From Bacillus sp. ISL-45 (GTDB taxonomy: Bacteria; Bacillota; Bacilli; Bacillales; Cytobacillaceae): a DNA stretch of 64,000 nt. Positions within the stretch are counted from its first letter, which is position 1. Each line of letters starts with the position of its first letter. A program made the translations under genes and the position numbers. The DNA lies in assembly GCF_018613195.1 (NCBI RefSeq), contig NZ_JAGGQQ010000009.1, positions 1 to 64,000 on the forward strand, in the 5' to 3' direction. Under the pieces are notes generated by a model. The model worked only from the letters and a program-made list of their open reading frames with translations. It searched no databases and was not told the DNA's origin. Below, piece after piece: positions 1 through 64,000 of the stretch.

Positions 1-260
1 AAGGCAGGTTTGGTGGAAAAAGCAGAAAAGCTGTCAGAAGTAGGCTCAACTTAAGACAGGTTTGCTGGGAAAAGAAGAAAAGCTGTCAAAAGAAAGCCCA
101 ACTTAAGGCAGGTTTGGTGGAAAAAGCAGAAAAGCTGTCAAAAGAAAGCCCAACTTCAGACAGGTTTGGATGAAAAAGTAGAAAAGCTGTCAAAAGAAAG
201 CCCAACTTAAGACAGGTTTGGTGGACAAAGCAGAAAAGCTGTCAGAACATCGGTCGAGTT
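1..260. repeat. Tandem array, five 52-bp units
   Basis: Five head-to-tail units start at 1, 53, 105, 157 and 209, exactly 52 bp apart, and the array may continue left of the window. Each unit carries GACAG (or GGCAG) near its start and GCTGTC about 25 bases later, so each could form a weak hairpin. Unit ends read mostly GCCCAACTT. The last unit is diverged at its 3' end. No open frame of note crosses it. Confidence 0.9.
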
Positions 261-377
261 CTAATACTGCTAATCTGTTGGAGCTAATGATGAAAAATTT
301 TCTACCACAAACCCATAGATTATATAAACCCCAAATCAAAGATATCATGACATTCTCCCACAACTTTCCAATCTAAT

Positions 378-392
378 TGAAATGAATTCTCA
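378..392. promoter_or_regulatory. Possible second Fur half-site
   Basis: TGAAATGAATTCTCA matches the 7-1-7 Fur pattern (TGATAAT-N-ATTATCA) at about 10 of 14 positions and lies just upstream of the -35 box at 401. It is much weaker than the site at 446. Confidence 0.35.
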
Positions 393-400
393 ATTAACTA

Positions 401-430
401 TTGACTTTATTTATATAGACGATTTAATAT
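401..430 (+). promoter_or_regulatory. SigA-type promoter of siderophore operon
   Basis: TTGACT (401-406) and TAATAT (425-430) are separated by 18 bp. The predicted start lies around 437, directly in front of the Fur box, so Fur bound there would block initiation or early elongation. Confidence 0.65.
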
Positions 431-445
431 TTAAATAGGTTAATT

Positions 446-464
446 GATAATGATTTTCATTATC
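446..464. promoter_or_regulatory. Fur box
   Basis: GATAATGATTTTCATTATC matches the classical 19-bp Fur consensus GATAATGATAATCATTATC at 17 of 19 positions, and both arms are intact. It sits between the promoter at 401-430 and the first permease start at 492, so iron repression of the whole operon is expected. Confidence 0.92.
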
Positions 465-491
465 TATCGATACAGAGTAGGAGTACAGAAA

Positions 492-1442
492 ATGAAAAAG
501 CGTTACTTGATTACCTCTTTGATCATACTTTCATTGCTTTCCCTCTTTGTAGGAGTAAGCAGCATAACGCCGATGGAACTGCTTGATTTTCAATCGGAAG
601 AAACGGAAATTTTCCTGATCAGCAGGGTACCGCGGCTGATTGCAATCCTGCTTGCCGGGGCGGGGATGAGCATAGCCGGACTGATCATGCAGCAGCTTAG
701 CCGCAATAAGTTCGTGTCACCGACAACGGCGGGCACGCTCGATGCGACGAGGTTGGGCATTCTCGTTTCGATGCTTTTTTTTGCAAATGCGTCCACAATC
801 GAGAAAATGCTGATTGCGTTTATGTTCGCATTGGCGGGTACATTCTTGTTCATGCAAATCCTTGACCGGATTAAGTTCAAGGACGCGATTTTCATTCCGC
901 TTGTCGGTATGATGCTGGGTAATATCCTATCATCCATATCGACATTCTTTGCTTACAAAGCCGATGTTATCCAGAATATGTCCGCGTGGCTGCAGGGTGA
1001 TTTTTCGATGATCATGAAGGGGCGCTATGAGCTGCTGTACATAAGCATTCCCATCCTGGTGATTGCCTATCTGTTCGCCAATCGCTTTACGGTGGCAGGA
1101 ATGGGAGAAGATTTTTCGAAGAATCTTGGGCTCGCCTACAAACGGGTCGTCAATATTGGATTGGTCCTTGTCGCTCTGATTACGGCCACAGTCGTGCTTA
1201 CGGTCGGAATGATTCCGTTCCTCGGGCTGATTATCCCGAACATCGTCTCGATTTTCAAAGGCGACCATCTGCAAAAAACATTGCCGCATACGGCTTTGCT
1301 AGGAACGAATTTTCTCCTGGTTACAGACATCCTGGGACGCGTGCTGATCTACCCTTACGAGATTTCGATCTCCCTGATGGTCGGCGTCATCGGCAGCGGA
1401 ATTTTCTTGTACCTGTTATTTAGGAGGAAGGCATATGCGTAA
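492..1442 (+). CDS. yclN: Iron-siderophore ABC permease (YclN-like)
   Basis: First of two FecCD-family inner-membrane permeases that pair to form the channel of a siderophore importer. The protein (316 aa) is strongly hydrophobic with about nine to ten membrane segments and the family G-x-x-x-P-F-L-G-L-I-I-P segment near residues 250-260. I chose ATG 492, preceded by AGGAG at about 479. The longer TTG start at 444 would put the Fur box inside the coding region. It overlaps the next gene by 8 bp, and the binding protein at the end of the operon closely resembles B. subtilis YclQ, the petrobactin receptor. The YclN assignment is by family and gene order. Confidence 0.9.
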   Translation: MKKRYLITSLIILSLLSLFVGVSSITPMELLDFQSEETEIFLISRVPRLIAILLAGAGMSIAGLIMQQLSRNKFVSPTTAGTLDATRLGILVSMLFFANASTIEKMLIAFMFALAGTFLFMQILDRIKFKDAIFIPLVGMMLGNILSSISTFFAYKADVIQNMSAWLQGDFSMIMKGRYELLYISIPILVIAYLFANRFTVAGMGEDFSKNLGLAYKRVVNIGLVLVALITATVVLTVGMIPFLGLIIPNIVSIFKGDHLQKTLPHTALLGTNFLLVTDILGRVLIYPYEISISLMVGVIGSGIFLYLLFRRKAYA

Positions 1443-2385
1443 CTCAACAAAATTAATCCTCCTTGCTTTAATCGCAACTGGTGCAAGCATGCTGTATTTA
1501 TTCCATGACCTGAATGGCAGCTTCGATTATGCTCTGCCAAAGAGGGCGATGAAGGTGGCAGCGATGGTGATCACCGGAGTGGCCATCGCCTATTCAACCG
1601 TCGTTTTTCAGACGATCAGCCACAACCGCATCCTGACACCGAGCATCATCGGACTAGATTCGCTTTACATGCTGCTGCAGACCGTGCTGATATTCTTCCT
1701 CGGTTCTGGCCATGTGACAGTCGTCAATAAACAGGTGAACTTCATTTTAACTGTTGCCATCATGGTTGTATTCGCCTTGCTGCTTTACCGGCTTCTTTTT
1801 AAAAAAGGAAACCAGCCAATCTACTTTTTGCTGCTGGTGGGAATCATCGTTGGAACCTTTTTCTCCAGCATTTCCACGTTCCTGCAGGTGCTGATCGACC
1901 CGAATGAGTTCCAGATGGTCCAGGACAGAATGTTCGCAAGCTTTAATAATATCAACACTGACCTGGTGTGGCTGGCGATAGGCCTGATTGTCCTGCTGAT
2001 CTTTTATGCCTGGAGGTTTACAGCCTATCTCGATGTGCTGTCACTCGGCAGGGAAAATGCGATCAACCTTGGAGTTTCCTATGATTCTATTGTAAAAAAA
2101 ATGCTGGTGCTCGTTGCCGTATTCATTTCGATTTCCACCGCCCTTGTCGGACCGCTGACTTTTTTAGGCTTGATTGTCGCCAATCTATCCTATCAAGCTT
2201 TCAAAACCTACAAACATAGCATCCTGATCAGCGGAGCGATTTTAATCAGCGTGATATCGCTAGTCGGTGGCCAATGGGTTGTGGAAAGGGTCTTCACATT
2301 CTCCACCACGCTTAGTGTCATCATCAACTTCGTAGGTGGCGTATATTTCATCTACTTACTGCTGAAGGAGAGTCGATCAACATGA
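1435..2385 (+). CDS. yclO: Iron-siderophore ABC permease (YclO-like)
   Basis: Second FecCD-type permease (316 aa), the partner of the preceding gene. It is almost wholly membrane-embedded, and the conserved coupling-loop segment GPLTFLGLIVANL near residue 240 should contact the ATPase. ATG 1435 lies inside the end of the first permease and has GGAGGAAGG just upstream, so the two are translationally coupled. Its stop overlaps the start of the ATPase gene by 4 bp. The order permease-permease-ATPase-binding protein is that of B. subtilis yclNOPQ. Confidence 0.9.
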   Translation: MRNSTKLILLALIATGASMLYLFHDLNGSFDYALPKRAMKVAAMVITGVAIAYSTVVFQTISHNRILTPSIIGLDSLYMLLQTVLIFFLGSGHVTVVNKQVNFILTVAIMVVFALLLYRLLFKKGNQPIYFLLLVGIIVGTFFSSISTFLQVLIDPNEFQMVQDRMFASFNNINTDLVWLAIGLIVLLIFYAWRFTAYLDVLSLGRENAINLGVSYDSIVKKMLVLVAVFISISTALVGPLTFLGLIVANLSYQAFKTYKHSILISGAILISVISLVGGQWVVERVFTFSTTLSVIINFVGGVYFIYLLLKESRST

Positions 2386-3143
2386 TCACAGTTCGTTCAC
2401 TGTCCAAATTTTACGGAAAAAAGAGTGTCGTTGAAGATGTGACTGTCAACATACAGAGAGGGCAGATCACTTCCTTCATTGGACCAAATGGTGCCGGGAA
2501 ATCGACGCTGCTCTCGATGGTCAGCAGGCTGCTCGATGCTGACTCCGGAGAAGTGCTCATCGACCAGACCGATGTCTGGAAGATGAAGTCGAATGAATTT
2601 TCCAAGGTTGTTTCCATCCTGAAACAGTCGAATTATATGAATGTTCGCCTGACGATTCGCGAGCTCGTTTCCTTTGGCCGGTTCCCTTATTCAAAGGGAA
2701 GGCTGACGGAGGAGGATGAGAAGTTCGTCGACCAGGCGATCGAGTACATGCATCTGACCGAGATGCAGGACAGTTATCTTGACGAACTGTCAGGCGGTCA
2801 GAAGCAGCGGGCATTCATCGCGATGGTCATTGCCCAGGATACAGAGTATATCCTGCTTGATGAACCGCTGAACAACCTGGACATGAAGCATTCGGTCCAG
2901 ATCATGAAAATCCTCCGCCAGCTTGTTGATGACCTGGGGAAAACCGTCGTCATCGTCCTGCATGACATCAACTTTGCTTCCGTCTATTCGGACCGCATCG
3001 TCGCACTGAAGGATGGGAAGGTCGTCAGGGATGGCCCAACAAGGGAGATCATCCAGTCAGACGCGCTAAAAGAAATCTACGATATGGATATCCCAATCCA
3101 GGAAATGAACAATTGCAGGATTTGTGTGTACTTTAATTCTTAG
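2382..3143 (+). CDS. yclP: Siderophore ABC transporter ATPase (YclP-like)
   Basis: Cytoplasmic ATPase that powers the YclN/YclO-like channel (253 aa). Visible motifs are Walker A GPNGAGKST (residues 34-42), signature LSGGQKQR (136-143), Walker B YILLDEP (156-162) and the switch histidine in VLHDINFAS. Length and motif spacing are normal for FecE/FhuC-type ATPases. ATG 2382 overlaps the permease stop by 4 bp, giving coupled translation. Confidence 0.93.
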   Translation: MITVRSLSKFYGKKSVVEDVTVNIQRGQITSFIGPNGAGKSTLLSMVSRLLDADSGEVLIDQTDVWKMKSNEFSKVVSILKQSNYMNVRLTIRELVSFGRFPYSKGRLTEEDEKFVDQAIEYMHLTEMQDSYLDELSGGQKQRAFIAMVIAQDTEYILLDEPLNNLDMKHSVQIMKILRQLVDDLGKTVVIVLHDINFASVYSDRIVALKDGKVVRDGPTREIIQSDALKEIYDMDIPIQEMNNCRICVYFNS

Positions 3144-3161
3144 TAAAAGGGGAGTTTAACC

Positions 3162-4106
3162 ATGAAAAAACTTAGTTTACTAGCACTTGTATTAGCGATG
3201 GTATTTGCATTGGCAGCATGTGTCTCTGAGGAAAAAGCAGAAACGACAGCAGCAGCAGGAAAAGACGAAGCGAAGGAAATGACGATCAAGCATGAGTATG
3301 GGGAAGCGACTGTCAAAAAGAGTCCAGAAAAAGTTGTCGTGTTTGATTTTGGTGTATTGGATACACTTGATGAGCTAGGCGTAGAGGTTACAGGTGTACC
3401 ACAGGCAATCGTTCCTGAATACCTGGAAAAATACGCGGGTAAGGAATACACAAATGTCGGCAGCTTGAAGGAACCAGATTTTGAAGCAATCCATGCAATG
3501 AAGCCAGACGTCATTTTCATTTCCGCTAGACAGGCTGAACTGTACGACCAGTTCGAGGAAATCGCACCCACCGTGTTTGTTGGCTTGGACTATACAAAAT
3601 ACATGGAATCCTTTGAAAAGAACATGAAACTGATCGGTGAGATTTTTGAAAAAGAAGATGTTGTGACTGAAAAATTAGCGGAAGTCAATAAGAGTATAGA
3701 TGAAATCAATACAGAAGCTTCCGCAGCAGATGAGAAAGCATTGCTTATGCTGGCGAATGAAGGCAAGGTCAGCGCTTATGGTGCCGGTTCCCGTTACGGT
3801 TTTATCCACGATGTATTCGGATTCAAGGCGGCAGATGAAAAAATCGAAGCATCCACCCACGGCCAGAGTATCACATTTGAATATGTCCTCGAGAAAAACC
3901 CTGGAATCTTGTTCGTCATTGACCGTACCGCAGCGGTAGGTGGCGAAGTCGGTGCGAAGGAAACAATCGAAAATGAACTTGTGAAAAAGACTGACGCCTT
4001 CAAAAACGGCAAGATTATTTACCTTGACGGTACGAACTGGTACTTGAGCGGCGGCGGTTTGCAGTCCATGCAGTCAATGATCGATGAAGTGAGGTCTGCA
4101 TTATAA
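3162..4106 (+). CDS. yclQ: Siderophore-binding lipoprotein (YclQ-like)
   Basis: Periplasmic-binding-protein-like lipoprotein (314 aa) that delivers ferric siderophore to the permeases. The signal peptide ends in the lipobox LAAC with Cys20 as the lipidated residue. From about residue 55 it matches remembered B. subtilis YclQ very closely (KVVVFDFG, NVGSLKEPDF, ISARQ, YMESF, STHGQS, NWYLSGGGLQSM), which points to petrobactin or a related catecholate as substrate. The substrate itself is inferred. ATG 3162 follows AGGGGAG. The stop overlaps the next start by 1 bp. Confidence 0.92.
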   Translation: MKKLSLLALVLAMVFALAACVSEEKAETTAAAGKDEAKEMTIKHEYGEATVKKSPEKVVVFDFGVLDTLDELGVEVTGVPQAIVPEYLEKYAGKEYTNVGSLKEPDFEAIHAMKPDVIFISARQAELYDQFEEIAPTVFVGLDYTKYMESFEKNMKLIGEIFEKEDVVTEKLAEVNKSIDEINTEASAADEKALLMLANEGKVSAYGAGSRYGFIHDVFGFKAADEKIEASTHGQSITFEYVLEKNPGILFVIDRTAAVGGEVGAKETIENELVKKTDAFKNGKIIYLDGTNWYLSGGGLQSMQSMIDEVRSAL

Positions 4107-4408
4107 TGTTCTATCAAATCAAAAGATTGGTCGTCAAAGAGGGACATTCCAGCCAGGTCATTGAGCGCTTTTCGAAAAGAGGCATGCTGATCGAGCAGCA
4201 GCCAGGTTTCCTCGATAAACAGGTCCTCGTAAAAAAGAGCCGTAGAGGAAACGAAGAAGTCATGGTCATGATCAGCTGGCAAACCGAACAGGATTGGAAG
4301 AACTGGGAGAAGCATCCTGATCATATCGCCGGCCACAAAGCCAAAATCGGCCAGCCAAAATCTGATTATATTTTAGAATCCTCCCAGGATATCTATGATG
4401 TGATTTAA
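4106..4408 (+). CDS. IsdG/HmoA-like antibiotic-biosynthesis-monooxygenase-fold protein
   Basis: Small (100 aa) dimeric alpha-beta barrel protein of the ABM/IsdG fold, whose members cleave haem to release iron. Trp67 and His77 fall where the S. aureus IsdG catalytic Trp67 and His77 lie, and GFLDKQVL and the SWQTEQDWKNW segment are typical. The position of the IsdG catalytic Asn7 appears to be Lys6 (IKRL instead of NRL), which may alter activity. The start overlaps the binding-protein stop, so it belongs to the Fur-controlled operon. It could degrade haem or act on the imported siderophore; the family is sure, the substrate is not. Confidence 0.75.
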   Translation: MFYQIKRLVVKEGHSSQVIERFSKRGMLIEQQPGFLDKQVLVKKSRRGNEEVMVMISWQTEQDWKNWEKHPDHIAGHKAKIGQPKSDYILESSQDIYDVI

Positions 4409-4413
4409 ACTGC

Positions 4414-4441
4414 AAGAGACTCAGCGATGGGTCTCTTTTTC
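4414..4441 (+). terminator. Terminator of siderophore operon
   Basis: AGAGAC (4415-4420) pairs with GTCTCT (4431-4436) across a 10-base loop, followed by TTTTT. Confidence 0.8.
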
Positions 4442-4471
4442 GATTGGTAAAAAAGAGCGATATTTTCCAAT

Positions 4472-4591
4472 TCGCTATAAAAAAGGAGAAGTCGCTATAA
4501 AAAAGAAAAAGTCGCTATAAAAAGTGAAAAATCGCTATATAAATGAGAAACTCGCTATAAAAACAAAAAAGTCGCTATAAAAAAGTTTTTT
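4472..4591. repeat. Tandem array, six 20-bp units
   Basis: TCGCTATAAAA recurs at 4472, 4492, 4512, 4532, 4552 and 4572, exactly 20 bp apart, with an A/G-rich filler. A degenerate TGCTATAAAA copy lies at 4603. The array fills the gap between the siderophore operon terminator and the leader of the AspT-like gene. No hairpin or coding potential is seen. Confidence 0.88.
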
Positions 4592-4743
4592 CGCGCTGGT
4601 ATTGCTATAAAAAAGCTATTGCATCAAGTTTTCGCCGCTAAATAATTCGAAAACTCCTAAAATCTAATCTTCGGTCGCCCCAATAACCGTTTATACATTC
4701 ATTCTTTGAGGAAAACGCATAAAAAGCATTCTTTTTAAAGATA

Positions 4744-4757
4744 AGAAAACGTTTTCA
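4744..4757. promoter_or_regulatory. cre site (CcpA)
   Basis: AGAAAACGTTTTCA matches the CcpA consensus TGWAANCGNTNWCA at 13 of 14 positions and is nearly a perfect palindrome. It lies about 190 bp before the AspT-like gene, so carbon catabolite control of that gene is likely. Confidence 0.7.
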
Positions 4758-4889
4758 CCAGCAAGGTGTTGTTTTGTACTAAATTCGTCACTGACTGGTT
4801 AAAAATAATTTAGGCATCATGATATTCTAAGTTGTGTAGATTTTCACAATCGCAATCATAGTAAGGATCGCAATCACATTGCATTCGCA

Positions 4890-4909
4890 ATTGTAATCAT
4901 AATTACAAT
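4890..4909. promoter_or_regulatory. Palindrome, possible operator
   Basis: ATTGTAAT-CATA-ATTACAAT is a perfect 8-bp inverted repeat with a 4-bp spacer, 38 bp before the GTG start at 4948. The stretch 4845-4935 also repeats GCAATCA-like heptamers. This looks like a regulator binding site; the regulator is unknown. Confidence 0.5.
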
Positions 4910-4947
4910 CAATCAACAAACTATTGCAATCATTGGAGGAATCATTT

Positions 4948-6546
4948 GTGGACGGCATAATAGGTTTGCTGGAGGAACCGTTAATTTTATTATTCGTCAT
5001 TTTATTTCTTGGCTCAGCGCTGGGGGAAATCAAAATACGGGGGCTTAGTCTGGGGACATCCGGGGTGCTCCTGGCTGCTATGGTGTTCGGCCATTTCGGC
5101 TATCAGGTGTCCCCGGTCATCCAGCAGCTGGGTCTCGGTTTATTTATCGTGGCAGTTGGCTTATCCGCAGGGCCGCGCTTTTTCCGGATGATGAAAACGA
5201 GCGGTGCAGTTTTCGGCATTATTAGCCTGCTGATCGTTCTCGTCGCATCTGTTACGACAATCGCTGTGTCCAAGCTGTTGAATCTATCTCCGGCATTAAG
5301 CATTGGAATTATGACTGGAGCACTTACGAGTACACCCGGACTTGCGGCAGCCCTCCAGGCAACCGGCGACCCGCTGGCGTCTGTCGGTTACGGAATTGCC
5401 TATCCATTCGGCGTCCTCGCGGTTGTGCTGTTCGTACAGCTTTTGCCCCGCGTGCTCAAGGTGGATTTAGCGGAGGATTTAGTAAAGAAATCTGGCCCCG
5501 TACGAAATGATGAATCGCCAGAAGTCATCACCATCGAGGTGACGGATCCATCGATCAATAAAAGAACCTTAAAAGAACTGGAGTTCAATCGATATAATAC
5601 TGTCGTGATCAGCCGCGTCATCCGCGGGGACCGGAATATCATCGCTCTCAATGATACGGTCATCCTTGTTGGGGACAGGCTTGTTGCTGTTGGTCTCCGG
5701 AATGATTTGACTAAACTTTGCGAAGACATCGGCAAAGAAGTCGAAACAAATGTCCAGAACCATGACAATGTGGAGCTTCGCAAGGTGACCGTGGATTCAC
5801 TTGAATTGATCGGGAAGACGATCAGGGAGCTTGAATTAAGACGGACATATGGTGTCACGATTACGAGGATTGAACGAGGGGGATTTGAATTCAACCAGAA
5901 CTCGAAATGGCGGCTGGAACGCGGTGACGTCCTGACACTTGTCAGCAGTGAAGACCGGTTGGATGACGTCGAAAAGCTGTTCAACAGGAAAAAGCTGACG
6001 GTTACCAATATCCATATCCTGTCGCTCAGTCTGGTATTGCTGCTGGGTGTGCTGGCCGGTATGATACCATTCCACTTTCCGAAGCTCGGCACGATTACAT
6101 TCGGCGTCGCCGGCGGTCCGCTGTTCATCGCTTTGATCATCGGACATTTCGGGAAGCTTGGTCCCATTCATGCGCGCTATTACCAGCCGTCGAACCAAGT
6201 CATTCGCGACATCGGTCTCGTTTTATTCCTGGCTGGTGCCGGTACTACAGCTGGAAAAGGAATTGTTCAGGTCATCCAGCAGGAGGGCTTCAATCTTGTC
6301 ATCGGCGGTGCGATTATTACAATCCTGCCAGTCGTTGCCGGTTTTTTCATCGCAAGGAAGCTTTTCCGGTTAAGCATCATTCACTCATTAGGAGCACTGT
6401 GCGGCGGAATGACAAGTACACCTGGACTCGGGGCAACCAACCAGTTGATGGATTCCGAAGACCCAGCGATCGCCTACGCTGCCGCCTATCCATTTGCGCT
6501 CATATCGGTTGCGGTGGCATCACAGATTTTGGTGTTCTTTTTATAA
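4948..6546 (+). CDS. Aspartate:alanine exchanger (AspT) family transporter with two RCK_C domains
   Basis: Membrane transporter (532 aa) of the AspT/YidE/YbjL type. Two homologous membrane halves (about 1-180 and 350-532) each carry the duplicated motif GALTSTPGL / GGMTSTPGL. Between them lie two TrkA-C (RCK_C) ligand-binding domains, near residues 192-260 and 274-345. Such proteins are putative exchangers or antiporters, and this one's substrate cannot be read from sequence. GTG 4948 was preferred over TTG 4924 because TGGAGGA lies 7 bases before it. It is a single-gene unit with a cre site upstream and a strong terminator downstream. Confidence 0.85.
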   Translation: MDGIIGLLEEPLILLFVILFLGSALGEIKIRGLSLGTSGVLLAAMVFGHFGYQVSPVIQQLGLGLFIVAVGLSAGPRFFRMMKTSGAVFGIISLLIVLVASVTTIAVSKLLNLSPALSIGIMTGALTSTPGLAAALQATGDPLASVGYGIAYPFGVLAVVLFVQLLPRVLKVDLAEDLVKKSGPVRNDESPEVITIEVTDPSINKRTLKELEFNRYNTVVISRVIRGDRNIIALNDTVILVGDRLVAVGLRNDLTKLCEDIGKEVETNVQNHDNVELRKVTVDSLELIGKTIRELELRRTYGVTITRIERGGFEFNQNSKWRLERGDVLTLVSSEDRLDDVEKLFNRKKLTVTNIHILSLSLVLLLGVLAGMIPFHFPKLGTITFGVAGGPLFIALIIGHFGKLGPIHARYYQPSNQVIRDIGLVLFLAGAGTTAGKGIVQVIQQEGFNLVIGGAIITILPVVAGFFIARKLFRLSIIHSLGALCGGMTSTPGLGATNQLMDSEDPAIAYAAAYPFALISVAVASQILVFFL

Positions 6547-6617
6547 AAATTCAAAAAAACAATGACCAGACTTGTAAGCACTTTGTTTCTGGTAAAAAAA
6601 GGGGTCATATATTGAGG

Positions 6618-6652
6618 AAAGTTCGTCATAATATCTTGACGAACTTTTTTTA
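6618..6652 (+). terminator. Rho-independent terminator
   Basis: AAAGTTCGTCA (6618-6628) pairs perfectly with TGACGAACTTT (6637-6647) across an 8-base loop, followed by T8. It ends the AspT-like gene. Confidence 0.9.
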
Positions 6653-6664
6653 TGTGAAATGGAA

Positions 6665-7105
6665 TCATTGAGAATCAATTCTCAAACTTGTCTGGACTTC
6701 TGAAAAGATAAAGTGTGTAACAGTTGAAGCATATGGATTTACAGTGTTAATGAATTCTTCTGCCTTGGAAAAACTCTCAAATTGCATTTTAAGCATATAG
6801 CAAGCATTACCTGCTATTCGGTAACAAAAATCAACATTAGGAAGACTTTCTATGTAATTCTTAAATCGTTTATAATCCCCATTTTTAACTGTTGCCTCTA
6901 TTATGCATTGAATAGGCAGTCCTAACTTTTCGTAGTCAATTTCTAAAGTATACTTTTTAATGATTCCAAATGACTCCATTCGTCTTACTCGTTCCGTTAC
7001 GGATGGAGAGGATAAATTAATTCTTCTTCCGAGTTCGCTCATTGATAAACGACTATTTTTAGAGAGTTCAACTATAATTTTTTTATCAATATCGTCTGTT
7101 TTCAT
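6665..7105 (-). CDS. Lrp/AsnC family transcriptional regulator
   Basis: DNA-binding feast/famine regulator (146 aa, standard length). Residues 1-60 hold the AsnC-type winged helix (DIDKKIIVELSKNSRLSMSELGRRINLSSPSVTERVRRM), and residues 65-140 the RAM (amino-acid-sensing) alpha-beta domain. It is divergent from the AhpD-like gene at 7227, with a 121-bp shared control region that it probably binds. The region is more AT-rich than its neighbours. The ligand is unknown. Confidence 0.88.
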   Translation of the reverse strand: MKTDDIDKKIIVELSKNSRLSMSELGRRINLSSPSVTERVRRMESFGIIKKYTLEIDYEKLGLPIQCIIEATVKNGDYKRFKNYIESLPNVDFCYRIAGNACYMLKMQFESFSKAEEFINTVNPYASTVTHFIFSEVQTSLRIDSQ

Positions 7106-7226
7106 TTTTAAATAAATTCCTCTCTTTTTTATTAAATTTTAAAGGAGATAAGGAAATATCGTTTTATACTTAATGTGATTAAGACGCTGCATCCTTTATA
7201 TTTAAAATAACAAGGAGGTAGGATAA

Positions 7227-7646
7227 ATGGCAAGAATTAATCAATCAAATTTCGGGGAAACACCCTTTCAAAAGCTGCTGGGTCATAACATAAAGGTTAT
7301 GAAGGTGTGGTCTGAGTTAGGAGAAGTATTAGGACAAGACGGGCTATTGTCGTCCAAATTAAAAGAGCAAGTAAGAAGAACATTGGCACAAAATAATGGA
7401 TGTGAGTATTGCAAAGCAAAAGGAAAGCCTGAGTCCGATACGTTTGATGAAAAAACATCTGTTGCAGTAGGTTTTGCGGAGGTGTTTTTGAACTACCCGA
7501 AAGGAATGGTCCCGGATTTCGCATTTGATATATTAAACGAGTATTTTTCTGAGAATGAAATTAGTGAACTCTGTGCTTTCATTTGTTTTACCGCAGCTCA
7601 ACAATATTTTGGGGCAGTAATGAAATTAGAACCAAACAGGGGCTAA
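7227..7646 (+). CDS. Carboxymuconolactone decarboxylase / AhpD-like protein
   Basis: Small (139 aa) all-helical protein of the CMD/AhpD family. The redox motif CEYC lies at residues 59-62 and is the disulfide centre in alkylhydroperoxidase AhpD. The usual downstream His is not evident, as the motif is followed by KAKGKPESD, so peroxidase activity is uncertain. AAGGAGG lies 8 bases before ATG 7227. The gene is divergent from an Lrp-type regulator (6665-7105), probably its controller, and ends at a bidirectional terminator. Confidence 0.8.
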   Translation: MARINQSNFGETPFQKLLGHNIKVMKVWSELGEVLGQDGLLSSKLKEQVRRTLAQNNGCEYCKAKGKPESDTFDEKTSVAVGFAEVFLNYPKGMVPDFAFDILNEYFSENEISELCAFICFTAAQQYFGAVMKLEPNRG

Positions 7647-7664
7647 CTTAAGAAAAGGAAACAT

Positions 7665-7699
7665 AAAAAACACTTGGATAATTATTCCGAGTGTTTTTT
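7665..7699. terminator. Bidirectional terminator
   Basis: An A-rich arm ending in CACTTGGA pairs with TCCGAGTG followed by T6. With A-run and T-run on both sides it can serve both the + gene ending at 7646 and the - gene ending at 7713. Confidence 0.85.
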
Positions 7700-7712
7700 G
7701 TTTTTGGCGAAT

Positions 7713-8162
7713 TTACAATTTCAAACCAGTACGGCTCTTGAATCTCCTGAGTAAAATATGGCTTTCCACTCTGGTGATTCCTTCCAAACTGTAGAGTTCC
7801 TCGTTGATGAAATTTTCCAATCTAATAAAATCCTCTACCAGGACATGCATATGTAGTGTGCTTGGACCAGTCATCTGGTAGCAGCTTGCTACACTTGGAT
7901 TATTCGCAAGTGTCTCAGCAACCTTTACAAGGGATGAAGGCTCGCAATCCACTTCGAAGAATGCGGAAACAGCTTTCCCCACTTTTTCCGAATTGATGAC
8001 AACAGAAAATTTCTCGATCACACCACCTTCAATTAATTGATTGACTCTTTCCCTGATTGATACCCTTGATAAATTCAACTGTTTGCCGATGTCCACATAA
8101 GACATCCTGCCGTTTTCGGATAATAGTTGAAGGATAAGGCGATCAGTTTCATCGATTACCAT
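7713..8162 (-). CDS. Lrp/AsnC family regulator (YwrC-like)
   Basis: Feast/famine regulator (149 aa): N-terminal AsnC winged helix (DETDRLILQLLSENGRMSY, then NLSRVSIRERVNQL) and a C-terminal RAM domain. It is transcribed away from the peptide importer starting at 8444. In B. subtilis an Lrp-type gene, ywrC, sits next to ywrD (gamma-glutamyltransferase) and ywrBA (chromate transporters). The same companions occur here at 14279-17013, so this protein may control the importer and the ggt block. That link is inference. Confidence 0.85.
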   Translation of the reverse strand: MVIDETDRLILQLLSENGRMSYVDIGKQLNLSRVSIRERVNQLIEGGVIEKFSVVINSEKVGKAVSAFFEVDCEPSSLVKVAETLANNPSVASCYQMTGPSTLHMHVLVEDFIRLENFINEELYSLEGITRVESHILLRRFKSRTGLKL

Positions 8163-8291
8163 TTAAACACCACTCTTTTATAAATGTATGTAAATGTATC
8201 TTAGCTTACAATTGATAACATTTTCAACGAAAATTGGAAAAACCAAACAGAAAATTATACCAGTAAAAAATATTTTAATATTTTCTGAATA

Positions 8292-8320
8292 TTGTATAGA
8301 TTTTTTAAATTGAATATAAT
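8292..8320 (+). promoter_or_regulatory. Putative SigA promoter of peptide importer
   Basis: TTGTAT (8292-8297) and TATAAT (8315-8320) with 17-bp spacing, in the AT-rich gap between the Lrp-type gene and the importer. Confidence 0.5.
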
Positions 8321-8355
8321 ATAATAATACGAAATTCGAAATGATATTAAATTTA

Positions 8356-8369
8356 GTGAAACGCTTTCA
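8356..8369. promoter_or_regulatory. Possible cre site
   Basis: GTGAAACGCTTTCA matches the relaxed CcpA pattern TGNAARCGNWWWCA at 12 of 14 positions. It lies about 40 bp downstream of the putative -10 box, in a roadblock position before the importer genes. Confidence 0.4.
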
Positions 8370-8443
8370 TAAAGTAGTCTGATGTTACCTTTAGCCTACT
8401 TATGTTAGGAGAGTTGTTTTGCGAAAAAGGGGGACAAGCAAAG

Positions 8444-10003
8444 GTGAGTAAGAAAGTAAAAGTATTTGCAGCAGTATTTATGAGTTTATTATTAATTTTG
8501 ACTGGATGTAACAATAGTAATTCTTCCGGTACGGAAGGAGAGAAATCGGCAACGGCCAGCGCTCCTGCGAAAACGGACAACACAGAATTAGTAGTTGGAC
8601 TGGATGATGATCCGCCGCAGCTGGATCCTCATTTCTCAACAGCAGCAGTTGACCGACAAGTATTCCATAGTATCTATGACAAGCTGGTTGACGTGGATGA
8701 AGAGCTTAACTTCGTTCCTATGCTTGCGGAAAAATGGGATATCTCAGAAGACGGTAAAACATATACCTTCACTTTACAAAAGGGAGTTACATTCCATGAT
8801 GGAACTCCGTTCAATGCAGAAGCAGTAAAATTCAACTTTGAGCGCATGATGGATCCAAATTCAGGTTCACCTCGTGCATCCGAATTATCATCCATTGAAA
8901 AAATTGAAGTGGTTGACGAAACGACATTGAAGGTTGTGCTTTCAGAGCCGTACAGCCCATTCCTGGCAGCATTGTCTGACCGTGCCGGCATGATGGTTTC
9001 TCCTAAAGCTGTACAAGAAAAAGGCAAGGATTTTGCCAACTCACCTGTAGGTACAGGTCCTTTCAAGTTTGTATCACGAGTGAAGCAAGACAAGATCGAA
9101 GTCGAAAAAAATGCAGAGTATTGGAACGGGGCACCAAAGTTTGAAAAAATCGTCTATCGCCCATATTCAGATGAAAACGTCAGGCTGACAAACCTTACAT
9201 CAGGCGATGTTGACATTATCAGCAAGGTTCCGCCAAAAGATGTCGAGAAGCTGAAGAAAGATTCAAACCTAACATTATCTGAGACAGGAGCTCTTGGCTT
9301 CCAGGGTCTATATTTGAACCACAATAGTGAGCCATTCAATAACAAAGCGCTTCGCCAGGCATTGGACATGGTCATTGACCGTGAAGCCATTATAAAGGTT
9401 GCGCTTCGTGATACTGGTGTACAAGCTGCGGGAGCTATTCCTCCTGGAACTTGGGCATATGACGATTCCATTAAACCAACTAAGAAGGATGTAGAAAAAG
9501 CCAAGAAAATCATGGCTGAAGCAGGGTATCCTGATGGATTTGAATTTACATTGCAGCTTTCTCCTAAGCCAGTGGAAGAGCAAATCTCGCAAATGATCCA
9601 ATCAATGGCTGCGGAAGCGGGTATCAAGGTTAAGCTTGAAATCGTCGAGTTCGGAACGATGCTTGATAACATGGATAACTCTAAATTTGATGCAGTCCGC
9701 TTAGGCTGGAGCGGAAGAACAGATCCAGATGGAAACATCTACGCCCTGTTCCACACTGACGGCTCTATTAACTACGGTTATTCTAACCCGGAAATGGACG
9801 AGCTGCTGGAACAGGCACGTGTTGAAACCGATCAAAAAGAACGTAAGAAAATTTACAGCAAAGCAACTGAACTTGGCAAGGAAGAAGTACCGTTCATATT
9901 CATCTACCACGAAAAGGATTACAAGGCATACAAAAACAACTTACAGGGCTATAAACACATCTCGGATCAAATGATGCGCTTCCACGACGTTTCATTTAAA
10001 TAA
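8444..10003 (+). CDS. Peptide ABC transporter substrate-binding lipoprotein (SBP family 5)
   Basis: Extracytoplasmic binding protein (519 aa) for peptides or similar solutes, family DppA/OppA (SBP_bac_5). The signal peptide ends in LTGC with Cys22 as lipid site, followed by an N/S/G linker. Family segments such as LAEKWDISEDGKTYTFTL, DGTPFNAEAVKFNFERM and PVGTGPF are clear. GTG 8444 with AGGGGGA upstream is preferred to ATG 8402. It is the first gene of a five-gene importer. The nearby gamma-glutamyltransferase suggests gamma-glutamyl peptides or glutathione as possible cargo, which is inference. Confidence 0.9.
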   Translation: MSKKVKVFAAVFMSLLLILTGCNNSNSSGTEGEKSATASAPAKTDNTELVVGLDDDPPQLDPHFSTAAVDRQVFHSIYDKLVDVDEELNFVPMLAEKWDISEDGKTYTFTLQKGVTFHDGTPFNAEAVKFNFERMMDPNSGSPRASELSSIEKIEVVDETTLKVVLSEPYSPFLAALSDRAGMMVSPKAVQEKGKDFANSPVGTGPFKFVSRVKQDKIEVEKNAEYWNGAPKFEKIVYRPYSDENVRLTNLTSGDVDIISKVPPKDVEKLKKDSNLTLSETGALGFQGLYLNHNSEPFNNKALRQALDMVIDREAIIKVALRDTGVQAAGAIPPGTWAYDDSIKPTKKDVEKAKKIMAEAGYPDGFEFTLQLSPKPVEEQISQMIQSMAAEAGIKVKLEIVEFGTMLDNMDNSKFDAVRLGWSGRTDPDGNIYALFHTDGSINYGYSNPEMDELLEQARVETDQKERKKIYSKATELGKEEVPFIFIYHEKDYKAYKNNLQGYKHISDQMMRFHDVSFK

Positions 10004-10018
10004 GCATTCTACTTGATT

Positions 10019-10044
10019 CGGCTTGGAGATCCATCTCCAAGCCG
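10019..10044 (+). promoter_or_regulatory. Intercistronic hairpin after binding protein
   Basis: CGGCTTGGAGAT pairs with ATCTCCAAGCCG, a 12-bp perfect inverted repeat with a 2-base centre and no proper U-run after it. Such hairpins usually protect the upstream mRNA or attenuate read-through, giving more binding protein than permease. Confidence 0.7.
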
Positions 10045-10080
10045 ATGTATTTTAAAAGCTGGAGAAAGGGAGGGAGCAGC

Positions 10081-11034
10081 GTGGTAAAATTTTTAATTCG
10101 CAGATTGGGACTTATGGTCGTTATTTTATTCTTAGTAAGCATCATCGTTTTTTCTTTAGTCCATCTTACTCCAGGCGACCCTGCAAGGATGATTCTAGGA
10201 CAAGAGGCTACAGAGGAGTCGCTGCAGGCATTGCGTGAACAAATGGGATTGAATGACCCTTTATACGTGCAATATTTTTCATGGGTCACGAATGTCCTCC
10301 AGGGAGACCTGGGAAATTCCCTGAAGGATAACACGCCAGTTCTTACCGTGCTGCTGCAAAAGCTGCCGGTCACGATCCAGCTGTCAATCATGTCATTTTT
10401 CATAGCGATGCTGATTGCCATCCCGGCTGGCATTATTTCAGCGACAAGAAAAGGAACGTTCTGGGACTACTTTGGCACAACCTTTGCCTTATCCGGAGTA
10501 TCAGTTCCCCCATTTTTCTTAGGTATTTTGCTCATTTTCATTTTTTCTATCTCGTTAGGGTGGCTGGCACCTTCAGGTTATGTCGAGCCATGGAAGGACT
10601 TTAAACAAAGTATGCTGTTAATGATCTTGCCTGCACTGGCAGTTGGTGTCCGATTGAGTGCTGAAATTACGAGGATGCTGCGTTCGAGCATGCTGGAAGT
10701 GCTGGAGGCGGATTATATCCGGACGGCCTATGCAAAAGGTGTATTAGAAAGAGGAGTCGTTATTGGCCATGCTTTGAAAAATGCACTTATACCGGTTGTA
10801 ACCGTTAGTGGATTGCAGTTAGCTACCTTCCTCGGCGGTGCGGTCATCACAGAAACGATTTTTGCGATACCAGGGATTGGGCGATTAGTAATTGATGCGA
10901 TCTTGACAAGGGATTTCCCGGTGGTGCAAGGAGCCGTTCTCTTCATGGCAATCGCTGTTGTCGTCGTTAACTTCTTTATTGATGTCCTATATTCCATTCT
11001 TGATCCAAGAATCAAGCTGACAGGGGGGCAGTGA
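10081..11034 (+). CDS. Peptide ABC transporter permease (DppB-like)
   Basis: Inner-membrane permease (317 aa) of the DppB/OppB family. It has an N-terminal membrane helix, the conserved VHLTPGDPARMILGQEA segment, and the coupling loop near residues 215-245 (EADYIRTAYAKG). GTG 10081 is preceded by GGGAGGG at 10069, and the longer ATG 10045 lies in the intercistronic hairpin region. It pairs with the DppC-like gene that starts 3 bp after its stop. Confidence 0.92.
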   Translation: MVKFLIRRLGLMVVILFLVSIIVFSLVHLTPGDPARMILGQEATEESLQALREQMGLNDPLYVQYFSWVTNVLQGDLGNSLKDNTPVLTVLLQKLPVTIQLSIMSFFIAMLIAIPAGIISATRKGTFWDYFGTTFALSGVSVPPFFLGILLIFIFSISLGWLAPSGYVEPWKDFKQSMLLMILPALAVGVRLSAEITRMLRSSMLEVLEADYIRTAYAKGVLERGVVIGHALKNALIPVVTVSGLQLATFLGGAVITETIFAIPGIGRLVIDAILTRDFPVVQGAVLFMAIAVVVVNFFIDVLYSILDPRIKLTGGQ

Positions 11035-11036
11035 CC

Positions 11037-11924
11037 ATGGAAGCACAGTTAGAACAAAAAGTCATCGTCGTTGAGAGCCCAAGAAAACGCAGGATGAAAG
11101 AAATGGGCTCCCGTTTCTTCCAGAATAAATTAGCCGTTGTTGGCGGTGCCTTTACACTTCTCCTTATTCTTATGGCTGTGTTCGCACCGCTCGTTGCGCC
11201 TTATAATCCAACGGAGCAGAATTATGCAAAGTTCCTCCAGAGTCCCAATTCAGAGAATCTGCTGGGCACGGATGAACTTGGCCGCGACATTTTCAGCCGG
11301 ATCATCTTTGGAGCAAGAGTTTCAATCCAGGCTGGGATTATATCGGTAGGAATCGCACTATTGATCGGTATTCCGATTGGCCTTTTCTCAGGATATTACA
11401 GAGGCGTTTTAGATGAGTTCGTTGTCATGCGTTTTACGGATGCATTGCTTTCATTCCCGCCGCTGGTACTGGCACTTTCACTGGCAGCGGTGCTCGGAGC
11501 TGGATTGCAGAATGCGATGATTGCAATCGGGATTATATTCACGCCAAACTTTATCCGGCTGGTAAGGGGAGAGGTGCTGAGCCAGAGGGAGCGTGAATAT
11601 GTTACAGCGGCAAAAGCTTCTGGAATCAGTGACCTTAAAATCATCTTCAGGCATATCCTGCCGAACTGTATGCCACCGATATTAGTCCAGGCAACACTCG
11701 CGATTGCGGCAGCGATCATATCGGAAGCTTCTTTAAGTTATCTTGGGCTGGGGACTCAGCCGCCAACACCTAGCTGGGGAGCAATGTTATCTATGGGACA
11801 GGGCTACCTTGGAGACGCACCCTGGATTTCTCTATTCCCGGGCCTGTTTATTTTTATGACTGTCCTATCCATCAACTTATTTGGTGATGGACTGCGTGAT
11901 GCATTGGATCCCAAGCTGAAGTGA
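11037..11924 (+). CDS. Peptide ABC transporter permease (DppC-like)
   Basis: Second permease (295 aa) of the importer, DppC/OppC family. Residues 1-25 are a basic cytoplasmic leader, followed by the family N-terminal helix, HNLLGTDELGRDIFSRI-like segment (here ENLLGTDELGRDIFSRI) and the coupling loop REREYVTAAKASG. ATG 11037 with GGGGGG at 11023 is better placed than GTG 11031. A 63-bp gap separates it from the ATPase pair. Confidence 0.92.
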   Translation: MEAQLEQKVIVVESPRKRRMKEMGSRFFQNKLAVVGGAFTLLLILMAVFAPLVAPYNPTEQNYAKFLQSPNSENLLGTDELGRDIFSRIIFGARVSIQAGIISVGIALLIGIPIGLFSGYYRGVLDEFVVMRFTDALLSFPPLVLALSLAAVLGAGLQNAMIAIGIIFTPNFIRLVRGEVLSQREREYVTAAKASGISDLKIIFRHILPNCMPPILVQATLAIAAAIISEASLSYLGLGTQPPTPSWGAMLSMGQGYLGDAPWISLFPGLFIFMTVLSINLFGDGLRDALDPKLK

Positions 11925-11987
11925 GGTTATTAGAATGACATTTCCATACACTGCTAATCTAGTAAAACGAAAGGAGGAGGCAATCAA

Positions 11988-13022
11988 ATGACACAGCCGT
12001 TATTGGAAGTTAAGAATCTGAAGGTCAGTTTTGCAGGGAAAAAGAAGAGTACAAATATAGTAGCGGGATTATCCTTTAATGTGGAAAAAGGGAAAACCCT
12101 TTGTATTGTTGGGGAATCAGGCTGTGGAAAAAGTATGACTTCCCTTTCGGTCATGGGCCTGCTTCCTAAGACCGGGGAAGCGGAAGGGGAAATTTTATTA
12201 AAAGGCGAAAACCTGACAGATAAGTCGATGAAACAGATGAGCAAGATTAGGGGCAACCAGATTTCGATGATTTTCCAGGAACCTATGACTTCGCTTAATC
12301 CCGTACAGACAGTTGGAAAGCAGATTGCCGAGACCATTATTCTCCACCAGAATGTAACCAAGAAGGAAGCGCGCCAGAAAGCGATTGAGATGCTTCAGCT
12401 AGTCGGCATCCCTTCACCGGAAAAACGGATCGATGCCTATCCCCACGAACTGAGCGGCGGAATGAGACAGAGGGTCATGATTGCGATCGCCCTTAGCTGC
12501 AATCCGGAACTGCTGATTGCGGATGAACCGACCACAGCTCTTGATGTAACGATCCAGGCACAGATTCTTGACCTGATGAAGAACCTGCAAAAAGACCTGG
12601 ATATGGGAATTATCATGATCACCCATGACCTGGCGGTTGTTTCTGAGATGGCGGATACAGTACTGGTCATGTATGCGGGAAAAGCGGTTGAATATGGCAC
12701 CCGAAAATCCATTTTCAACAATCCGATGCATCCCTATACACAGGGGTTGATGAAGTGCATCCCCGATGTAGATGCTGAAGAAGATGTGGAGGAACTTTTT
12801 GTGATAAAAGGTTCTGTGCCATCTCCGGATGCCATGCCAGCAGGCTGCAGATTTGCCGATCGCTGTCCGCATGTACAGGAAATCTGCAGGGCAAAATCCC
12901 CGGGTCTTGAGCAAGTCGATTTAGATCACACCGTAAGCTGCTGGAAATACACTGATTTATGGAAGGAAGGTGAGGCAAATGGGCCAGCCATTAGCGAAGT
13001 TGCCGTCGGAAAATCTTCTTGA
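11988..13022 (+). CDS. Peptide ABC transporter ATPase (DppD/OppD-like)
   Basis: First of two ATPases of the importer (344 aa). Walker A GESGCGKS (42-49), signature LSGGMRQR, Walker [13 protein letters not shown] and the switch THDLAVV are present. The C-terminal oligopeptide-transporter domain holds the cysteine cluster [14 protein letters not shown], plus a further Cys, which in relatives binds a [4Fe-4S] cluster. AAGGAGGAGG precedes ATG 11988. The 3' end overlaps the next ATPase gene by 44 bp. Confidence 0.93.
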
Positions 13023-13968
13023 TGTACAGGACTTGAAGAAACACTTTCCTGTCGGTGATCAAGGATTCTTTGGAGAAAAACAGGTGGTAAAGGCATTGGA
13101 TGGTATCACCTTTACTCTAAAAAGAGGCGAAACGCTGGGCATCGTAGGCGAATCTGGATGTGGCAAATCTACGATGGGCCGGGCCATCCTCAGGCTTCAC
13201 GAACCAAGCTCAGGAACAATCGTTTATGACGGAAAGGATATCACCAATGTTTCCAAGCGGCAGATGCGTGATAACCGGAAGGATATGCAGATTATTTTCC
13301 AGGATCCATATGGTTCCCTGAATCCAAGGATGACTGTGGGCACGATGCTGTCAGAAATCGTTGAAACCCATAAAATTGTTTCGAGAAAAGAGCTGTATGA
13401 TTATGTTTGCAATCTGCTCGTAGAAGTTGGGCTTTCGGAACAACATTATTACCGCTTCCCGCATGAGTTTTCCGGCGGGCAACGCCAGAGGGTGAGTATC
13501 GCGCGCGCGCTATGCACGAATCCGAAGCTGATAGTTTGCGATGAAGCGGTCTCCGCGTTGGATGTATCAGTCCAGTCACAGATCCTGAACCTGCTGCAGC
13601 GCTTAAAAAAGGAGCATCAGCTGACCTATCTGTTTATATCCCACGACCTTAGCGTAGTGAAGCATGTAAGCGATCGTGTTGCCGTCATGTACTTAGGGAA
13701 AATGGTCGAACTGGCTGATAAGAAAGATCTTTATGATAATCCGCTGCACCCTTATACAAAGGCCTTACTTTCTGCCATTCCTTCAACCAAGGAAGAGAAG
13801 AAACGGGAAAGGGTTATTTTAAAAGGGGATGTACCAAGCCCGATCAATGTTCCGAGTGGCTGCCGTTTCCATACAAGATGCCCGCTTGCTACCGATCGAT
13901 GCAGGGCAGAAGAGCCGGCATTCAGAGAAGTTAGCGAGAACCATTTTGCATCCTGCCATTATGCATAA
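12979..13968 (+). CDS. Peptide ABC transporter ATPase (DppF/OppF-like)
   Basis: Second ATPase of the importer (329 aa). Walker A GESGCGKS (57-64), signature FSGGQRQR, Walker B LIVCDEAVSALD and SHDLSVVKHVSD are seen. The C-terminal domain again carries CRFHTRCPLATDRC. Start ATG 12979 (RBS AAGGTGAGG) lies inside the previous gene, so translation is coupled; GTG 12970 is an alternative. It is the last gene before a terminator at 13978. Confidence 0.92.
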   Translation: MGQPLAKLPSENLLDVQDLKKHFPVGDQGFFGEKQVVKALDGITFTLKRGETLGIVGESGCGKSTMGRAILRLHEPSSGTIVYDGKDITNVSKRQMRDNRKDMQIIFQDPYGSLNPRMTVGTMLSEIVETHKIVSRKELYDYVCNLLVEVGLSEQHYYRFPHEFSGGQRQRVSIARALCTNPKLIVCDEAVSALDVSVQSQILNLLQRLKKEHQLTYLFISHDLSVVKHVSDRVAVMYLGKMVELADKKDLYDNPLHPYTKALLSAIPSTKEEKKRERVILKGDVPSPINVPSGCRFHTRCPLATDRCRAEEPAFREVSENHFASCHYA

Positions 13969-13977
13969 CTTGGGAAA

Positions 13978-14008
13978 GTCCTTGCCTAGTTGGTAAGGAC
14001 GTTTCTTT
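13978..14008 (+). terminator. Terminator of peptide importer
   Basis: GTCCTTGCC (13978-13986) pairs with GGTAAGGAC (13992-14000), one G-T pair, 5-base loop, followed by GTTTCTTT. Confidence 0.75.
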
Positions 14009-14037
14009 CGAGATAAAAAAGGAACGCGGTTATAAAG

Positions 14038-14190
14038 AAGCTCTTTTCGGATTGGTTGTTGCTTTTCGGACATATTTCCGGGGCTCTTTTCGAAGGTGCT
14101 TCAACAACTGATATGCGAAAACATTCGTGAAAACCCAGAAGCCGGTTTTTACTTTGGATGTGAAAGCTACAAGGTTTACGAAAAGAGCTT
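14038..14190. repeat. Inverted-repeat element, AAGCTCTTTTCG family, 153 bp
   Basis: The element is bounded by perfect 12-bp inverted repeats AAGCTCTTTTCG (14038-14049) and CGAAAAGAGCTT (14179-14190), with an extra GCTCTTTTCG copy at 14083. A relative with the same ends and flank (GGTTGTT inside the left end, AACAA outside the right end) lies at 26402-26473. It is non-coding and resembles a MITE or structured dispersed repeat. Confidence 0.65.
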
Positions 14191-14205
14191 AACAAAAAGA
14201 GAATA

Positions 14206-14249
14206 TTTCATTTGTAAGGCTAATAAGTTAAATTGACTTACAAATGAAA
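14206..14249. promoter_or_regulatory. 13-bp palindrome before ggt-like gene
   Basis: TTTCATTTGTAAG (14206-14218) and CTTACAAATGAAA (14237-14249) form a perfect inverted repeat with an 18-bp spacer, 29 bp before the start at 14279. It may be an operator, possibly for the Lrp-type regulator, or a leader hairpin. Confidence 0.55.
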
Positions 14250-14278
14250 GTTACCATCTTTGAGGGGGAGATCCATTC

Positions 14279-15889
14279 ATGAACGTAGATTATCTAAATT
14301 ATCCATACCAATCACAAAGAACCGTAACCTTTGCCAGGAATGGCATGGTTGCCACTTCTCAGCCGCTGGCAGCTCAAGCGGGACTGGACATTTTAAAAAA
14401 GGGCGGAAATGCCATTGATGCAGCGATTGCGACAGCAGCATGCCTGACAGTTGTTGAGCCAACTTCCAACGGAATCGGCGGCGATGCCTTCGCATTAGTG
14501 TGGGTAAAAGGGGAACTACATGGCCTGAACGCCAGCGGCCCGGCACCAAAAAGCATCTCGATTGATGCGGTCAAGGAAAAGGGGCATGAAAAAATGCCGA
14601 CCTTCGGATTGGTTCCTGTTACCGTTCCAGGTGTACCGGCAGCATGGGCTGAGCTGTCGAAACGATTTGGCAAACTGCCTTTAACAGAGGTATTACAGCC
14701 GGCGATCGACTATGCAGAAAAGGGATATCCTCTGTCACCGGTTCTCGGCAAGTACTGGAATATTGCTTATGAAAAGTTTAAAGAAATTTTTACGGGTGAT
14801 GAATACAAAGGCTGGTTTGAAACATTTGCACCTGACGGTAAGGCGCCTCAGATAGGGGAGGTCTGGAAATCTGAAGGCCATGCAAGCACCTTGCGCCAGA
14901 TTGCCGAAACAAACGGAGAAAGCTTTTACCGTGGGGAACTGGCAGAAAAAATTGATGAGTTTTCAAAACAGCATGGCGGCTTTATCTCAAAAGAGGATTT
15001 AGCTGCATACAAGCCAGAATGGGTACAGCCGATTAAGGTCAATTACAGAGGCTATGATGTCTGGGAAATCCCGCCGAATGGGCAGGGCATTGTTGCCTTG
15101 ATGGCGCTGAATATGCTGAAGGGCTATGAACTGAATGGAAAAGAGTCTGTAGATACATACCACAAGCAAATCGAAGCGATGAAGCTTGCATTCACGGATG
15201 CAAAGAAATATGTAACCGACCCCGAGAGAATGACAGTCACATCTGAGCAGCTTTTATCTGAGGAGTATGCAGAAGCAAGAAGAAGCTTGATTGGTGAAAA
15301 CGCCCGCCTGCCAGAGCCTGGAACACCTCCAAAGGGCGGAACCGTTTATCTGGCTGCAGCGGATGGTGAAGGAAATATGATTTCATTCATCCAGAGTAAT
15401 TATATGGGCTTTGGCTCCGGAATTGTCATTCCTGGAACAGGTATTGGCCTGCAAAACCGCGGAGCTGATTTTTCACTGGATCCGTCTCATGATAATCGCC
15501 TTGAGCCAGGCAAAAAGACGTACCATACGATCATTCCAGGATTCTTGACAAAGGATAATGAAGCAGTTGGTCCATTCGGAGTAATGGGCGGCTACATGCA
15601 GCCACAGGGCCATGCTCAGGTGATCATGAACACAATTGACTTCAGCCTGAACCCGCAGGCTGCGCTGGATTCGCCTCGCTGGCAATGGATGGAGGGCAAT
15701 AAGGTAGTTGTTGAGAATACTTTCCCTGCTCACATTGCCCAGGCGCTGGCCAGGAAAGGTCACGATATCCAATTTGCATTGGATGGAGGCGGATTCGGCA
15801 GAGGCCAGATTATCTGGAGAGACCCTGTAACCGGAGTGCTTTCCGGCGGCACAGAGTCAAGGACGGATGGGGCAATCGCAGCTTGGTAA
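14279..15889 (+). CDS. ywrD: Gamma-glutamyltransferase family protein (YwrD-like)
   Basis: Ntn-hydrolase of the gamma-glutamyltranspeptidase family (536 aa), which transfers or hydrolyses gamma-glutamyl groups. The expected self-cleavage nucleophile is Thr355 in PPKGGTVYLAAAD, and the glycine-rich segments GNAIDAAIATAACL and GIGGDAFALVW are typical. There is no signal peptide, unlike secreted Ggt, which agrees with the cytoplasmic YwrD subgroup. GAGGGGGAG precedes ATG 14279. Two chromate-transporter genes follow, the same neighbours as in B. subtilis ywrDCBA. The preceding importer could supply substrates. Confidence 0.88.
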   Translation: MNVDYLNYPYQSQRTVTFARNGMVATSQPLAAQAGLDILKKGGNAIDAAIATAACLTVVEPTSNGIGGDAFALVWVKGELHGLNASGPAPKSISIDAVKEKGHEKMPTFGLVPVTVPGVPAAWAELSKRFGKLPLTEVLQPAIDYAEKGYPLSPVLGKYWNIAYEKFKEIFTGDEYKGWFETFAPDGKAPQIGEVWKSEGHASTLRQIAETNGESFYRGELAEKIDEFSKQHGGFISKEDLAAYKPEWVQPIKVNYRGYDVWEIPPNGQGIVALMALNMLKGYELNGKESVDTYHKQIEAMKLAFTDAKKYVTDPERMTVTSEQLLSEEYAEARRSLIGENARLPEPGTPPKGGTVYLAAADGEGNMISFIQSNYMGFGSGIVIPGTGIGLQNRGADFSLDPSHDNRLEPGKKTYHTIIPGFLTKDNEAVGPFGVMGGYMQPQGHAQVIMNTIDFSLNPQAALDSPRWQWMEGNKVVVENTFPAHIAQALARKGHDIQFALDGGGFGRGQIIWRDPVTGVLSGGTESRTDGAIAAW

Positions 15890-15907
15890 TCTCAAAAAAG
15901 GTGTTGA

Positions 15908-16486
15908 ATGAAAATGAAACAGCTTGATCTATTCCTGGCATTTTTCCGAGTTGGAATGCTGGGGTATGGCGGCGGCCCATCATCGATCCCGCTCGTTCAT
16001 AAAGAAGTAGTCGAGAAATATAAGTGGATGAATGATGATGAGTTTGCTGATGTTTTAGCCCTGGGCAATACCCTTCCAGGACCGATTGCCACCAAGATGG
16101 CGGGTTATATCGGGTACAGGGTTGCAGGTTTTACAGGAATGGTGAATGCCGTGATGGCAACAATTGTCCCGACCATACTGTTGATGATTGTTTTACTGAC
16201 CTCGATTTCTTCATTTAAAGATCTGCCCTGGGTTGCTGGCATGACAAAAGCAGTCGTTCCAGTCGTAGGTGTCATGCTCGCAACCTTGACTTGGGATTTC
16301 TTTAAGAAATCAAATGAAACGCTGGGAAAGGTGAACGCGGGTTTAATGGTTGTTGGCGGACTTATCCTGATGGAAGTATTGAATGTCCATCCAGCCATCC
16401 TGATCCTCGTGCTGTTAATTCTGGCTATAGCTAAAAAAGATAAGACTCCTAAGGTGGAGAAAAAGATTGAAAGAGGTGTAGGCTGA
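15908..16486 (+). CDS. ywrB: Chromate transporter subunit (YwrB-like)
   Basis: Half-size CHR-family membrane protein (192 aa) that works as a heterodimer with the next gene. It has the hallmark GGGPSSIPLVHKE near the N-terminus, NTLPGPIATKMAGYIGYR, and about five membrane helices. Chromate or sulfate anion export is the family role. The start is ATG 15908 or ATG 15914, with AAGGTG just before. The stop overlaps the partner's start (ATGA). Confidence 0.87.
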   Translation: MKMKQLDLFLAFFRVGMLGYGGGPSSIPLVHKEVVEKYKWMNDDEFADVLALGNTLPGPIATKMAGYIGYRVAGFTGMVNAVMATIVPTILLMIVLLTSISSFKDLPWVAGMTKAVVPVVGVMLATLTWDFFKKSNETLGKVNAGLMVVGGLILMEVLNVHPAILILVLLILAIAKKDKTPKVEKKIERGVG

Positions 16487-17013
16487 TGATTTATTGGCAG
16501 ATATTCCTCGCCTTTTTCATCCCGGGAATCGTTGGTTACGGGGGAGGTCCTGCATCGATTCCCCTGGTGGAAAATGAAGTGGTCGACCGCTATGGATGGA
16601 TGACGGTACCCGAATTCAGCGAAGTGCTGGCGATTGGAAATGCATTGCCTGGACCAATCGCGACAAAAATGGCAGGTTATATAGGATATGAGCAGGGCGG
16701 GATACTAGGTGCTGTTGTCGGCATTTTCGCAACGGTTGCTCCTTCACTGATCTTAATGATTTTCCTCCTTGGAGTATTGTACCGTTTTAAAGATTCGCCA
16801 AAAGTCAAAAGAATGACGAATTATATCAGGCCGATCATTGCCGTATTGCTCGGTGTCATGACTTTCAACTTTTTCTTTAACTCTTATTTAGACACAGGCA
16901 TTATACAAACGATCTTTTTGATTGTTGCCAGCTACCTGCTGCTTGAAAAATGGAAGGTTCATCCTGCCTATGTCATCACAGCTTCGTTAGCGTATGGCGG
17001 TTTATTTTTATAA
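16486..17013 (+). CDS. ywrA: Chromate transporter subunit (YwrA-like)
   Basis: Second half-size CHR protein (175 aa), a paralogue of the preceding gene, with GGGPASIPLVENEVVDRYGWM and NALPGPIATKMAGYIGYE. Paired short-chain CHR proteins must be made together, and the 1-bp overlap supports tight coupling. A terminator follows directly. The physiological substrate in this context (gamma-glutamyltransferase operon) is not known. Confidence 0.87.
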   Translation: MIYWQIFLAFFIPGIVGYGGGPASIPLVENEVVDRYGWMTVPEFSEVLAIGNALPGPIATKMAGYIGYEQGGILGAVVGIFATVAPSLILMIFLLGVLYRFKDSPKVKRMTNYIRPIIAVLLGVMTFNFFFNSYLDTGIIQTIFLIVASYLLLEKWKVHPAYVITASLAYGGLFL

Positions 17014-17019
17014 TGGTAA

Positions 17020-17051
17020 AGAGCCCATCCAGGGAAAGGATGGGCTTTTAC
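17020..17051 (+). terminator. Terminator of ggt-chromate operon
   Basis: AGCCCATCC (17022-17030) pairs with GGATGGGCT (17038-17046) across a 7-base loop, followed by TTTTA. Confidence 0.88.
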
Positions 17052-17062
17052 TGTATATGAAA

Positions 17063-17345
17063 CTCCGACATAAGGGTACGATTCGGGTCTAAAGGTACCC
17101 TTATAGAAAGGGTAGCTCCGACATAAGGATACGATTCGGGTCTAAAGGTACCCTTATAGAAAGGGAAACTCCGACATAAGGGTACGATTCGGGTCTAAAG
17201 GTACCCTTATGGGAAGAAAAGCTCCGTCATAAGGGTACGATTCGGGTCTAAATGTGCCCTTATGAGAAGAAAAGCTCCGGCATTAGGATACGATTCAAGC
17301 TTAAAGGTACCCTTATGGGAAGGTAATCTCCCTTATAAGGGTACT
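17063..17345. repeat. Tandem array of 53-bp hairpin units
   Basis: Units start at 17063, 17116, 17169, 17222, 17275 and (partial) 17328, exactly 53 bp apart. Each full unit contains ATAAGGGTAC, a 15-base loop and GTACCCTTAT, a perfect 10-bp stem in the best copies. In unit 4 the change to GTGCCC keeps a G-U pair. The array lies between two convergent operons (+ ending 17013, - ending 17394). No other terminator is evident for the minus operon, so the hairpins may also stop transcription. Confidence 0.9.
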
Positions 17346-17393
17346 TTTAGTGTCAACTTTTGATGTGCAAGAAAGAAAATTTCCGGCAAGAAC

Positions 17394-18248
17394 CTACTCC
17401 AAAAACGTCTTGATCTTCGGAAACACCTTCAGAGCTGTATTGTAAAATACATCCTCATGGTGCTCGGGAGGAATCAGGTCTTTGATGAACTCGATATACG
17501 GACCGACAGGAATCAGCGGCCAGTCTGTGCCGAACAACAGCTTGTCGTACGAGTCGGCAAACTCAAGCGCATGGCGCAGGTGGTCAAGAAAACGTCCCTG
17601 GCTGCGTTTATCCAGTTCTGACTTCGTGCCGACAATCAACCCTGACAGATCAGCGAATACATTCGGATTTTTATAGATGATCTCCGCTCCGGTCAATGTC
17701 CATGGATCCCCAAAGTGGGCCATCATGAAATTTACATCCCGATGGTTGACCGCGACCTCGTCAATCGCCATCGGATGGGAATATTTCAAATAGCCGCGTT
17801 CCGAATAGGTGTCGCCGGTATGGAAAACGACAGGAAGCTGGTATTTTGCGGCCAGCTTGTAGACCGGTTTGTACACTTCGTCATACGCATAAAAAGGATA
17901 GTACCCCAGATAGATTTTGATACCGACTGTCTTCGGATTTTGCAGTTCTCTTTCAAGGCGGGCAAGGGCTGCTTCATCCAGGTTATATGGATTGACCCCG
18001 GCACAGCAAAAAATGTTGGCCGGGAGCTCGGCTTCCATATCGAGCCCCATCGGCGTCCGGGCTTCGTAATCAGGGAACCCCATTTTATCGGTTTCCGTCA
18101 GGCCCATTCCGATTCCGAGCACCACATTGGCTTCCTTGAACTCCTTTAGGATGCCGGCTGTGGAATAGTCAACGAATGACAGCTTCTCGGCCGTTTCATA
18201 AAAGGATTTAATATTTGATAGATGTATATGGGCATCGATGATTTTCAT
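17394..18248 (-). CDS. Amidohydrolase-2 family metal-dependent hydrolase
   Basis: TIM-barrel hydrolase (284 aa) of the amidohydrolase-2 type. Metal-site motifs are DAHIHLS (residues 5-11), the strand ending VVFHTGD, MMAHFGDP, and LLFGTDWPL with the catalytic Asp. Relatives hydrolyse amides or decarboxylate aromatic acids; the substrate here is not evident. AAAAGGAG precedes ATG 18248. It starts only 11 bp after the stop of the giant GNAT fusion gene, so the two form an operon and probably act on a common compound. Confidence 0.82.
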   Translation of the reverse strand: MKIIDAHIHLSNIKSFYETAEKLSFVDYSTAGILKEFKEANVVLGIGMGLTETDKMGFPDYEARTPMGLDMEAELPANIFCCAGVNPYNLDEAALARLERELQNPKTVGIKIYLGYYPFYAYDEVYKPVYKLAAKYQLPVVFHTGDTYSERGYLKYSHPMAIDEVAVNHRDVNFMMAHFGDPWTLTGAEIIYKNPNVFADLSGLIVGTKSELDKRSQGRFLDHLRHALEFADSYDKLLFGTDWPLIPVGPYIEFIKDLIPPEHHEDVFYNTALKVFPKIKTFLE

Positions 18249-18259
18249 GTTTTCTCCTT

Positions 18260-21200
18260 TTAAAATTGGACTTTTCTCAGCTTTTTCAGCAGGTTGCCTG
18301 TAAGTTTTCGCTCATCGAAAAGCAGGAAAAGCGGAGTGCTTTTTTCGAATTCGCCTTTGTGCCTTGAGACAAGCTGCAAAACTTCTTTATTTGTATAAGC
18401 TTCGGTTGGCCCAGCATCATTGTTTGCAATTACGTAAAACTTATCCTCTGAACTGTTGTTGCTAAAATATGAATCTTCATCCATAAGCAATGGAATTTCC
18501 TCGCTGCCTGCGTGATAAGTATGTGCCTGTTGGCTGCCACTGACTGAAATCCGCACATCGGTCAGCTCGCTATCACCGACGAACAGGTCTGTGACCCAAA
18601 CCTCATCGACAAGGTTTTTCCCGCCAGCATCCTTCACTTCTGCAAACGATGCGACAACCGGCACGCCTGGAAGCATCAAATAATATTGCGTGTACCGAAC
18701 GCCGTTCCACTGCTTATGTTCTTTAAACTCGGTTGTGATCGCCAGTCCGGCCCACTTATTGCCTTCTCTGTCCTTCTTTTCAACCACTTCAGCATGGCTG
18801 GTTTCTTTTAACAGTGAGAAGGTGTTGATTCCATTTGGTGCGGTCTTCATTCCGCCTGCCCATGGATTCCACCAGCTCTTCGCTGTCAACTCTGGATAGC
18901 AGTGGTCGAGCCATTCGTGCCCATTCACTTCCATTGAATAGATTCCAGGATAGAAGTTTGGGTCTGCCTTCAGTGTGATGGCTCCGTTATCGATGATGAA
19001 ATTGCCATCTGCCGTTGAGGAAGTAACTGTTCCAGATTGAAAGAGCAGCAATTCTTTGAATCTAGCTTCCGTCCCATTGCCTTTGTATGAGGCTTCGACA
19101 ATGGACAGTGGTTTTAGGGCAGGAAATGGCACTGTCATAGAATGAGAGGTTTTCTCCATTTTTGCGGGAATTTCATGGACCTCATTCCCAATCTTTAATG
19201 TCCCATCCAGGTAGCTGTTACGGTACGTTTTCAAAGTGAAATCCAGGTCAGCATCAGGCTTGATTACGAGCTGACCAGCTTTAAAGCTTAGCTCACTGCC
19301 CTTTTCAGGGTTCTTATCGACCGGCACTTGCTCTGCATAGGCGATGAACTCCTCAACATTCTGGAAAGCTCCAAGTGACAGGGTAATGGTTCCTGACACA
19401 GCTTTTGCTCCTGGCCCAAGCTTTCCGAATTGGTCCTCGATGATAAACTGCCAGCTCTCAGGCCCGGCGCTGCTATCCTTAGACCAGGCCAATCCAATCG
19501 GACCGTACTGCCCTTCGGAAAAATACCAGTTCCCAGTGATTCTCTCAGAATCCAGCTCGCCAATCTCCATAAGTCGATTTTCGGTAAAATGAACAACCTC
19601 GCCGTCGAGCGGGAAATAAACCTTCTCGAGTTCATGGTAGACAGGCTGGCTGAAAGCGACCTCAGGGTGAATGCTTCCGCCTTTATTCTCAACCTCTGCC
19701 CATGTGTGGATGATTCCATCACCGAACAAGCGGTACGTCTGCATTAAAAACAGGCCCTCCAACTCAGCCGATTCCAGGCTGATCTTCATATCAATCGAGG
19801 ATTCATTAATCTCCCAGGTGACAGAGGAAGGCTTTTTCTTGGTGAACTCCAGTGAATATGGCTTTCCAAGCTTAGGTGTCATAAAGGCAAAAGGCTGATT
19901 TTTTTTGTTGTTTCTGGCAGCTGACGTCAGCAGGTCCCGTTTACGGACATTGATCTGACCCAGTCCGTTGAAAATATGCCAGAAATCCTTCGATTCACCG
20001 CCGAACTTTTCGCCAAGACCTTTGAAAGCAACCGAGATGTCCTGCTCGAAGGTCAGCTTTTGTCCGTCCGCTTTTGTTGCTGTAGTCATAAGCTCAGGAT
20101 TGTAAAATCCATGCTGTTTTACCGTTAAAGGCACAGACACCGTCTTCCGTCCGCGGGCAGGAACTTCCACGGTGAATGTTTGTCTTGCTAAAACGACCAG
20201 CTCATTTACAGGGAAGTCCAATTGGAACTCCGCATTCTCTCTCAAGTTATTGGTAATTTCAACATCAATAGAGGTCTCTTTTTCCAGGAAAGAGAGATTG
20301 CCAGAATAGCTGGCTTCTATCTTTGCCGGATTGATCGGAAAGACGCCAAGCTTCAGCTCGCATTCAAGCCCATTGATCGATACGATGGCCTTGATGCCAG
20401 GGTGCGTCCGCCAGTGGCTTGGTTCCTCCCCTTTTTCAACGGTAAAAGTGCCAGATATAGTAGATTCATTATCTACTAATTTTTCGGCGGCGAAATCATA
20501 CTTAATACGCCCATTACTGATGCCGCTTGCTTTGAAGTTGAGTGGTGCTCCGCCCTTGTTCACGACCGTTATTTTAAATTCCCGTTCTTCCTTCTGGATG
20601 ACTTCATGGTCAGCCAATTTCATTTGCAGGATGAACTCATCCGTTTCAATCAAGCTGATGCCGCGGCTTGTTCGTTCGAATTGGACCCTTGCACGCGTGT
20701 CGGCATTCTGCCAGCTATATTCATAGAATGTAAAGCCATTTTCCTTTACGCCGTCCGGCTTCACTTCTATCAATCTAGTGCTGTCCTCGTACCAATCTAA
20801 TTTTTCAAAGACGGGTTTTAATAGCGGTGTGTTCAGGACCTGCGGAATGAAATTCATCAAATGGGTCGAGTCATCCCGGTCCTCCCAGAAAAAGCCACAC
20901 TTTTTATAAAGCGGAACGGCCTTCGTGTTCCCGGCCCAGGTGTAAAGGTCAAGCCGCGGCCAGCCCAGCTGCACCGTTTTTTCCAGCGCCTGAAGCACGA
21001 GCTTTTTGCCGATCTTATGCCCATGGTAATCAGGCCTGACATTGAGCAGCGGGATATACAAAGATCCCGTATCCTCCTTATACTCAGACAAGCCGCAGTA
21101 ACCGACGACTTCTTCACCGTCCAGCGCCAGATAAAGCTCAATGTTGTCAGAGTTGGCTTCCTTCTTTTTCACCTGCTCCTCCGTCATGACGCGCGTATCT

Positions 21201-21301
21201 CCACCCCAGCCGTCACGACTCAGATTCCACATTTTGGCGACCCCACCCGCCAATCCTTCATGATATTTCTCGATTTGAATAACCTTGTTCAATTGTGCCA
21301 T
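18260..21301 (-). CDS. GNAT acetyltransferase fused to large beta-rich region
   Basis: Unusual 1013-residue protein. Residues 1-160 are a GNAT domain, with the acyl-CoA loop motif NVRPDYHGHKIGKKLV at about 88-103 and GNTKAVPLYKKCGF. Residues from about 165 to 450 look like beta-sandwich repeats (ITVVNKGGAPLNF, DVEITNNLRENAEF, VEVPARGRKTVSVPL), similar in style to CARDB/NEW1-like domains. The rest (about 470-1013) resembles a galactose-mutarotase/hydrolase-like beta-sandwich. There is no signal peptide or membrane segment, so it should be cytoplasmic. A strong RBS GGAGGAGAAGG precedes ATG 21301. It may modify a sugar- or amino-containing compound later handled by the amidohydrolase. The C-terminal assignments are tentative. 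Confidence 0.75.
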   Translation of the reverse strand: MAQLNKVIQIEKYHEGLAGGVAKMWNLSRDGWGGDTRVMTEEQVKKKEANSDNIELYLALDGEEVVGYCGLSEYKEDTGSLYIPLLNVRPDYHGHKIGKKLVLQALEKTVQLGWPRLDLYTWAGNTKAVPLYKKCGFFWEDRDDSTHLMNFIPQVLNTPLLKPVFEKLDWYEDSTRLIEVKPDGVKENGFTFYEYSWQNADTRARVQFERTSRGISLIETDEFILQMKLADHEVIQKEEREFKITVVNKGGAPLNFKASGISNGRIKYDFAAEKLVDNESTISGTFTVEKGEEPSHWRTHPGIKAIVSINGLECELKLGVFPINPAKIEASYSGNLSFLEKETSIDVEITNNLRENAEFQLDFPVNELVVLARQTFTVEVPARGRKTVSVPLTVKQHGFYNPELMTTATKADGQKLTFEQDISVAFKGLGEKFGGESKDFWHIFNGLGQINVRKRDLLTSAARNNKKNQPFAFMTPKLGKPYSLEFTKKKPSSVTWEINESSIDMKISLESAELEGLFLMQTYRLFGDGIIHTWAEVENKGGSIHPEVAFSQPVYHELEKVYFPLDGEVVHFTENRLMEIGELDSERITGNWYFSEGQYGPIGLAWSKDSSAGPESWQFIIEDQFGKLGPGAKAVSGTITLSLGAFQNVEEFIAYAEQVPVDKNPEKGSELSFKAGQLVIKPDADLDFTLKTYRNSYLDGTLKIGNEVHEIPAKMEKTSHSMTVPFPALKPLSIVEASYKGNGTEARFKELLLFQSGTVTSSTADGNFIIDNGAITLKADPNFYPGIYSMEVNGHEWLDHCYPELTAKSWWNPWAGGMKTAPNGINTFSLLKETSHAEVVEKKDREGNKWAGLAITTEFKEHKQWNGVRYTQYYLMLPGVPVVASFAEVKDAGGKNLVDEVWVTDLFVGDSELTDVRISVSGSQQAHTYHAGSEEIPLLMDEDSYFSNNSSEDKFYVIANNDAGPTEAYTNKEVLQLVSRHKGEFEKSTPLFLLFDERKLTGNLLKKLRKVQF

Positions 21302-21319
21302 TACCCTTCTCCTCCTTGG

Positions 21320-21373
21320 CTATGGGCCATCTTCCTTTTTAGTTAAAATAAGCTTCTTTTTTGAATTGTCCAT
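21320..21373 (-). CDS. Possible 17-residue leader peptide
   Basis: ATG 21373 follows AAAGGAGGTTC at the ideal distance and opens a 17-codon frame (MDNSKKKLILTKKEDGP) that stops 18 bp before the GNAT fusion start. The ribosome site is as strong as any in the window. It may be a leader peptide governing the downstream gene or a small protein, and it could also be chance. Confidence 0.4.
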   Translation of the reverse strand: MDNSKKKLILTKKEDGP

Positions 21374-21554
21374 CCTACTGAACCTCCTTTGATTTAATGG
21401 GAGTGTTTTGGCACTCCATATCCATCGTAAAGGGAAATTTTACTAGTGTAAAGAAAATTTAGAATTCAATATTTTTTAAAAATATCCCTTATAAATATAG
21501 TGGTTTCCATTCTTTAGTTATAATGAGGAAAAGACCGTAAAAGGAGTGGGAGTT

Positions 21555-22058
21555 GTGGAGCAGAAAATCTATTATGACATCCTTTATTTTAATGGAGACG
21601 AAATTTTTATTTCGGCGACCGACAAAGGCGTATGCTATGTCGGGTCACCAGAAGAAGATTATGAAGTTATGGCTAAACGTTTTCCCGCTGCTGTATTTGA
21701 AAGGAATCCGGAAGCCTTAAAACCATACAGGGATGAGTTGGCTGAGTATCTTGAAGGGAAGCTCAGACAATTTTCCTTGCCGGCCGATGTAAAAGGAACA
21801 GCATTCCAGGAAGCAGTCTGGACAGCCTTGAGGGAAATCCCTTATGGCGAAACCTGTACATATTCAGATATTGCAGAAAAAATCGGCAAGCCCTCGGCAG
21901 TGAGAGCAGTCGGAACCGCGATCGGCGCCAATCCAGTCCTGATTTCTGTCCCCTGCCACCGGGTTATCGGCAAAAATGGCTCCATCACAGGCTACCGCGG
22001 CGGAATCGCTATGAAGCAGCATTTGCTGGAGCTGGAGAAAGTACATTGTAGGGGGTAA
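21555..22058 (+). CDS. ogt: Methylated-DNA-protein-cysteine methyltransferase
   Basis: DNA repair protein (167 aa) that removes alkyl groups from O6-alkylguanine by suicidal transfer to its own cysteine. The active site PCHRVIG lies near residue 135, with YGETCTYSDIAEKIGKPSAVRAVGTAIGANPV before it (helix-turn-helix and arginine finger). GTG 21555 is favoured because AAGGAG (21541-21546) overlaps the earlier GTG at 21546. It stands alone, divergent from the GNAT fusion gene. Confidence 0.92.
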   Translation: MEQKIYYDILYFNGDEIFISATDKGVCYVGSPEEDYEVMAKRFPAAVFERNPEALKPYRDELAEYLEGKLRQFSLPADVKGTAFQEAVWTALREIPYGETCTYSDIAEKIGKPSAVRAVGTAIGANPVLISVPCHRVIGKNGSITGYRGGIAMKQHLLELEKVHCRG

Positions 22059-22160
22059 TGTGCATCTAAAGAGGATGCAGCGAAGATTATCGTCACATAA
22101 AAGGGGTTAATGTGCCAATAAAGAGGGGTTAAAGTAGTTTCCGTTCACATTCAATCATAA
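22057..22160. repeat. Decayed 52-bp tandem repeat (2-3 copies)
   Basis: AATGTGC followed by an A-A-A-G-A-G-G stretch occurs at 22057 and 22109, 52 bp apart, and AATGTGAGC occurs at 22159. The first copy begins on the ogt stop codon. Identity between copies is low, so this is a weak call that mirrors the clearer 52/53-bp arrays at 1 and 17063. Confidence 0.35.
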
Positions 22161-22332
22161 TGTGAGCTGGTTGCCGCAGAAACTTCATCTGGGAATCACC
22201 TCATCACGACAAACTCAAATTGTTAGAAAATTGCCATACAACTCTCACACTTTTTCTTCAGCTAAAAGCTATAATGAACCCAAATGGACTATGAACGGTT
22301 TGGAATACCAGAGGGCTGATGGGGGCGATCTA

Positions 22333-22833
22333 ATGAAGAGTTTGATTGTTTACTGCTCAACACATGGTACGACAGCAAAAGCGGCACATCTTTTACGAAA
22401 GCGGATTGAAGGTGATGTCATTGCCATCAATCTGGATAAAACAAAGCTTCATTCAGATTTGGAGCTGTTTGATTCTGTGATGATCGGCGGATCGATCCAT
22501 GCCGGCAGCATCCAGGGAAAAATCAAGAAATTCATGAAAGAGCATGAGGACGTGCTGCGAAGAAAAAACCTCGGCTTGTTTCTTTGCTGCATGAGGGATG
22601 GGCAGGAAGCATACTCTCAGTTTGAGAATGCATTCCCGTCCTATTTGAGGGAAGCGGCAATCACAAAAGGATTGTTCGGGGGTGAATTCATTTTTTCAAA
22701 AATGAATTTCTTCGAGAAAATGATTGCGAAAAGCGTAAGCGGATCGACAGAAGAAATTTCGCATCTCGACCTGGGATCCATCAATGAATTCGCCGAAACT
22801 TTTAATACAAATAAGAAGTATGTACCTGTCTAA
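22333..22833 (+). CDS. Flavodoxin-domain protein, HemG-like
   Basis: FMN-binding flavodoxin-fold protein (166 aa). The N-terminal phosphate-binding loop is STHGTTAKAAHLL, with the typical second strand VMIGGSIHAGSIQGKIKKFM and LFLCCMRDG. This is the pattern of HemG-type protoporphyrinogen oxidase and related flavodoxins. I chose ATG 22333 (RBS GGGGGCG), since the 57 upstream codons to 22162 show no flavodoxin similarity. It ends in a clear terminator. The role is likely redox, and haem biosynthesis is only one possibility. Confidence 0.8.
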   Translation: MKSLIVYCSTHGTTAKAAHLLRKRIEGDVIAINLDKTKLHSDLELFDSVMIGGSIHAGSIQGKIKKFMKEHEDVLRRKNLGLFLCCMRDGQEAYSQFENAFPSYLREAAITKGLFGGEFIFSKMNFFEKMIAKSVSGSTEEISHLDLGSINEFAETFNTNKKYVPV

Positions 22834-22867
22834 AAATCGGAGGCTATCTTGGCCTTCGATTTTTTTA
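22832..22867 (+). terminator. Rho-independent terminator
   Basis: AAATCGGAGGC pairs with GCCTTCGATTT across a short loop and is followed by T7. Confidence 0.8.
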
Positions 22868-22886
22868 TTTTGGACGGAGGAAAATA

Positions 22887-23483
22887 TTGTATAATCAAAT
22901 TAATTTGTCAGGGGGAGAGTGTTTTATCGGAATGAATATTGAGCTTTTCAGAATGATCAATGACGCAGGAAAGGAATTCGAGGCCTTGAATCCGGTCATC
23001 GTCCTTATTGCCAACAATGCGATTTACCTTTTAGCGGCGGCTGTCCTTGTATACCTGTTCAGCCGAAACCAACGGAATCGATTGATGGTGGTGAGTGGTT
23101 TGACAGCACTTTTATTGGCAGAGATAGCCGGGAAGATTGCGGGCATGCTTCACTCGAATCACCAGCCTTTTGCAACGCTTCCCGATGTTAATCAATTGAT
23201 TGAGATGGAAGTGAACAACTCATTTCCAAGCGACCATAGTATTATCTTTTTCACAATGGCGGTTACCTTCTGGCTTTTTAAAAGGAAGCATACATATTTA
23301 TGGATCTTGCTCGCCGGGATTGTTGGTTTTTCACGGATATGGGCAGGGGTGCATTATCCGGCGGACATCGTCGCAGGTGCATTTCTTGGATCGGCGTTCG
23401 CTTATCTTGGCTACCGCCTGATTCCAACTATCAATTTATTTAATAAGAATAAATTGACAGGCAAGGAAATGAAAAATCTCTGA
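22887..23483 (+). CDS. PAP2-family phosphatase, undecaprenyl-diphosphatase (BcrC) type
   Basis: Membrane phosphatase (198 aa from TTG 22887) with the PAP2 signature: SFPSDHS, then SRIWAGVHYPADIVAG carrying the second conserved His and Asp. BcrC-type members recycle undecaprenyl pyrophosphate for cell-wall synthesis and confer bacitracin tolerance. TTG 22887 has CGGAGG 6 bases upstream. ATG 22932 (MNIELFRM, matching where BcrC homologues begin) is the alternative but its nearest RBS is 14 bases away. Confidence 0.82.
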   Translation: MYNQINLSGGECFIGMNIELFRMINDAGKEFEALNPVIVLIANNAIYLLAAAVLVYLFSRNQRNRLMVVSGLTALLLAEIAGKIAGMLHSNHQPFATLPDVNQLIEMEVNNSFPSDHSIIFFTMAVTFWLFKRKHTYLWILLAGIVGFSRIWAGVHYPADIVAGAFLGSAFAYLGYRLIPTINLFNKNKLTGKEMKNL

Positions 23484-23604
23484 TTATGAAACCTTTGCGC
23501 TGGGTAAACCGTACATAAACAAGGCTGAGATAGAGTATTTGATTTATAACCGCCAGAACAGTAAAATATATTCTGACAAATATTTTTTCGGAGAGTGAAT
23601 TTTT

Positions 23605-24870
23605 TTGGAAGTTCCCATAGGTTTAGTCATTTTATTAGGTGTTTTAATTTTGTTATCTGCCTTCTTTTCTTCGGCAGAGACCGCTTTTTCCAGCGTCAAT
23701 AGAATCAGGCTGCGCAATTATGTGTCCGAAGGCCGCGCTGGAAGCAAGAATGCTTTGCATATTTCCGAGAATTTCGATGATGCTTTGTCTACGATTCTAG
23801 TAGGAAACAATATCGTCAATATCGCCGCAGCGAGTATATCATCCAAGGTAGCCGTCGACCTGTTCGGCGCGAGCACGGGTCTCCTCGTGAGCACCTTTGG
23901 CATGACGGTGCTGATCCTGATTTTCGGCGAGATACTGCCAAAATCGATGGCCAAGGAAAATGCAGAGGAGTATTCGTTGAAAATATCCGCCATTCTGCTG
24001 CTGCTGATTAAAATCCTGACTCCGGTCAACTTCGTGTTCAGTAAATTGAAGGCATCCGTATCGAGGATGTTCTCGAAGGATGGGGAAGTCCAGCCATCTG
24101 TCACCGAAGAAGAAATCAAGGTGATGGTGGACATCAGTGAAGAAGAGGGCGTCATCAACAACGATGAGAGGGAGCTTGTACACCGTTCCCTGGAATTTAA
24201 CGATGTTCTTGTCGGCGAAATTTTAACGCATCGAATGGATATGATTACAATCGAAGTAAACCAGCCTCTCGAGGAAATCAAGCAGATTTTCCTTGAGGAA
24301 CGTTTTTCGCGAATCCCGGTTTATGAAGACAATATAGATAATGTCATCGGATTTTTGTCCGAACGTGAATTTTTCGCTGAATTGATTCAGCATAAAGAAG
24401 TGAATGTCCGCGAGATGCTGCGTCAGCCGATGTTCGTCGTGAAGTCAATGAAAATCGCAACCCTCCTGCCTGAGCTGCAAAGGACGAAAAGCCATATGGC
24501 CATTGTCGTCGATGAATTCGGCGGAACGAGCGGCTTGATTACGCTTGAAGACATCCTTGAAGAGCTCGTCGGCGAGATTTGGGATGAGCACGATGAAAAG
24601 GTCAACATTATAACAAAGATTGATGAGAGCACGTATGAGTTTGATGCAGCCTATGATCTAGATGATTTTGCCGAATTATTCAATGTGCCAATGCCGGAGA
24701 CATCGTACCATAACCTAGGCGGCTGGATTTTTGAAACATTGGAAAGCATTCCGGTAAACGGTGATACATTTGTTTACGAAAACCTGCGGATTATCGTTAA
24801 GGAAGTAGAAAATCATCGTATCCGTAATATTAAAGTGGAAATCATGCCCGTTTTAGAGGTAGAAGAATAA
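23605..24870 (+). CDS. CNNM/DUF21 and CBS-pair transporter (CorC/HlyC family)
   Basis: Membrane protein (421 aa) of the CNNM/CorB type, linked to magnesium or other cation export. Residues 1-190 form the DUF21 membrane domain ([20 protein letters not shown]), about 200-335 two CBS nucleotide-binding repeats ([43 protein letters not shown]), and 345-421 a CorC_HlyC domain. B. subtilis has several paralogues (YhdP, YugS, YqhB, YrkA); I cannot choose among them. Start TTG 23605 with GGAGAG upstream. Confidence 0.88.
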
Positions 24871-24874
24871 AAAA

Positions 24875-24917
24875 GAAGGTGGAATCAGGCTGTTTAGCTG
24901 CCTGGCTCCACCTTTTT
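24875..24917 (+). terminator. Rho-independent terminator
   Basis: AAGGTGGA and AGGC arms pair with GCCTGG and TCCACCTT, followed by TTTTTG. Confidence 0.8.
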
Positions 24918-24995
24918 GTTGTTTTACGATGCTATAAAGGTGTGCTGGAAAAATTATTCTCTTAACCAAGAGCCTTATTCTTCCGAAGAAACACC

Positions 24996-25080
24996 ATAAT
25001 TGCCCTGAAAAAGGTGATAATCTCTCGATAATGCGCGGTAATTGCCCGAAAAAGAACAATAATCGTGCCGTCTTCCTATT
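24996..25080. repeat. Degenerate 21-bp tandem array
   Basis: ATAAT (or GTAAT) followed by a G/C-rich middle and GAAAAAG-like tail recurs at 24996, 25017, 25038 and 25059, 21 bp apart. Units 1 and 3 share TAATTGCCC..GAAAAAG. It lies between the CNNM gene terminator and the minus-strand arsenic block. Confidence 0.55.
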
Positions 25081-25092
25081 ATTGTAAAAATA

Positions 25093-25224
25093 TTAGCAGC
25101 AAGAAGTATCACCGCCGCAGCAAGCTTCGTTTTTCTCTTCTGTTTCCTGCACTTCTTTGATTTCCACGCTGCAGCAATCAGACTTTGAGTTACTGCCCAT
25201 CAGGATTTTGATAAAATTGGCCAT
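25093..25224 (-). CDS. 43-residue protein with three CC pairs
   Basis: Small acidic protein (43 aa) beginning MANFIKILMG. It has three vicinal cysteine pairs: DCC at residues 17-18, ACCGG at 35-36, and SCC at the very C-terminus. AAAGGAGGTGA lies at the ideal distance before ATG 25224. It follows an ArsP-like permease (stop 25261) and has an ATCAA-N6-TTGAT operator between them, so it is a member of the ArsR-controlled set. Vicinal thiols suggest binding of As(III) or a soft metal. I do not recognise the family. Confidence 0.75.
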   Translation of the reverse strand: MANFIKILMGSNSKSDCCSVEIKEVQETEEKNEACCGGDTSCC

Positions 25225-25241
25225 TGAGTTCACCTCCTTTC

Positions 25242-25257
25242 ATCAAGATAATTTGAT
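25242..25257. promoter_or_regulatory. ArsR-type operator, site 1
   Basis: ATCAA-GATAAT-TTGAT, one of five sites with the exact form ATCAA-N6-TTGAT found only around this block (25242, 26331, 26353, 26849, 26908). It lies between the permease stop and the RBS of the CC-pair peptide. Confidence 0.65.
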
Positions 25258-25260
25258 TAA

Positions 25261-26124
25261 TCAAACGAAATAGAACACAAAACCAGAGATAGTAGACATC
25301 GTCACAACTGATGCGATAAAGGCAATCACAAGCTGCTTTTTAAAAATCGACTTTAACAGGATTACTTCCGGCAGGCTGGCGCCGGCTGAGCTGATCATCA
25401 TCGCCATCACAGGACCAAGGGCCATTCCTTTTAAAATCAGCATTTGTGAAATCGGGATCATACTTGATAAACGGATATACAATGGAATTCCCGCAACTGC
25501 CGCGACTGGGATCAGCCACCATGCATCGTGTCCAAACCATTTCGTAATGATCTCAGTTGGAACAAGTCCGTGGATGACAGCGCCGATTGCGGCACCAATG
25601 AGCAGATAAGGGTAAACACTTTTCATCAGCGACCAGGTTTCACTTAAAGCGTAGCGCCAATTGAATTTCTCATTCTTTTCTTCATAACCTGACATAATGA
25701 CATTTTTGACATACCGCTGGAAGCCAAGCTTATCGAGTGTAAAGCCGATGACAATCGAGAAAACACTTGTGATGATTGTGTAAATGATTGTTACTTTCCA
25801 GCCCATGACGACACCCATGATCGTTAAAATTGTTGGGTCCAGCACCGGAGAAGCGAAGAGGAAAACCATAACGATTGAAAACGGGATTTTCTTTTTCAGC
25901 ATATTGACGACTACTGGAATCGTGGAGCAGGAGCAAAAGGGTGTGATAAACGCGAACAGGATGGCGGCAAAGCTGGCAAGCACTTTATTGCGTCCTGTCA
26001 GTTTCTTTTCGATTTTTTCGTATGGAATGTATCCCTGGAGCAGGCTGATCAAGAAGGAAATCCCGATAAAAAGCACCGTCAATTCAAGGGCTATCCATAA
26101 AAAGCTTTTTAGAAATTCAATCAT
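25261..26124 (-). CDS. ArsP/YraQ-family permease (DUF318), first copy
   Basis: Polytopic membrane permease (287 aa) of the DUF318/ArsP family, which includes exporters of trivalent organoarsenicals. The thiol motif FCSCSTIP sits in a membrane helix near residues 62-69, and the second half repeats the fold (IGAAIGAVIHG, SSAGASLPEVILL). It is preceded by a 56-aa Cys-containing protein and followed by the 43-aa CC-pair protein, all on the minus strand under ATCAA-N6-TTGAT sites. The substrate is inferred as an arsenical or thiol-reactive compound. Confidence 0.82.
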   Translation of the reverse strand: MIEFLKSFLWIALELTVLFIGISFLISLLQGYIPYEKIEKKLTGRNKVLASFAAILFAFITPFCSCSTIPVVVNMLKKKIPFSIVMVFLFASPVLDPTILTIMGVVMGWKVTIIYTIITSVFSIVIGFTLDKLGFQRYVKNVIMSGYEEKNEKFNWRYALSETWSLMKSVYPYLLIGAAIGAVIHGLVPTEIITKWFGHDAWWLIPVAAVAGIPLYIRLSSMIPISQMLILKGMALGPVMAMMISSAGASLPEVILLKSIFKKQLVIAFIASVVTMSTISGFVFYFV

Positions 26125-26143
26125 TATCCTCTACCTTCTTCCT

Positions 26144-26314
26144 TTAGCAATTAACTGGAACTGGGCAGCATTTAGGCTGCTGTTTTTGTTTACGGGAAAT
26201 CCAAGGGGATCGCTTTGTTTCCGGCTGTTCAAAGAACTTCCATGCGTGTCTGGCTTTCCTTTCAACTTCCTGCTGCTTTAGTTGCGCCATTGCTTGATAA
26301 TCATGATAAAACAT
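26144..26314 (-). CDS. Small basic protein with C-terminal CCPVPVNC
   Basis: 56-residue protein beginning MFYHDYQAMAQLKQQ. It is basic and glutamine-rich, and ends in PKCCPVPVNC with three cysteines in the last eight residues. TAAGGAGAGG precedes ATG 26314 closely. It is the first gene of the minus-strand unit, directly downstream of operators at 26331 and 26353, and precedes the ArsP-like permease by 19 bp. The cysteine tail suggests metalloid binding or delivery. No family recognised. Confidence 0.7.
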   Translation of the reverse strand: MFYHDYQAMAQLKQQEVERKARHAWKFFEQPETKRSPWISRKQKQQPKCCPVPVNC

Positions 26315-26330
26315 GTATATCCTCTCCTTA

Positions 26331-26346
26331 ATCAAAATATGTTGAT
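26331..26346. promoter_or_regulatory. ArsR-type operator, site 2
   Basis: ATCAA-AATATG-TTGAT, 22 bp from site 3 and directly upstream of the RBS of the small CCPVPVNC gene. Confidence 0.75.
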
Positions 26347-26352
26347 TTATTT

Positions 26353-26368
26353 ATCAAAAAAAATTGAT
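26353..26368. promoter_or_regulatory. ArsR-type operator, site 3
   Basis: ATCAA-AAAAAA-TTGAT. With site 2 it forms a tandem pair centred 22 bp apart, i.e. on the same helix face, in the promoter region of the minus-strand permease unit. Confidence 0.75.
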
Positions 26369-26401
26369 TAATTCTCTGAAAAAAGAGACCTTGCTGGATC
26401 T

Positions 26402-26473
26402 GCTCTTTTCGAATGGTTGTTAGATTAGACAATTTACTCTAGGCAGCCAAATCTAATTGTGTACGAAAAGAGC
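26402..26473. repeat. Inverted-repeat element, AAGCTCTTTTCG family, 72 bp
   Basis: GCTCTTTTCG (26402-26411) and CGAAAAGAGC (26464-26473) are perfect 10-bp inverted repeats. The left inner flank (ATGGTTGTT) and right outer flank (TTAACAA) match the longer element at 14038-14190. It lies between the minus-strand arsR and the permease unit and could form a strong hairpin acting as a terminator. Confidence 0.65.
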
Positions 26474-26833
26474 TTAACAACAGTTGCTAGGTCTGAAAAG
26501 GCAGCAAAGCTCTGGAGATAATAGATGGTTGATTTCTTTGGTGTTTATTGTGTAATAGCTCCAGGTTCCCTTTGTTTCTTTTTGGATCAGATTGGCATCA
26601 AGCAAAATCTTCAAATGATACGACAATTTTGATTGGGGCATGTCAATCAGTTCACTGAGATCGCAAACGCAGCTGGAGTCTTGCTGGCATAGAAGATTGA
26701 GGATGTGCAGGCGTTTTTGGTCGGCAAGGGCTTTGAATTTTTTTTCATATTTTTCAAAGGTGCTTTGAAGCGGCGGTTCCTTGGCTACTTTGGTGTCAGT
26801 TGTCAGGTCTGTTAAAGGAATGAATGTTTCCAC
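26474..26833 (-). CDS. arsR: ArsR family repressor 1
   Basis: Winged-helix metalloid-responsive repressor (119 aa). The DNA-recognition segment is MPQSKLSYHLKILLDANLI. Cysteines are C55 and C57 in SSCVCDLSEL, the classical ArsR As(III) motif on helix 3, plus C49, and a distinctive tail ELCCLFRPSNCC with four more. GTG 26833 is favoured over TTG 26839 because AAGGAG would be too close to the latter. Operators at 26849 and 26908 precede it and more flank the permease unit downstream, so it likely controls itself and both neighbours. Confidence 0.88.
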   Translation of the reverse strand: METFIPLTDLTTDTKVAKEPPLQSTFEKYEKKFKALADQKRLHILNLLCQQDSSCVCDLSELIDMPQSKLSYHLKILLDANLIQKETKGTWSYYTINTKEINHLLSPELCCLFRPSNCC

Positions 26834-26848
26834 TTTCAACTCTCCTTA

Positions 26849-26864
26849 ATCAAAATCTCTTGAT
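26849..26864. promoter_or_regulatory. ArsR-type operator, site 4
   Basis: ATCAA-AATCTC-TTGAT, immediately upstream of the RBS of ArsR 1. Confidence 0.75.
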
Positions 26865-26907
26865 ATATTGTATTATATTTCCTGTAAAACCATTTTGCAA
26901 CTGTTAA

Positions 26908-26923
26908 ATCAAAAATTTTTGAT
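26908..26923. promoter_or_regulatory. ArsR-type operator, site 5
   Basis: ATCAA-AAATTT-TTGAT, a full palindrome, in the middle of the gap between divergent arsR genes at 26833(-) and 27010(+). It can serve both directions. Confidence 0.72.
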
Positions 26924-27009
26924 TTATTTTTTAAAGGTCATAAAGTTTTCAAAAACAAAACTACAAAACTAGAAAAATAGTTATAAGATAAAAGTGGGAG
27001 GTGCATTTT

Positions 27010-27381
27010 ATGACTTGCAGAACAGGATGGGAAATAAAATCATCAGACAGCATGAAGAGGATTGTTGATGGGGTTAAAGAAGAATTTCCGCTCGTTAATG
27101 CTGAGGAAGAGCTTAAAAGAACGGCAGCGTTTTTCAAGGCACTCGGTGATGAGACGCGAATTAAAATCATGAGCTTGTTATGGTTCGAGGATCTATGCAT
27201 GTGTGAGATCGTCGATGGCCTGTCGGGAGCATCCTCAACAATCAGCCACCATTTGAAGATCATGGAAAAGGGTAAGCTCATCAAATCCAGAAGAGAAGGT
27301 AAGTTCACTGTCTACAGCCTGGATAAAGAAAAGCTGGCACCTCTGATTCCGTATATAAAAGAAGGCGATTTAAATGTTTAA
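27010..27381 (+). CDS. arsR: ArsR family repressor 2
   Basis: Second ArsR-type regulator (123 aa). It has the ArsR metalloid motif DLCMCEIVD (C63, C65) and recognition segment ASSTISHHLKIMEKGKLI; Cys3 near the N-terminus is a possible third ligand. The N-terminal 35 residues are longer than in most ArsR proteins. ATG 27010 follows GGGAGGTG; GTG 27001 is possible. It overlaps the next gene, an ArsP-like permease, by 8 bp, a common arsR-arsP pairing. Confidence 0.86.
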   Translation: MTCRTGWEIKSSDSMKRIVDGVKEEFPLVNAEEELKRTAAFFKALGDETRIKIMSLLWFEDLCMCEIVDGLSGASSTISHHLKIMEKGKLIKSRREGKFTVYSLDKEKLAPLIPYIKEGDLNV

Positions 27382-28375
27382 TCAACTGGCCACTTGGCTT
27401 GTCGTTGATGTCCTGAATATGGAGCTAACGTCAAGACTTGGCGGGGCGCTCCACTTTTTCATTTACGACACGACGAAAATCTTGTTTTTGCTCGCGGTGA
27501 TGATTTTTTCGATTTCATTCATCAGGAGCTTTTTTCCGCCGGAAAAAGTAAAGGAATGGCTCGAGGGCAGAAGGAAGGGAGTTGCCAGTGTGATGGCGGC
27601 TGTCCTGGGTGTCTTATCCCCGTTCTGCTCCTGTTCGACAGTGCCTTTATTTATTGGCTTTGTCGAGGCTGGCATCCCTTTAGGTATCACATTTACGTTC
27701 CTGATTTCATCGCCAATCGTCAATGAAATCTCATTGGTCATGCTGTTTTCTATTTTTGGCTGGAAAGTAGCTTTAATCTATGTGCTTGCCGGAATGACTC
27801 TGGCGATTGTCGCTGGGGCCATCATTGGCAAGCTGAAAATGGAAAAACATGTGGAGTCATATGTCTATGAAATTGTGGCTGGCCAGGAACGAATTCCTAT
27901 GCCTGAGGGAGGCTCCAGAACGCTAACTGAAAAAATCAAATCCATATTCACTTGGGAGGAGCTTAAGGAAAGAACGACTTTTGCGGCCCGGAATGTAGTG
28001 GAGACGGTACAGAAGATTTGGCTCTACCTTTTGATTGGGATTGGCATTGGGGCGTTCATCCATGGATATGCTCCGCAGGACCTGCTAGTCAAATATGCCG
28101 GAGAAGGGAATTTCTTCGCTGTGCCGATTGCGACGATACTAGGCGTGCCTCTTTACTCTAATGCCGTCGGTTCCCTGCCTATTGTCGAAGCATTATTAAA
28201 CAAAGGTGTAGGAGCAGGTACTGCGCTGGCATTCATGATGGCGATCACCGCCCTGTCTCTGCCGGAAATGATTTTGCTCAGGAAGGTAATCAAACCAAAG
28301 CTGATTGCTGTATTCGTCGGTGTTGTCGCCACAGGAATCATCCTAATTGGATATGGCTTTAATGCAATCTTATAA
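27374..28375 (+). CDS. ArsP/YraQ-family permease, second copy
   Basis: Membrane permease (333 aa) of the DUF318/ArsP family, a paralogue of the gene at 25261 with the same thiol motif FCSCSTVP (about residues 78-85) and the paired second half (LLIGIGIGAFIHG, ALSLPEMILL). ATG 27374 lies within the end of arsR 2, giving coupled translation. A CxxC mini-thioredoxin follows by 19 bp. The trio arsR-permease-thioredoxin is a recurring arsenical or thiol-stress cassette in Firmicutes. The exact substrate is not known. Confidence 0.83.
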   Translation: MFNQLATWLVVDVLNMELTSRLGGALHFFIYDTTKILFLLAVMIFSISFIRSFFPPEKVKEWLEGRRKGVASVMAAVLGVLSPFCSCSTVPLFIGFVEAGIPLGITFTFLISSPIVNEISLVMLFSIFGWKVALIYVLAGMTLAIVAGAIIGKLKMEKHVESYVYEIVAGQERIPMPEGGSRTLTEKIKSIFTWEELKERTTFAARNVVETVQKIWLYLLIGIGIGAFIHGYAPQDLLVKYAGEGNFFAVPIATILGVPLYSNAVGSLPIVEALLNKGVGAGTALAFMMAITALSLPEMILLRKVIKPKLIAVFVGVVATGIILIGYGFNAIL

Positions 28376-28394
28376 TTATGAGGAGGAAATGAAG

Positions 28395-28625
28395 ATGAAT
28401 ATCAAAATACTAGGTACAGGATGCAAAAAATGCCAGGAGCTTGAAAAAAACACTCGCATGGCGGTTGAAGAACTGCAGGTTGAAGCACAGGTAGAAAAAG
28501 TTGAAGACATCAAGGAAATCATGAAATATAAAGTAATGAGTACGCCCGCGCTTGTCGTCGACGAAAAGGTGGTTTCCACAGGGAAGCTGTTAACAGTCAA
28601 AGAGCTGAAAGGCATGCTGGGTTAA
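28395..28625 (+). CDS. Mini-thioredoxin (redox-active disulfide protein 2 type)
   Basis: Short thioredoxin-fold protein (76 aa) with the active site GCKKC (C10, C13) and the cis-proline segment STPALVVDEKV. Such proteins often travel with DUF318 permeases and may keep their thiols or metalloid cargo reduced. ATG 28395 was chosen because AGGAGG (28381-28386) is 8 bases away; the upstream in-frame ATGs lie inside the permease gene or too close to the RBS. It ends at a terminator. Confidence 0.85.
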   Translation: MNIKILGTGCKKCQELEKNTRMAVEELQVEAQVEKVEDIKEIMKYKVMSTPALVVDEKVVSTGKLLTVKELKGMLG

Positions 28626-28640
28626 TATCAAATAACATTG

Positions 28641-28669
28641 AACGCCAGGGGTAAGTCCCAGGCGTTTTT
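28641..28669 (+). terminator. Rho-independent terminator
   Basis: AACGCC-A-GGG pairs with CCC-A-GGCGTT (one mismatch), then TTTTTGG. Confidence 0.8.
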
Positions 28670-28758
28670 GGTTGGATAAAATAAATTCTAGATCAACTGC
28701 TTACAATAAGGACAAAGACACTTTACAAAATCTTAATATTTTTTACATACTATCACCC

Positions 28759-28787
28759 TTGAACATATAAGCAAATTATTATATGAT
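28759..28787 (+). promoter_or_regulatory. Promoter of ars operon with overlapping operator
   Basis: TTGAAC (28759-28764) and TATGAT (28782-28787), 17-bp spacer. A perfect inverted repeat CATATAA-N8-TTATATG (28764-28785) fills the spacer, the expected position for ArsR repression. Its sequence differs from the ATCAA-N6-TTGAT sites, so a different ArsR (the next gene) is likely to bind it. Confidence 0.7.
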
Positions 28788-28814
28788 GATACCGTCATTG
28801 GAGGTGGAGAGTAA

Positions 28815-29159
28815 TTGATTAAGCAAAGTATTGAAATGGACCAGGCTGCTGCAATATTAAAGCTGCTTGGTGATAAGACACGTTTGACGATGATGAGAAT
28901 TCTCGCTGATCACGATTGCTGTGTCTGTGAGTTTGTAGCGATGTTCGATACCAGCCAGCCGGCGATCAGCCAGCATATCCGCAAGCTTAAGGATGCAGGT
29001 TTGGTAAAAGAGAGCAGGAGGGGACAGTGGGTATTTTATTCACTGAACCGGCAGTACGAGCATTTTGAATTTGTTCAATTGCTCATGGATGCACTTCCAA
29101 GCCAGGAAGAAAAATTAACAGAACTTGAAAAGCAGGGAAAACGGATTTCCTGTGATTAA
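28815..29159 (+). CDS. arsR: ArsR family repressor 3
   Basis: Third ArsR-type repressor (114 aa) and first gene of the classical ars operon. The metalloid motif is HDCCVCEFV (C35, C36, C38) and the recognition segment SQPAISQHIRKLKDAGLV. TTG 28815 follows GGAGGTGGAG. The palindrome at 28764-28785 over its promoter is the likely autoregulatory operator. The next gene (arsB) begins 9 bp after its stop. Confidence 0.9.
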   Translation: MIKQSIEMDQAAAILKLLGDKTRLTMMRILADHDCCVCEFVAMFDTSQPAISQHIRKLKDAGLVKESRRGQWVFYSLNRQYEHFEFVQLLMDALPSQEEKLTELEKQGKRISCD

Positions 29160-29168
29160 CGGAGGTGT

Positions 29169-30470
29169 GTGGATTTGTCATTACCGATTATCGCTTCACT
29201 GATTTTTCTTGTGACGCTGACACTGGTCATCTGGCAGCCTAAAGGGCTGGGAATTGGCTGGTCAGCGGTAGGGGGAGCAATTTTAGCATTGATCTTCGGT
29301 GTTGTTGACTTCCAGGATGTGATCGATGTTACCGGAATCGTCTGGAATGCAACACTCGCTTTTATCGCTATTATTATTATTTCACTTATTTTAGATGAGA
29401 TTGGATTTTTTGAATGGTCTGCCCTGCATATGGCGAGGGCTGCCAAGGGGAACGGCGTCAAGATGTTTGTGTACGTGACCCTGCTTGGTGCTGCTGTTGC
29501 TGCATTGTTCGCAAACGACGGCGCCGCACTGATTTTAACGCCAATCGTTCTGGCGATGGTGAGGAACCTGAAATTCGAAGAAAAAATGGTATTTCCCTTT
29601 ATCATCGCGAGTGGATTCATTGCCGATACGACGTCATTGCCGCTGGTTGTCAGCAACCTGGTGAATATCGTTTCTGCTGACTTCTTTGATATTGGATTCG
29701 TCGAATATGCGTCCCGCATGATCGTGCCGAACTTCTTCTCATTAGGTGCAAGTATTTTGGTCTTGTATTTATTTTTCAGAAGGAGCATTCCGAAAAATTA
29801 CGAGATGTCTGATTTGAAAAAGCCTGTTGAAGCTATTAAGGATGAGAAGATGTTCCGCTTATCTTGGATGGTACTGGGAGTGCTGCTTGTCGGGTACTTT
29901 GCAAGTGAATTCCTGAACATCCCGGTATCATTCATTGCGGGTATCGTCGCGATCTTCTTCTTGATGATGGCAAGGAGGAGCCCGGCTGTCCATACGGCTA
30001 CCGTCGTAAAAGGGGCGCCATGGGCAATTGTATTCTTCTCAATTGGTATGTATGTGGTCGTCTACGGTCTGCGTAACGCTGGATTGACGAACATCCTTGC
30101 CGATGTCATCCAGGCTGCAGCTGACCAGGGCTTGTTTGTCGCAACAATCGGCATGGGCTTCATCGCAGCGATTCTTTCTTCTGTCATGAACAATATGCCA
30201 ACAGTCATGATTGACGCCCTGGCAATTGCGGATACTAACACGACGGGTGTCATCCGCGAAGCACTGATTTATGCGAACGTCATCGGATCCGACTTAGGTC
30301 CGAAAATCACGCCGATTGGTTCACTGGCAACACTGCTGTGGCTGCACGTCCTTTCCCAGAAAGGCGTCAAGATTTCATGGGGCACTTATTTTAAAACAGG
30401 AATCATTTTAACCATTCCTACTCTGTTCATTACATTAGTAGGCCTATATATTTGGTTACTCATTATTTAA
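29169..30470 (+). CDS. arsB: Arsenite efflux pump ArsB
   Basis: Membrane arsenite/antimonite extrusion protein (433 aa, usual ArsB length) with about 12 helices, and the conserved segments [17 protein letters not shown] and [12 protein letters not shown] typical of the ArsB/NhaD superfamily. It works alone or as the channel for ArsA (31334). GTG 29169 lies only 3 bases after GGAGG, and TTG 29175, two codons later, is an equally good start. Part of the operon arsR-B-C-D-A. Confidence 0.93.
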
Positions 30471-30489
30471 AACAAGGGAGCGAATCTAA

Positions 30490-30912
30490 ATGTCAAACAA
30501 AAAAACAATCTACTTCTTATGTACAGGAAACTCTTGCAGAAGCCAAATGGCTGAAGGCTGGGCAAAAAAATATCTAGGCGACGAGTGGGAAGTGAAGAGT
30601 GCGGGTCTTGAAGCGCATGGCTTGAACCCTAATGCAGTAAAAGCAATGAAGGAAGTGGACATCGATATCACGAATCAAACTTCAGATGTGATTGATCGAG
30701 AAATCCTGAACAATGCTGACCTAGTCGTTACACTTTGTGGCCATGCAGATGAGCACTGCCCGATGACACCTCCTCATGTGAAACGCGAGCACTGGGGCTT
30801 TGACGACCCGGCAAAAGCCGAAGGAACAGATGAAGAAAAGTGGGCAGTATTCCAACGCGTGCGGGACCAAATCAGCGATCGCATCAAGACGTTTGCTGAG
30901 ACTGGAAAATAA
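30490..30912 (+). CDS. arsC: Arsenate reductase ArsC (thioredoxin-coupled)
   Basis: Cytoplasmic arsenate-to-arsenite reductase (140 aa) of the low-molecular-weight phosphatase fold. The P-loop CTGNSCR gives nucleophile Cys11 and Arg17, and the relay cysteines are Cys83 and Cys90 ([10 protein letters not shown]), exactly the pattern of S. aureus/B. subtilis ArsC. The product arsenite is expelled by ArsB/ArsA encoded beside it. GGGAGCG precedes ATG 30490. Confidence 0.95.
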
Positions 30913-30971
30913 ACAGGAACTAACAGCCAAGGGGAAACTCTTGGCTGTTGCTCTAAGGGAGGAGAAAAGAG

Positions 30972-31319
30972 ATGAAAACTATCAAAATCTTTGACCCGGC
31001 ATTATGTTGTCCTACAGGCGTCTGCGGCCCTAATGTGGATCCGGAATTAACTAGGGTAGCCTCTGCCATTTTTATCCTGGACAAAAAAGGTTATCCAATC
31101 AGTCGCTTTAATCTTGCCAATGATCCAGCTGCGTTTGTTGAACATAAAGAAGTGAACCAAGTATTGCATGAAAAAGGACCAGAGGCACTGCCGCTAGTAA
31201 TGGTGGACGGAAAGGTCGAAAAAGCAGGCAGCTACCCTTCTAATGAAGAATTTGCAAGCTGGCTTGGCGTGGATGTCAAAGACCTGACCCCTGAGAAGCC
31301 GCGCAAAACGCTGCTTTAG
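30972..31319 (+). CDS. arsD: Arsenite metallochaperone ArsD
   Basis: Arsenic metallochaperone (115 aa) that hands As(III) to ArsA. The required Cys12, Cys13 and Cys18 are present in DPALCCPTGVCG, at the same positions as in R773 ArsD. Thioredoxin-like features continue through GPEALPLVMVDG. GGGAGGAGA precedes ATG 30972, and ArsA starts 14 bp later. The C-terminal Cys pairs of some ArsD proteins are absent. Confidence 0.93.
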   Translation: MKTIKIFDPALCCPTGVCGPNVDPELTRVASAIFILDKKGYPISRFNLANDPAAFVEHKEVNQVLHEKGPEALPLVMVDGKVEKAGSYPSNEEFASWLGVDVKDLTPEKPRKTLL

Positions 31320-31333
31320 AAAGGAGAATAGCC

Positions 31334-33106
31334 ATGTTCCAAACTTTCCATCCAAAATATGTAGTCAACACGCCTTATCTCTTTTTTACCGGAAAAGGCG
31401 GAGTAGGAAAAACATCCACTGCCTGTGCAACAGCGGTTGCGCTTGCGGATACAGGTAAGAAAGTATTGATTGTCAGTACAGATCCGGCATCAAACCTGCA
31501 GGATGTATTTGATATTGAAATCGGCAATGAGCCAATCGAAGTTAAGTCTGTTCCGAATTTATCAGCCTGCAATATCGATCCCGAGGAATCCGCAAGGCAA
31601 TACCGCGAAAAAGTGATTTCTCCTTATCGAAGTGCACTGCCGGAAAGTGTCGTCGCGACGATGGAAGAACAGCTTTCCGGTGCGTGTACCGTGGAAATCG
31701 CAGCTTTCGATGAGTTCTCCAATTTGCTCACCGACGAGGATTTGATCAGTCAGTATGACCATATCTTGTTCGATACGGCTCCGACAGGACATACTCTTAG
31801 GCTCCTGCAGCTGCCGACCGCGTGGAGCAGCTTTTTAGAGGAAAGCACTCACGGAGCATCCTGCCTTGGTCCGTTGTCTGGGCTTGGAGAAAAGAAGCAG
31901 CTGTATACTTCCACGGTAAAAGCGTTGTCTGATCCAAACATGACGACACTGATTCTTGTGTCACGGCCGGAACCATCATCCATGCTAGAAGCGGAAAGGG
32001 CTTCTGCTGAGCTAAAGGAAATCGGCATGCAAAATCAGGTTGTCATCATCAATGGGCTTTTGCATAGTCACGTAGAAGAAGACCCTATTTCAAAAGCATT
32101 CTATGACCGGCAGCGGAAAGCGCTGGTGGATCTGCCGAAACCCCTGAAACAGGTGGGAATGTTTTCGATACCTTTTGTTCCTTTTTCATTGACCGGTGTG
32201 GACAATCTCCGCAAGATGTTCAAGCCGGCGACGTATTCTGCTGAAAGAAGCGAAGTGGATTTGTCTAAAGCAAAATTACATTCGTTGCAGACACTCATTG
32301 ATGATTTTGCCGAAAAGGATATGAGGATCATTTTTACGATGGGGAAGGGCGGAGTCGGCAAGACGACGATGGCCTCAGCAATCGCTGTTGGACTGGCCGA
32401 AAAAGGCTTGAAGGTCCATTTGACGACAACCGACCCGGCTGCTCATCTGGATTATACATTCCAGAGGAAGGATGCCCACAATAACCTGTCCATCAGCCGC
32501 CTGGATCCGAAAAAGGAAGTTCAGGCTTACAAAGAAACAGTCCTGTCTCAAAATAAGGATCAGTTAGACGAGGATGCTCTTGCTTATCTTGAGGAAGACC
32601 TTAATTCTCCTTGTACAGAAGAAATTGCCGTATTCCAGGCATTTGCCGATATCGTGGAGAAGTCGAAGGATGAGGTTGTCGTCATCGATACAGCGCCAAC
32701 AGGGCATACCTTACTGCTGCTCAATTCTGCTGAATCGTACCATAAAGAAATTTCGCGCTCGACGGGTACGGTCTCTGAAAGTGTCCAGAACTTATTGCCG
32801 AAATTGCGTAATCCTGAAGAAACAAGCGTGGTCATTGTTACCTTGCCGGAAGCCACGCCTGTTCTTGAAGCAACGCGGTTACGTGATGATTTAAACCGGG
32901 CATGTATCCAGCCGGTATGGTGGGTGATCAATCAAAGCCTGTACGCGCAGCAAACGACTGATCCGATTCTGCAGAGTCGAGCACATGCTGAAAAAGTCTG
33001 GATTAAGAGAGTCAGTGAGGAGATAGCCGGGAAGACCAGCATTGTTCCATGGCAGCCTGAAGAAAAAATTGGGTACGATAAAATGAAGGACTTGATCAAT
33101 AATTGA
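31334..33106 (+). CDS. arsA: Arsenite-translocating ATPase ArsA
   Basis: Cytosolic ATPase (590 aa) that energises arsenite export through ArsB. The two homologous halves each have a deviant P-loop, GKGGVGKTS (20-28) and GKGGVGKTT (337-345), and the signature DTAPTGHTLRLL / DTAPTGHTLLLL. The As(III)-binding cysteines of R773 ArsA have matches in GACTVEIAAF, GASCLGPL and SPCTEEIAVF. Normal length, single chain, 14 bp after arsD. Confidence 0.95.
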   Translation: MFQTFHPKYVVNTPYLFFTGKGGVGKTSTACATAVALADTGKKVLIVSTDPASNLQDVFDIEIGNEPIEVKSVPNLSACNIDPEESARQYREKVISPYRSALPESVVATMEEQLSGACTVEIAAFDEFSNLLTDEDLISQYDHILFDTAPTGHTLRLLQLPTAWSSFLEESTHGASCLGPLSGLGEKKQLYTSTVKALSDPNMTTLILVSRPEPSSMLEAERASAELKEIGMQNQVVIINGLLHSHVEEDPISKAFYDRQRKALVDLPKPLKQVGMFSIPFVPFSLTGVDNLRKMFKPATYSAERSEVDLSKAKLHSLQTLIDDFAEKDMRIIFTMGKGGVGKTTMASAIAVGLAEKGLKVHLTTTDPAAHLDYTFQRKDAHNNLSISRLDPKKEVQAYKETVLSQNKDQLDEDALAYLEEDLNSPCTEEIAVFQAFADIVEKSKDEVVVIDTAPTGHTLLLLNSAESYHKEISRSTGTVSESVQNLLPKLRNPEETSVVIVTLPEATPVLEATRLRDDLNRACIQPVWWVINQSLYAQQTTDPILQSRAHAEKVWIKRVSEEIAGKTSIVPWQPEEKIGYDKMKDLINN

Positions 33107-33121
33107 AAGGTGGATTCATAG

Positions 33122-33544
33122 ATGAGTGAATACCAGGAATTAATCCCACAGCGAATTTACATTGGCGGAGCCGACGCCATTCCTGAATTGCTAAAGAAGG
33201 AAAAAATTGATGTTGTGTATGATTTGCGTGCAGAAAACGCAGAAGGCGATTATGATTATAATCGGAAGCACCAGCCAATCGTCGACAATGCCGAGAACCA
33301 GGATGAGTCTGTCAAGCAAGCCATTGATGAGGTAATCAACGCATATGAATCTGGAAAAAATGTTTATTTCCACTGCTCAGGCGGGAAGAACAGGACAGGC
33401 ACCGTAGCGATTGGAACCTTGCTAAAGCTTGGTGAAGCCAAAAACATTGAAGAAGCGGAAGCGAAGGCGAAGGGAATCCGCAGTGTCATCAATGTGAATC
33501 CCGAAATGAAAGCAGCGCTCGGGAGATTATTCCCTGGCGCTTAA
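33122..33544 (+). CDS. Dual-specificity/tyrosine-phosphatase-like protein
   Basis: Small (140 aa) phosphatase with the cysteine-phosphatase signature HCSGGKNRTG (Cys85, Arg91) and the upstream strand DVVYDLRAENAEG, which may provide the general-acid Asp. It lies 15 bp after arsA and 17 bp before the HesB-like gene, so it is in the ars operon. Arsenate mimics phosphate in this enzyme class, so a role in arsenate metabolism or signalling is conceivable, but the substrate is unknown. Confidence 0.8.
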   Translation: MSEYQELIPQRIYIGGADAIPELLKKEKIDVVYDLRAENAEGDYDYNRKHQPIVDNAENQDESVKQAIDEVINAYESGKNVYFHCSGGKNRTGTVAIGTLLKLGEAKNIEEAEAKAKGIRSVINVNPEMKAALGRLFPGA

Positions 33545-33561
33545 GATAGGAGGAAGTTTTC

Positions 33562-33840
33562 TTGAAAATCACCGATCAAGCTCGTGACAGCCTAAAGCAG
33601 CTGCTGCAGGAGCAAAATGCGACCGGCATCCGTGTGTTTTTTGCCGGTATCAGTTGAGGAAGGCCAAAGTTAGGACTGGCTCTGGATGAGCCGGAATCAG
33701 ATGATGAAGTCATTGAATCAAATGGAATCAGAGTAGCAATCGACCCATCGATCGAAATCGAAGCGAAGGAATCGACACTCGATTTTGACGAGCAGGGAAA
33801 CGGATTCGTTTTATCTGGGAATGAGAGAGATTGCTGTTAG
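33562..33840 (+). CDS. HesB/IscA-like protein with in-frame TGA, candidate selenoprotein
   Basis: A 92-residue frame runs from TTG 33562 (AGGAGG 8 bases upstream) to TAG 33838, interrupted only by TGA at 33655-33657 (codon 32). Reading through gives AGIS-U-GRPKLGLALDEPE. Cysteine members of the HesB/IscA family have AGxxCGGPxxGLALDE, so the TGA falls exactly on the conserved ligand cysteine. The C-terminus ends DCC, the place of the other IscA ligands. A SECIS-like hairpin follows the TGA at 33676-33694. HesB-like proteins are a known selenoprotein family. A nonsense mutation or sequencing error is the alternative. It is the last gene of the ars operon. Confidence 0.8.
33676..33694 (+). promoter_or_regulatory. 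Bacterial SECIS-like hairpin
   Basis: CTGGCTC (33676-33682) pairs with GAGCCGG (33688-33694), seven pairs with one U-G. The apical loop is UGGAU, with G in the second position. The loop begins 26 bases after the TGA at 33655, inside the usual bSECIS window (about 16-37), and the hairpin stays in the reading frame. Confidence 0.75.
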
Positions 33841-33847
33841 AAGACAG

Positions 33848-33880
33848 AGCCGGTGCATGAAATCATGCGTCGGCTTTTTC
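33848..33880 (+). terminator. Terminator of ars operon
   Basis: AGCCGGTGCATGA pairs with TCATGCGTCGGCT and is followed by TTTTTC. Confidence 0.88.
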
Positions 33881-33891
33881 GATAAAAAAAT

Positions 33892-33923
33892 TTGACCCTG
33901 TAGTGCACTACATAGTTTAAGAT
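33892..33923 (+). promoter_or_regulatory. MerR-type promoter with palindromic operator
   Basis: TTGACC (33892-33897) and TTAAGA (33917-33922) are 19 bp apart, the long spacer typical of MerR-controlled promoters. The spacer holds TGTAGTGCACTACA (33899-33912), a perfect 14-bp palindrome. Confidence 0.75.
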
Positions 33924-33944
33924 GTTTCTATAAGGGGGGCCGCA

Positions 33945-34295
33945 ATGTACAAGGTAAGCGAATTCTCCAAAATGACGGGGCTCAGCAAGGAGACGCTCAG
34001 GTATTATGCGGAAATCAAGCTGCTCGAGCCTGTATTCATCGACCCGAATAATAAGTACCGCTATTATGACAACGGTTCCTATTTGGTTGCGCTGTTATTG
34101 GTGCATCTGAGACGGTTCAATTTTACCATCCAGGAAATGCTGACCGTGGTGAACGATGAATCGTTTGAAAATCTCGAACAAATATTATTGAAAAAAAGAC
34201 AGGGACTTGTGAACCTGGTGCAGGAGTTAAATGAACTCATTGAAGAGATGGATGATTTCTTTGAATTTGGGGTGGAGGGTACAGAAGATGATTAA
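33945..34295 (+). CDS. MerR family transcriptional regulator
   Basis: MerR-type regulator (116 aa): winged helix in residues 1-70 (YKVSEFSKMTGLSKETLRYYAEIKLLEP, then the YRYYDNGSY wing), followed by a coiled-coil dimer helix. There are no cysteines for metal binding at the C-terminus, so it senses something other than a soft metal. It has its own 19-bp-spacer promoter and overlaps the SRPBCC gene by 8 bp, which it presumably regulates together with itself. Confidence 0.88.
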   Translation: MYKVSEFSKMTGLSKETLRYYAEIKLLEPVFIDPNNKYRYYDNGSYLVALLLVHLRRFNFTIQEMLTVVNDESFENLEQILLKKRQGLVNLVQELNELIEEMDDFFEFGVEGTEDD

Positions 34296-34749
34296 ATGGT
34301 ACGAAGAGCGGATCATTCCGGTCAATATCGAGACAATCTGGACATTATTTCAGCTGGAGAACATCCAGAGAATCATGCCGAATGTGGTAGAGAACAAGGT
34401 GATTGAAAAGAAAGAAGGAGTCGTCGGCAGCAAATACGAGCAGAAATATAAAGAAGGCAAACGGATCGAAACGTATATCGTTGAAGACCTCGAATACCTA
34501 AATACTCCTGATAAAAAACACAACAAAATCGGTTTCACGCTAGCCAAAGCCTTCCAGATTGAAACGGCATTCACGTTGGTCAAGGCAGGGGAGGATGAAA
34601 CCAGGTTTATTTATCAAGGCCAGAATACGGGGCTCAATTTCCTGGGTAAGACTTTGTTGAAGTTGGGCGGCGAAAAGAACAATAAGAAGGTAGTTACCGA
34701 TTTTATGGATCGAGTGGAAAGTGAAGCTTTAAAGGAAGCGGAGAAATGA
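34288..34749 (+). CDS. SRPBCC/polyketide-cyclase-fold protein
   Basis: Ligand-binding START-like domain protein (153 aa), with the opening pattern of the family (EERIIPVNIETIWTLF, then ENIQRIMPNVVENKVI) and a C-terminal amphipathic helix. Such proteins bind hydrophobic small molecules. ATG 34288 overlaps the MerR stop, and the earlier in-frame start at 34231 lies inside the MerR gene. The MerR-SRPBCC pair suggests the regulator senses or controls handling of a lipid or aromatic ligand. Confidence 0.75.
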   Translation: MIKWYEERIIPVNIETIWTLFQLENIQRIMPNVVENKVIEKKEGVVGSKYEQKYKEGKRIETYIVEDLEYLNTPDKKHNKIGFTLAKAFQIETAFTLVKAGEDETRFIYQGQNTGLNFLGKTLLKLGGEKNNKKVVTDFMDRVESEALKEAEK

Positions 34750-34757
34750 TGGGAAGG

Positions 34758-34784
34758 CTGCCATAATAGGATGGCAGTTTTTTT
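34758..34784 (+). terminator. Rho-independent terminator
   Basis: CTGCCAT (34758-34764) pairs with ATGGCAG (34771-34777), then T7. Confidence 0.88.
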
Positions 34785-34846
34785 CGTTGAAACCTTTTTA
34801 GAAAACATGCGTCTTACATAAGGAATCTTAAAGGGAGAATTAAGCC

Positions 34847-35101
34847 ATGTTTTCAACAATCTTACTTGGTACAATCTTGCTCAGCCCAATCATTATACCT
34901 GCTTTAAGGAAAAAATGGACTGCGTTTTGGATAGCGTTGTCAGGATATGCATTATACTTTCAGTGGGGAATGTATCTTTATTTTACAGAAGACATTCAGG
35001 AATACGGGACAGGTTACGGGATTTTTATCGTTCCATACGTAATTTTGGTTACAATCATTAGCACTTATATACAAAAAGGAGCTGATCAGAAAGGATTATA
35101 G
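34847..35101 (+). CDS. Small membrane protein of unknown function
   Basis: 84-residue protein with three predicted membrane helices (FSTILLGTILLSPIIIPAL, FWIALSGYALYFQWGMYL, GIFIVPYVILVTIISTYI) and a short charged tail. AAAGGGAG is well placed before ATG 34847. It stands alone between a terminator and a repeat-bearing gap. I do not recognise the family. Confidence 0.6.
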   Translation: MFSTILLGTILLSPIIIPALRKKWTAFWIALSGYALYFQWGMYLYFTEDIQEYGTGYGIFIVPYVILVTIISTYIQKGADQKGL

Positions 35102-35187
35102 CAATTATTTGGGGTTTAACAGTTTTTTTCGCGGGTCTCCGTTGCAATTACATCAACAGCCAAAACATATTAGTGAAAGTTAAAATA

Positions 35188-35270
35188 TATCGGCCACATT
35201 TTAGACTTTATCAGCGGATTATAAATTTTATCGACCACATTTCCAATTATATCGACCAAGTCGCTGATTT
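35188..35270. repeat. Degenerate 20-21-bp tandem array
   Basis: TATCG-x-CC (or TATCAGCG) recurs at 35188, 35209, 35229 and 35250, i.e. 21, 20 and 21 bp apart, with ACATTT following in two units. It lies between the small membrane protein gene and a convergent terminator. Confidence 0.6.
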
Positions 35271-35277
35271 CCCCAAT

Positions 35278-35310
35278 TTTAAAGCCCGGGCAACACCGCC
35301 CGGGCTTTAA
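35278..35310. terminator. Strong hairpin between convergent genes
   Basis: AAAGCCCGGGC (35281-35291) and GCCCGGGCTTT (35298-35308) form a perfect 11-bp stem with a 6-base loop and A/T runs on both sides. It ends the minus-strand gene at 35316 and can stop + transcripts too. Confidence 0.85.
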
Positions 35311-35315
35311 CTTCC

Positions 35316-35756
35316 TCACCACAAATTCGGCTTCACAACCATGAACCAGAGCATCGACATCAATAAGATGATGTAGGTCCAGATGGTACGCTTCAGTTTT
35401 GCGGAGAGTTCTATTTTGTTCGCGCCTTCTTCGGCAAATTTCCTGAGTGTCGGCGAGAATGCCCTTGCGAGGAAAAAGAGCGAAGCAAACAGCAAGGCCA
35501 GTGTTGCGATGATCCACGGTGTTTTCCATGTCCATGGCCCGAGGATGACGAGCAGCACTCCTGTGCCAATCAGTACATGGCCAGCGTGCTTTGACAGCCG
35601 GACAGCTGATTTCAATGTACCCAGATAAGCCTGCAGTTCTTTCCCCACTGCATCAGGCAGTTTTTTTACAATTGGCATCAAAATGAAGAATGGGCCAATT
35701 GACATGATCACGCTTGCGACGTGAAGATAAATAATCGCTCGATATGCTAGATTCAT
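35316..35756 (-). CDS. Four-helix integral membrane protein (DUF2269/CopD-like)
   Basis: 146-residue membrane protein with four helices: AIIYLHVASVIMSIGPFFIL, HAGHVLIGTGVLLVILG, IIATLALLFASLFFLARAF and TIWTYIILLMSMLWFM. Histidines at HVAS and KHAGH sit near helix ends, as in haem-binding or CopD-like small membrane proteins. The family call is tentative. It lies 3 bp downstream of the ASCH gene on the same strand, so they are co-transcribed. Confidence 0.6.
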   Translation of the reverse strand: MNLAYRAIIYLHVASVIMSIGPFFILMPIVKKLPDAVGKELQAYLGTLKSAVRLSKHAGHVLIGTGVLLVILGPWTWKTPWIIATLALLFASLFFLARAFSPTLRKFAEEGANKIELSAKLKRTIWTYIILLMSMLWFMVVKPNLW

Positions 35757-35759
35757 TTT

Positions 35760-36104
35760 TTATTCTTCGACAGGACTGAATTCGTGCACCCAAACTCTCA
35801 TTTGCGGAAGCCATGGCATTCCAGGGTGGTAAGACAGGATTGACTGCTTGTACTCCTCTACTGTTTCAAAGCCTTCGCGCTGTGCGTCAGCGTCTGTCAA
35901 TTCACCAAGAGATTGTGAGTAGACATTGTCCACAACGAATTTCTTTCCTTTTAACTCCATGACTTCGCCCACATCGGCATAACGGCCGTTACGGCGAGTC
36001 GCTGTTTTTTTGCCTTCCACAACCTTATTTACGTCGTCTTCCATTGTAACAAGACGCTCGATTTCACATGTTTTTGGCGGTAAAGTATTATTCTGTTCTG
36101 TCAT
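35760..36104 (-). CDS. ASCH-domain protein
   Basis: 114-residue protein with an ASCH (PUA-like, RNA-binding) domain: KTCEIERLVTMEDDVNKVVEGKKTATRRNGRYADVGE, where the G-K-K-T-x-T-x-R segment is the family hallmark. Such proteins are thought to bind RNA or modified nucleotides. ATG 36104 follows AAGGAAGGGAG; the longer frame to 36131 has no RBS. The small membrane protein gene follows 3 bp later. Confidence 0.75.
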   Translation of the reverse strand: MTEQNNTLPPKTCEIERLVTMEDDVNKVVEGKKTATRRNGRYADVGEVMELKGKKFVVDNVYSQSLGELTDADAQREGFETVEEYKQSILSYHPGMPWLPQMRVWVHEFSPVEE

Positions 36105-36161
36105 TGGAAAAACTCCCTTCCTTTTGTGCAATCAAAAATAATAAAATTCACATAGAGAAAT

Positions 36162-36523
36162 GTCCAGCTCCAGCGCCTAGCCCCTCGAGTTGCTTGTCTA
36201 GCTGCGGCTCCTAACTCCTCGAGACGTTTCGGTCCTGCCAATGAAGTCAAAGAGCGACTTCACTGTCAGGCCCTCCAACGCTTGTCGGAGTTGGGCAGTC
36301 GCCTTCGCTTTTCGAATTATTTAGTGTCGCCTCCTAGAAACTCCGAAACTTCAACTCCGCCGGCAGAAGCAAAAAGCACTTCTTTGTCGGAGTCTCCAGT
36401 TTCTGCGTTTCTGGGCAGTCGGCTATACATTTCGGTTTCGGTCCGCCCACTGAAGTCAAAGAACGACTTCACTGGTCGGACCTCCAGCGCTTGTCGGGGC
36501 TGATCAAGGCGCTTGCGCTTTTC
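36162..36523. repeat. Dispersed Bacillus-type hairpin repeat, three modules
   Basis: A 360-bp non-coding stretch. Module A (36162-36315) begins GTCCAGCTCCAGCGCCTAG and holds the hairpin GAAGTC-N7-GACTTC. Module B (about 36340-36420) has ACTCCG...AGAAG...CTTCT...CGGAGT. Module C (36434-36523) repeats GAAGTC-N7-GACTTC and ends GGCGCTTGCGCTTTTC. I recall very similar sequences scattered through Bacillus genomes. They are probably non-autonomous dispersed repeats, with function unknown. Confidence 0.75.
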
Positions 36524-36619
36524 TCTATATAATGTACCATACTTCGAAAATAGAAAGCCAAGCCATTCACCGTGAAAATAGTGTTTTGAAAACTTTTTCA
36601 CAAAAATACTTATATTGAG

Positions 36620-36645
36620 TGTAACATTTTACATAGTTCATCGTT
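36620..36645 (+). promoter_or_regulatory. ECF-type promoter
   Basis: TGTAAC (36620-36625), 16-bp spacer, CGTT (36642-36645): the -35/-10 form used by SigM/SigW/SigX-like factors. It lies just before an ECF sigma gene, suggesting autoregulation. Confidence 0.65.
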
Positions 36646-36679
36646 TTAGTATCGAGATTTGAAAATGAGGGGCAGTTGT

Positions 36680-37225
36680 ATGGACGACGGCAGAAGGAAT
36701 GAACTTGATAATTTGTATAGGAAGTACACGAAGCCCCTGTATTATTTTTTACTGAAGCTTTCGGGGTCGCATCAGCTGGCAGAGGATTTGACGCAGGAAA
36801 CCTTTGTCCGGGCAACGATCTCACTTTCTTTTTACCAGAATGAGGATGTGAGGGCCTGGCTGTTCAAGGTGGCGCGCAATGCTTATCTGGATGAATGGCG
36901 CCGGCGACAGAGAAGAAGGTGGGTTCCGTTCGCTGATTATTTGTTTTCAAAGGATGAAATGGTGAGTCCATACGGGCTTCCGGAGGACGAGGCCATTCAG
37001 GCTGAGACTTCCGATAACCTGCAGCAGCTGATGACCTATTTGCCGGAGCAGTACCGGTCGATCCTGTATCTGCGTGAGGTCGAGATGTTCAGTTACCAGG
37101 AAATAGCGGAAGCGCTCGAGCTGACGGAGAGCCAGGTCAAGGTCACGCTTCACCGGGCGCGCAAACGGCTTGCGCAAATAGCGGAAAAACATGGATGGAA
37201 GGACGATGAACATGGAATGGACTAA
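36680..37225 (+). CDS. ECF-type RNA polymerase sigma factor
   Basis: Sigma-70 of the ECF group (181 aa). Region 2 contains LAEDLTQETFVRA and WLFKVARNAYLDEWRR; region 4 contains LPEQYRSILYLREVEMFSYQEIAEALELTESQVKVTLHRARKRL. ATG 36680 (GAGGGG upstream) is preferred to TTG 36659. The gene overlaps its regulator gene, starting at 37212, by 14 bp, the usual sigma/anti-sigma arrangement, and an ECF-like promoter precedes it. The SigM/SigX-like subgroup is not resolved. Confidence 0.92.
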   Translation: MDDGRRNELDNLYRKYTKPLYYFLLKLSGSHQLAEDLTQETFVRATISLSFYQNEDVRAWLFKVARNAYLDEWRRRQRRRWVPFADYLFSKDEMVSPYGLPEDEAIQAETSDNLQQLMTYLPEQYRSILYLREVEMFSYQEIAEALELTESQVKVTLHRARKRLAQIAEKHGWKDDEHGMD

Positions 37226-38207
37226 GGACAAGGAAAAGAAAATCCTTTTTAAATATCGATTTGCATTGACGGTGAAGGTAATCAGGGTCATCCTGGCCAC
37301 GCTGTTTTTCTTCTGGCTGTATATGTTGATTGTTTCGATCAGCTATGACGCCCTGGGGCTGGACAAGAAACATCTTTTTTACAGCCGGGTGGCGATGGAC
37401 TGGACGCAGCCAAATGTGCAGGAGGACTTCGGCAGCATCGACTCAGCCGAAATCACACCTTTCTTTACGCAAAAAATTTCCTATCCAGTCTACAAGATGA
37501 TTGGGAAAGAGCCGGAACTTATAGGCACAAAACAGTTAGCCAAACGGTTGGTTCCAATGTATTCAACGAATCAGACGGATTACCTAAAGCCTAAAAACGA
37601 GCAAGAATACATCTTTTACCTGCCAGAACATCCAAAGACAGGCAACAAGCTGGAAGCGAACGAAGATCCAGCGGTCTGGACAAAGCTGGATAAGGTTCAC
37701 GAAGGCACGGTTGCCGAGCTTTCCTTCTCGACGAAATCGTATATGACACCTGAGGAAATGCTGAAATTTTTGAAGCCATACGACCTCGATGTTCTATGGA
37801 TGCCGCTGTATACCGGTGAGTTAAATGAGTATGAAGAGAGCTGGTGGGGGAGCACGCGTTCCATGTCTGTCGCACCTTTTGGGTTCACCGGCGGCCGGGA
37901 TGCACATGATGGCTACACTTCAATAAGTAAGAACCTCCTTGTTGAAAACTTAACTCAAGAAAATAAGAAAAGGATGCTGAAGCAAATGAAAAACCTAATT
38001 GAAAATGAATCAACCAGCTACCGGGAGAATTTCCTTGGCCTCTCCCATCTTGAGGAGCGCTACGATTACCTTATGAAGGAAGGATTCCAGGTCTATGGTG
38101 CTGTTGTGACCGGGCCGGTAAAAGAGTTGCTGAAGCTGAAGGAAAACGAACAAATCCAGGGTGCCAACCTCGGGGATATGTCTTACTGGAACTGGTCTGA
38201 GGAGTAA
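37212..38207 (+). CDS. Membrane anti-sigma factor (sigma-regulator N/C domains)
   Basis: 331-residue single-pass membrane protein that should hold the preceding sigma factor inactive. Residues 1-20 are cytoplasmic (KDKEKKILFKYRFALTVKV), a helix follows (VILATLFFFWLYMLIVSI), and the rest is extracytoplasmic with the Sigma_reg_C-like segment LDVLWMPLYTGELNEYEESWWG. ATG 37212 fits the GGAAGGAC ribosome site; ATG 37191 and 37206 fit worse. The stimulus is unknown. The domain naming is from memory of the family pattern. Confidence 0.75.
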   Translation: MEWTKDKEKKILFKYRFALTVKVIRVILATLFFFWLYMLIVSISYDALGLDKKHLFYSRVAMDWTQPNVQEDFGSIDSAEITPFFTQKISYPVYKMIGKEPELIGTKQLAKRLVPMYSTNQTDYLKPKNEQEYIFYLPEHPKTGNKLEANEDPAVWTKLDKVHEGTVAELSFSTKSYMTPEEMLKFLKPYDLDVLWMPLYTGELNEYEESWWGSTRSMSVAPFGFTGGRDAHDGYTSISKNLLVENLTQENKKRMLKQMKNLIENESTSYRENFLGLSHLEERYDYLMKEGFQVYGAVVTGPVKELLKLKENEQIQGANLGDMSYWNWSEE

Positions 38208-38241
38208 AGCACTTCCATCGTAAAAATATTTTATTAATCTT

Positions 38242-38284
38242 AGAAGAAGCAAGATCTTTTCTGGGACTTTTGCTTCTTCTTTTG
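38242..38284 (+). terminator. Probable terminator of sigma operon
   Basis: AGAAGAAGCAA (38242-38252) pairs perfectly with TTGCTTCTTCT (38270-38280) across a 17-base loop, followed by TTT. Confidence 0.65.
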
Positions 38285-38495
38285 CTATTGGAAATATACT
38301 AAAATAGAGTTTTCTAGTACAATGGAAGTATAGGGTGGACCGCTGTTTTATGCTGTGACGCCGCCTTCCACAGATATTTATTTCAAATTCAAAATAATTA
38401 CTTTCGAGAAAAAATCTTGAACCTAAGGGCTGCTGAATAAGGCGAAGCGAGCAATATGGATTTGCCGATGTCTTATAGCTGGGGAGATGAGAAAG

Positions 38496-39521
38496 ATGTT
38501 TAATAACTTTGAAACGATTGAGGAACTTAAACGAAGCGTGTACATGTGGATGCTCCCGATTATTACGGTTGCCCTGGTCATCAATAGTTTTTTAAATAAT
38601 AACAGCCAGTTTGATACAGTAATCAATACAACGCTGATTATCTGGTTTTCTATCAGCTGGATTATAGCATATACAAATCGTGGGATTCGCATAGCGGAAT
38701 ATGTCACGCTCTTTTTGGTGAGCGTGTATCATATCACCACGATGTTTGATGTCGTTTCCAATGATCTTGCGGAAAGAGGCGGGTCATTGGGAGATTTCAT
38801 TGTCTGGATGCCGCTCATCATCATGTTTTTCTTTTTAGCACTCGGCATAAAAAAGGGACTGTATTATTCGATTTTCGTTTTCATGGTAACACTGACAATC
38901 GGAGTGATTTACAGCGGGCAGATGACCTCCGAATCAATCGATTCGCTCACGCAGTTTCATGCGGCGAATATCGTTTATATACTGGTTCTCTACTACGCGC
39001 AAAGTATGTTCCGTGCTTTTACAGAAAGAGATTTGCTTAAGAAGTACGCCTATCTCGATTCCCTGACCCGAGTGGCCAACCGGCACCAGATTGATATCTG
39101 GCTAGAGGAAAGGCTCGAGGCTGCTGAAAAAGAGGGCAAACCGTTTTCCATTATCTTTTTTGATATCGACCATTTTAAAAAGGTAAATGATGTTTTTGGT
39201 CACAAAATCGGTGACTGTGTTTTGAAGGAGCTGTCCGCGATCGTCTCTGGCAATCTGGCGGATAATGACCGTTTCGGCCGCTGGGGCGGAGAGGAATTCA
39301 TGCTGATCACCAATAGTACCGGTGGACAAGCGTATGAAAAAGCTGAGCATTTCCGCAAGATGGTCGAGAATCATTGCTTTAAGGGGGCTGGCAGTTTGAC
39401 AGCTAGCTTTGGGATAACAGATTACCAGAGCGGTGACAATATCGATTCCCTGCTAAACCGTGCCGATGAAGCATTGTATCGATCAAAAAACAGCGGCAGG
39501 AATAGAGTCAGCATGAATTAG
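38496..39521 (+). CDS. Membrane-bound GGDEF diguanylate cyclase
   Basis: 341-residue protein. Residues 1-175 carry about six membrane helices, and residues 185-341 a complete GGDEF domain with DSLTRVANRHQ, FDIDHFKKVNDVFGH and the active-site GGEEF at 264-268, so c-di-GMP synthesis is expected. No RxxD inhibitory site is visible before GGEEF. ATG 38496 follows GGGGAG by 9 bases; ATG 38487 abuts it. The membrane part differs from the sensor shared by the HK and HD-GYP proteins at 55459 and 56907. Confidence 0.9.
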   Translation: MFNNFETIEELKRSVYMWMLPIITVALVINSFLNNNSQFDTVINTTLIIWFSISWIIAYTNRGIRIAEYVTLFLVSVYHITTMFDVVSNDLAERGGSLGDFIVWMPLIIMFFFLALGIKKGLYYSIFVFMVTLTIGVIYSGQMTSESIDSLTQFHAANIVYILVLYYAQSMFRAFTERDLLKKYAYLDSLTRVANRHQIDIWLEERLEAAEKEGKPFSIIFFDIDHFKKVNDVFGHKIGDCVLKELSAIVSGNLADNDRFGRWGGEEFMLITNSTGGQAYEKAEHFRKMVENHCFKGAGSLTASFGITDYQSGDNIDSLLNRADEALYRSKNSGRNRVSMN

Positions 39522-39549
39522 CCATCCTGTTTGGTCGGGATGGTTTTTA
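39522..39549 (+). terminator. Rho-independent terminator
   Basis: CCATCC pairs with GGATGG across a short loop and is followed by TTTTTAAA. Confidence 0.78.
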
Positions 39550-39630
39550 AATTCCAATAATTTATGATTAAACTATATAGAGAATGTGGTAAGATAACTA
39601 TGGTTAGGATTCTTCAAAATTATTTATATA

Positions 39631-39644
39631 TGAAATCGCTTTCA
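39631..39644. promoter_or_regulatory. cre site (CcpA), perfect match
   Basis: TGAAATCGCTTTCA fits TGWAANCGNTNWCA at all 14 positions. It lies 27 bp before the sdaAB start, so CcpA should repress serine degradation when good carbon sources are present. Confidence 0.85.
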
Positions 39645-39670
39645 ATAGATTGGTAAAGGGGCAGTGCACC

Positions 39671-40336
39671 ATGAAATATCGTTCTGCATTTGATATTATA
39701 GGTCCGGTGATGATCGGGCCATCGAGTTCACATACAGCCGGCGCTGCAAGGATCGGCCGAGTGGCACGCACATTGTTCGAGAAGCAGCCGACAAAGGCCG
39801 TCATCTCTCTGTACGGCTCTTTTGCTAAAACTTATAAAGGGCATGGAACAGACCTTGCGCTCGTAGCTGGGATCATGGACTTTGATACATTTGATGAGAG
39901 AATTCCAGATGCTTTGAAAATCGCGGAGCAATCAGGAATCGAAGTGGAATTCATTACAGAAGATGCTGTTATGGAGCATCCGAACACTGTAAAAATAAAT
40001 TTATATGATGGACAGGGAAAGGAGCTTGAAATCGTCGGGATTTCCATTGGCGGCGGAACCATTGAGATCATAGAAATCAATTCGTTCAAGCTGAAGCTGT
40101 CCGGGGCCAACCCGGCAATCCTCGTCGTCCACCATGACCGATTCGGGCTGATTTCAGCCGTAACAACCGTTTTATCAAAGCATCAGATCAACATCGGCCA
40201 TATGGAGGTCTCCCGCAAAGACAAGGGAGACACCGCTGTCATGGTCATCGAAATGGACCACAAACTCGAAGACGGAGTTTATATGGAGTTAACTGCCCTT
40301 GATGGCGTTGACCAAGTTATCCGTCTCGTTGACTAA
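39671..40336 (+). CDS. sdaAB: L-serine dehydratase, beta subunit
   Basis: Beta chain (221 aa) of the iron-sulfur L-serine dehydratase that converts serine to pyruvate and ammonia. It has the family opening SAFDIIGPVMIGPSSSHTAGA and a C-terminal ACT domain (about 148-221: AILVVHHDRFGLISAVTTVLSKHQINIGHMEVS) for serine sensing. ATG 39671 with AAAGGGG upstream is chosen over TTG 39650. The alpha subunit follows after 27 bp. Confidence 0.94.
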   Translation: MKYRSAFDIIGPVMIGPSSSHTAGAARIGRVARTLFEKQPTKAVISLYGSFAKTYKGHGTDLALVAGIMDFDTFDERIPDALKIAEQSGIEVEFITEDAVMEHPNTVKINLYDGQGKELEIVGISIGGGTIEIIEINSFKLKLSGANPAILVVHHDRFGLISAVTTVLSKHQINIGHMEVSRKDKGDTAVMVIEMDHKLEDGVYMELTALDGVDQVIRLVD

Positions 40337-40363
40337 AATTGAGTTACATCAGGAGGGCTAGCC

Positions 40364-41269
40364 ATGTTTCGTAATGTTGCGGAGCTTGTTGAATTAGCTG
40401 AAAAAAATAACGTGAAAATCGCCGAAATCATGATTCGGCAGGAAATAGAAGTATCAGGCCGTTCCCGCGAGGAGATCATTGCCCAGATGGACAATAATCT
40501 TCAGGTCATGGAACGCGCTGTGGAAAGAGGTTTGGCTGGCGTTAAGTCCCAAACAGGTTTGACCGGCGGAGACGCGGTCTTGCTGCAAAACTATATCGCC
40601 AGTGGAAAGTCCCTGGCTGGCAATCTATTATTGGATGCAGTCAGCAAGGCAGTTGCAACAAATGAAGTGAACGCAGCAATGGGCATCATCTGCGCGACAC
40701 CGACCGCAGGATCAGCAGGCGTCGTTCCGGGAACACTTTTTGCCGTAAAGGAAAAGTTGAACCCGACACGCATGGAAATGATCGAGTATTTGTTCACGAC
40801 CGCTGCATTCGGCTTTGTCGTTGCCAACAACGCTTCAATTTCCGGTGCAGCAGGCGGATGCCAGGCAGAAGTCGGATCCGCTGCGGGAATGGCTGCAGCC
40901 GCAATCGTTGAAATGGCTGGCGGAACTCCGCAACAGTCATCAGATGCCTTCGCAATCACGCTGAAAAACATGCTTGGATTAGTCTGTGACCCTGTTGCAG
41001 GACTAGTCGAAGTTCCATGTGTAAAAAGAAATGCGATGGGTGCTTCGAACGCCATCACTGCGGCCGACATGGCACTGGCAGGCATTACAAGCCGAATCCC
41101 ATGCGACGAAGTCATCGGTGCGATGTACGCCATCGGCCAGACAATGCCGTCAGCACTAAGGGAAACAGCAGAAGGCGGACTCGCCGCAACACCAACAGGC
41201 CGCCGGTTGGAAGAAGAAATCTTTGGGAAGCCAAAGACGAAGCTGGTAGATTACTTGATTCAGAAATAA
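40364..41269 (+). CDS. sdaAA: L-serine dehydratase, alpha subunit
   Basis: Alpha chain (301 aa) carrying the [4Fe-4S] catalytic centre. Cluster cysteines are plausibly in GGCQAEVGSA, LVCDPVAGLVEVPCVKRN and the segment IICATPTAGSAG. It forms the active enzyme with SdaAB, and both are under the cre site at 39631. AGGAGGG precedes ATG 40364, and a strong terminator ends the operon. Confidence 0.94.
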   Translation: MFRNVAELVELAEKNNVKIAEIMIRQEIEVSGRSREEIIAQMDNNLQVMERAVERGLAGVKSQTGLTGGDAVLLQNYIASGKSLAGNLLLDAVSKAVATNEVNAAMGIICATPTAGSAGVVPGTLFAVKEKLNPTRMEMIEYLFTTAAFGFVVANNASISGAAGGCQAEVGSAAGMAAAAIVEMAGGTPQQSSDAFAITLKNMLGLVCDPVAGLVEVPCVKRNAMGASNAITAADMALAGITSRIPCDEVIGAMYAIGQTMPSALRETAEGGLAATPTGRRLEEEIFGKPKTKLVDYLIQK

Positions 41270-41274
41270 GACGA

Positions 41275-41301
41275 AAGCCACCTAATAGAGGTGGCTTTTT
41301 C
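41275..41301. terminator. Terminator between sdaAA and asnA
   Basis: AGCCACC (41277-41283) pairs with GGTGGCT (41290-41296), T5 after; it lies between convergent genes. Confidence 0.88.
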
Positions 41302-41302
41302 G

Positions 41303-42307
41303 TTACAATAAATGAATGTTCCGTTTTCGACAATCCGCTAAGGTTTCTTCATCCCACACAGAAACCTGGACTTCACCAATATGGATTTTTCGCAGCAGGA
41401 ACATACATAGCCGCGATTGGCCGATTCCGCCGCCGATGGTATATGGCAGCTCTTTGTTCAATAATGCCTGGTGATATTCTAATTGTGATCGCTGCTCCTG
41501 GCCGGCAAGCTTCAATTGTTCTAGAAGAATTTTCTCATCGACTCTGATCCCCATTGAAGTCATTTCGATTGCCCTGCCTAAAGGCGGGTACCAGAGCAAC
41601 AGATCTCCGTTTAAATTCCAGTCATCATAATCAGGTGAGCGGACATCATGCTTCACCCCTGACCGCAGTTCATGGCCAATTTGGGTAATAAAAACTGCTC
41701 CAAACCTTTCTGCAATTTTATCTTCCCGTTCCTTTGGAGATAGCTCGGGATACAGATCCTCCAGTTGCTGTGAAGAAATAAAGCTTATTTTTTCCGGCAG
41801 GATCCTGCCAAGGGTAGGGTAAAGATTTGCCAGGAAACTTTCCGTTTTTTTCATCACATCATAAATTTTTTCTACTGTTGCCTTCAGCACCTTCGCATTC
41901 CGTTGCTTTCGGGAAATCACCTTCTCCCAGTCCCACTGATCCACATAAAGGGAGTGTAGATGGCTGAGCGTTTCGTCGCGCCGAATTGCGTTCATGTCGG
42001 TATAAAGTCCTTCCCCCGGAGTAAATCCATAGCGCTTCAACGCCATCCTTTTCCACTTGGCAAGAGATTGGACAATTTCCATAACATCGTTTTCCACACC
42101 AGGTGCATCAAAGGAAATCACCCGTTCATTCCCAGCCAGATCATCATTGATTCCCTTCCCGCCCCTCACAAAAATCGGCGCCGAAACCCTTGTCAGCTCC
42201 AATGCGTCAGCAAGGTGATTTTCAAAAAAATCCTTCGTTTTCTTAATCGCTATTTCGGTTTCCCTCAAATCCAATTTAGACTGATACTTCATTGCAGCAT
42301 GGCTCAA
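41303..42307 (-). CDS. asnA: Aspartate-ammonia ligase (asparagine synthetase A)
   Basis: Ammonia-dependent asparagine synthetase (334 aa) with a class II aminoacyl-tRNA-synthetase-like fold. Recognisable segments are SLAKWKRMAL, GEGLYTDMNAIRRDE, HSLYVDQWDWEKV, HDVRSPDYDDWNLNGDLLLW, SMGIRVD and TIGGGIGQSRLCMFLL. TTG 42307 is preceded by GAGG at a good distance; ATG 42292 matches the usual family start but has no RBS. No T-box leader is seen upstream. Single-gene unit on the minus strand. Confidence 0.93.
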   Translation of the reverse strand: MSHAAMKYQSKLDLRETEIAIKKTKDFFENHLADALELTRVSAPIFVRGGKGINDDLAGNERVISFDAPGVENDVMEIVQSLAKWKRMALKRYGFTPGEGLYTDMNAIRRDETLSHLHSLYVDQWDWEKVISRKQRNAKVLKATVEKIYDVMKKTESFLANLYPTLGRILPEKISFISSQQLEDLYPELSPKEREDKIAERFGAVFITQIGHELRSGVKHDVRSPDYDDWNLNGDLLLWYPPLGRAIEMTSMGIRVDEKILLEQLKLAGQEQRSQLEYHQALLNKELPYTIGGGIGQSRLCMFLLRKIHIGEVQVSVWDEETLADCRKRNIHLL

Positions 42308-42497
42308 TTTTCCTCATCCCTCCAGATTCATTTAGCACTTTAGTGTATTTACGCAAACATCCATTTACTTTATGACAGAAGGAAGTGAAAGTTGCTACTG
42401 TCCTTCTGCAAAAACGAAAAGCGACAACAGAAGTCGACAGGTTTAGTAGCTTCGTAGAGATATACTAGTTGATAGAATCAAGCTCAGGGGGCGTGTG

Positions 42498-43655
42498 ATG
42501 AGGAAAAATGCTTATATAGCCGCAATAATAGCCGGACTAGTCATAACAGGCGTTCACCCTGCAGAGTCGGCAGAGCAATCGGAAATCCGCAAGCAGCGCC
42601 TTCAGCTTAAGGATAATGTCACTGAAAAAGAAAACCAAATTCAAGCAATGGACAAGGCTGAGGATAAATATCTTTCTGAACTGAAAGCGCTGGATGATGA
42701 GATGTCAGAGCTGAATCAGAGAATCAGGGATCTTCAATTCGTCTTGGTTGATTCCGAACAGGCTGCAGAGGAGATGAAAAAGGAAATCAACAAGCTCAGC
42801 TTCAACATCGAACACAGGGAGCAATTAATCAAAAAACGCCTGCGTTCGATGCAGGAAAATGATGGTTTGGGTATGTATGTGGATCTGATTTTTGATTCAA
42901 AAGACTTATCCCAGTTGTTCGATACCGCAATTGCGGTCAGTAAAATCATTAAGGCAGATAAGGATTTGCTAGCAAAACACAAAATTGATTTGGAGTCGCT
43001 GATGGAACAGGAAAAAGCGCTACAGGACAAGGTGATTCTGCTGGAAAAAGACCAAAAGGAAATGATGTCACTGAAAGCTGACTTGGAGAAGAAGGCGGCG
43101 GAGAAGCAGAGCCTGCTTAAAACCGTTCATGCCACTAAGGAGGAAAGTGAATCGCAGCTGATGGAAATGTATGAGGTCTATGTCAACCTCGCATCCCAGG
43201 AGATTGCAATTTTAAAAGAAAACCAAAGAATCGAGTATAGTAGTGCTAAACCAGAGGACGTTTTTATCATGCCAGCGAAGGGAGAGATGACCTCAGGCTA
43301 TGGTCCAAGGTGGGGGAGGCTCCACGCAGGAATCGATATCGCCGATGAATCATCCGAAACTGAAGTGATCGCAGCCGCATCCGGAACCGTTATCCGCTCC
43401 TATTATTCCGCAACCTACGGGAACTGCGTGCTGATTACCCACAAAATAGGCGACAGAACCTTCACCACCCTTTACGCCCACCTAGAAAAAAGCACAGTCA
43501 CTACAGGTCAGCCCGTTAAGAAAGGCGTGTTGCTGGGTTTTATGGGCAACACCGGCGACAGCAGGGGAAAGCATCTGCATTTTGAAATCCATGAAGGCCA
43601 GTGGAATTATGAAAAATCAAACAGCGTTGACCCGCTGCTATATGTGAAAAAATAA
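42498..43655 (+). CDS. Secreted M23 peptidoglycan endopeptidase with coiled coil
   Basis: Cell-wall hydrolase (385 aa). A signal peptide ends near AESA (residue 25); residues 30-250 form a long coiled coil (EnvC/CwlO-N-like), and the C-terminal M23 domain has HAGIDIADES, TLYAHLEKS, GNTGDSRGKHLHFEIHEG, so the zinc ligands H, D and HxH are intact. It probably cleaves peptide cross-links in peptidoglycan. ATG 42498 follows AGGGGGC; GTG 42495 is adjacent. Confidence 0.88.
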   Translation: MRKNAYIAAIIAGLVITGVHPAESAEQSEIRKQRLQLKDNVTEKENQIQAMDKAEDKYLSELKALDDEMSELNQRIRDLQFVLVDSEQAAEEMKKEINKLSFNIEHREQLIKKRLRSMQENDGLGMYVDLIFDSKDLSQLFDTAIAVSKIIKADKDLLAKHKIDLESLMEQEKALQDKVILLEKDQKEMMSLKADLEKKAAEKQSLLKTVHATKEESESQLMEMYEVYVNLASQEIAILKENQRIEYSSAKPEDVFIMPAKGEMTSGYGPRWGRLHAGIDIADESSETEVIAAASGTVIRSYYSATYGNCVLITHKIGDRTFTTLYAHLEKSTVTTGQPVKKGVLLGFMGNTGDSRGKHLHFEIHEGQWNYEKSNSVDPLLYVKK

Positions 43656-43687
43656 GCCAGGTTTCCATTGGGAATCTGGCTTGCTCT
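43656..43687 (+). terminator. Probable terminator
   Basis: AGCCAG-G-TTTCC pairs with GGAATCTGGCT, followed by TGCTCTTT (weak U-run). Confidence 0.55.
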
Positions 43688-43711
43688 TTACGTTAACGTC
43701 AATGGTATAAT
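43681..43711 (+). promoter_or_regulatory. MerR-type promoter with ACGTTAACGT palindrome
   Basis: TTGCTC (43681-43686), 19-bp spacer, TATAAT (43706-43711). The spacer contains ACGTTAACGT (43690-43699), a perfect palindrome that recalls LiuR-type MerR operators of branched-chain/fatty acid catabolism. It controls the MerR-acyl-CoA dehydrogenase pair. Confidence 0.65.
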
Positions 43712-43750
43712 AAATTTACTGACTATTCTGTTAAAAATGAGGTTGTGCTG

Positions 43751-44116
43751 ATGTATACGATTTCTGACCTGGCGGAGCAGTTTGGAGTTACAACCCGAAC
43801 AATCCGCTATTATGAAGAACTCGGTTTGCTGTTGCCATCGAGGACTGAAGGTGGCCGGAGAATTTACACTGCTAGTGATGTAACACGCTTAAAACTCGTA
43901 TTCAGAGGGAAGCGGTTTGGATTCTCGCTAGATAAAATCAAGGAAATGGTACTGCTATTTGACGAGGATCGGACTGGTGAAAAACAGCTGAAGGTGACGA
44001 TACAGTATGGAGAGGAAAAGCTCGCAGAAGTGAATGAAAGGATTTGTGAACTGGTTGAGATCAAGGAAGAAATCGAAAGGCTATTAACCGAATTCAAAGG
44101 GAGGCTAAGTGAATGA
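43751..44116 (+). CDS. MerR family regulator (LiuR-like)
   Basis: MerR-type regulator (121 aa): helix-turn-helix YTISDLAEQFGVTTRTIRYYEELGLLLPSRTEGGRRIYTASDV, then a dimerising coiled coil. There are no metal-binding cysteines in the C-terminal loop. ATG 43751 has GAGG upstream. It overlaps the acyl-CoA dehydrogenase gene by 4 bp, so it most likely regulates that gene and itself in response to an acyl-CoA or related metabolite (inference). Confidence 0.86.
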   Translation: MYTISDLAEQFGVTTRTIRYYEELGLLLPSRTEGGRRIYTASDVTRLKLVFRGKRFGFSLDKIKEMVLLFDEDRTGEKQLKVTIQYGEEKLAEVNERICELVEIKEEIERLLTEFKGRLSE

Positions 44117-45780
44117 GCTTTTATCAGGAAGAACCGCAGTTTCGGGCATTGCTGAAGGAATTACTGGATGAAAAGTTTTTTGAGTACGCAGATCGAGAGC
44201 TGCTGAAGTTTGGTGAAAAATGCGCCAACGAAATCGACCAGCGCGCCAGATTCACCGACAGCGAAGGACAGCCGAAGCTGATCAAGTTCGATGCCTATGG
44301 CGACGATATCTCGGAAGTGTGGGTAAATGACGGCTACCGGAAAACAGTAGAAGATTCCTACAACACTGGGATTGTCGGCTATGTTCATAAGGAAATTCCA
44401 GAATTGGGACGCCGGGGGAATTATGTCTATTCCTACGCTCAGGGATATCTCTTGTCACAAACCGAGGCCGGCTTTTACTGCCCGGTCACGTTGACAATGG
44501 CCACGGCTTATTTATTGGACCAGTACGCATCCCACGAGGTAAAAGAGAAATTCCTGCCTCATGTTTTATCAACAGGAGAAACAACATTATATGAAGGCGC
44601 AACCTTCCTGACCGAACGCCAGGGCGGATCCGACGTCGGTGCGAACGTGGTGAAGGCAGTTCAGTCCGCTGACGGCTTCAAGCTTTACGGTGAAAAATAT
44701 TTTGCCTCCAACGCAGGAATGTGCGGTGTCGCCATGGTGCTGGCAAGGAAAGAAGGAGCCCCACCCGGCACAAAAGGCCTGACATTATTCGCTGTCCCAT
44801 GGCGCAAAGAAGACGGAAAACTGAACGGCATCAAAATCCGCAGACTCAAGGATAAACTCGGAGTACGCGCAGTCCCATCCGCCGAAGTCGAGTTCGACGG
44901 AGCAGAAGCTTTTGTAGTAGGTGACCCAACAAAAGGCTTCTACTACATGATGGAAGCATTGAACCTCTCCCGCGTCTGCAACACCATCGCCTCACTAGGC
45001 ATCATGCGCCGCGCCTATAGCGAAGCACGTGAGTATGCACTAAAGCGCGACGCCTTCGGCAAGAAGCTCGCCGACTTCCCAATGATCAAAGACTCACTGG
45101 TAAAAATGGCTGTTAAGTTAGAAGTCGAAACCAGAACCGTCTTCAAGTACCTGCCACTGTTTGAAAAAGTGATGAGGAACGAGCAAGGAGTAACAGAAAA
45201 AGACATCGTATTGAATCGACTCTACATCGCTCTCTTGAAAAAAGAAACCGCAGAACAAGCCGTCCACTTCACACACGAAGCCATCGAAATGCATGGCGGG
45301 AATGGATATGTCGAAGACTTTGTCACGCCAAGATTGTTGAGGGATGCGCAGGTACTGACCGTATGGGAAGGTACAGCCAATATCCTCGGACTGGAAGTTT
45401 TGAGGTTGATGGAGAAGTTTGGTGCTGGAGAGTTGTTTTTGGAGGAGGTGAAAGATCGGATTGCTGTGATGGAGGGAAAGCTAGTAGATCAGGTCCGTGG
45501 CGCGATCGAGCAGCTGGAGAAACTGCTGGTGTCTCTGCAATCAGCTTCCCATGACCATAAAACGTTTCACTCCAAGCGGGTGGCAGAATTGATGGTGAAG
45601 ATTTTTGAGAGTGTGAATGCTTTGGAGTATGCTGCAGGAGGGGATGACCGGGCCCAGAAGGTGATGGAAGTCTATATAGAAGAAACTTGGAAATCAGGAC
45701 ATGAATTTGCTGATCAATTAAAACCAGTGGATTATTTTTCTGAGATAATCAGCGAAACCCTCAACAAAAATCTCTGGTAA
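44113..45780 (+). CDS. Acyl-CoA dehydrogenase, AidB-like subfamily
   Basis: FAD-dependent dehydrogenase (555 aa, longer than the usual 380). Motifs are CPVTLTMATAYLL, FLTERQGGSDVGAN, GEKYFASNAGMCGVAMVLAR and the C-terminal IEMHGGNGYVEDFVTPRLLRDAQVLTVWEGTANI, a pattern shared with AidB/DUF-extended members. Because AidB-type proteins can bind DNA or act on unusual substrates, the acyl-CoA specificity is uncertain. The start overlaps the MerR stop (ATGA). A terminator follows. Confidence 0.88.
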   Translation: MSFYQEEPQFRALLKELLDEKFFEYADRELLKFGEKCANEIDQRARFTDSEGQPKLIKFDAYGDDISEVWVNDGYRKTVEDSYNTGIVGYVHKEIPELGRRGNYVYSYAQGYLLSQTEAGFYCPVTLTMATAYLLDQYASHEVKEKFLPHVLSTGETTLYEGATFLTERQGGSDVGANVVKAVQSADGFKLYGEKYFASNAGMCGVAMVLARKEGAPPGTKGLTLFAVPWRKEDGKLNGIKIRRLKDKLGVRAVPSAEVEFDGAEAFVVGDPTKGFYYMMEALNLSRVCNTIASLGIMRRAYSEAREYALKRDAFGKKLADFPMIKDSLVKMAVKLEVETRTVFKYLPLFEKVMRNEQGVTEKDIVLNRLYIALLKKETAEQAVHFTHEAIEMHGGNGYVEDFVTPRLLRDAQVLTVWEGTANILGLEVLRLMEKFGAGELFLEEVKDRIAVMEGKLVDQVRGAIEQLEKLLVSLQSASHDHKTFHSKRVAELMVKIFESVNALEYAAGGDDRAQKVMEVYIEETWKSGHEFADQLKPVDYFSEIISETLNKNLW

Positions 45781-45793
45781 AATAGCCATACTA

Positions 45794-45822
45794 AAGCGTC
45801 TCCTAATGCAGGAGGCGTTTTC
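45794..45822 (+). terminator. Rho-independent terminator
   Basis: GCGTCTCCT pairs with AGGAGGCGT (one wobble), followed by TTTTCT. Confidence 0.82.
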
Positions 45823-45855
45823 TGTATGTTTATTGTTCTATATATAAAACAAAAT

Positions 45856-46020
45856 GTTCTTTTTAATTACAAAAGAGTGAGGAAATCGGAGATATAAAGA
45901 GATAACGAACGATTTTTGTGCGTTATTAAGAAAAAACAGCCAAATTTGAGGTTTTTCAAAGATAGCTGGTTAGAATATACTCACATCATGAGGTTCGTTA
46001 AAAAGAACAAAAAGTTCTCT
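45856..46020. promoter_or_regulatory. SinR-like boxes upstream of tapA
   Basis: SinR of B. subtilis binds GTTCTYT. Here GTTCTTT lies at 45856-45862, its complement AAAGAAC at 46002-46008 and GTTCTCT at 46014-46020. The last two form an inverted pair 12 bp apart directly before the tapA ribosome site, as in the B. subtilis tapA promoter. Repression of matrix genes by a SinR homologue is therefore likely. Confidence 0.65.
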
Positions 46021-46036
46021 AAGGAAGTTGATAAAA

Positions 46037-47290
46037 GTGAGAAAAACAATCACCAACTTCGTTCTCAAACTAATACATAAAAGAAAAGCAGAGTGGGAGG
46101 GGAGTATTATTCGATCCAGCAGACTTAGGAAATTCAAAAAAAGAAGTAAAGGCATTTCCATTGCTGCCCAAATCATTGCTATCTGGTATCTCTTTATCCT
46201 TGCAGGCTCATATTTAACTTCATATACAGGAGCTTACTTCAATGATATAGAAACGATCGAAAACTTCCTGGGCGCAGCTGATGAGTTTCCGGGGGAACCA
46301 GATGAGTGGGATAGAAGTTCACTCAGCTTTACAAACGTTGGTGGTTTTTGTACCCAAGGATTTGAGGGAAAGCTTTATTCAGAACTGGCTAACGTAGGTG
46401 ATGAAGACATGGAGGGACCTACAACTTTTTATATTTATAAAAAAACACAGGGAAGTCCTAACAGGAACGATCCGGGGGAATTAGTACATAAAGGAGAAGT
46501 GCCACCAATAGAAGGTAAAGATTCTCCAAATAATAAAACCATTCTTGTTTTTAGTCCTGATTTATCAACCATGACACCAGGAAAATATAAATTCAAGGCA
46601 GATCAAAGACCAGGTCATAGCAATCCTAATAATAACCAGGATGTTGATAGAGAACAAGAAACCTGGGGAGAAGAAATCACTGTCACTCAAGCAGATATAG
46701 ACTCATGCAAGGTAACTTCTCCTGCTCAACAAGAACCTCCAGAAGAAACCCAAACAATATCAGAAATTGAGGGGTTAACGGAAACACATACTAGTAATTC
46801 AATTACTTTAAATTGGTCAAATCCTATCGAAAACTTCTCGCACGTAAATATATATCGTAACGGGCAGTTGCTTGAAGATAATATTTCTGGTAACAGCTAT
46901 GAGGATAAAGGATTAACTCCATCTTCTGAATATGAATACAAAATTATAGTGGTGGATGAATCTGGAGTAGAGACGAATGGAGTTAAAATAACTGTTTCAA
47001 CAGATGCTGAAATAGTAGAAGATAAAATTCCTCCTTCAGCGGTAACAAACACAAGCTTGACAAGAAATGGGGAAAGTCCGAACATCACACTTGTCTGGCA
47101 GAACCCAGGTGATGAAGATTTTAGTCATGTGAAAATTTATAAAGACGATGTATTGATACAAGAAAAATTTGAAGGAACGGAATATCTAGATGAAACTAGC
47201 GAAGTTAATCATAACTATAAGATTGTTACCGTAGACAAATCAGGAAATGAGTCAGTAGGCGTTGAAGTTACTGTTTCAACCATAGATTAA
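46037..47290 (+). CDS. tapA: TapA-like amyloid anchoring protein with FN3 domains
   Basis: 417-residue matrix protein. Residues 1-75 have a basic leader and a membrane segment (AAQIIAIWYLFILAGSYL) leading to GAYFND, the site type used by SipW. Residues 80-235 match TapA/YqxM (WDRSSLSFTN, a Cys-containing core, MTPGKYKFKADQRPGH). Two fibronectin-III-like domains follow (about 242-325 and 332-415). B. subtilis TapA has a low-complexity tail instead, so this C-terminus is unusual. TapA nucleates and anchors TasA fibres. GTG 46037 fits AAGGAAG better than TTG 46028. Confidence 0.8.
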   Translation: MRKTITNFVLKLIHKRKAEWEGSIIRSSRLRKFKKRSKGISIAAQIIAIWYLFILAGSYLTSYTGAYFNDIETIENFLGAADEFPGEPDEWDRSSLSFTNVGGFCTQGFEGKLYSELANVGDEDMEGPTTFYIYKKTQGSPNRNDPGELVHKGEVPPIEGKDSPNNKTILVFSPDLSTMTPGKYKFKADQRPGHSNPNNNQDVDREQETWGEEITVTQADIDSCKVTSPAQQEPPEETQTISEIEGLTETHTSNSITLNWSNPIENFSHVNIYRNGQLLEDNISGNSYEDKGLTPSSEYEYKIIVVDESGVETNGVKITVSTDAEIVEDKIPPSAVTNTSLTRNGESPNITLVWQNPGDEDFSHVKIYKDDVLIQEKFEGTEYLDETSEVNHNYKIVTVDKSGNESVGVEVTVSTID

Positions 47291-47318
47291 CTTATAAATC
47301 TTAGAAAGGAAGAAATCT

Positions 47319-47900
47319 ATGAATATTAAAAAAGCCAGAAAAATAATGAGTAACTTAATTACAACAATCCTGTTTTTACTACTAATTCTAATGATATATA
47401 TAGTTGTCTCAACAAAAATATCTGGTGGGGAACCCCAATTTTTGGGATATCAGTTAAAAACAGTATTATCAGGATCAATGGAACCTACATTCCAAACTGG
47501 TTCCATTATAGTTGTAAAAAAGACTGCGAATTCTGAGTCTCTAAAAAAAGGTGATGTCGTTACTTTTAAATCTGGTCCATATAGTCTTATAACTCATCGG
47601 ATTAAAGATGTAATACAAAAAGACGGAAAGCTAATGTACCAAACAAAAGGTGATAATAATAAGCATGCTGATATGAATGCGTTATTGCATGAAAATATTG
47701 TAGCTAAATATACGGGTATAACAATACCTTACTTAGGATATTTAATGAATTTCGCTGGATCATCAAAAGGTGCAATATTTTTCTTGATTATTCCAGGGCT
47801 ATTTTTTCTGGGATATTCAGCACTCACTATTCGAAAGGTTTTCAAAGAAATAGAACAAAGAGCAATAGAAGCAGAACAGGGAATTAATAAGTCAATGTAG
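47319..47900 (+). CDS. sipW: SipW-type signal peptidase I
   Basis: ER-type signal peptidase (193 aa) dedicated to TasA/TapA processing. The nucleophile is Ser53 in LSGSMEP and the general base His93 in ITHRIKD, the Ser-His pair that separates SipW from Lys-type bacterial enzymes. Membrane helices lie at about 12-30 and near the C-terminus (IFFLIIPGLFFLGYSAL). It sits between tapA and tasA, as in B. subtilis. AGAAAGGAAG precedes ATG 47319. Confidence 0.93.
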   Translation: MNIKKARKIMSNLITTILFLLLILMIYIVVSTKISGGEPQFLGYQLKTVLSGSMEPTFQTGSIIVVKKTANSESLKKGDVVTFKSGPYSLITHRIKDVIQKDGKLMYQTKGDNNKHADMNALLHENIVAKYTGITIPYLGYLMNFAGSSKGAIFFLIIPGLFFLGYSALTIRKVFKEIEQRAIEAEQGINKSM

Positions 47901-47975
47901 CGGTTGCTATCCTTTTATAGGATTCAATATAAAATTACATACCTCTAATAAGAGGGGAAACTAGGAGGAGAAAAT

Positions 47976-48794
47976 ATGAGTATTAAGAAAAAATTAGGTT
48001 TAAGTGCAGCATCGGCAGCACTAGGATTATCTTTAATCGGTGGTGGAACTTGGGCTGCATTCAACGATGTAGAGAACACTACGAATTCTTTGGCTGCAGG
48101 TACGCTTAACTTAGGTCTAAACACAGCAGAGGATGGAGTGCTTACAAATTTTAATCTTTCAAATTTAAAACCAGGAGATCAATTTACACGTAAATTTAAA
48201 ATCTCCAATGATGGCTCTTTAGCTATCAAACAAGTATGGTTGGATGTTTTACCAAGCGGCTTTACCCAGGGGATTAATGAGTATGTTGGAACACATGGTG
48301 CAACAGACAATAGTCAATTGGATTTTCTTGCCCAATTTGCAGTAGAAGTATTTAGAACTGGTGTAGAAGGAGGAAGTCCTGGTCCACAGTTTAACATGAT
48401 TACAAAAGCTCACAATGTAACTTTAAAGGATTTAGTTACCGGTGAGAATATTCCAACTGGAATAGAAAGAGAACTCGATGCTGATGGGAAAGTTACTCGA
48501 ATTAACTTAGCACCTACTAATACCACTCAACCTAATTGGAATGGGCTACCAGCTAACCCAAGAGATTATGAAGTAGTTGAAATTGTTATTTCTATGATTA
48601 ATGATTCATCAAAAGATGCCCGTGGAGAATACACTCAAAACGTATACCAGGGAGATAGCATTAATCTTGGATTCCAGTTTGAGGCTACACAATGGGAGGG
48701 TAGAAAGATTGATGGTAACGATACAGGTGATGTAGATGGAAATGATACATCGAATCCGGGTACACGTAATAATGAGGAAGTAACAAGACCATAA
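47976..48794 (+). CDS. tasA: TasA/camelysin family biofilm fibre protein
   Basis: Major matrix fibre protein (272 aa). The N-terminus MSIKKKLGLSAASAALGLSLIGGGTWAAFND carries the SipW-type cleavage site before AFND. The core matches TasA (NLSNLKPGDQFTRKFKISNDGSLAIKQVWLDV). The C-terminus is N/D/G-rich. TAGGAGG precedes ATG 47976, and a small hairpin (CCTC-N6-GAGG) lies in the 75-bp gap after sipW, which may raise tasA mRNA over tapA-sipW. Confidence 0.92.
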   Translation: MSIKKKLGLSAASAALGLSLIGGGTWAAFNDVENTTNSLAAGTLNLGLNTAEDGVLTNFNLSNLKPGDQFTRKFKISNDGSLAIKQVWLDVLPSGFTQGINEYVGTHGATDNSQLDFLAQFAVEVFRTGVEGGSPGPQFNMITKAHNVTLKDLVTGENIPTGIERELDADGKVTRINLAPTNTTQPNWNGLPANPRDYEVVEIVISMINDSSKDARGEYTQNVYQGDSINLGFQFEATQWEGRKIDGNDTGDVDGNDTSNPGTRNNEEVTRP

Positions 48795-48800
48795 TTGAAC

Positions 48801-48833
48801 AATCAAAAGGTGGGTAATACCCACCTTTTGATT
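48801..48833 (+). terminator. Long hairpin after tasA
   Basis: AATCAAAAGGTGGGT and ACCCACCTTTTGATT form a perfect 15-bp stem with a 3-base loop. No long U-run follows, so it may be a partial terminator or an mRNA stabiliser, letting some transcription reach the LPxTG gene. Confidence 0.75.
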
Positions 48834-48885
48834 ACTCACCTATTAACAATGTTTCAGTAGCTGGATTAAACAAGAGAGGTATGCC

Positions 48886-49869
48886 ATGAAAAATAATAAG
48901 TGGCTTTTTAAACCCCTAAAGCTTTTCATCTTAACGTTGATTCTTTTCATTTTTACTATAACTTCTGTCAGTGCCAATACAAAAGAAATTGACATCAACA
49001 TCACCCCAAATGGCTATCTGTTTAAGGTTTCTAACATCAAACCTGGCGACTGGATGCCACGCGATCTGGTTGTTAAAAACGATGGCAAACAAGATTTCAA
49101 ATACACAGCACAGGTTGGTGAAACGAAGTCCTACAAAGGTCTGCTTGAGGAACTTTTGCTTTTGGTCAAAAAAGACACCCATGTCCTCTTCGACGGAAAG
49201 CTTAAAGATTTCAAAGGTCTTAATCCACGTGTGTTATCTAAGGGTGCGCAGGAAACTTTATTTTTCCAAGTAACTATGCCTTACGAGCTAGGTAATGAGT
49301 TTCAGGGTTCTGCTGCTGAATTTGAAATCATTTTCTATGCTGAGGGAATTACCGATACTCCCCCAAGTTGCGAGGAAGATCCATCGCAGGTAGGTTGCGA
49401 ACAGCCACCAAGCTGTGAAGAAAATCCAAGCCAGCCGGGATGCGAACAGCCACCAAGCTGTGAGGAAAACCCAAGTCAGCCAGGGTGTGAGCAGCCGCCA
49501 AGCTGTGAGGAAGACCCAAGTCAGCCAGGATGTGAACAGCCGCCGAGCTGCGAGGAGGATGCAACTCAACCGGGTTGTGAACAGCCGCCTAATTGTGAGC
49601 AGAATCCGGATCAGGATGGTTGTGAACCGCCAGGCGAAAATCCAGGGGATCCTGAAGATAACGAATCACCTGTACCTGGTAAAAATCCAACGAAGCCTGA
49701 TACTGGGAACCCAGATGTTAAAGATGTTGTTGTGATTCCTAAGGATGTTAACCGACTGCCGAATACGGCTACTAATAATTATAATTTACTTCTTGTTGGC
49801 GGAGTTTTATTGGGCGGAGGAAGCGTTCTGCTTTTACTCAACCGCAGAAGAAGCCGCCGCGATAACTGA
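48886..49869 (+). CDS. LPxTG cell-wall protein with TasA-like domain and six Cys repeats
   Basis: 327-residue surface protein. A signal peptide covers residues 1-31 (ends SVSA). Residues 32-155 resemble TasA/camelysin (VSNIKPGDWMPRDLVVKNDGKQDFKYT). Residues 159-248 are six 15-residue repeats of the form PPSCEEDPSQPGCEQ, two cysteines each. Then come a P/G/N-rich spacer, the sortase motif LPNTA (291-295), a hydrophobic stretch and RRRSRRDN. It should be covalently anchored to the wall and could tie TasA fibres to it. No sortase gene is in the window. AGAGAGG precedes ATG 48886. Confidence 0.82.
   Translation: MKNNKWLFKPLKLFILTLILFIFTITSVSANTKEIDINITPNGYLFKVSNIKPGDWMPRDLVVKNDGKQDFKYTAQVGETKSYKGLLEELLLLVKKDTHVLFDGKLKDFKGLNPRVLSKGAQETLFFQVTMPYELGNEFQGSAAEFEIIFYAEGITDTPPSCEEDPSQVGCEQPPSCEENPSQPGCEQPPSCEENPSQPGCEQPPSCEEDPSQPGCEQPPSCEEDATQPGCEQPPNCEQNPDQDGCEPPGENPGDPEDNESPVPGKNPTKPDTGNPDVKDVVVIPKDVNRLPNTATNNYNLLLVGGVLLGGGSVLLLLNRRRSRRDN
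49360..49629 (+). repeat. Six 45-bp coding repeats (Cys-paired)
   Basis: Six in-frame 45-bp units encode PPSCEE(D/N)PSQPGCEQ-type repeats. The last unit is diverged (PPNCEQNPDQDGCEP). Synonymous differences between units show they are not a very recent expansion. Confidence 0.9.
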
Positions 49870-49966
49870 TTAAGGCCTGTAGTTTTTTACTTCAAGGCCT
49901 TAATTAGTTTATCTTGATTAACTAATGTAAGGTTAACTATCCCTTTTGTTTGGGAATACTATGAAA

Positions 49967-49981
49967 CAATATCGCTCTAAC
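49967..49981. repeat. 15-bp leader repeat, copy 1
   Basis: CAATATCGCTCTAAC lies 22 bp before the DUF5658-like start and is repeated exactly at 50346-50360 before the SulP gene. Confidence 0.6.
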
Positions 49982-50002
49982 TAGTTCTTTGAGGTGATTC
50001 CT

Positions 50003-50299
50003 TTGACATTACTCTTCCATTATCTAATTATCCTTAATCTATTTGACGCTGCGGTAACTTGGATCGGCTTAAAGAATTCTTTTATCTCTGAACTGAATCC
50101 GTTTATGCAAGCTGTGTATGAAATCAATCCCTTTATATTCATCCTCATAAAAGTCACTCTGTCAATTTTCCTTTTATTATTTGTTCTTTTTAAAGTAGTC
50201 CCTCAGTCTTCATTTATCAAGGGCATCACAATTTTTGCATCAGCAGCTTATACTGCAGTTGTCTTCATGCATGTTTTCTGGCTTGTCCTCGTCTTTTGA
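50003..50299 (+). CDS. DUF5658-like small membrane protein
   Basis: 98-residue membrane protein with three helices. The first (FHYLIILNLFDAAVTWIGL) and the following ELNPFMQ match the DUF5658 pattern. TTG 50003 is 5 bases after GAGGTGA; GTG 49994 overlaps that site. Function unknown. It sits alone between the matrix locus and the SulP gene and shares a 15-bp leader sequence with the latter. Confidence 0.65.
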   Translation: MTLLFHYLIILNLFDAAVTWIGLKNSFISELNPFMQAVYEINPFIFILIKVTLSIFLLLFVLFKVVPQSSFIKGITIFASAAYTAVVFMHVFWLVLVF

Positions 50300-50345
50300 T
50301 AGCTCCAACTTGAAAAGTTCCACAAATTTTTATTTATTTCATATT

Positions 50346-50360
50346 CAATATCGCTCTAAC
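50346..50360. repeat. 15-bp leader repeat, copy 2
   Basis: CAATATCGCTCTAAC again, directly followed by AGGCG and TATAAT (50365-50370). Its position just upstream of a -10-like box suggests an activator or sigma-recognition role. Confidence 0.55.
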
Positions 50361-50408
50361 AGGCGTATAATTTTCTTATAAATGTATAAGAAAGAAGGCG
50401 TATCATTC

Positions 50409-51944
50409 ATGTTTCAAACTTTGAAGCGTGAGCTCTTGGCCGGGATTACGGTTTCGGTTGTTGCGCTGCCGCTTGCGTTGGCTTTTGGGATGCAGGCGAC
50501 GGGTAATTCGGATGGTGCCATCATTGGTTTGTATGGTGCTATCATTACTGGTTTTTTTGCTGCTTTGTTTGGCGGAACGAAGGGACAGGTGACTGGACCG
50601 ACTGGACCGATCACGATTATCTTTACTGGGATTGTGGCGACGCAGGGGCTGGAGTATGCGTGCATTGCCGCGTTTATGGGCGGTCTATTTCAAATTGTAT
50701 TTGGGTTACTTAAAGCGGGCAATTACTTGAAATTCATTCCCTTGCCGGTAGTCAGCGGTTTTATGAATGGGATCGCCATCATCATTATCATGGGGCAGCT
50801 GCAGTATGTGACGGGCAGCTTTTTAGTCGTGCTGTTGACGATTGTTTTTATGCTGTTTGCAATGAGGTGGATTAAGATTATCCCGCCAAGCTTGATGGCG
50901 CTGATTTTAGGAACAGTGGCGGTAATCCTTTTGGAAAAAGTACTGCCTGCGGTCCATTTCACATTGCCATTCATCAACGACTTTATTTTCTTCGACAGCA
51001 CAGAAAGGATTGGCGAGATTCCAAAAGGGCTCCCGCAATTCCATCTGCCAATTGCCGACTTGGGTGTCATCATCCAACTGATTCCAGCAGCGTTAAGCAT
51101 CGCGGTTCTTGGATCAATTGACTCATTGCTGACATCGGTTGTCATGGACAATATGACAGGTTCAAAGCACAAAAGCAATAAAGAATTAATTGGCCAGGGG
51201 ATAGGTAACACTCTTGCCGGTTTGTTCGGCGCGATGCCGGGTGCCGGAGCGACAGTCAGGTCTGTTGTCAATTTGCGAAGTGGTGGACAGACTGCTCTTT
51301 CAGCGATGGTCCATAGCGTCGCCTTACTGCTGTTCATGCTAGTATTCGGACCACTTGCAGAAGAAATTCCACTCGCAGTCCTAGCGGGGATTTTAATCAT
51401 GACCGGAATCACGATGTTCGATTATGACAGCTTGAAAATTCTCAAGGATGAGCCTCGTACAGACGCTGCAGTGATGCTGGTGACGATGATTTTAACAGTA
51501 GCTATTGACCTTATGGTTGCCGTCGGTGTCGGAATTGTGATGAGCGCGCTGATTTTCATGAAGCGGATGAGTGAGGAAGGCTTCAAGATTAATAGTAAAA
51601 ATGATAATGGTTTAAAGGTATATAGCTTGGAAGGCCCGCTTTACTTTGGGGCTACAGAGCTCATAACCAAAACAATCAGCTCGGATAGCAGTCCTGATAT
51701 TGTTATAGATATAGAAAAAGTAACGGTTGTTGATGCATCTGGTGCACTGCTTCTGCTGCAGCTCAAAGACCAGTTGAAAGAACGGGGGCAGAATCTTTAT
51801 CTAGTCGGTAACGACCTTGATCTTGGCAGCATACTGCGAAAGATGAATATATTCCATAAATTTGGTACAACCGGACACTTTGAAACCCTTGAAGAATTAA
51901 TCACTTATTTAAAGTTTAATAACAAACAAGTTCACGGTGCCTGA
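50409..51944 (+). CDS. SulP-family anion transporter with STAS domain
   Basis: Membrane transporter (511 aa) of the SulP/SLC26 family (sulfate, bicarbonate or other anions). The N-terminal segment LLAGITVSVVALPLALAFGMQATG and the GGTKGQVTGPTGPITIIF region are typical; the membrane part spans about 1-390 and the cytoplasmic STAS domain 410-511 (DIVIDIEKVTVVDASGALLLLQL). ATG 50409 is the start matching the family; ATG 50382 would add nine residues. The stop codon lies inside the terminator stem. Confidence 0.9.
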   Translation: MFQTLKRELLAGITVSVVALPLALAFGMQATGNSDGAIIGLYGAIITGFFAALFGGTKGQVTGPTGPITIIFTGIVATQGLEYACIAAFMGGLFQIVFGLLKAGNYLKFIPLPVVSGFMNGIAIIIIMGQLQYVTGSFLVVLLTIVFMLFAMRWIKIIPPSLMALILGTVAVILLEKVLPAVHFTLPFINDFIFFDSTERIGEIPKGLPQFHLPIADLGVIIQLIPAALSIAVLGSIDSLLTSVVMDNMTGSKHKSNKELIGQGIGNTLAGLFGAMPGAGATVRSVVNLRSGGQTALSAMVHSVALLLFMLVFGPLAEEIPLAVLAGILIMTGITMFDYDSLKILKDEPRTDAAVMLVTMILTVAIDLMVAVGVGIVMSALIFMKRMSEEGFKINSKNDNGLKVYSLEGPLYFGATELITKTISSDSSPDIVIDIEKVTVVDASGALLLLQLKDQLKERGQNLYLVGNDLDLGSILRKMNIFHKFGTTGHFETLEELITYLKFNNKQVHGA

Positions 51945-51967
51945 GTAAAATCAGGCACCATTTATTT
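51936..51967 (+). terminator. Terminator overlapping the SulP stop codon
   Basis: GGTGCCTGA (51936-51944, containing the stop TGA) pairs with TCAGGCACC (51951-51959), then ATTTATTTTT. Confidence 0.82.
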
Positions 51968-52042
51968 TTCATTATAATATTGCCAAATTTTTCTTTTGCA
52001 GGTACAATATGAAAGTATTTAAATCTAAAGGAGGCAGTCGAA

Positions 52043-52140
52043 ATGATTGATCGTAATCTATCAACTAAATCAATTTCATATTTTTTAACTTCGGCCTGCC
52101 TGTATTGTGTGTAGTAGCGCTTATTTTTGTCATGTTAAAA
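52043..52140 (+). pseudogene. Micro-ORF with apparent frameshift in T-run
   Basis: AAAGGAGG precedes ATG 52043. The frame reads MIDRNLSTKSISYFL and stops after 23 codons. Adding one T to the T6 run at 52081-52086 instead gives MIDRNLSTKSISYFF then NFGLPVLCVVALIFVMLK and a stop at 52138-52140, a typical single-helix small membrane protein. Either a real indel, a slippage site or a sequencing error. A terminator follows at once. Confidence 0.45.
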
Positions 52141-52149
52141 TAACTGCGT

Positions 52150-52180
52150 AACCACGGACTGGGATGTCTGTGGTTTTTTT
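52150..52180 (+). terminator. Rho-independent terminator
   Basis: ACCAC-G-GAC pairs with GTC-T-GTGGT, then T7. It closes the micro-ORF transcript. Confidence 0.82.
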
Positions 52181-52220
52181 GTGCCTAAAAATCGAATGTA
52201 TGTTCTTGGAGAGTGATATT

Positions 52221-53219
52221 GTGATTACAGTTGAGAATTTGAAAAAGGAATATAAATTGGTGAAGCGTGACCCAGGTCTTAAGGGTGCAATCAAGTCGCT
52301 TTTTAACCGGAAGTATGAGATGAAGCATGCGGTGAAGGGGATTAATTTTACCATTGAGCAGGGTGAGACGGTTGGCTATATTGGTGCGAATGGTGCGGGC
52401 AAGTCGACGACGATCAAGATGCTGACGGGAATTCTGACACCGACTTCGGGAAAGGTGACGGTGAATGGGCTGGTGCCGTATGAAAACCGGCAGAAGAACG
52501 CTGTCAATATCGGGGCGGTCTTCGGGCAGAGAACGCAGCTGTTCTGGGATATACCAGTTCGTGAATCTTATAATCTGTTAAAACATATTTACGAGATTCC
52601 GGAGCAGGAGTATCAGGAAACAGTCGCCATGTTTACGAAGGTCTTGAACCTGGAGCCCTTGCTGGGTATTCCGGTCAGACAGCTTTCGCTTGGGCAAAAA
52701 ATGCGCTGTGAACTGGCTGCGGCTTTTCTTCACAGGCCTAAAGTTGTTTACCTTGATGAGCCGACGATTGGTTTGGATATTGCAGTTAAAGTAAAAATCC
52801 GCAAATTTATTAAGGAAATGAATCAGCGCTGGGGCACAACAGTGCTGCTGACTACACATGACATGCAGGATATTGAGGAAATTTGTGACCGGATCATCAT
52901 CATTGATGGCGGTACAATTCTATACGACGGAGGGCTGGATCAGATTAAAAAGCAATTTGGCCAGCAGCGGGTAATCCATTTTGAGCTGCCGGATAAGGAA
53001 AAGTTCGTACTGCCTGCGTCCCTCATCGGCCAGGCAGAAGTATTAACGAACGAAGAAGAAACAAAGGTTAGCTTATCGTTTGACCATGAGACTGTTAAAA
53101 GCTCGTTTGTCATTTCGGAAATGATGAGCATGTATGAAATTGGCGATTTGAATATTGCGGACCCTAAGATCGAGACGATCGTAGAGGAGCTGTACAACAA
53201 GCAGGAACAGGGGGGATAG
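52221..53219 (+). CDS. ABC-2 type exporter ATPase
   Basis: ATP-binding subunit (332 aa) of an ABC-2 exporter of the NatA/DrrA/YhaQ kind. Walker A GANGAGKST, signature LSLGQKMR, Walker B VVYLDEPTIGLD and THDMQDIEEI are clear, and the C-terminal 90 residues are the accessory domain of this subgroup. GTG 52221 with GGAGAG upstream is the natural start; the longer frame to 52164 runs through the terminator. Two membrane partners follow, the first after 1 bp. Confidence 0.9.
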   Translation: MITVENLKKEYKLVKRDPGLKGAIKSLFNRKYEMKHAVKGINFTIEQGETVGYIGANGAGKSTTIKMLTGILTPTSGKVTVNGLVPYENRQKNAVNIGAVFGQRTQLFWDIPVRESYNLLKHIYEIPEQEYQETVAMFTKVLNLEPLLGIPVRQLSLGQKMRCELAAAFLHRPKVVYLDEPTIGLDIAVKVKIRKFIKEMNQRWGTTVLLTTHDMQDIEEICDRIIIIDGGTILYDGGLDQIKKQFGQQRVIHFELPDKEKFVLPASLIGQAEVLTNEEETKVSLSFDHETVKSSFVISEMMSMYEIGDLNIADPKIETIVEELYNKQEQGG

Positions 53220-53220
53220 C

Positions 53221-54009
53221 ATGAGAAAGTATTGGCAAATAGCTAAAGGGCGGATGCAGGAGAATACTGCCTATTCGGCCTGGTACTGGGCCGGGACCGT
53301 TTCTTCGGTGATGAAGCTGTTAATTATTTACTTCTTTTGGCAGGCGGTCTACGCAAACCAGACGACGATCGAAAACATTAATCTGGAAACGATGCTGACG
53401 TATATCGTGATTGCGATGCTGCTTCAGGGTTTTGTCGGCGGAGTCGGGAATGAGCTTGCCGAGAATATCAAGGAGGGGCAGGTTGCAATCGAGCTGATGC
53501 GTCCTTACGATATGATTTTTAAAATGTTTGCGGTTGATATTGGAGAGAAAATCATGTACTTGATTCAGGGAACGATTCCGATGATCTTGGTAGCTTACTT
53601 CTTTATGGACCTTAGCTTCCCAGAATCACCCGAGACCATTTTGCTATTCATAGTGAGTGCGATGGTGGGAATCTGGATCGGTACGTTCTTCGATTTCCTC
53701 GTTGGTGTCCTCGCGTTCTGGACAGTCAATGTCTGGGGAGTAAGGGTTCTGAAGGAATCGCTGATCACCTTTTTCTCAGGGGCGCTAGTGCCAATTACGC
53801 TTTTCCCGGATTGGCTCAGAACGATCACTGAATTCCTGCCGTTTCAGGCGATGGTGTATCTGCCGGTCTCGATTTATTCCGGATTGATTAGCGGAACAGA
53901 AGTTTACATGGCACTAGGAGTCCAGTTGTTCTGGCTTATTTCATTATATGTTTTGGTAAGGGTAATCTGGTCGCAGGCGATCAAACAGATTACGATTTTT
54001 GGAGGTTAG
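53221..54009 (+). CDS. ABC-2 exporter permease, subunit 1
   Basis: 262-residue membrane protein with six helices, of the ABC2_membrane_6 kind (MRKYWQIAKGRMQENTAYSAWYW opening, LMRPYDMIFKM coupling segment). It pairs with the next gene under the ATPase at 52221. Substrates of this three-gene type are poorly known (lipids, peptides and antibiotics are proposed). It starts 1 bp after the ATPase stop. Confidence 0.85.
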   Translation: MRKYWQIAKGRMQENTAYSAWYWAGTVSSVMKLLIIYFFWQAVYANQTTIENINLETMLTYIVIAMLLQGFVGGVGNELAENIKEGQVAIELMRPYDMIFKMFAVDIGEKIMYLIQGTIPMILVAYFFMDLSFPESPETILLFIVSAMVGIWIGTFFDFLVGVLAFWTVNVWGVRVLKESLITFFSGALVPITLFPDWLRTITEFLPFQAMVYLPVSIYSGLISGTEVYMALGVQLFWLISLYVLVRVIWSQAIKQITIFGG

Positions 54010-54020
54010 GAGGCGATTCA

Positions 54021-54812
54021 ATGCGTCGTTATACGAGATTATATTGGGAGTTTGCGAAGAGCCATATGAAGGTGATGATGGAGTACAGGATCGACTTTCT
54101 GATCGGTGTCGCCTCGGTTATGCTGGAGCAGTTCGCTTCGATCTTTTTTGTGAAAATAGTGTTCGACCATATCGAGCAGATCAATGGCTGGTCATTTTAC
54201 GAGATATTGTTCATTTACGGAATTGCGGCAACGGGCCGTTCGATCCACCAGATTTTCTTTGATAATTTATGGACGCTCGGCTGGCAGTATATCAGGCCGG
54301 GGAAGTTGGACCGTTTGCTGATCAGGCCGGTCAATCCGTTGTTCCATGTCGTTGCGGACCGTTTGCACCAGGACGGTTTTGGCCAGCTGATCATCGGATT
54401 GATCATCCTGGGAACGGCAATTCCGCAGCTTGATCTTGTCTGGGGAGCGGTAGAAATCGCCATGCTGGTCATTATGATCATCTCGTCCGGGCTGATTTTT
54501 GTGGCGATCAATCTATTTTTTGCGACATTCAGCTTCTGGATGATCGACAGCCTGCCGATTGTCTGGGCAGTCTTTAACCTGAGTGACTTTGCGAGATACC
54601 CGCTGACCATCTATCACAAAGGAATCCGCATGTTCCTGACATGGATCATTCCTTACGGTTTCACGGCATTCTATCCGGCGGCCTATTTTATCGACAAGTC
54701 CGGATACAAGGAATTTGCGCTCTGGACCCCGGTTGCAGCAATTGTTTGCTGTGTCCTTGCTTATGCATTTTGGAACAGAGGCCTCAAAGCCTTCGCAAGT
54801 ACGGGCAGTTAG
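54021..54812 (+). CDS. ABC-2 exporter permease, subunit 2
   Basis: 263-residue paralogue of the preceding permease (RRYTRLYWEFAKSHMKVMMEYRIDF; RPGKLDRLLIRPVNPLFHVV). Heterodimeric permeases with one ATPase form the complete exporter. GGAGG precedes ATG 54021. No clear terminator follows; a separate promoter precedes the SCP2 gene. Confidence 0.85.
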   Translation: MRRYTRLYWEFAKSHMKVMMEYRIDFLIGVASVMLEQFASIFFVKIVFDHIEQINGWSFYEILFIYGIAATGRSIHQIFFDNLWTLGWQYIRPGKLDRLLIRPVNPLFHVVADRLHQDGFGQLIIGLIILGTAIPQLDLVWGAVEIAMLVIMIISSGLIFVAINLFFATFSFWMIDSLPIVWAVFNLSDFARYPLTIYHKGIRMFLTWIIPYGFTAFYPAAYFIDKSGYKEFALWTPVAAIVCCVLAYAFWNRGLKAFASTGS

Positions 54813-54868
54813 GATAAAGTCAATCCGTTGAATATAGGGAAATTACAGATTATCCGTGCGGTTTCGGA

Positions 54869-54898
54869 TTGTCACTTGGGACTTCCGTCAGGTATGAT
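54869..54898 (+). promoter_or_regulatory. SigA-type promoter of SCP2 gene
   Basis: TTGTCA (54869-54874), 18-bp spacer, TATGAT (54893-54898), 31 bp before ATG 54930. Confidence 0.55.
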
Positions 54899-54929
54899 GG
54901 AAATAAATAGGTTGATAGGGGTGGCGAAG

Positions 54930-55286
54930 ATGTTGGAAAATAAGTCGGTCAGAGAAGTATGGCAGGAGATCGAAAGGGTAATGAGAGAAAGGCCTGAGCC
55001 GATTCAAGGCATGAATACGGTCTATCAATATGACATCACTGGTGATGACATCGGAACATTCCAATTGCTGATTACAAATGGAACTGCCCGTGTAGTTGAA
55101 GGAACTGAAGCAACACCAGATTGTACCCTGAAGCTGTCAGATAAAAACTTCAAAAAGATGATCATGGGCAAGCTCAACGGCACAGCCGCCTTCATGACAG
55201 GAAAGTTGAAAATCCAGGGCAGCATGGGGCTCGCACTCAAACTAGAAGGAATACTTAACGAATACAACCTAAGCGAAACCGCATAA
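54930..55286 (+). CDS. SCP2 sterol-binding-domain protein
   Basis: 118-residue single-domain SCP2 protein, a fold that binds lipids or acyl-CoA in a hydrophobic tunnel. Typical parts are YQYDITGDDIGTFQLLITNGTARVVEGT, DCTLKLSDKNFKKMIMGKLNGTAAFMTGKLKIQGSMGLALKL. ATG 54930 with AGGGGTGG upstream is chosen; the frame from 54828 covers the promoter. The role may be fatty-acid handling. Confidence 0.86.
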   Translation: MLENKSVREVWQEIERVMRERPEPIQGMNTVYQYDITGDDIGTFQLLITNGTARVVEGTEATPDCTLKLSDKNFKKMIMGKLNGTAAFMTGKLKIQGSMGLALKLEGILNEYNLSETA

Positions 55287-55292
55287 CCACTT

Positions 55293-55323
55293 TGGACCAG
55301 GCATTCAAGCCTGGTCCATTTTC
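55293..55323 (+). terminator. Rho-independent terminator
   Basis: TGGACCAGGC and GCCTGGTCCA form a perfect 10-bp stem, 6-base loop, then TTTTCC. Confidence 0.85.
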
Positions 55324-55458
55324 CTGTCATAAAAGATTTCTTTCCATCTATAAAAAATATTTATTAAAAATACATTGCACAATGAGACAAATTATAACAA
55401 GATGTGACACATCCTGATATAATAAGGCTATCAAGTTTTCAGATATAAGGAGATTCGT

Positions 55459-56688
55459 ATGGATCCAATCGAAAAAAATTCGGTTTTAGTATATGAAGAA
55501 GTAAAAGCAGTAAAGTTCTTTCTTTGGATATTTTATCTCATTCTTCTGCCGTATGATCTTTCATATTACTATTTAATTCCATCTTTCAATGAAACTGATA
55601 TTGGACTTCCTGCTCATGGTATGGGCTTTTTCTTTCATATTTTTCTCTTTGCATTATTACCTATAGCAATGTATATGGTTACAAAGGGTAACCCAGAAAA
55701 AGTGAAGTATATTTATTTCTTTGCTTTTATTTTAATAGATTTTGTTAATAACTTCTTAATCTATTGGGGAACCGCACATGAATTCAAAAGTGGCCATGTA
55801 CTAGAAATCTACTTTATTCTTTTCTCCCCAATTTTTGTAAGTGCACGATTCTTTTGGACCATGACCCTTGGCTTTTTTGTTAAATATATGGTAATGGGAG
55901 TAATCTTCCAATCTCCTAAAGTATTGGTTCCGATGGCATTAATTATTTTTATTGCAGCTATCGCCTGGATATTGTTGACCCGTTTTCAGTCATATATCAA
56001 AGCTATTAAATCTATATATGAGGATATGAGACAAAAAGAGAAGTTGGCAGCTATTGGCCAAATGGCAACAGCAATTGCACATGAGATTAAGAATCCTTTA
56101 TCCTCCCTAAAAGGGTTCACGCAGCTTCAGCAGGAGAAAGACAAAGAGGATGGTCATTATTACCCAATAATGCTAAGTGAAATTGATAGAATTAATTCAA
56201 TCGTAACGAACCTCATGATCTTAGGAAAACCTAATACAGCCGTAAAAAATACTAGGAATTTGAGAGAAATCATTGAGTATGTTCTCGTGGTTATTGTTCC
56301 TTATGCCGATAGAATGAAAATTGACATTGAACTGGATTTAATTGATTCGCCAGGTTTACTATGTGATGGGAATCAATTGAAACAGGTATTCATCAATTTA
56401 ATCAAGAATGCCATGGAATCAATGCCAGAAGGAGGCACAGTAAGAATAACCTCAAAAAATGAGGATGGTTTTGCTATTGTTTCGGTTCAGGATGAAGGAT
56501 GTGGTATTGAACCAGCTAAATTACAAAAACTCGGTGAGCCATTCTATACAACCAAAGAAAATGGTAATGGATTAGGTTTGATGGTTACTAAAAAAATTAT
56601 TGAAGAACATAGCGGAATATTTAATATTGAAAGCGAGCTAAACAAAGGTACGACAATAACAGTAAAATTACCTGTTTATGATTTTTAA
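55459..56688 (+). CDS. Membrane sensor histidine kinase sharing sensor with HD-GYP neighbour
   Basis: 409-residue kinase. Residues 1-185 are a membrane sensor with about six helices, and residues 195-409 the catalytic part: H-box ATAIAHEIKNPLSSLKGF (phospho-acceptor His), N-box QVFINLIKNAMESMPEGG, G-boxes VQDEGCGIEP and ENGNGLGLMVTKK. It is a sporulation-kinase-like catalytic core without a neighbouring response regulator. The sensor half is clearly homologous to that of the HD-GYP protein at 56907 (SGHVLEIYFILFSPIFVSARFF versus SGNAVEILLVLFSPFFVNTRFF). AAGGAG precedes ATG 55459. AT-rich compared with flanks. Confidence 0.87.
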   Translation: MDPIEKNSVLVYEEVKAVKFFLWIFYLILLPYDLSYYYLIPSFNETDIGLPAHGMGFFFHIFLFALLPIAMYMVTKGNPEKVKYIYFFAFILIDFVNNFLIYWGTAHEFKSGHVLEIYFILFSPIFVSARFFWTMTLGFFVKYMVMGVIFQSPKVLVPMALIIFIAAIAWILLTRFQSYIKAIKSIYEDMRQKEKLAAIGQMATAIAHEIKNPLSSLKGFTQLQQEKDKEDGHYYPIMLSEIDRINSIVTNLMILGKPNTAVKNTRNLREIIEYVLVVIVPYADRMKIDIELDLIDSPGLLCDGNQLKQVFINLIKNAMESMPEGGTVRITSKNEDGFAIVSVQDEGCGIEPAKLQKLGEPFYTTKENGNGLGLMVTKKIIEEHSGIFNIESELNKGTTITVKLPVYDF

Positions 56689-56718
56689 TAACTTTTAAAA
56701 AATAATATATTTAAATAA

Positions 56719-56762
56719 ATAAACCAAAAGGACTATTTTTCAGATAGTCCTTTTGGTTTATA
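56719..56762 (+). terminator. Terminator of histidine kinase gene
   Basis: AAACCAAAAGGACTAT pairs with ATAGTCCTTTTGGTTT (16 bp, loop about 8). It separates the kinase from the HD-GYP unit. Confidence 0.82.
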
Positions 56763-56906
56763 ATGGAGAAAAATGTCGATTTTTAGCGGAAGCGAATAGG
56801 TAATAAGACCTGTGTTTTGTTGATAGGGAATTATCCTATTAAATTTCATTTATTTTAGGCGATATGAATATAAAGGGAAGAATCAGAGATTCGCGAGGTA
56901 TAAAAT

Positions 56907-58097
56907 ATGTATAGACAAAAAGAAGATCCAACTCTTATCAATGAGGAACAACGAGCGGTTAAATGGTTTTTAGCACTTTTTTATTTCATATATACTTTTT
57001 ATGAAGTTTTTTATCATATGATCTATAAGAATATAGACTTAACTCTTCCTAGGGAAATTAATATTTGGATGTATATTAGCTTGCTATTATTATTGCCACT
57101 ATCTTACTACCTAATGAAGAGAGAGAAATTATATCTAGTCAAATACTTCTTTGTTGTGGGATATCTTCTAATCTCGGTTGTAAACGAATCGTTGATATTT
57201 TCAGGTGATAACCTCGAATATCAGAGTGGAAACGCTGTTGAGATATTATTAGTGCTATTTTCACCGTTTTTTGTTAATACTCGATTTTTTGTGGTTGTCA
57301 CGACAGGGCTTGTTACTAAATATGTTTTTTTCGGCGTATTACTTCAGTCAGTACAAGCGATTTTACCTGTCACTTTGGTAATTGTTTTAAGCGGTATTGC
57401 TTACATTCTACTTAGGAGATTCCAAAGTTACATAGATGCTATTAAAAAATCTTATAATTATCAGCTAGAAGGAATTGTAAAAGGGGTAATTGCCACAATT
57501 GAGTTAAAAGATCCTTATACCAGAGGCCATAGTGAAAGGGTTGCACATTACGCAAATTCATTAGCTCGAGAAACTGGAAAGTTTACTAATGAAGAATTAA
57601 ATTCAATTAATTATGCATGCCTGTTGCACGATATAGGAAAGGTAAATATTCCAGACTCTATACTTATGAAGCCCGGAAAATTGACTAAGGAAGAGTTTGA
57701 GGTTATTAAAACACATCCAAAAGTTGGTGCAGAGGCGATTAAAGATGTAAGTGGCCTTGGAAACAATATAGAGATAGTGAAATTTCATCATGAGAGATGG
57801 GATGGTAAAGGATATCCTAATCAGTTGAAGGGGAGTGAAATTCCTTATCTAGCAAGAATTGTCTCAATTGCAGATGCTTTTGATGCAATGACATCTTCTC
57901 GATCTTATCGGTCAGCCCTACCTGTAGAAGAAGCTTATAGACGTATAGTCGAGGGTAAAGGAACTCAATTTGACCCTGAGATGGTAGATTTATTTAAAAA
58001 AGTTTTTTCTGAGTGGATTATTTTTCACGAAAAATATGAATGGGAAAGTAACTTTCCTCTTAATAAAGCCTTTTTAAGAGAGGAGGTGACATTATGA
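56907..58097 (+). CDS. HD-GYP phosphodiesterase with six-helix membrane sensor
   Basis: 396-residue protein. Residues 1-190 are the same membrane sensor as in the kinase at 55459 (AVKWFLALFYFIYTFYEVFYH; RRFQSYIDAIKKSY against TRFQSYIKAIKSIY). Residues 195-380 are an HD-GYP domain with RGHSERVAHYA, LLHDIGKVNIPDSIL, HPKVGAE and HHERWDGKGYP, all metal ligands present, so c-di-GMP hydrolysis is expected. Its stop overlaps the ATG of a 20-residue peptide gene (ATGA), so the two are translated together. AT-rich, like the kinase. Confidence 0.87.
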   Translation: MYRQKEDPTLINEEQRAVKWFLALFYFIYTFYEVFYHMIYKNIDLTLPREINIWMYISLLLLLPLSYYLMKREKLYLVKYFFVVGYLLISVVNESLIFSGDNLEYQSGNAVEILLVLFSPFFVNTRFFVVVTTGLVTKYVFFGVLLQSVQAILPVTLVIVLSGIAYILLRRFQSYIDAIKKSYNYQLEGIVKGVIATIELKDPYTRGHSERVAHYANSLARETGKFTNEELNSINYACLLHDIGKVNIPDSILMKPGKLTKEEFEVIKTHPKVGAEAIKDVSGLGNNIEIVKFHHERWDGKGYPNQLKGSEIPYLARIVSIADAFDAMTSSRSYRSALPVEEAYRRIVEGKGTQFDPEMVDLFKKVFSEWIIFHEKYEWESNFPLNKAFLREEVTL

Positions 58098-58156
58098 AAA
58101 TCCGTAAGTTAAAAAAAATAAGGACTACCTGCTGGTGGTGCTTGATTAGACCTTAA
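58094..58156 (+). CDS. 20-residue CWWC peptide, candidate signalling/RiPP precursor
   Basis: ATG 58094 follows AGGAGGTGA (58081-58089), a perfect ribosome site, and overlaps the HD-GYP stop. The peptide begins MKIRKLKKIR and ends TTCWWCLIRP: a highly basic leader-like half and a compact Cys-Trp-Trp-Cys core. It is followed by a hairpin and then by an M50 protease with a PqqD-like domain. This is the layout of a precursor peptide with its processing enzyme. No family recognised; function is inferred from context only. Confidence 0.65.
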   Translation: MKIRKLKKIRTTCWWCLIRP

Positions 58157-58170
58157 GTAATAAACGGGAG

Positions 58171-58194
58171 GGGATGTAGGTGTAACTACATCCC
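58171..58194 (+). promoter_or_regulatory. Hairpin between peptide and M50 gene
   Basis: GGGATGTAG (58171-58179) and CTACATCCC (58186-58194), perfect 9-bp stem, 6-base loop, followed by TTATAATAG. The weak U-run suggests attenuation rather than full termination, which would give more peptide than protease mRNA. Confidence 0.6.
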
Positions 58195-58222
58195 TTATAA
58201 TAGCTAATTGAGGCGTGGTTTA

Positions 58223-59401
58223 ATGAATATATCATATGAGACTCAAGTGTCGTTGAATCCCTTGAAAATTCGTGAAGAATTAAAACACTATATTGTTGAG
58301 GATGAAACCACGGGAAACTTCTACGAAATGCCGAGAGTTTGCATTGTTGCCATCGAGTTAATCAACCAGGGAAAACCGATGGAGGAAATTGAGAAATCCT
58401 TGATTACTGGGTTTCCGGACGAAGATATTAATTTTTTGGAGTTTGTAAACCAACTGATCGAACTTGAACTCGTAAACGAAATTAATGGTGAACCTATAAT
58501 TAGATGCGTAGCCTCAAAAACGCATTCTGGCTTCACCTGGATCCCACAAACCCTTGGCCAGTTCTTCTTCAATTCAATCTGTTCAAAGTTGTACATCCTT
58601 TTATTTATGGCAAGTACAGTTTTGATCCTGTTCCAACCGGACTTATTCCCACGCTACTCGGATCTATTTGCGTTTGATTTGATGTTTCAAAATGTCCTAG
58701 CCTTGCTTGTGATTAGCTTCTTCCTTGTAATCCTCCACGAATTCGGTCATGTCCTTGCGGTCCGTTCGGAAGGTTTGCCGGCAAAGATAGAAGTGGGTAA
58801 CCGTTTGTTTTTTGTTGTGCTGGAAACAGATATGTCCCAGGTGTGGAAATTGCCGGCTGAAAAGCGCAATAAGCTTTATCTTGCCGGGATGAATTTTGAT
58901 CTTGCAGTATTGTTCCTGGCATTGGCAGCCCAGCTTTTTGCGAGTGATAATACCATAACTATGGGATTGCTGAAGCTGGTTGTACTGGACACGTTTATCC
59001 GTCTTATTTACCAAACTGCCGTATTTATGAAGACAGATCTTTACTATGTCATTGAAAACTTAACAGGCTGTTATAATTTAATGGAAAATGGGCGCAACTT
59101 CTTGGCGAAATGGCTGCCTTTTCTGAGAGTGCCAGAAACAGAGACCTTCGCCGGAGAAGAGAAGTTCGTTCGCAGATACGCCTATTTCTACCTTGCAGGC
59201 ATTCTGCTCACACTCATCATCACCGCCTACTATTACATCCCGCAAATGATCTTCGCGGTGAACGAAATCATGCTTCCGGGATTCTTGGAACCAATCACCA
59301 GCATTCGTTTTTGGGATTCGGTTGTCTTTTTGCTGCAAATAGTGTTAGTTTTGGGTTTATTGCTATATTCATGGACAAAGAAATATCGTTATAGCAGTTA
59401 A
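58223..59401 (+). CDS. Membrane M50 zinc protease with PqqD-like N-terminal domain
   Basis: 392-residue protein. Residues 1-90 look like a PqqD/RRE-type peptide-recognition domain (HYIVEDETTGNFYEMPRVCIVAIELINQGKPMEEIEKSLI). From about 118 it is a polytopic membrane protein with the zinc-protease motif HEFGH at 172-176 and a possible third ligand in the GMNFDLAVL region. This resembles YydH and other 'putative peptide zinc metalloproteases' that process ribosomal peptides. The 20-residue peptide just upstream is the natural candidate substrate. ATG 58223 follows GAGGCG by 8 bases. Confidence 0.8.
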   Translation: MNISYETQVSLNPLKIREELKHYIVEDETTGNFYEMPRVCIVAIELINQGKPMEEIEKSLITGFPDEDINFLEFVNQLIELELVNEINGEPIIRCVASKTHSGFTWIPQTLGQFFFNSICSKLYILLFMASTVLILFQPDLFPRYSDLFAFDLMFQNVLALLVISFFLVILHEFGHVLAVRSEGLPAKIEVGNRLFFVVLETDMSQVWKLPAEKRNKLYLAGMNFDLAVLFLALAAQLFASDNTITMGLLKLVVLDTFIRLIYQTAVFMKTDLYYVIENLTGCYNLMENGRNFLAKWLPFLRVPETETFAGEEKFVRRYAYFYLAGILLTLIITAYYYIPQMIFAVNEIMLPGFLEPITSIRFWDSVVFLLQIVLVLGLLLYSWTKKYRYSS

Positions 59402-59430
59402 AAAGACAGCCGGGTGGCTGTCTTTTAATT
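59401..59430. terminator. Bidirectional terminator
   Basis: AAAAGACAGCC and GGCTGTCTTTT form a perfect 11-bp stem with A and T runs on either side, between convergent genes ending 59401 (+) and 59436 (-). Confidence 0.88.
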
Positions 59431-59435
59431 TTGGT

Positions 59436-60488
59436 TCAGTATGATTTAACGTAATCTATCAAAATTTCTTTATACTTTTCCAGCGATTCTAGCTCAATGT
59501 ATTCGTCGTCTCCATGCCAGTTTGCTCCGCTTGGACCGAACTCGATTGCCGGGATTCCGTGTGCTGCGAAATACTGGGTGTCTGCTGCTCCGTGCTGGCC
59601 GAATATCACTGCTTCACCAGCAATATGTTTTTCCAAAACGGGTTTCAGCTGGGTGATGAATGGATCATCCTGTTTTGTCGCCACAGGGATTCCCTTCAAA
59701 CCGATGGTAACTTTAGCTTCTGATATCCCTTCGATTTGCTGCACGATCGAAGCGGGATCTTGTCCAGGAAGATAACGGATATCAAGGGACATGACACAAT
59801 GATCAGGTACCTTATTAAAAACTTCGCCACCGGATATGATGGCAAGATTAACAGATGGTGATGGATAAAACTCCGAGCTTTCTTTTATAAAAGGCAATTC
59901 AAGCAGTTTTTCGTAAACTCGATACGCCTTGACAATCGCATTATCGCCTTCCCACGGCCGGCTGCCATGAGCGGATTTTCCGGTGACTTCGACTTCTAGC
60001 CTCAATACACCTTTTGCCTGCAGGGCTATCCCCAGCTGAGTTGGTTCAGAGGAGATGACAAAATCCCCGCGATAATCATTTTCTACAAGGTAGCCAGTAC
60101 AATTCATCCCGCCGATCTCTTCGTCGGAAACAATCTGCAGCTGGATTTTTACCCCGATTTTTTGATTGCGCAACTCTTTCATCGCGACCATCATCGCAGC
60201 AACTCCAGCTTTCATATCAGCTGCGCCTCTGGCGTAGATTCGGCCATTCTTTTCAACGGGTACGAATTGCTCTTTTTTCCCGCTGACCACATCAACATGT
60301 CCGTTGAACACAATCGTTTTATCTCCTTCGCCTATCTCGCAGACTACCATTTTATATCCATTGTTTTCAATCAAACTCGGCTGCAATTCATGCTCAATCA
60401 ACCATTGTTTGCAAAACTCGACCGCCTGATTGGCACCTTCCTTCGTGGAGCTGTCAATCAGGATCAATTCTTTCAATAATTCCTTCAT
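59436..60488 (-). CDS. M20-family metallopeptidase (ArgE/DapE/ACY1)
   Basis: Cytoplasmic zinc deacylase or peptidase (350 aa). Ligand motifs are VFNGHVDVVSG (His, Asp), RGAADMKAGVA, SDEEIGG (catalytic Glu) and the late His in FGPSGANWHGDDE. The middle holds the dimerisation domain (KGVLRLEVEVTGKSAHGSRPWEGDNAI). Relatives include acetylornithine deacetylase and succinyl-diaminopimelate desuccinylase; the exact substrate is unclear. ATG 60488 follows AAGGAGTG; the longer frame to 60530 lacks a RBS. Confidence 0.87.
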   Translation of the reverse strand: MKELLKELILIDSSTKEGANQAVEFCKQWLIEHELQPSLIENNGYKMVVCEIGEGDKTIVFNGHVDVVSGKKEQFVPVEKNGRIYARGAADMKAGVAAMMVAMKELRNQKIGVKIQLQIVSDEEIGGMNCTGYLVENDYRGDFVISSEPTQLGIALQAKGVLRLEVEVTGKSAHGSRPWEGDNAIVKAYRVYEKLLELPFIKESSEFYPSPSVNLAIISGGEVFNKVPDHCVMSLDIRYLPGQDPASIVQQIEGISEAKVTIGLKGIPVATKQDDPFITQLKPVLEKHIAGEAVIFGQHGAADTQYFAAHGIPAIEFGPSGANWHGDDEYIELESLEKYKEILIDYVKSY

Positions 60489-60655
60489 AGCACAAACACT
60501 CCTTGAAAAGGTTCTACTTAACATTACCACACTAGTATATTTTCAATCTCAATAATATATGGCAGTGCCTTATCAGGATATATTTATTTTAAATCATTCG
60601 AATGGGAATATAGTTATAAGGGTGTGTATTTAAAATAGGGTGAAATAGGCCTAAA

Positions 60656-60669
60656 TGCAAGCGTTTTTA
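60656..60669. promoter_or_regulatory. Possible cre site
   Basis: TGCAAGCGTTTTTA fits TGNAARCGNWWWCA at 13 of 14 positions, about 60-70 bp upstream of a TATAAT at 60729-60734 that probably serves the nucleotidase gene. Confidence 0.4.
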
Positions 60670-60777
60670 TGACAAAATGTTTAGAAAAATCAGGTCTATC
60701 AGTCCATTTCCGATTTCGTGAATCCTACTATAATTAAACACGTATCTACCAATCTAATCACTGAGGAGATGGATTTC

Positions 60778-63700
60778 TTGAAGAAGCCTTTGCGCAAGAT
60801 AGGAAAGACTGTTGTCGCCACAACAATGGCATTGTCTGTGTTAGCAGGTCCTGTTTCTTATAAATCATTTGCAGCTGGCAAGCCTGATCAGGCAGGGAAG
60901 CATGAAGTGCAGCTGCGTATTATGGGAACAACAGATATTCATACAAATTTATATAACTACGATTACTATAAAGGAGTGGCGGTTCCGGACTTCGGCCTGG
61001 CTAAAACAGCTACTTTAATTAAAGAAGCAAGAGAAGAAGAAGCTGGGAAAAACAGCTTGTTATTCGATAATGGTGACCTGATCCAGGGAAATCCGCTCGG
61101 CGACTATAAAGCCAAGGTTGATGTACTTGAAGATGGGGAGATGCACCCTGTCTTTGAAGCTATGGAACTATTGGATTATGATGGTGCGACAGTTGGAAAC
61201 CACGAGTTTAACTATGGATTGGAATACCTTGATGAAGTGCTGGATGACGCACCAATGCCGTATGTAAATGCGAACGTTTACAAGTATGATGGCGATGACA
61301 ATCCTGACAATGACGAGAACTATTTTAAGCCTTACACGGTCTTTAATAAAAAGGTAACGGATGCAAATGGCAAAACCCAGGTGATTAAAATTGGGGTTGT
61401 CGGTGCGGTGACACCGCAAATCGTTCAGTGGGACAAAGCGAATCTTGACGGGAAAGTGATTACGAAAGATATTGTAAAATCGGTAGAATCCCAAATTCCT
61501 AAAATGAAAGAAGAGGGCGCTGATATTATCATTGCACTTGCCCACTCTGGAATCGGCGACGAAAAAGTAGTTGAGATGGAAGAAAACGCTGCCTACGATC
61601 TGACAAAAGTCGAAGGAATCGATGCCATCATCTCCGGCCATAATCACCTGAACTTCCCAGGCAACTTCATCGGATTGCCAGGCGTTGATGCTGAAAACGG
61701 CACAATCAATGGAGTTCCGGTTGTCATGCCAGGAAGCTGGGGAAATCAGCTTGGTGTCATGGACCTTACCATTGTAAAAGAAAAAGGTAAATGGAATGTG
61801 AAGAGTTCCAAAGCTCAATTAAGAGCTGTCTATGATAAAACGACTAAGACAGAGTTGGCGAAACCCGATTCAGAAATTTTAGAAGCGGTAAAAGAAGATC
61901 ATGAAGGTACGGTGGAGTATGTAAACCAGCCGGTAGGCAAAACGACTGCCGATATCAACAGTTACTTTGCTTTAGTCCAGGATGACCCATCTATCCAAAT
62001 CGTTACGAATGCACAAAAATGGTATGCTGAGCAAAAAGTAAAAGGCACTGCAGATGAGAATCTACCAATTCTTTCAGCAGGAGCTCCTTTTAAAGCAGGC
62101 GGACGCAATGGTTCAGAGTACTATACGTATATCCCTGAGGGAACAATTGCAATCAAGAACGTAGCAGACCTTTATCTGTATCCAAACACAGTGGCTACAA
62201 TCAAGGTGACAGGTGCGGATGTTAAGGAATGGCTTGAAATGTCTGCAGGACAGTTCAACCAAATCAACGAAAATAAAACGGATGAACAAGAGTTAATCAA
62301 CACTAGCTTCCCAACTTATAACTATGATGTCATCGATGGCGTAACTTACGAAATTGATGTTACCGAACCAGCAAAATATGATAAGGATGGCAAAGAGGTT
62401 AATCCTGATGCAAACCGTATTAAAAACCTGCAATATAACGGACAGCCAATCGATCTTGAACAGGAATTCCTTGTTGTAACGAATAACTATCGTGCAAACG
62501 GCACCTTCCCGGGTGTCAGAAATAAAACGGCAGTGGAAATGTATCCGGATGAAAATCGCCAGGTAATCATCGATTATATCAGTGAACTGGGAACAATTGA
62601 TCCATCTGCAGATAATAACTGGAGCTTTGCAGGAGTAGAAAAAGAGCTTAATGTAACATTCACCTCTTCACCTGCTGCACAAGAAGCGCTTCCGGAGTCA
62701 GGTCTGATTAACTATGCTGGAGATGCTGCAGATAGTTTTGCTAAATACCAGCTGCACCTGCCAATCGAGCTTCAGCTTCTGGGGATCAATGATTTCCATG
62801 GCCAGCTGGACACTTATAACTCAAAAATCAATGCAGGCGGTGTTGAATACCTCGCTGCATATTTGAAAGAACGTGAAGCGGAAAATCCTAATACATTGAT
62901 GCTTCATGCAGGCGATGCTGTTGGAGCAAGCTCCCCGGTATCCGCTTTGCTTCAGGACGAGCCTACTATCAAAATCTTGAACGAGCTTGGTTTTGACGCA
63001 GGTACTGTCGGCAACCACGAGTTTGATGAAGGTGTAGATGAAATGCTGCGCTTGATCTATGGTGGAAGCCACCCAAAAACAGTGGAGAAGTATGGCGTTT
63101 TTGAAGGTGCCAAATTCCCATATGTTGCAGCTAACGTTGTTGACAAAGCTACAGGTGAGAATATTTTAGATCCGTATACAGTAATTGATGTAAATGGAAT
63201 TCCAGTTGGAGTCATCGGTGTAGCGTTATCTGATACCCCAAACATTGTGATTCCAAGTGCAGTACAGGATGTGCAATTCACCGACGAAACCGAAGCAATC
63301 AACCTCTATACTGAGGAGTTAAAGGCGCAGGGTGTTGAAACAATTGTTGTTTTAGCGCATAACCCATCTTTTTCAAAAATGGATGGATCTGATGCTGGTG
63401 AAGAACTTGTTGAGATTGCTCAAAATGTAGATGATGAAGTAGACGTGTTATTGGGCGGGCATAACCATGCTTTTACTAACACTAAAGTTGACGGCAAACT
63501 TGTCGTTCAGTCTTATTCTTCAGGTACTGCTTTTTCAGATGTAGACTTATTGATTAACCCTGTAACGAAAGATGTTATGGTAGGCAGAGCAGAAATCGTC
63601 ACAACATACCGGGATCAAATTGAGCCGGATGCTGAAATCAAAGCCATGCTGGACACTTATGTAGCAGATGTTGCACCAATTCTGAATGAAGTGATCGGGA

Positions 63701-64000
63701 CAGCATCAAACCGTATCAGCCGTGATACAAGTGCTTCTGGTGAATCTGCAATGGGTAACCTCGTGGCAGATGCAATGCGTTGGGAGACAGGAACTGATTT
63801 TGCCTTCATGAACTCAGGCGGGGTCCGTGCTGACATTGATGCAGGTGAAATCACGTGGAAAGAAGCTTTCACCGTTCAGCCATTCGGTAATGATCTTGTA
63901 AAAATGAATGTGACTGGTGAAGTCATCAAGACATTGCTAGAGCAGCAATGGGGCAGTAAAGTCCGTATCATGCCAATTTCAGGCTTGAAGGTAACTTACG
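60778..64000 (+). CDS. yfkN: YfkN-like bifunctional cyclic-nucleotide phosphodiesterase/5'-nucleotidase (3' end cut)
   Basis: Large exported nucleotidase, open at the window edge after 1074 codons. The signal peptide is residues 1-31 (ends KSFAA). First module: metallophosphatase (MGTTDIHTNLY, DNGDLIQG, VGNHEFNYG, ISGHNHL), then a 5'-nucleotidase C-terminal domain. A second metallophosphatase begins near residue 662 (LLGINDFHGQLD, HAGDAVGAS, VGNHEFDEG, LLGGHNHA), followed by the start of a second C-terminal domain (NSGGVRADIDAG). This tandem design matches B. subtilis YfkN. TTG 60778 follows GAGGAG; ATG 60769 abuts that site. B. subtilis YfkN ends with a sortase-type signal, here beyond the edge. 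Confidence 0.88.
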   Translation, partial: MKKPLRKIGKTVVATTMALSVLAGPVSYKSFAAGKPDQAGKHEVQLRIMGTTDIHTNLYNYDYYKGVAVPDFGLAKTATLIKEAREEEAGKNSLLFDNGDLIQGNPLGDYKAKVDVLEDGEMHPVFEAMELLDYDGATVGNHEFNYGLEYLDEVLDDAPMPYVNANVYKYDGDDNPDNDENYFKPYTVFNKKVTDANGKTQVIKIGVVGAVTPQIVQWDKANLDGKVITKDIVKSVESQIPKMKEEGADIIIALAHSGIGDEKVVEMEENAAYDLTKVEGIDAIISGHNHLNFPGNFIGLPGVDAENGTINGVPVVMPGSWGNQLGVMDLTIVKEKGKWNVKSSKAQLRAVYDKTTKTELAKPDSEILEAVKEDHEGTVEYVNQPVGKTTADINSYFALVQDDPSIQIVTNAQKWYAEQKVKGTADENLPILSAGAPFKAGGRNGSEYYTYIPEGTIAIKNVADLYLYPNTVATIKVTGADVKEWLEMSAGQFNQINENKTDEQELINTSFPTYNYDVIDGVTYEIDVTEPAKYDKDGKEVNPDANRIKNLQYNGQPIDLEQEFLVVTNNYRANGTFPGVRNKTAVEMYPDENRQVIIDYISELGTIDPSADNNWSFAGVEKELNVTFTSSPAAQEALPESGLINYAGDAADSFAKYQLHLPIELQLLGINDFHGQLDTYNSKINAGGVEYLAAYLKEREAENPNTLMLHAGDAVGASSPVSALLQDEPTIKILNELGFDAGTVGNHEFDEGVDEMLRLIYGGSHPKTVEKYGVFEGAKFPYVAANVVDKATGENILDPYTVIDVNGIPVGVIGVALSDTPNIVIPSAVQDVQFTDETEAINLYTEELKAQGVETIVVLAHNPSFSKMDGSDAGEELVEIAQNVDDEVDVLLGGHNHAFTNTKVDGKLVVQSYSSGTAFSDVDLLINPVTKDVMVGRAEIVTTYRDQIEPDAEIKAMLDTYVADVAPILNEVIGTASNRISRDTSASGESAMGNLVADAMRWETGTDFAFMNSGGVRADIDAGEITWKEAFTVQPFGNDLVKMNVTGEVIKTLLEQQWGSKVRIMPISGLKVTY

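Follow-up and report, generated by a model that had tools for sequence, protein, structure and literature searches.

A conserved CWxC micropeptide gene between MASE12-HD-GYP and M50 protease genes of Bacillus sp. ISL-45 and its possible role in peptide-to-c-di-GMP signalling

Layout of the locus

The window, which is the whole stretch of DNA that was analysed, covers 64,000 nucleotides of Bacillus sp. ISL-45 (contig NZ_JAGGQQ010000009.1, positions 1 to 64,000). The following features were located in it.

55459..56688, + strand: MASE12 sensor histidine kinase, 409 aa (P0001), with Pfam MASE12, HisKA and HATPase_c
56719..56761, no strand assigned: inverted repeat with an 18-bp stem in the kinase/HD-GYP gap, a possible terminator whose score came from the minus strand
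56907..58097, + strand: MASE12-HD-GYP protein, 396 aa (P0002), predicted c-di-GMP phosphodiesterase and proposed receptor, with Pfam HD_5, HD and MASE12
58081..58086, + strand: Shine-Dalgarno sequence AGGAGG of the micro-ORF, from the sequence; GGAGG in relatives
58094..58156, + strand: micropeptide gene MKIRKLKKIRTTCWWCLIRP, 20 codons, with leader KIRKL..[IV]K/R and core CWWC plus tail
58171..58194, + strand: hairpin in the micropeptide/M50 gap (stem 58171-58179/58186-58194), a possible partial terminator, found by eye and later aligned
58223..59401, + strand: M50 intramembrane metalloprotease with a putative PqqD/RRE-like domain, 392 aa, proposed processing protease, from profiles and invariant residues
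58736..58750, + strand: HExxH zinc site of the M50 protein (HEFGH, residues 172-176), from sequence and alignment

MASE12 (PF20971) matched residues 13-173 of the kinase (E 6.5e-29) and residues 13-169 of the HD-GYP protein (E 8e-28), and these regions are 41% identical. The original prediction of a membrane sensor common to both proteins was borne out, but its count of six helices was not independently supported, since a hydropathy scan gave five and four segments in the two proteins. As predicted, their outputs differ, with HisKA plus HATPase in the kinase and HD_5/HD in the HD-GYP protein (Pfam). The HD-GYP motifs (H241 D242, H294 H295 E296, G302 Y303 P304) were invariant in an alignment of 42 proteins, with five rows left out. 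The HD and HHExxDGxGYP motifs are both present, and the protein is a predicted c-di-GMP phosphodiesterase. The host genome encodes 15 GGDEF domains.

The short ORF and its ribosome-binding site were found as predicted: its ATG overlaps the HD-GYP stop as ATGA, and the 66-nt gap that separates it from the M50 gene contains the hairpin. In relatives, this gap folded with z<-2 in 65 of 76 cases (mean z -3.19) and its hairpin was terminator-like in 40 of 76 under a stricter rule. A GGATGC..GCATCC-like stem was present in most of the 28 gaps aligned, so the predicted hairpin is conserved. Terminator-like hairpins on the + strand were found in only 13 of 51 kinase/HD-GYP gaps. An Rfam scan of positions 50000-64000 gave a single match, which scored under its gathering score.

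Conservation of the micropeptide

Short CWWC ORFs upstream of PqqD-M50 genes had been expected in other genomes, and the observation proved stronger than stated. The best 80 of 151 M50 loci in named genomes all keep the order HD-GYP homologue, CWxC micropeptide and M50, and all 80 encode a precursor with a conserved leader and a variable core alongside the protease. The micropeptide was present in all 108 family-sample genomes with MASE12-HD-GYP, 105 of which carry the M50 gene, and in all 32 order-sample genomes with the same M50 group (nine of these also belong to the family sample). In 64 of 80 relatives the 20 nt before the start contain GGAGG, and the start overlaps the HD-GYP stop at 46 of 79 loci. 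The pN/pS ratio was 0.074 (13 codons, 80 sequences). The prediction stood to fall if the micro-ORF were not conserved or if its synonymous sites spoke against translation, and it survived on both counts. The micro-ORF is a real gene and, judging by its substitution pattern, is translated.

A chance CWWC ORF was ruled out by this conservation and by the TTCWWC DNA pattern, which was found in 83 of 193 family genomes compared to 2 of 193 for the reversed control pattern. Isolated TTCWWC occurrences with no adjoining HD-GYP or M50 gene (L058, L060, L084, L085, L091, L092, L125-L129) look like chance. The window micropeptide had no match in Pfam or NCBIfam, and five of its relatives had none in NCBIfam. 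A mobile origin was rejected: viral contigs gave 26 matches to the pattern, not one of which was confirmed, and plasmids gave 24 records, 20 of them from Streptomyces, with 28.8-31.5% identity among the 10 matches listed.

Another possible explanation is that the ORF is a leader peptide, in which translation of the tandem Trp or Cys codons gates hairpin read-through into the M50 gene. The conserved hairpin after the Trp-Trp codons would fit this. However, the leader residues are kept while synonymous sites vary, the second Trp is lost in five peptides of a 101-row tree, and the peptide survives where M50 has been lost. Protein-level conservation and survival without M50 make attenuation very improbable.

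The M50 protease and related systems

Pfam M50 matched all 48 aligned members at E<=1 (best 2.3e-5), and H172 E173 G175 H176 and K270 T271 D272 were invariant. The original prediction of an M50 protease with a PqqD-like domain stood for the protease, through the HEFGH site. The PqqD part was reached through relatives: the window protein had no Pfam PqqD match at E<=1, while PF05402 matched 6 of the 48 members (best E 8e-4) and the PqqD-like WgkC model 12. A PqqD-like/RRE domain in the window protein is therefore weakly suggested, through the profiles of its relatives only. A sequence search of solved structures gave nothing useful.

The members resemble known maturation proteases, which supports a processing role. 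The daptide_HExxH model NF041824, which describes the RRE-fused site-2 peptidases of daptide pathways (DapP), matched 33 of 48 members, although the window protein scored 21.5 bits against a model cut-off of 300. The YydH/LiaK model NF058609 of the YydFGHIJ epipeptide system matched 9 of 48. According to PMC10036551, daptides are defined by a precursor with a C-terminal Thr and a linked decarboxylase, aminotransferase and methyltransferase. Here, only 2 of 80 micropeptides end in Thr, none of these enzymes is a constant neighbour at the 80 loci, the precursor has 18-26 residues and the partner is an HD-GYP protein. In Bacillus, the membrane protease of the Yyd system is presumed to cleave a ribosomal peptide and set it free, and mature YydF has 17 residues (PMC7026026), whereas the whole precursor of the cassette has about 20. 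Neither a radical SAM epimerase nor a YydIJ-like transporter is a constant neighbour at the 80 loci.

More generally, only the MASE12 proteins and M50 recurred at more than 35 of the 80 loci among ORFs of at least 70 aa. No co-encoded modifying enzyme recurred among such ORFs at these loci, and no transporter, immunity or modifying gene was constant. This bears on whether the peptide acts as an antimicrobial of RiPP-like kind, with the MASE12 proteins merely monitoring membrane damage or regulating production. The products of epipeptide and daptide proteases, which the M50 resembles, are membrane-active (PMC7026026, PMC10036551), but an antimicrobial role is at odds with the lack of such constant neighbours, with the single HD-GYP match per family genome and with core type tracking the HD-GYP allele (see below). 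We consider it improbable.

Related M50 proteases were accompanied by 20-26-residue ORFs with a similar leader (MKI..K.EK[LV]K[PA]T) at 14 of 19 loci. These loci differ from the cassette in that a ThiF domain replaced MASE12-HD-GYP at all four loci scanned and in that several carry tandem precursors; we know of no name for them. The ComS and SHP pheromones of streptococci and enterococci are also short ORFs, sometimes with Trp-Trp, that are matured by an M50 protease (Eep), and in these respects they are like the cassette. They are read after import by cytoplasmic Rgg/ComR-type receptors, and Eep is not known to have a PqqD-like domain.

Natural losses of M50

Two genomes, G088 and G108, have no M50 gene, and their peptides retain CWWC but have lost the KIRKL leader. 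On the HD-GYP tree the two belong to separate clades, both at 100. Since the leader is kept only where M50 is present and the core is retained without it, the two losses divide the peptide into two parts. That two lineages retain the peptide without M50 also counts against the cassette proposed below. In one M50-less lineage (L103), the peptide N-terminus is more hydrophobic. Distances of the leader did not correlate with those of the M50 N-domain (r -0.004), and their correlation with the catalytic region of HD was small (0.190, 2 of 500 permutations), but the leader is nearly invariant and such correlations have low power.

Exchange of core type and HD-GYP allele

On the same 99 rows, the peptide classes required 4 changes on the HD-GYP tree compared to 11 on the M50 tree. 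At Neobacillus-type loci, HD-GYP type agreed with the peptide residue-11 class in 37 of 37 cases. HD-GYP identity there was 47-58% across types and 61-92% within them, whereas the corresponding difference was less than 2 points for the kinase and M50. Type B as one clade was rejected on the M50 tree (AU p 0.009) and the kinase tree (p 5e-6). These data suggest that, in the Neobacillus-type loci, HD-GYP travels with the peptide core as a single exchangeable allele, flanked by kinase and M50 genes whose descent differs. Such co-inheritance with discordant flanking genes is a pheromone-like feature: ComQXPA and Agr are polymorphic cassettes in which peptide and receptor types are co-inherited as exchangeable alleles, although their receptor is a histidine kinase and the one proposed here is an HD-GYP protein.

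Because the peptide and HD-GYP genes overlap, this co-inheritance may be plain linkage. Only two (M50 tree) or three (kinase tree) independent exchanges were strongly supported, and with so few a sign test could not reach significance. A partial sorting of the kinase-domain tree by type (see below) is a further weakness. The residue-11 marker was loose outside Neobacillus-type loci, with A, V or L in 22 of 77 non-B rows. Type-fixed differences fell in 6 of 32 MASE12 columns and 5 of 114 HD columns (Fisher p 0.014, with columns that are not independent), and the peptide tail covaried as strongly with the HD catalytic part as with the MASE12 of HD-GYP. Two further markers were rejected: K/R in the tail (type A 20 of 26, type B 0 of 11), for which independent pairs were not significant, and HD-GYP residue 115, which looked like a determinant of specificity because W accompanies 12 of 14 insertion peptides and all five non-CWWC peptides, but which follows clades.

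The co-inheritance and the overlapping start would also suit a micropeptide that is a membrane-bound, intracellular regulatory subunit of HD-GYP, with M50 destroying rather than maturing it and no peptide leaving the cell. Retention of the core in M50-less lineages, the more hydrophobic N-terminus in L103 and the lack of a constant exporter neighbour point the same way. However, the family profiles that M50 matches best describe proteases that mature ribosomal peptides, and the tandem variable-core ORFs beside related M50s look like production, not turnover. We regard a subunit as unlikely, though as the likeliest of the alternatives.

The kinase as a separate neighbour

Under the original prediction, the kinase and the HD-GYP protein would sense the same processed peptide through their common sensor. 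Its expected co-occurrence with the sensor was seen for MASE12-HD-GYP, but the kinase occurs without the peptide and is often missing beside it. A same-strand kinase match was missing from the flanks covered at 20 of the 80 M50 loci (best 80 of 151), and MASE12-HD-GYP was missing in 34 of 142 family genomes with MASE12. Kinase-only loci from 10 of these 34 and from 6 order-sample genomes had no such micropeptide or whole M50 alongside. Two chance CWxC strings and, in G086, a scrap of M50 were noted at kinase-only loci. Conversely, 14 of the 32 order genomes with the same M50 group encode just one MASE12 protein.

A shared reader is favored by the presence of MASE12 in both proteins, which are often adjacent, by a weak partial correlation between their MASE12 domains (r 0.131, 0 of 500) and by a kinase-domain tree in which the types are partly sorted (4 changes; as few in 0 of 500 shuffles). 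Against it, besides the kinase-only and single-MASE12 genomes, the tree of the kinase MASE12 domain showed no sorting (8 changes; as few in 310 of 500 shuffles), and no covariation was seen between the peptide tail and the kinase sensor (r 0.041; at least this high in 145 of 500 permutations). We consider a shared reader improbable. The kinase is a facultative neighbour outside the minimal cassette. What stands of the earlier interpretation is a conserved micro-ORF, translated to judge by its substitutions, that is tied to a PqqD-like M50 and has a core tied to HD-GYP.

Discussion

We propose a three-gene peptide-signalling cassette in which M50 processes the leader and HD-GYP reads the core, and we put its chances at about even. 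The micropeptide would be a precursor whose leader is KIRKLKKVK and whose short core comprises CWxC and a variable tail. The PqqD/RRE-like N-terminus of M50 may recognise the leader, and cleavage near the leader-core junction, at or in the membrane, would free the core. The freed core would then bind the MASE12 membrane domain of the adjoining HD-GYP protein and alter c-di-GMP breakdown. The overlapping start may couple translation of the peptide and HD-GYP, and the hairpin probably keeps expression of M50 below that of the peptide. The MASE12 kinase would be a separately inherited relative that is not required as a reader. The fuller proposal, which we hold tentatively at just short of even, is that of a self-contained peptide-to-c-di-GMP system with maturation of a very short precursor by its own RRE-M50 protease, direct sensing by the HD-GYP membrane domain and pherotype-like allele exchange, akin to the ThiF-adjoining M50 proteases and their 20-residue peptides. 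Among the papers listed on MASE12, CWWC peptides, M50/PqqD RiPPs and HD-GYP pheromones, the titles and abstract openings name neither the micropeptide nor the cassette.

With two peptide types and with lineages that naturally lack M50, the idea lends itself to testing by swaps. If it is true, PqqD-M50 proteases serve peptides too short for the models in the Pfam and NCBIfam libraries searched, and a ligand class is suggested for the MASE12 sensor domain. Bacilli could then pass a peptide signal on to c-di-GMP directly, with no need for a two-component relay.

Layout of the locus

The cassette follows a MASE12 histidine kinase gene in the 4.6-Mb genome of Bacillus sp. ISL-45 (G000):

55459-56688, + strand: MASE12 histidine kinase
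56907-58097, + strand: MASE12-HD-GYP protein
58094-58156, + strand: micro-ORF MKIRKLKKIRTTCWWCLIRP, 20 codons, with an ATGA overlap with the HD-GYP stop and AGGAGG ahead of its start
between the micro-ORF and the M50 gene, + strand: hairpin
58223-59401, + strand: M50 protease

A strong inverted repeat (56719-56761) stands between the kinase and HD-GYP genes and, therefore, these may be separate transcripts. The M50 protein matched the daptide intramembrane metalloprotease of NCBIfam weakly (E 1e-4, 21.5 bits; cut-off 300).

The micro-ORF is conserved with its neighbors

The original prediction depended on the micro-ORF being kept in relatives and on its synonymous sites being compatible with translation, and both were borne out. 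The micro-ORF was found in 30/30 of the best-matching HD-GYP loci. An M50-alignment scan of named genomes confirmed 151 M50 relatives, and the best 80 of 151 were used as the locus set; the nearest were mostly Mesobacillus or Bacillus sp., with one record labelled Chryseobacterium. All 80 had an HD-GYP homologue upstream (in pieces in locus L136) and a micropeptide between HD-GYP and M50, at most 450 nt from the M50 gene in 78 and separated from it by insertions in the remaining 2. One of these insertions is in L164 (Neobacillus mesonae), where an ORF for a group II intron-type reverse transcriptase lies between micropeptide and M50, within 4000-6000, and both frames are intact. The 80 loci encode 77 distinct micropeptides of 18-26 residues, with 73 ATG, 6 TTG and 1 GTG start codons. 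GGAGG is found within 20 nt upstream of the start in 64/80. The HD-GYP stop could be placed in 79 loci, and in 46 of them it is overlapped by the micro-ORF start. Over 13 alignable codons, pN/pS was 0.074, and the other two reading frames contain stops in 80/80 and 73/80 loci.

HD-GYP matches (E<=1e-60) were present in 109/193 family genomes, of which G025 was excluded for having no MASE12. The pattern TTCWWC lay directly behind HD-GYP in 79 of the remaining 108, a count made by comparing coordinates by eye, with some of these loci also opened. The other 29 all have a CWxC micropeptide on reading the fetched loci (e.g. KATAFPCWWC, KLTGCWICWFV). M50 was found in 105/108, including a short copy in G102 and a copy in G020 that is split into two overlapping frames (L244, 2769-3945), with HD-GYP and micropeptide open; either the gene was lost recently or the sequence contains an error. 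The other three are G153, where a contig edge cuts the locus, and the M50-less genomes G088 and G108, where a genome-wide search found no M50.

M50 matches in 299 order genomes formed two groups, one at E<=1e-122 (32 genomes) and one at E about 1e-79 to 1e-51. The micropeptide was present in 32/32 genomes of the first group, 9 of which are shared with the family sample; in two, MKVKKL or MKIKKL replaces MKIRKL. MASE12 was detected in 1/299 phylum-drawn genomes, the window's own, and in 0/14 control genomes.

The peptide core is paired with the HD-GYP type

Over the same 99 rows, peptide class required 4 changes on the HD-GYP tree and 11 on that of M50. Among 37 Neobacillus-type loci, HD-GYP type A occurred with T at residue 11 (26 loci) and type B with A/V/L (11 loci), a concordance of 37/37. 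Over all leader-bearing rows this marker is looser (A/V/L in 22/77 non-B and 21/22 B). Since each family genome has one HD-GYP match, the types look like alleles, not paralogs. HD-GYP identity is 47.3-58.1% across types vs 61.0-91.9% within type, while the mean across- and within-type identities are less than 2 points apart for the kinase (62.4 vs 64.1) and M50 (59.6 vs 60.3).

Domain-wise trees were compared for the 32 loci with a full kinase, using 500 shuffles with means of about 8. Type B formed one side of a branch on the trees of both HD-GYP domains (support 100 and 99). It required 7 changes on the M50 tree (117/500 shuffles as low), 6 on the whole-kinase tree (35/500), 8 on the tree of the kinase's MASE12 (310/500) and 4 on that of the kinase part (0/500). 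The kinase part is therefore sorted by type in part, and the kinase's MASE12 is not. More careful trees gave 7 changes for M50 (shuffled mean 9.6, 20/500) and 5 for the kinase (7.9, 9/500), and the AU test rejected a single type B clade on both (p 0.009 and p 5e-6, respectively). A clean separation by type was seen for the final 60 residues of HD-GYP but neither for the intergenic hairpin (7 changes vs a shuffled 9.0, 29/500) nor for the first 95 residues of M50 (9 vs a shuffled 9.6, 216/500). Linkage alone could carry peptide and HD-GYP together because their genes overlap. A sign test on exchanges was not significant, with only 2-3 exchanges on strongly supported branches.

Distance correlations, from which shared ancestry is incompletely removed, linked the peptide tail to the MASE12 of HD-GYP (partial r 0.249) and to its catalytic part (0.256), each with 0/500 permutations as high over 77 loci; no correlation was seen with M50 (77 loci) or with the kinase's MASE12 (0.041, 145/500; 51 loci). 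The proposal that a sensor common to kinase and HD-GYP reads the peptide is only partly supported. Since the catalytic part correlates as well as the sensor, these tests, which agree in part with the pairing, link the core to the HD-GYP protein but not specifically to its MASE12.

The core unit does not include the MASE12 kinase. A same-strand kinase match was absent from the fetched flanks in 20/80 named loci, and in 14 of the 32 first-group order genomes there is just one MASE12 protein. Conversely, MASE12-HD-GYP is missing from 34 of the 142 family genomes with MASE12. The kinase-only loci opened (10 from the family and 6 from the order sample) had no such micropeptide beside any kinase; L231 and L236 contain chance CWxC strings. 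In L237 (G086; 3066-4300), the MASE12 kinase continues into the last 54 M50 residues, a deletion scar from which HD-GYP, micropeptide and most of M50 were removed.

Genes resembling the window's ABC transporter genes (52164-54812) occur in 8-13/80 loci and an amino-acid-permease-like protein in 22/80, both about 4-6 kb upstream of M50 (L135-L214). These neighbors are lineage-bound, not constant.

The protease and its relatives

Pfam M50 matched 48/48 aligned members and PqqD 6/48. At a lenient E-value, the NCBIfam profiles daptide_HExxH, WgkC and YydH/LiaK matched 33, 12 and 9 of them, a likeness to the daptide_HExxH and YydH/LiaK families. ORFs of 20-26 codons (e.g. MKIEVKKTEKLKPTVIPYGG) were found in 14 of 19 related M50 loci (15 second-group places in order genomes plus 4 that the family search gave), a count that is descriptive, since leaders of this kind had shaped the pattern used. 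Related PqqD-M50 loci with short peptide ORFs include:

L239, 3500-6145
L318, 1977-5134
L327, 2526-5500
L334, 3946-5400

Tandem copies, up to five, differ in core, and the leader end EK[LV]K[PA]T resembles KKVKAT of the CWWC peptides. The four of these peptides compared with NCBIfam matched no family. ThiF-domain proteins were present in 4/4 scanned loci of the 19, with similarly placed ORFs in the others. One branch (100/100) split the 19 from 30 chosen CWWC-type M50s on a midpoint-rooted tree, which gives no direction of descent. Large Streptomyces plasmids carry distant M50 relatives (about 30% identity; e.g. NZ_CP107961.1 264294-265172), mostly hypothetical proteins.

Proposed function

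The leader, [M]K[IV]R.L..xK, is almost constant across the 80 loci, and 2-5 residues separate it from CWxC, whose Cys, first Trp and second Cys are invariant (CWWC in 75/80); the tail is variable. Because the leader hardly varies, its distances have little power: partial r was -0.004 against the M50 N-domain (250/500 permutations as high) and, slightly, 0.190 against the HD catalytic part (2/500; 77 loci each). Peptides of M50-less genomes, MKLIRFLMLIVSCWWCLWWQP (L103) and MNILKLKKLITACWWCAWLGV (L107), retain the core and have lost the leader. These two losses of M50, the only cases seen, look separate, judging by their placement in different HD-GYP clades (SH-aLRT 100 each).

Compared with shuffled sequence, the micropeptide-M50 gap folds more strongly, with a mean z of -3.19 and z<-2 in 65 of the 76 gaps that had a suitable length. 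A terminator-like hairpin was seen in 40/76, and most of 28 aligned gaps have a GGATGC..GCATCC-like stem. The hairpin may let the peptide message outnumber that of the protease.

The CWxC core would either leave the cell or remain as a membrane subunit that M50 removes. c-di-GMP is probably in use in this bacterium, since its genome has 15 GGDEF domains. Most likely, M50 would bind the leader and trim the micropeptide at the membrane, and the CWxC core would tune the adjoining HD-GYP and, hence, c-di-GMP.
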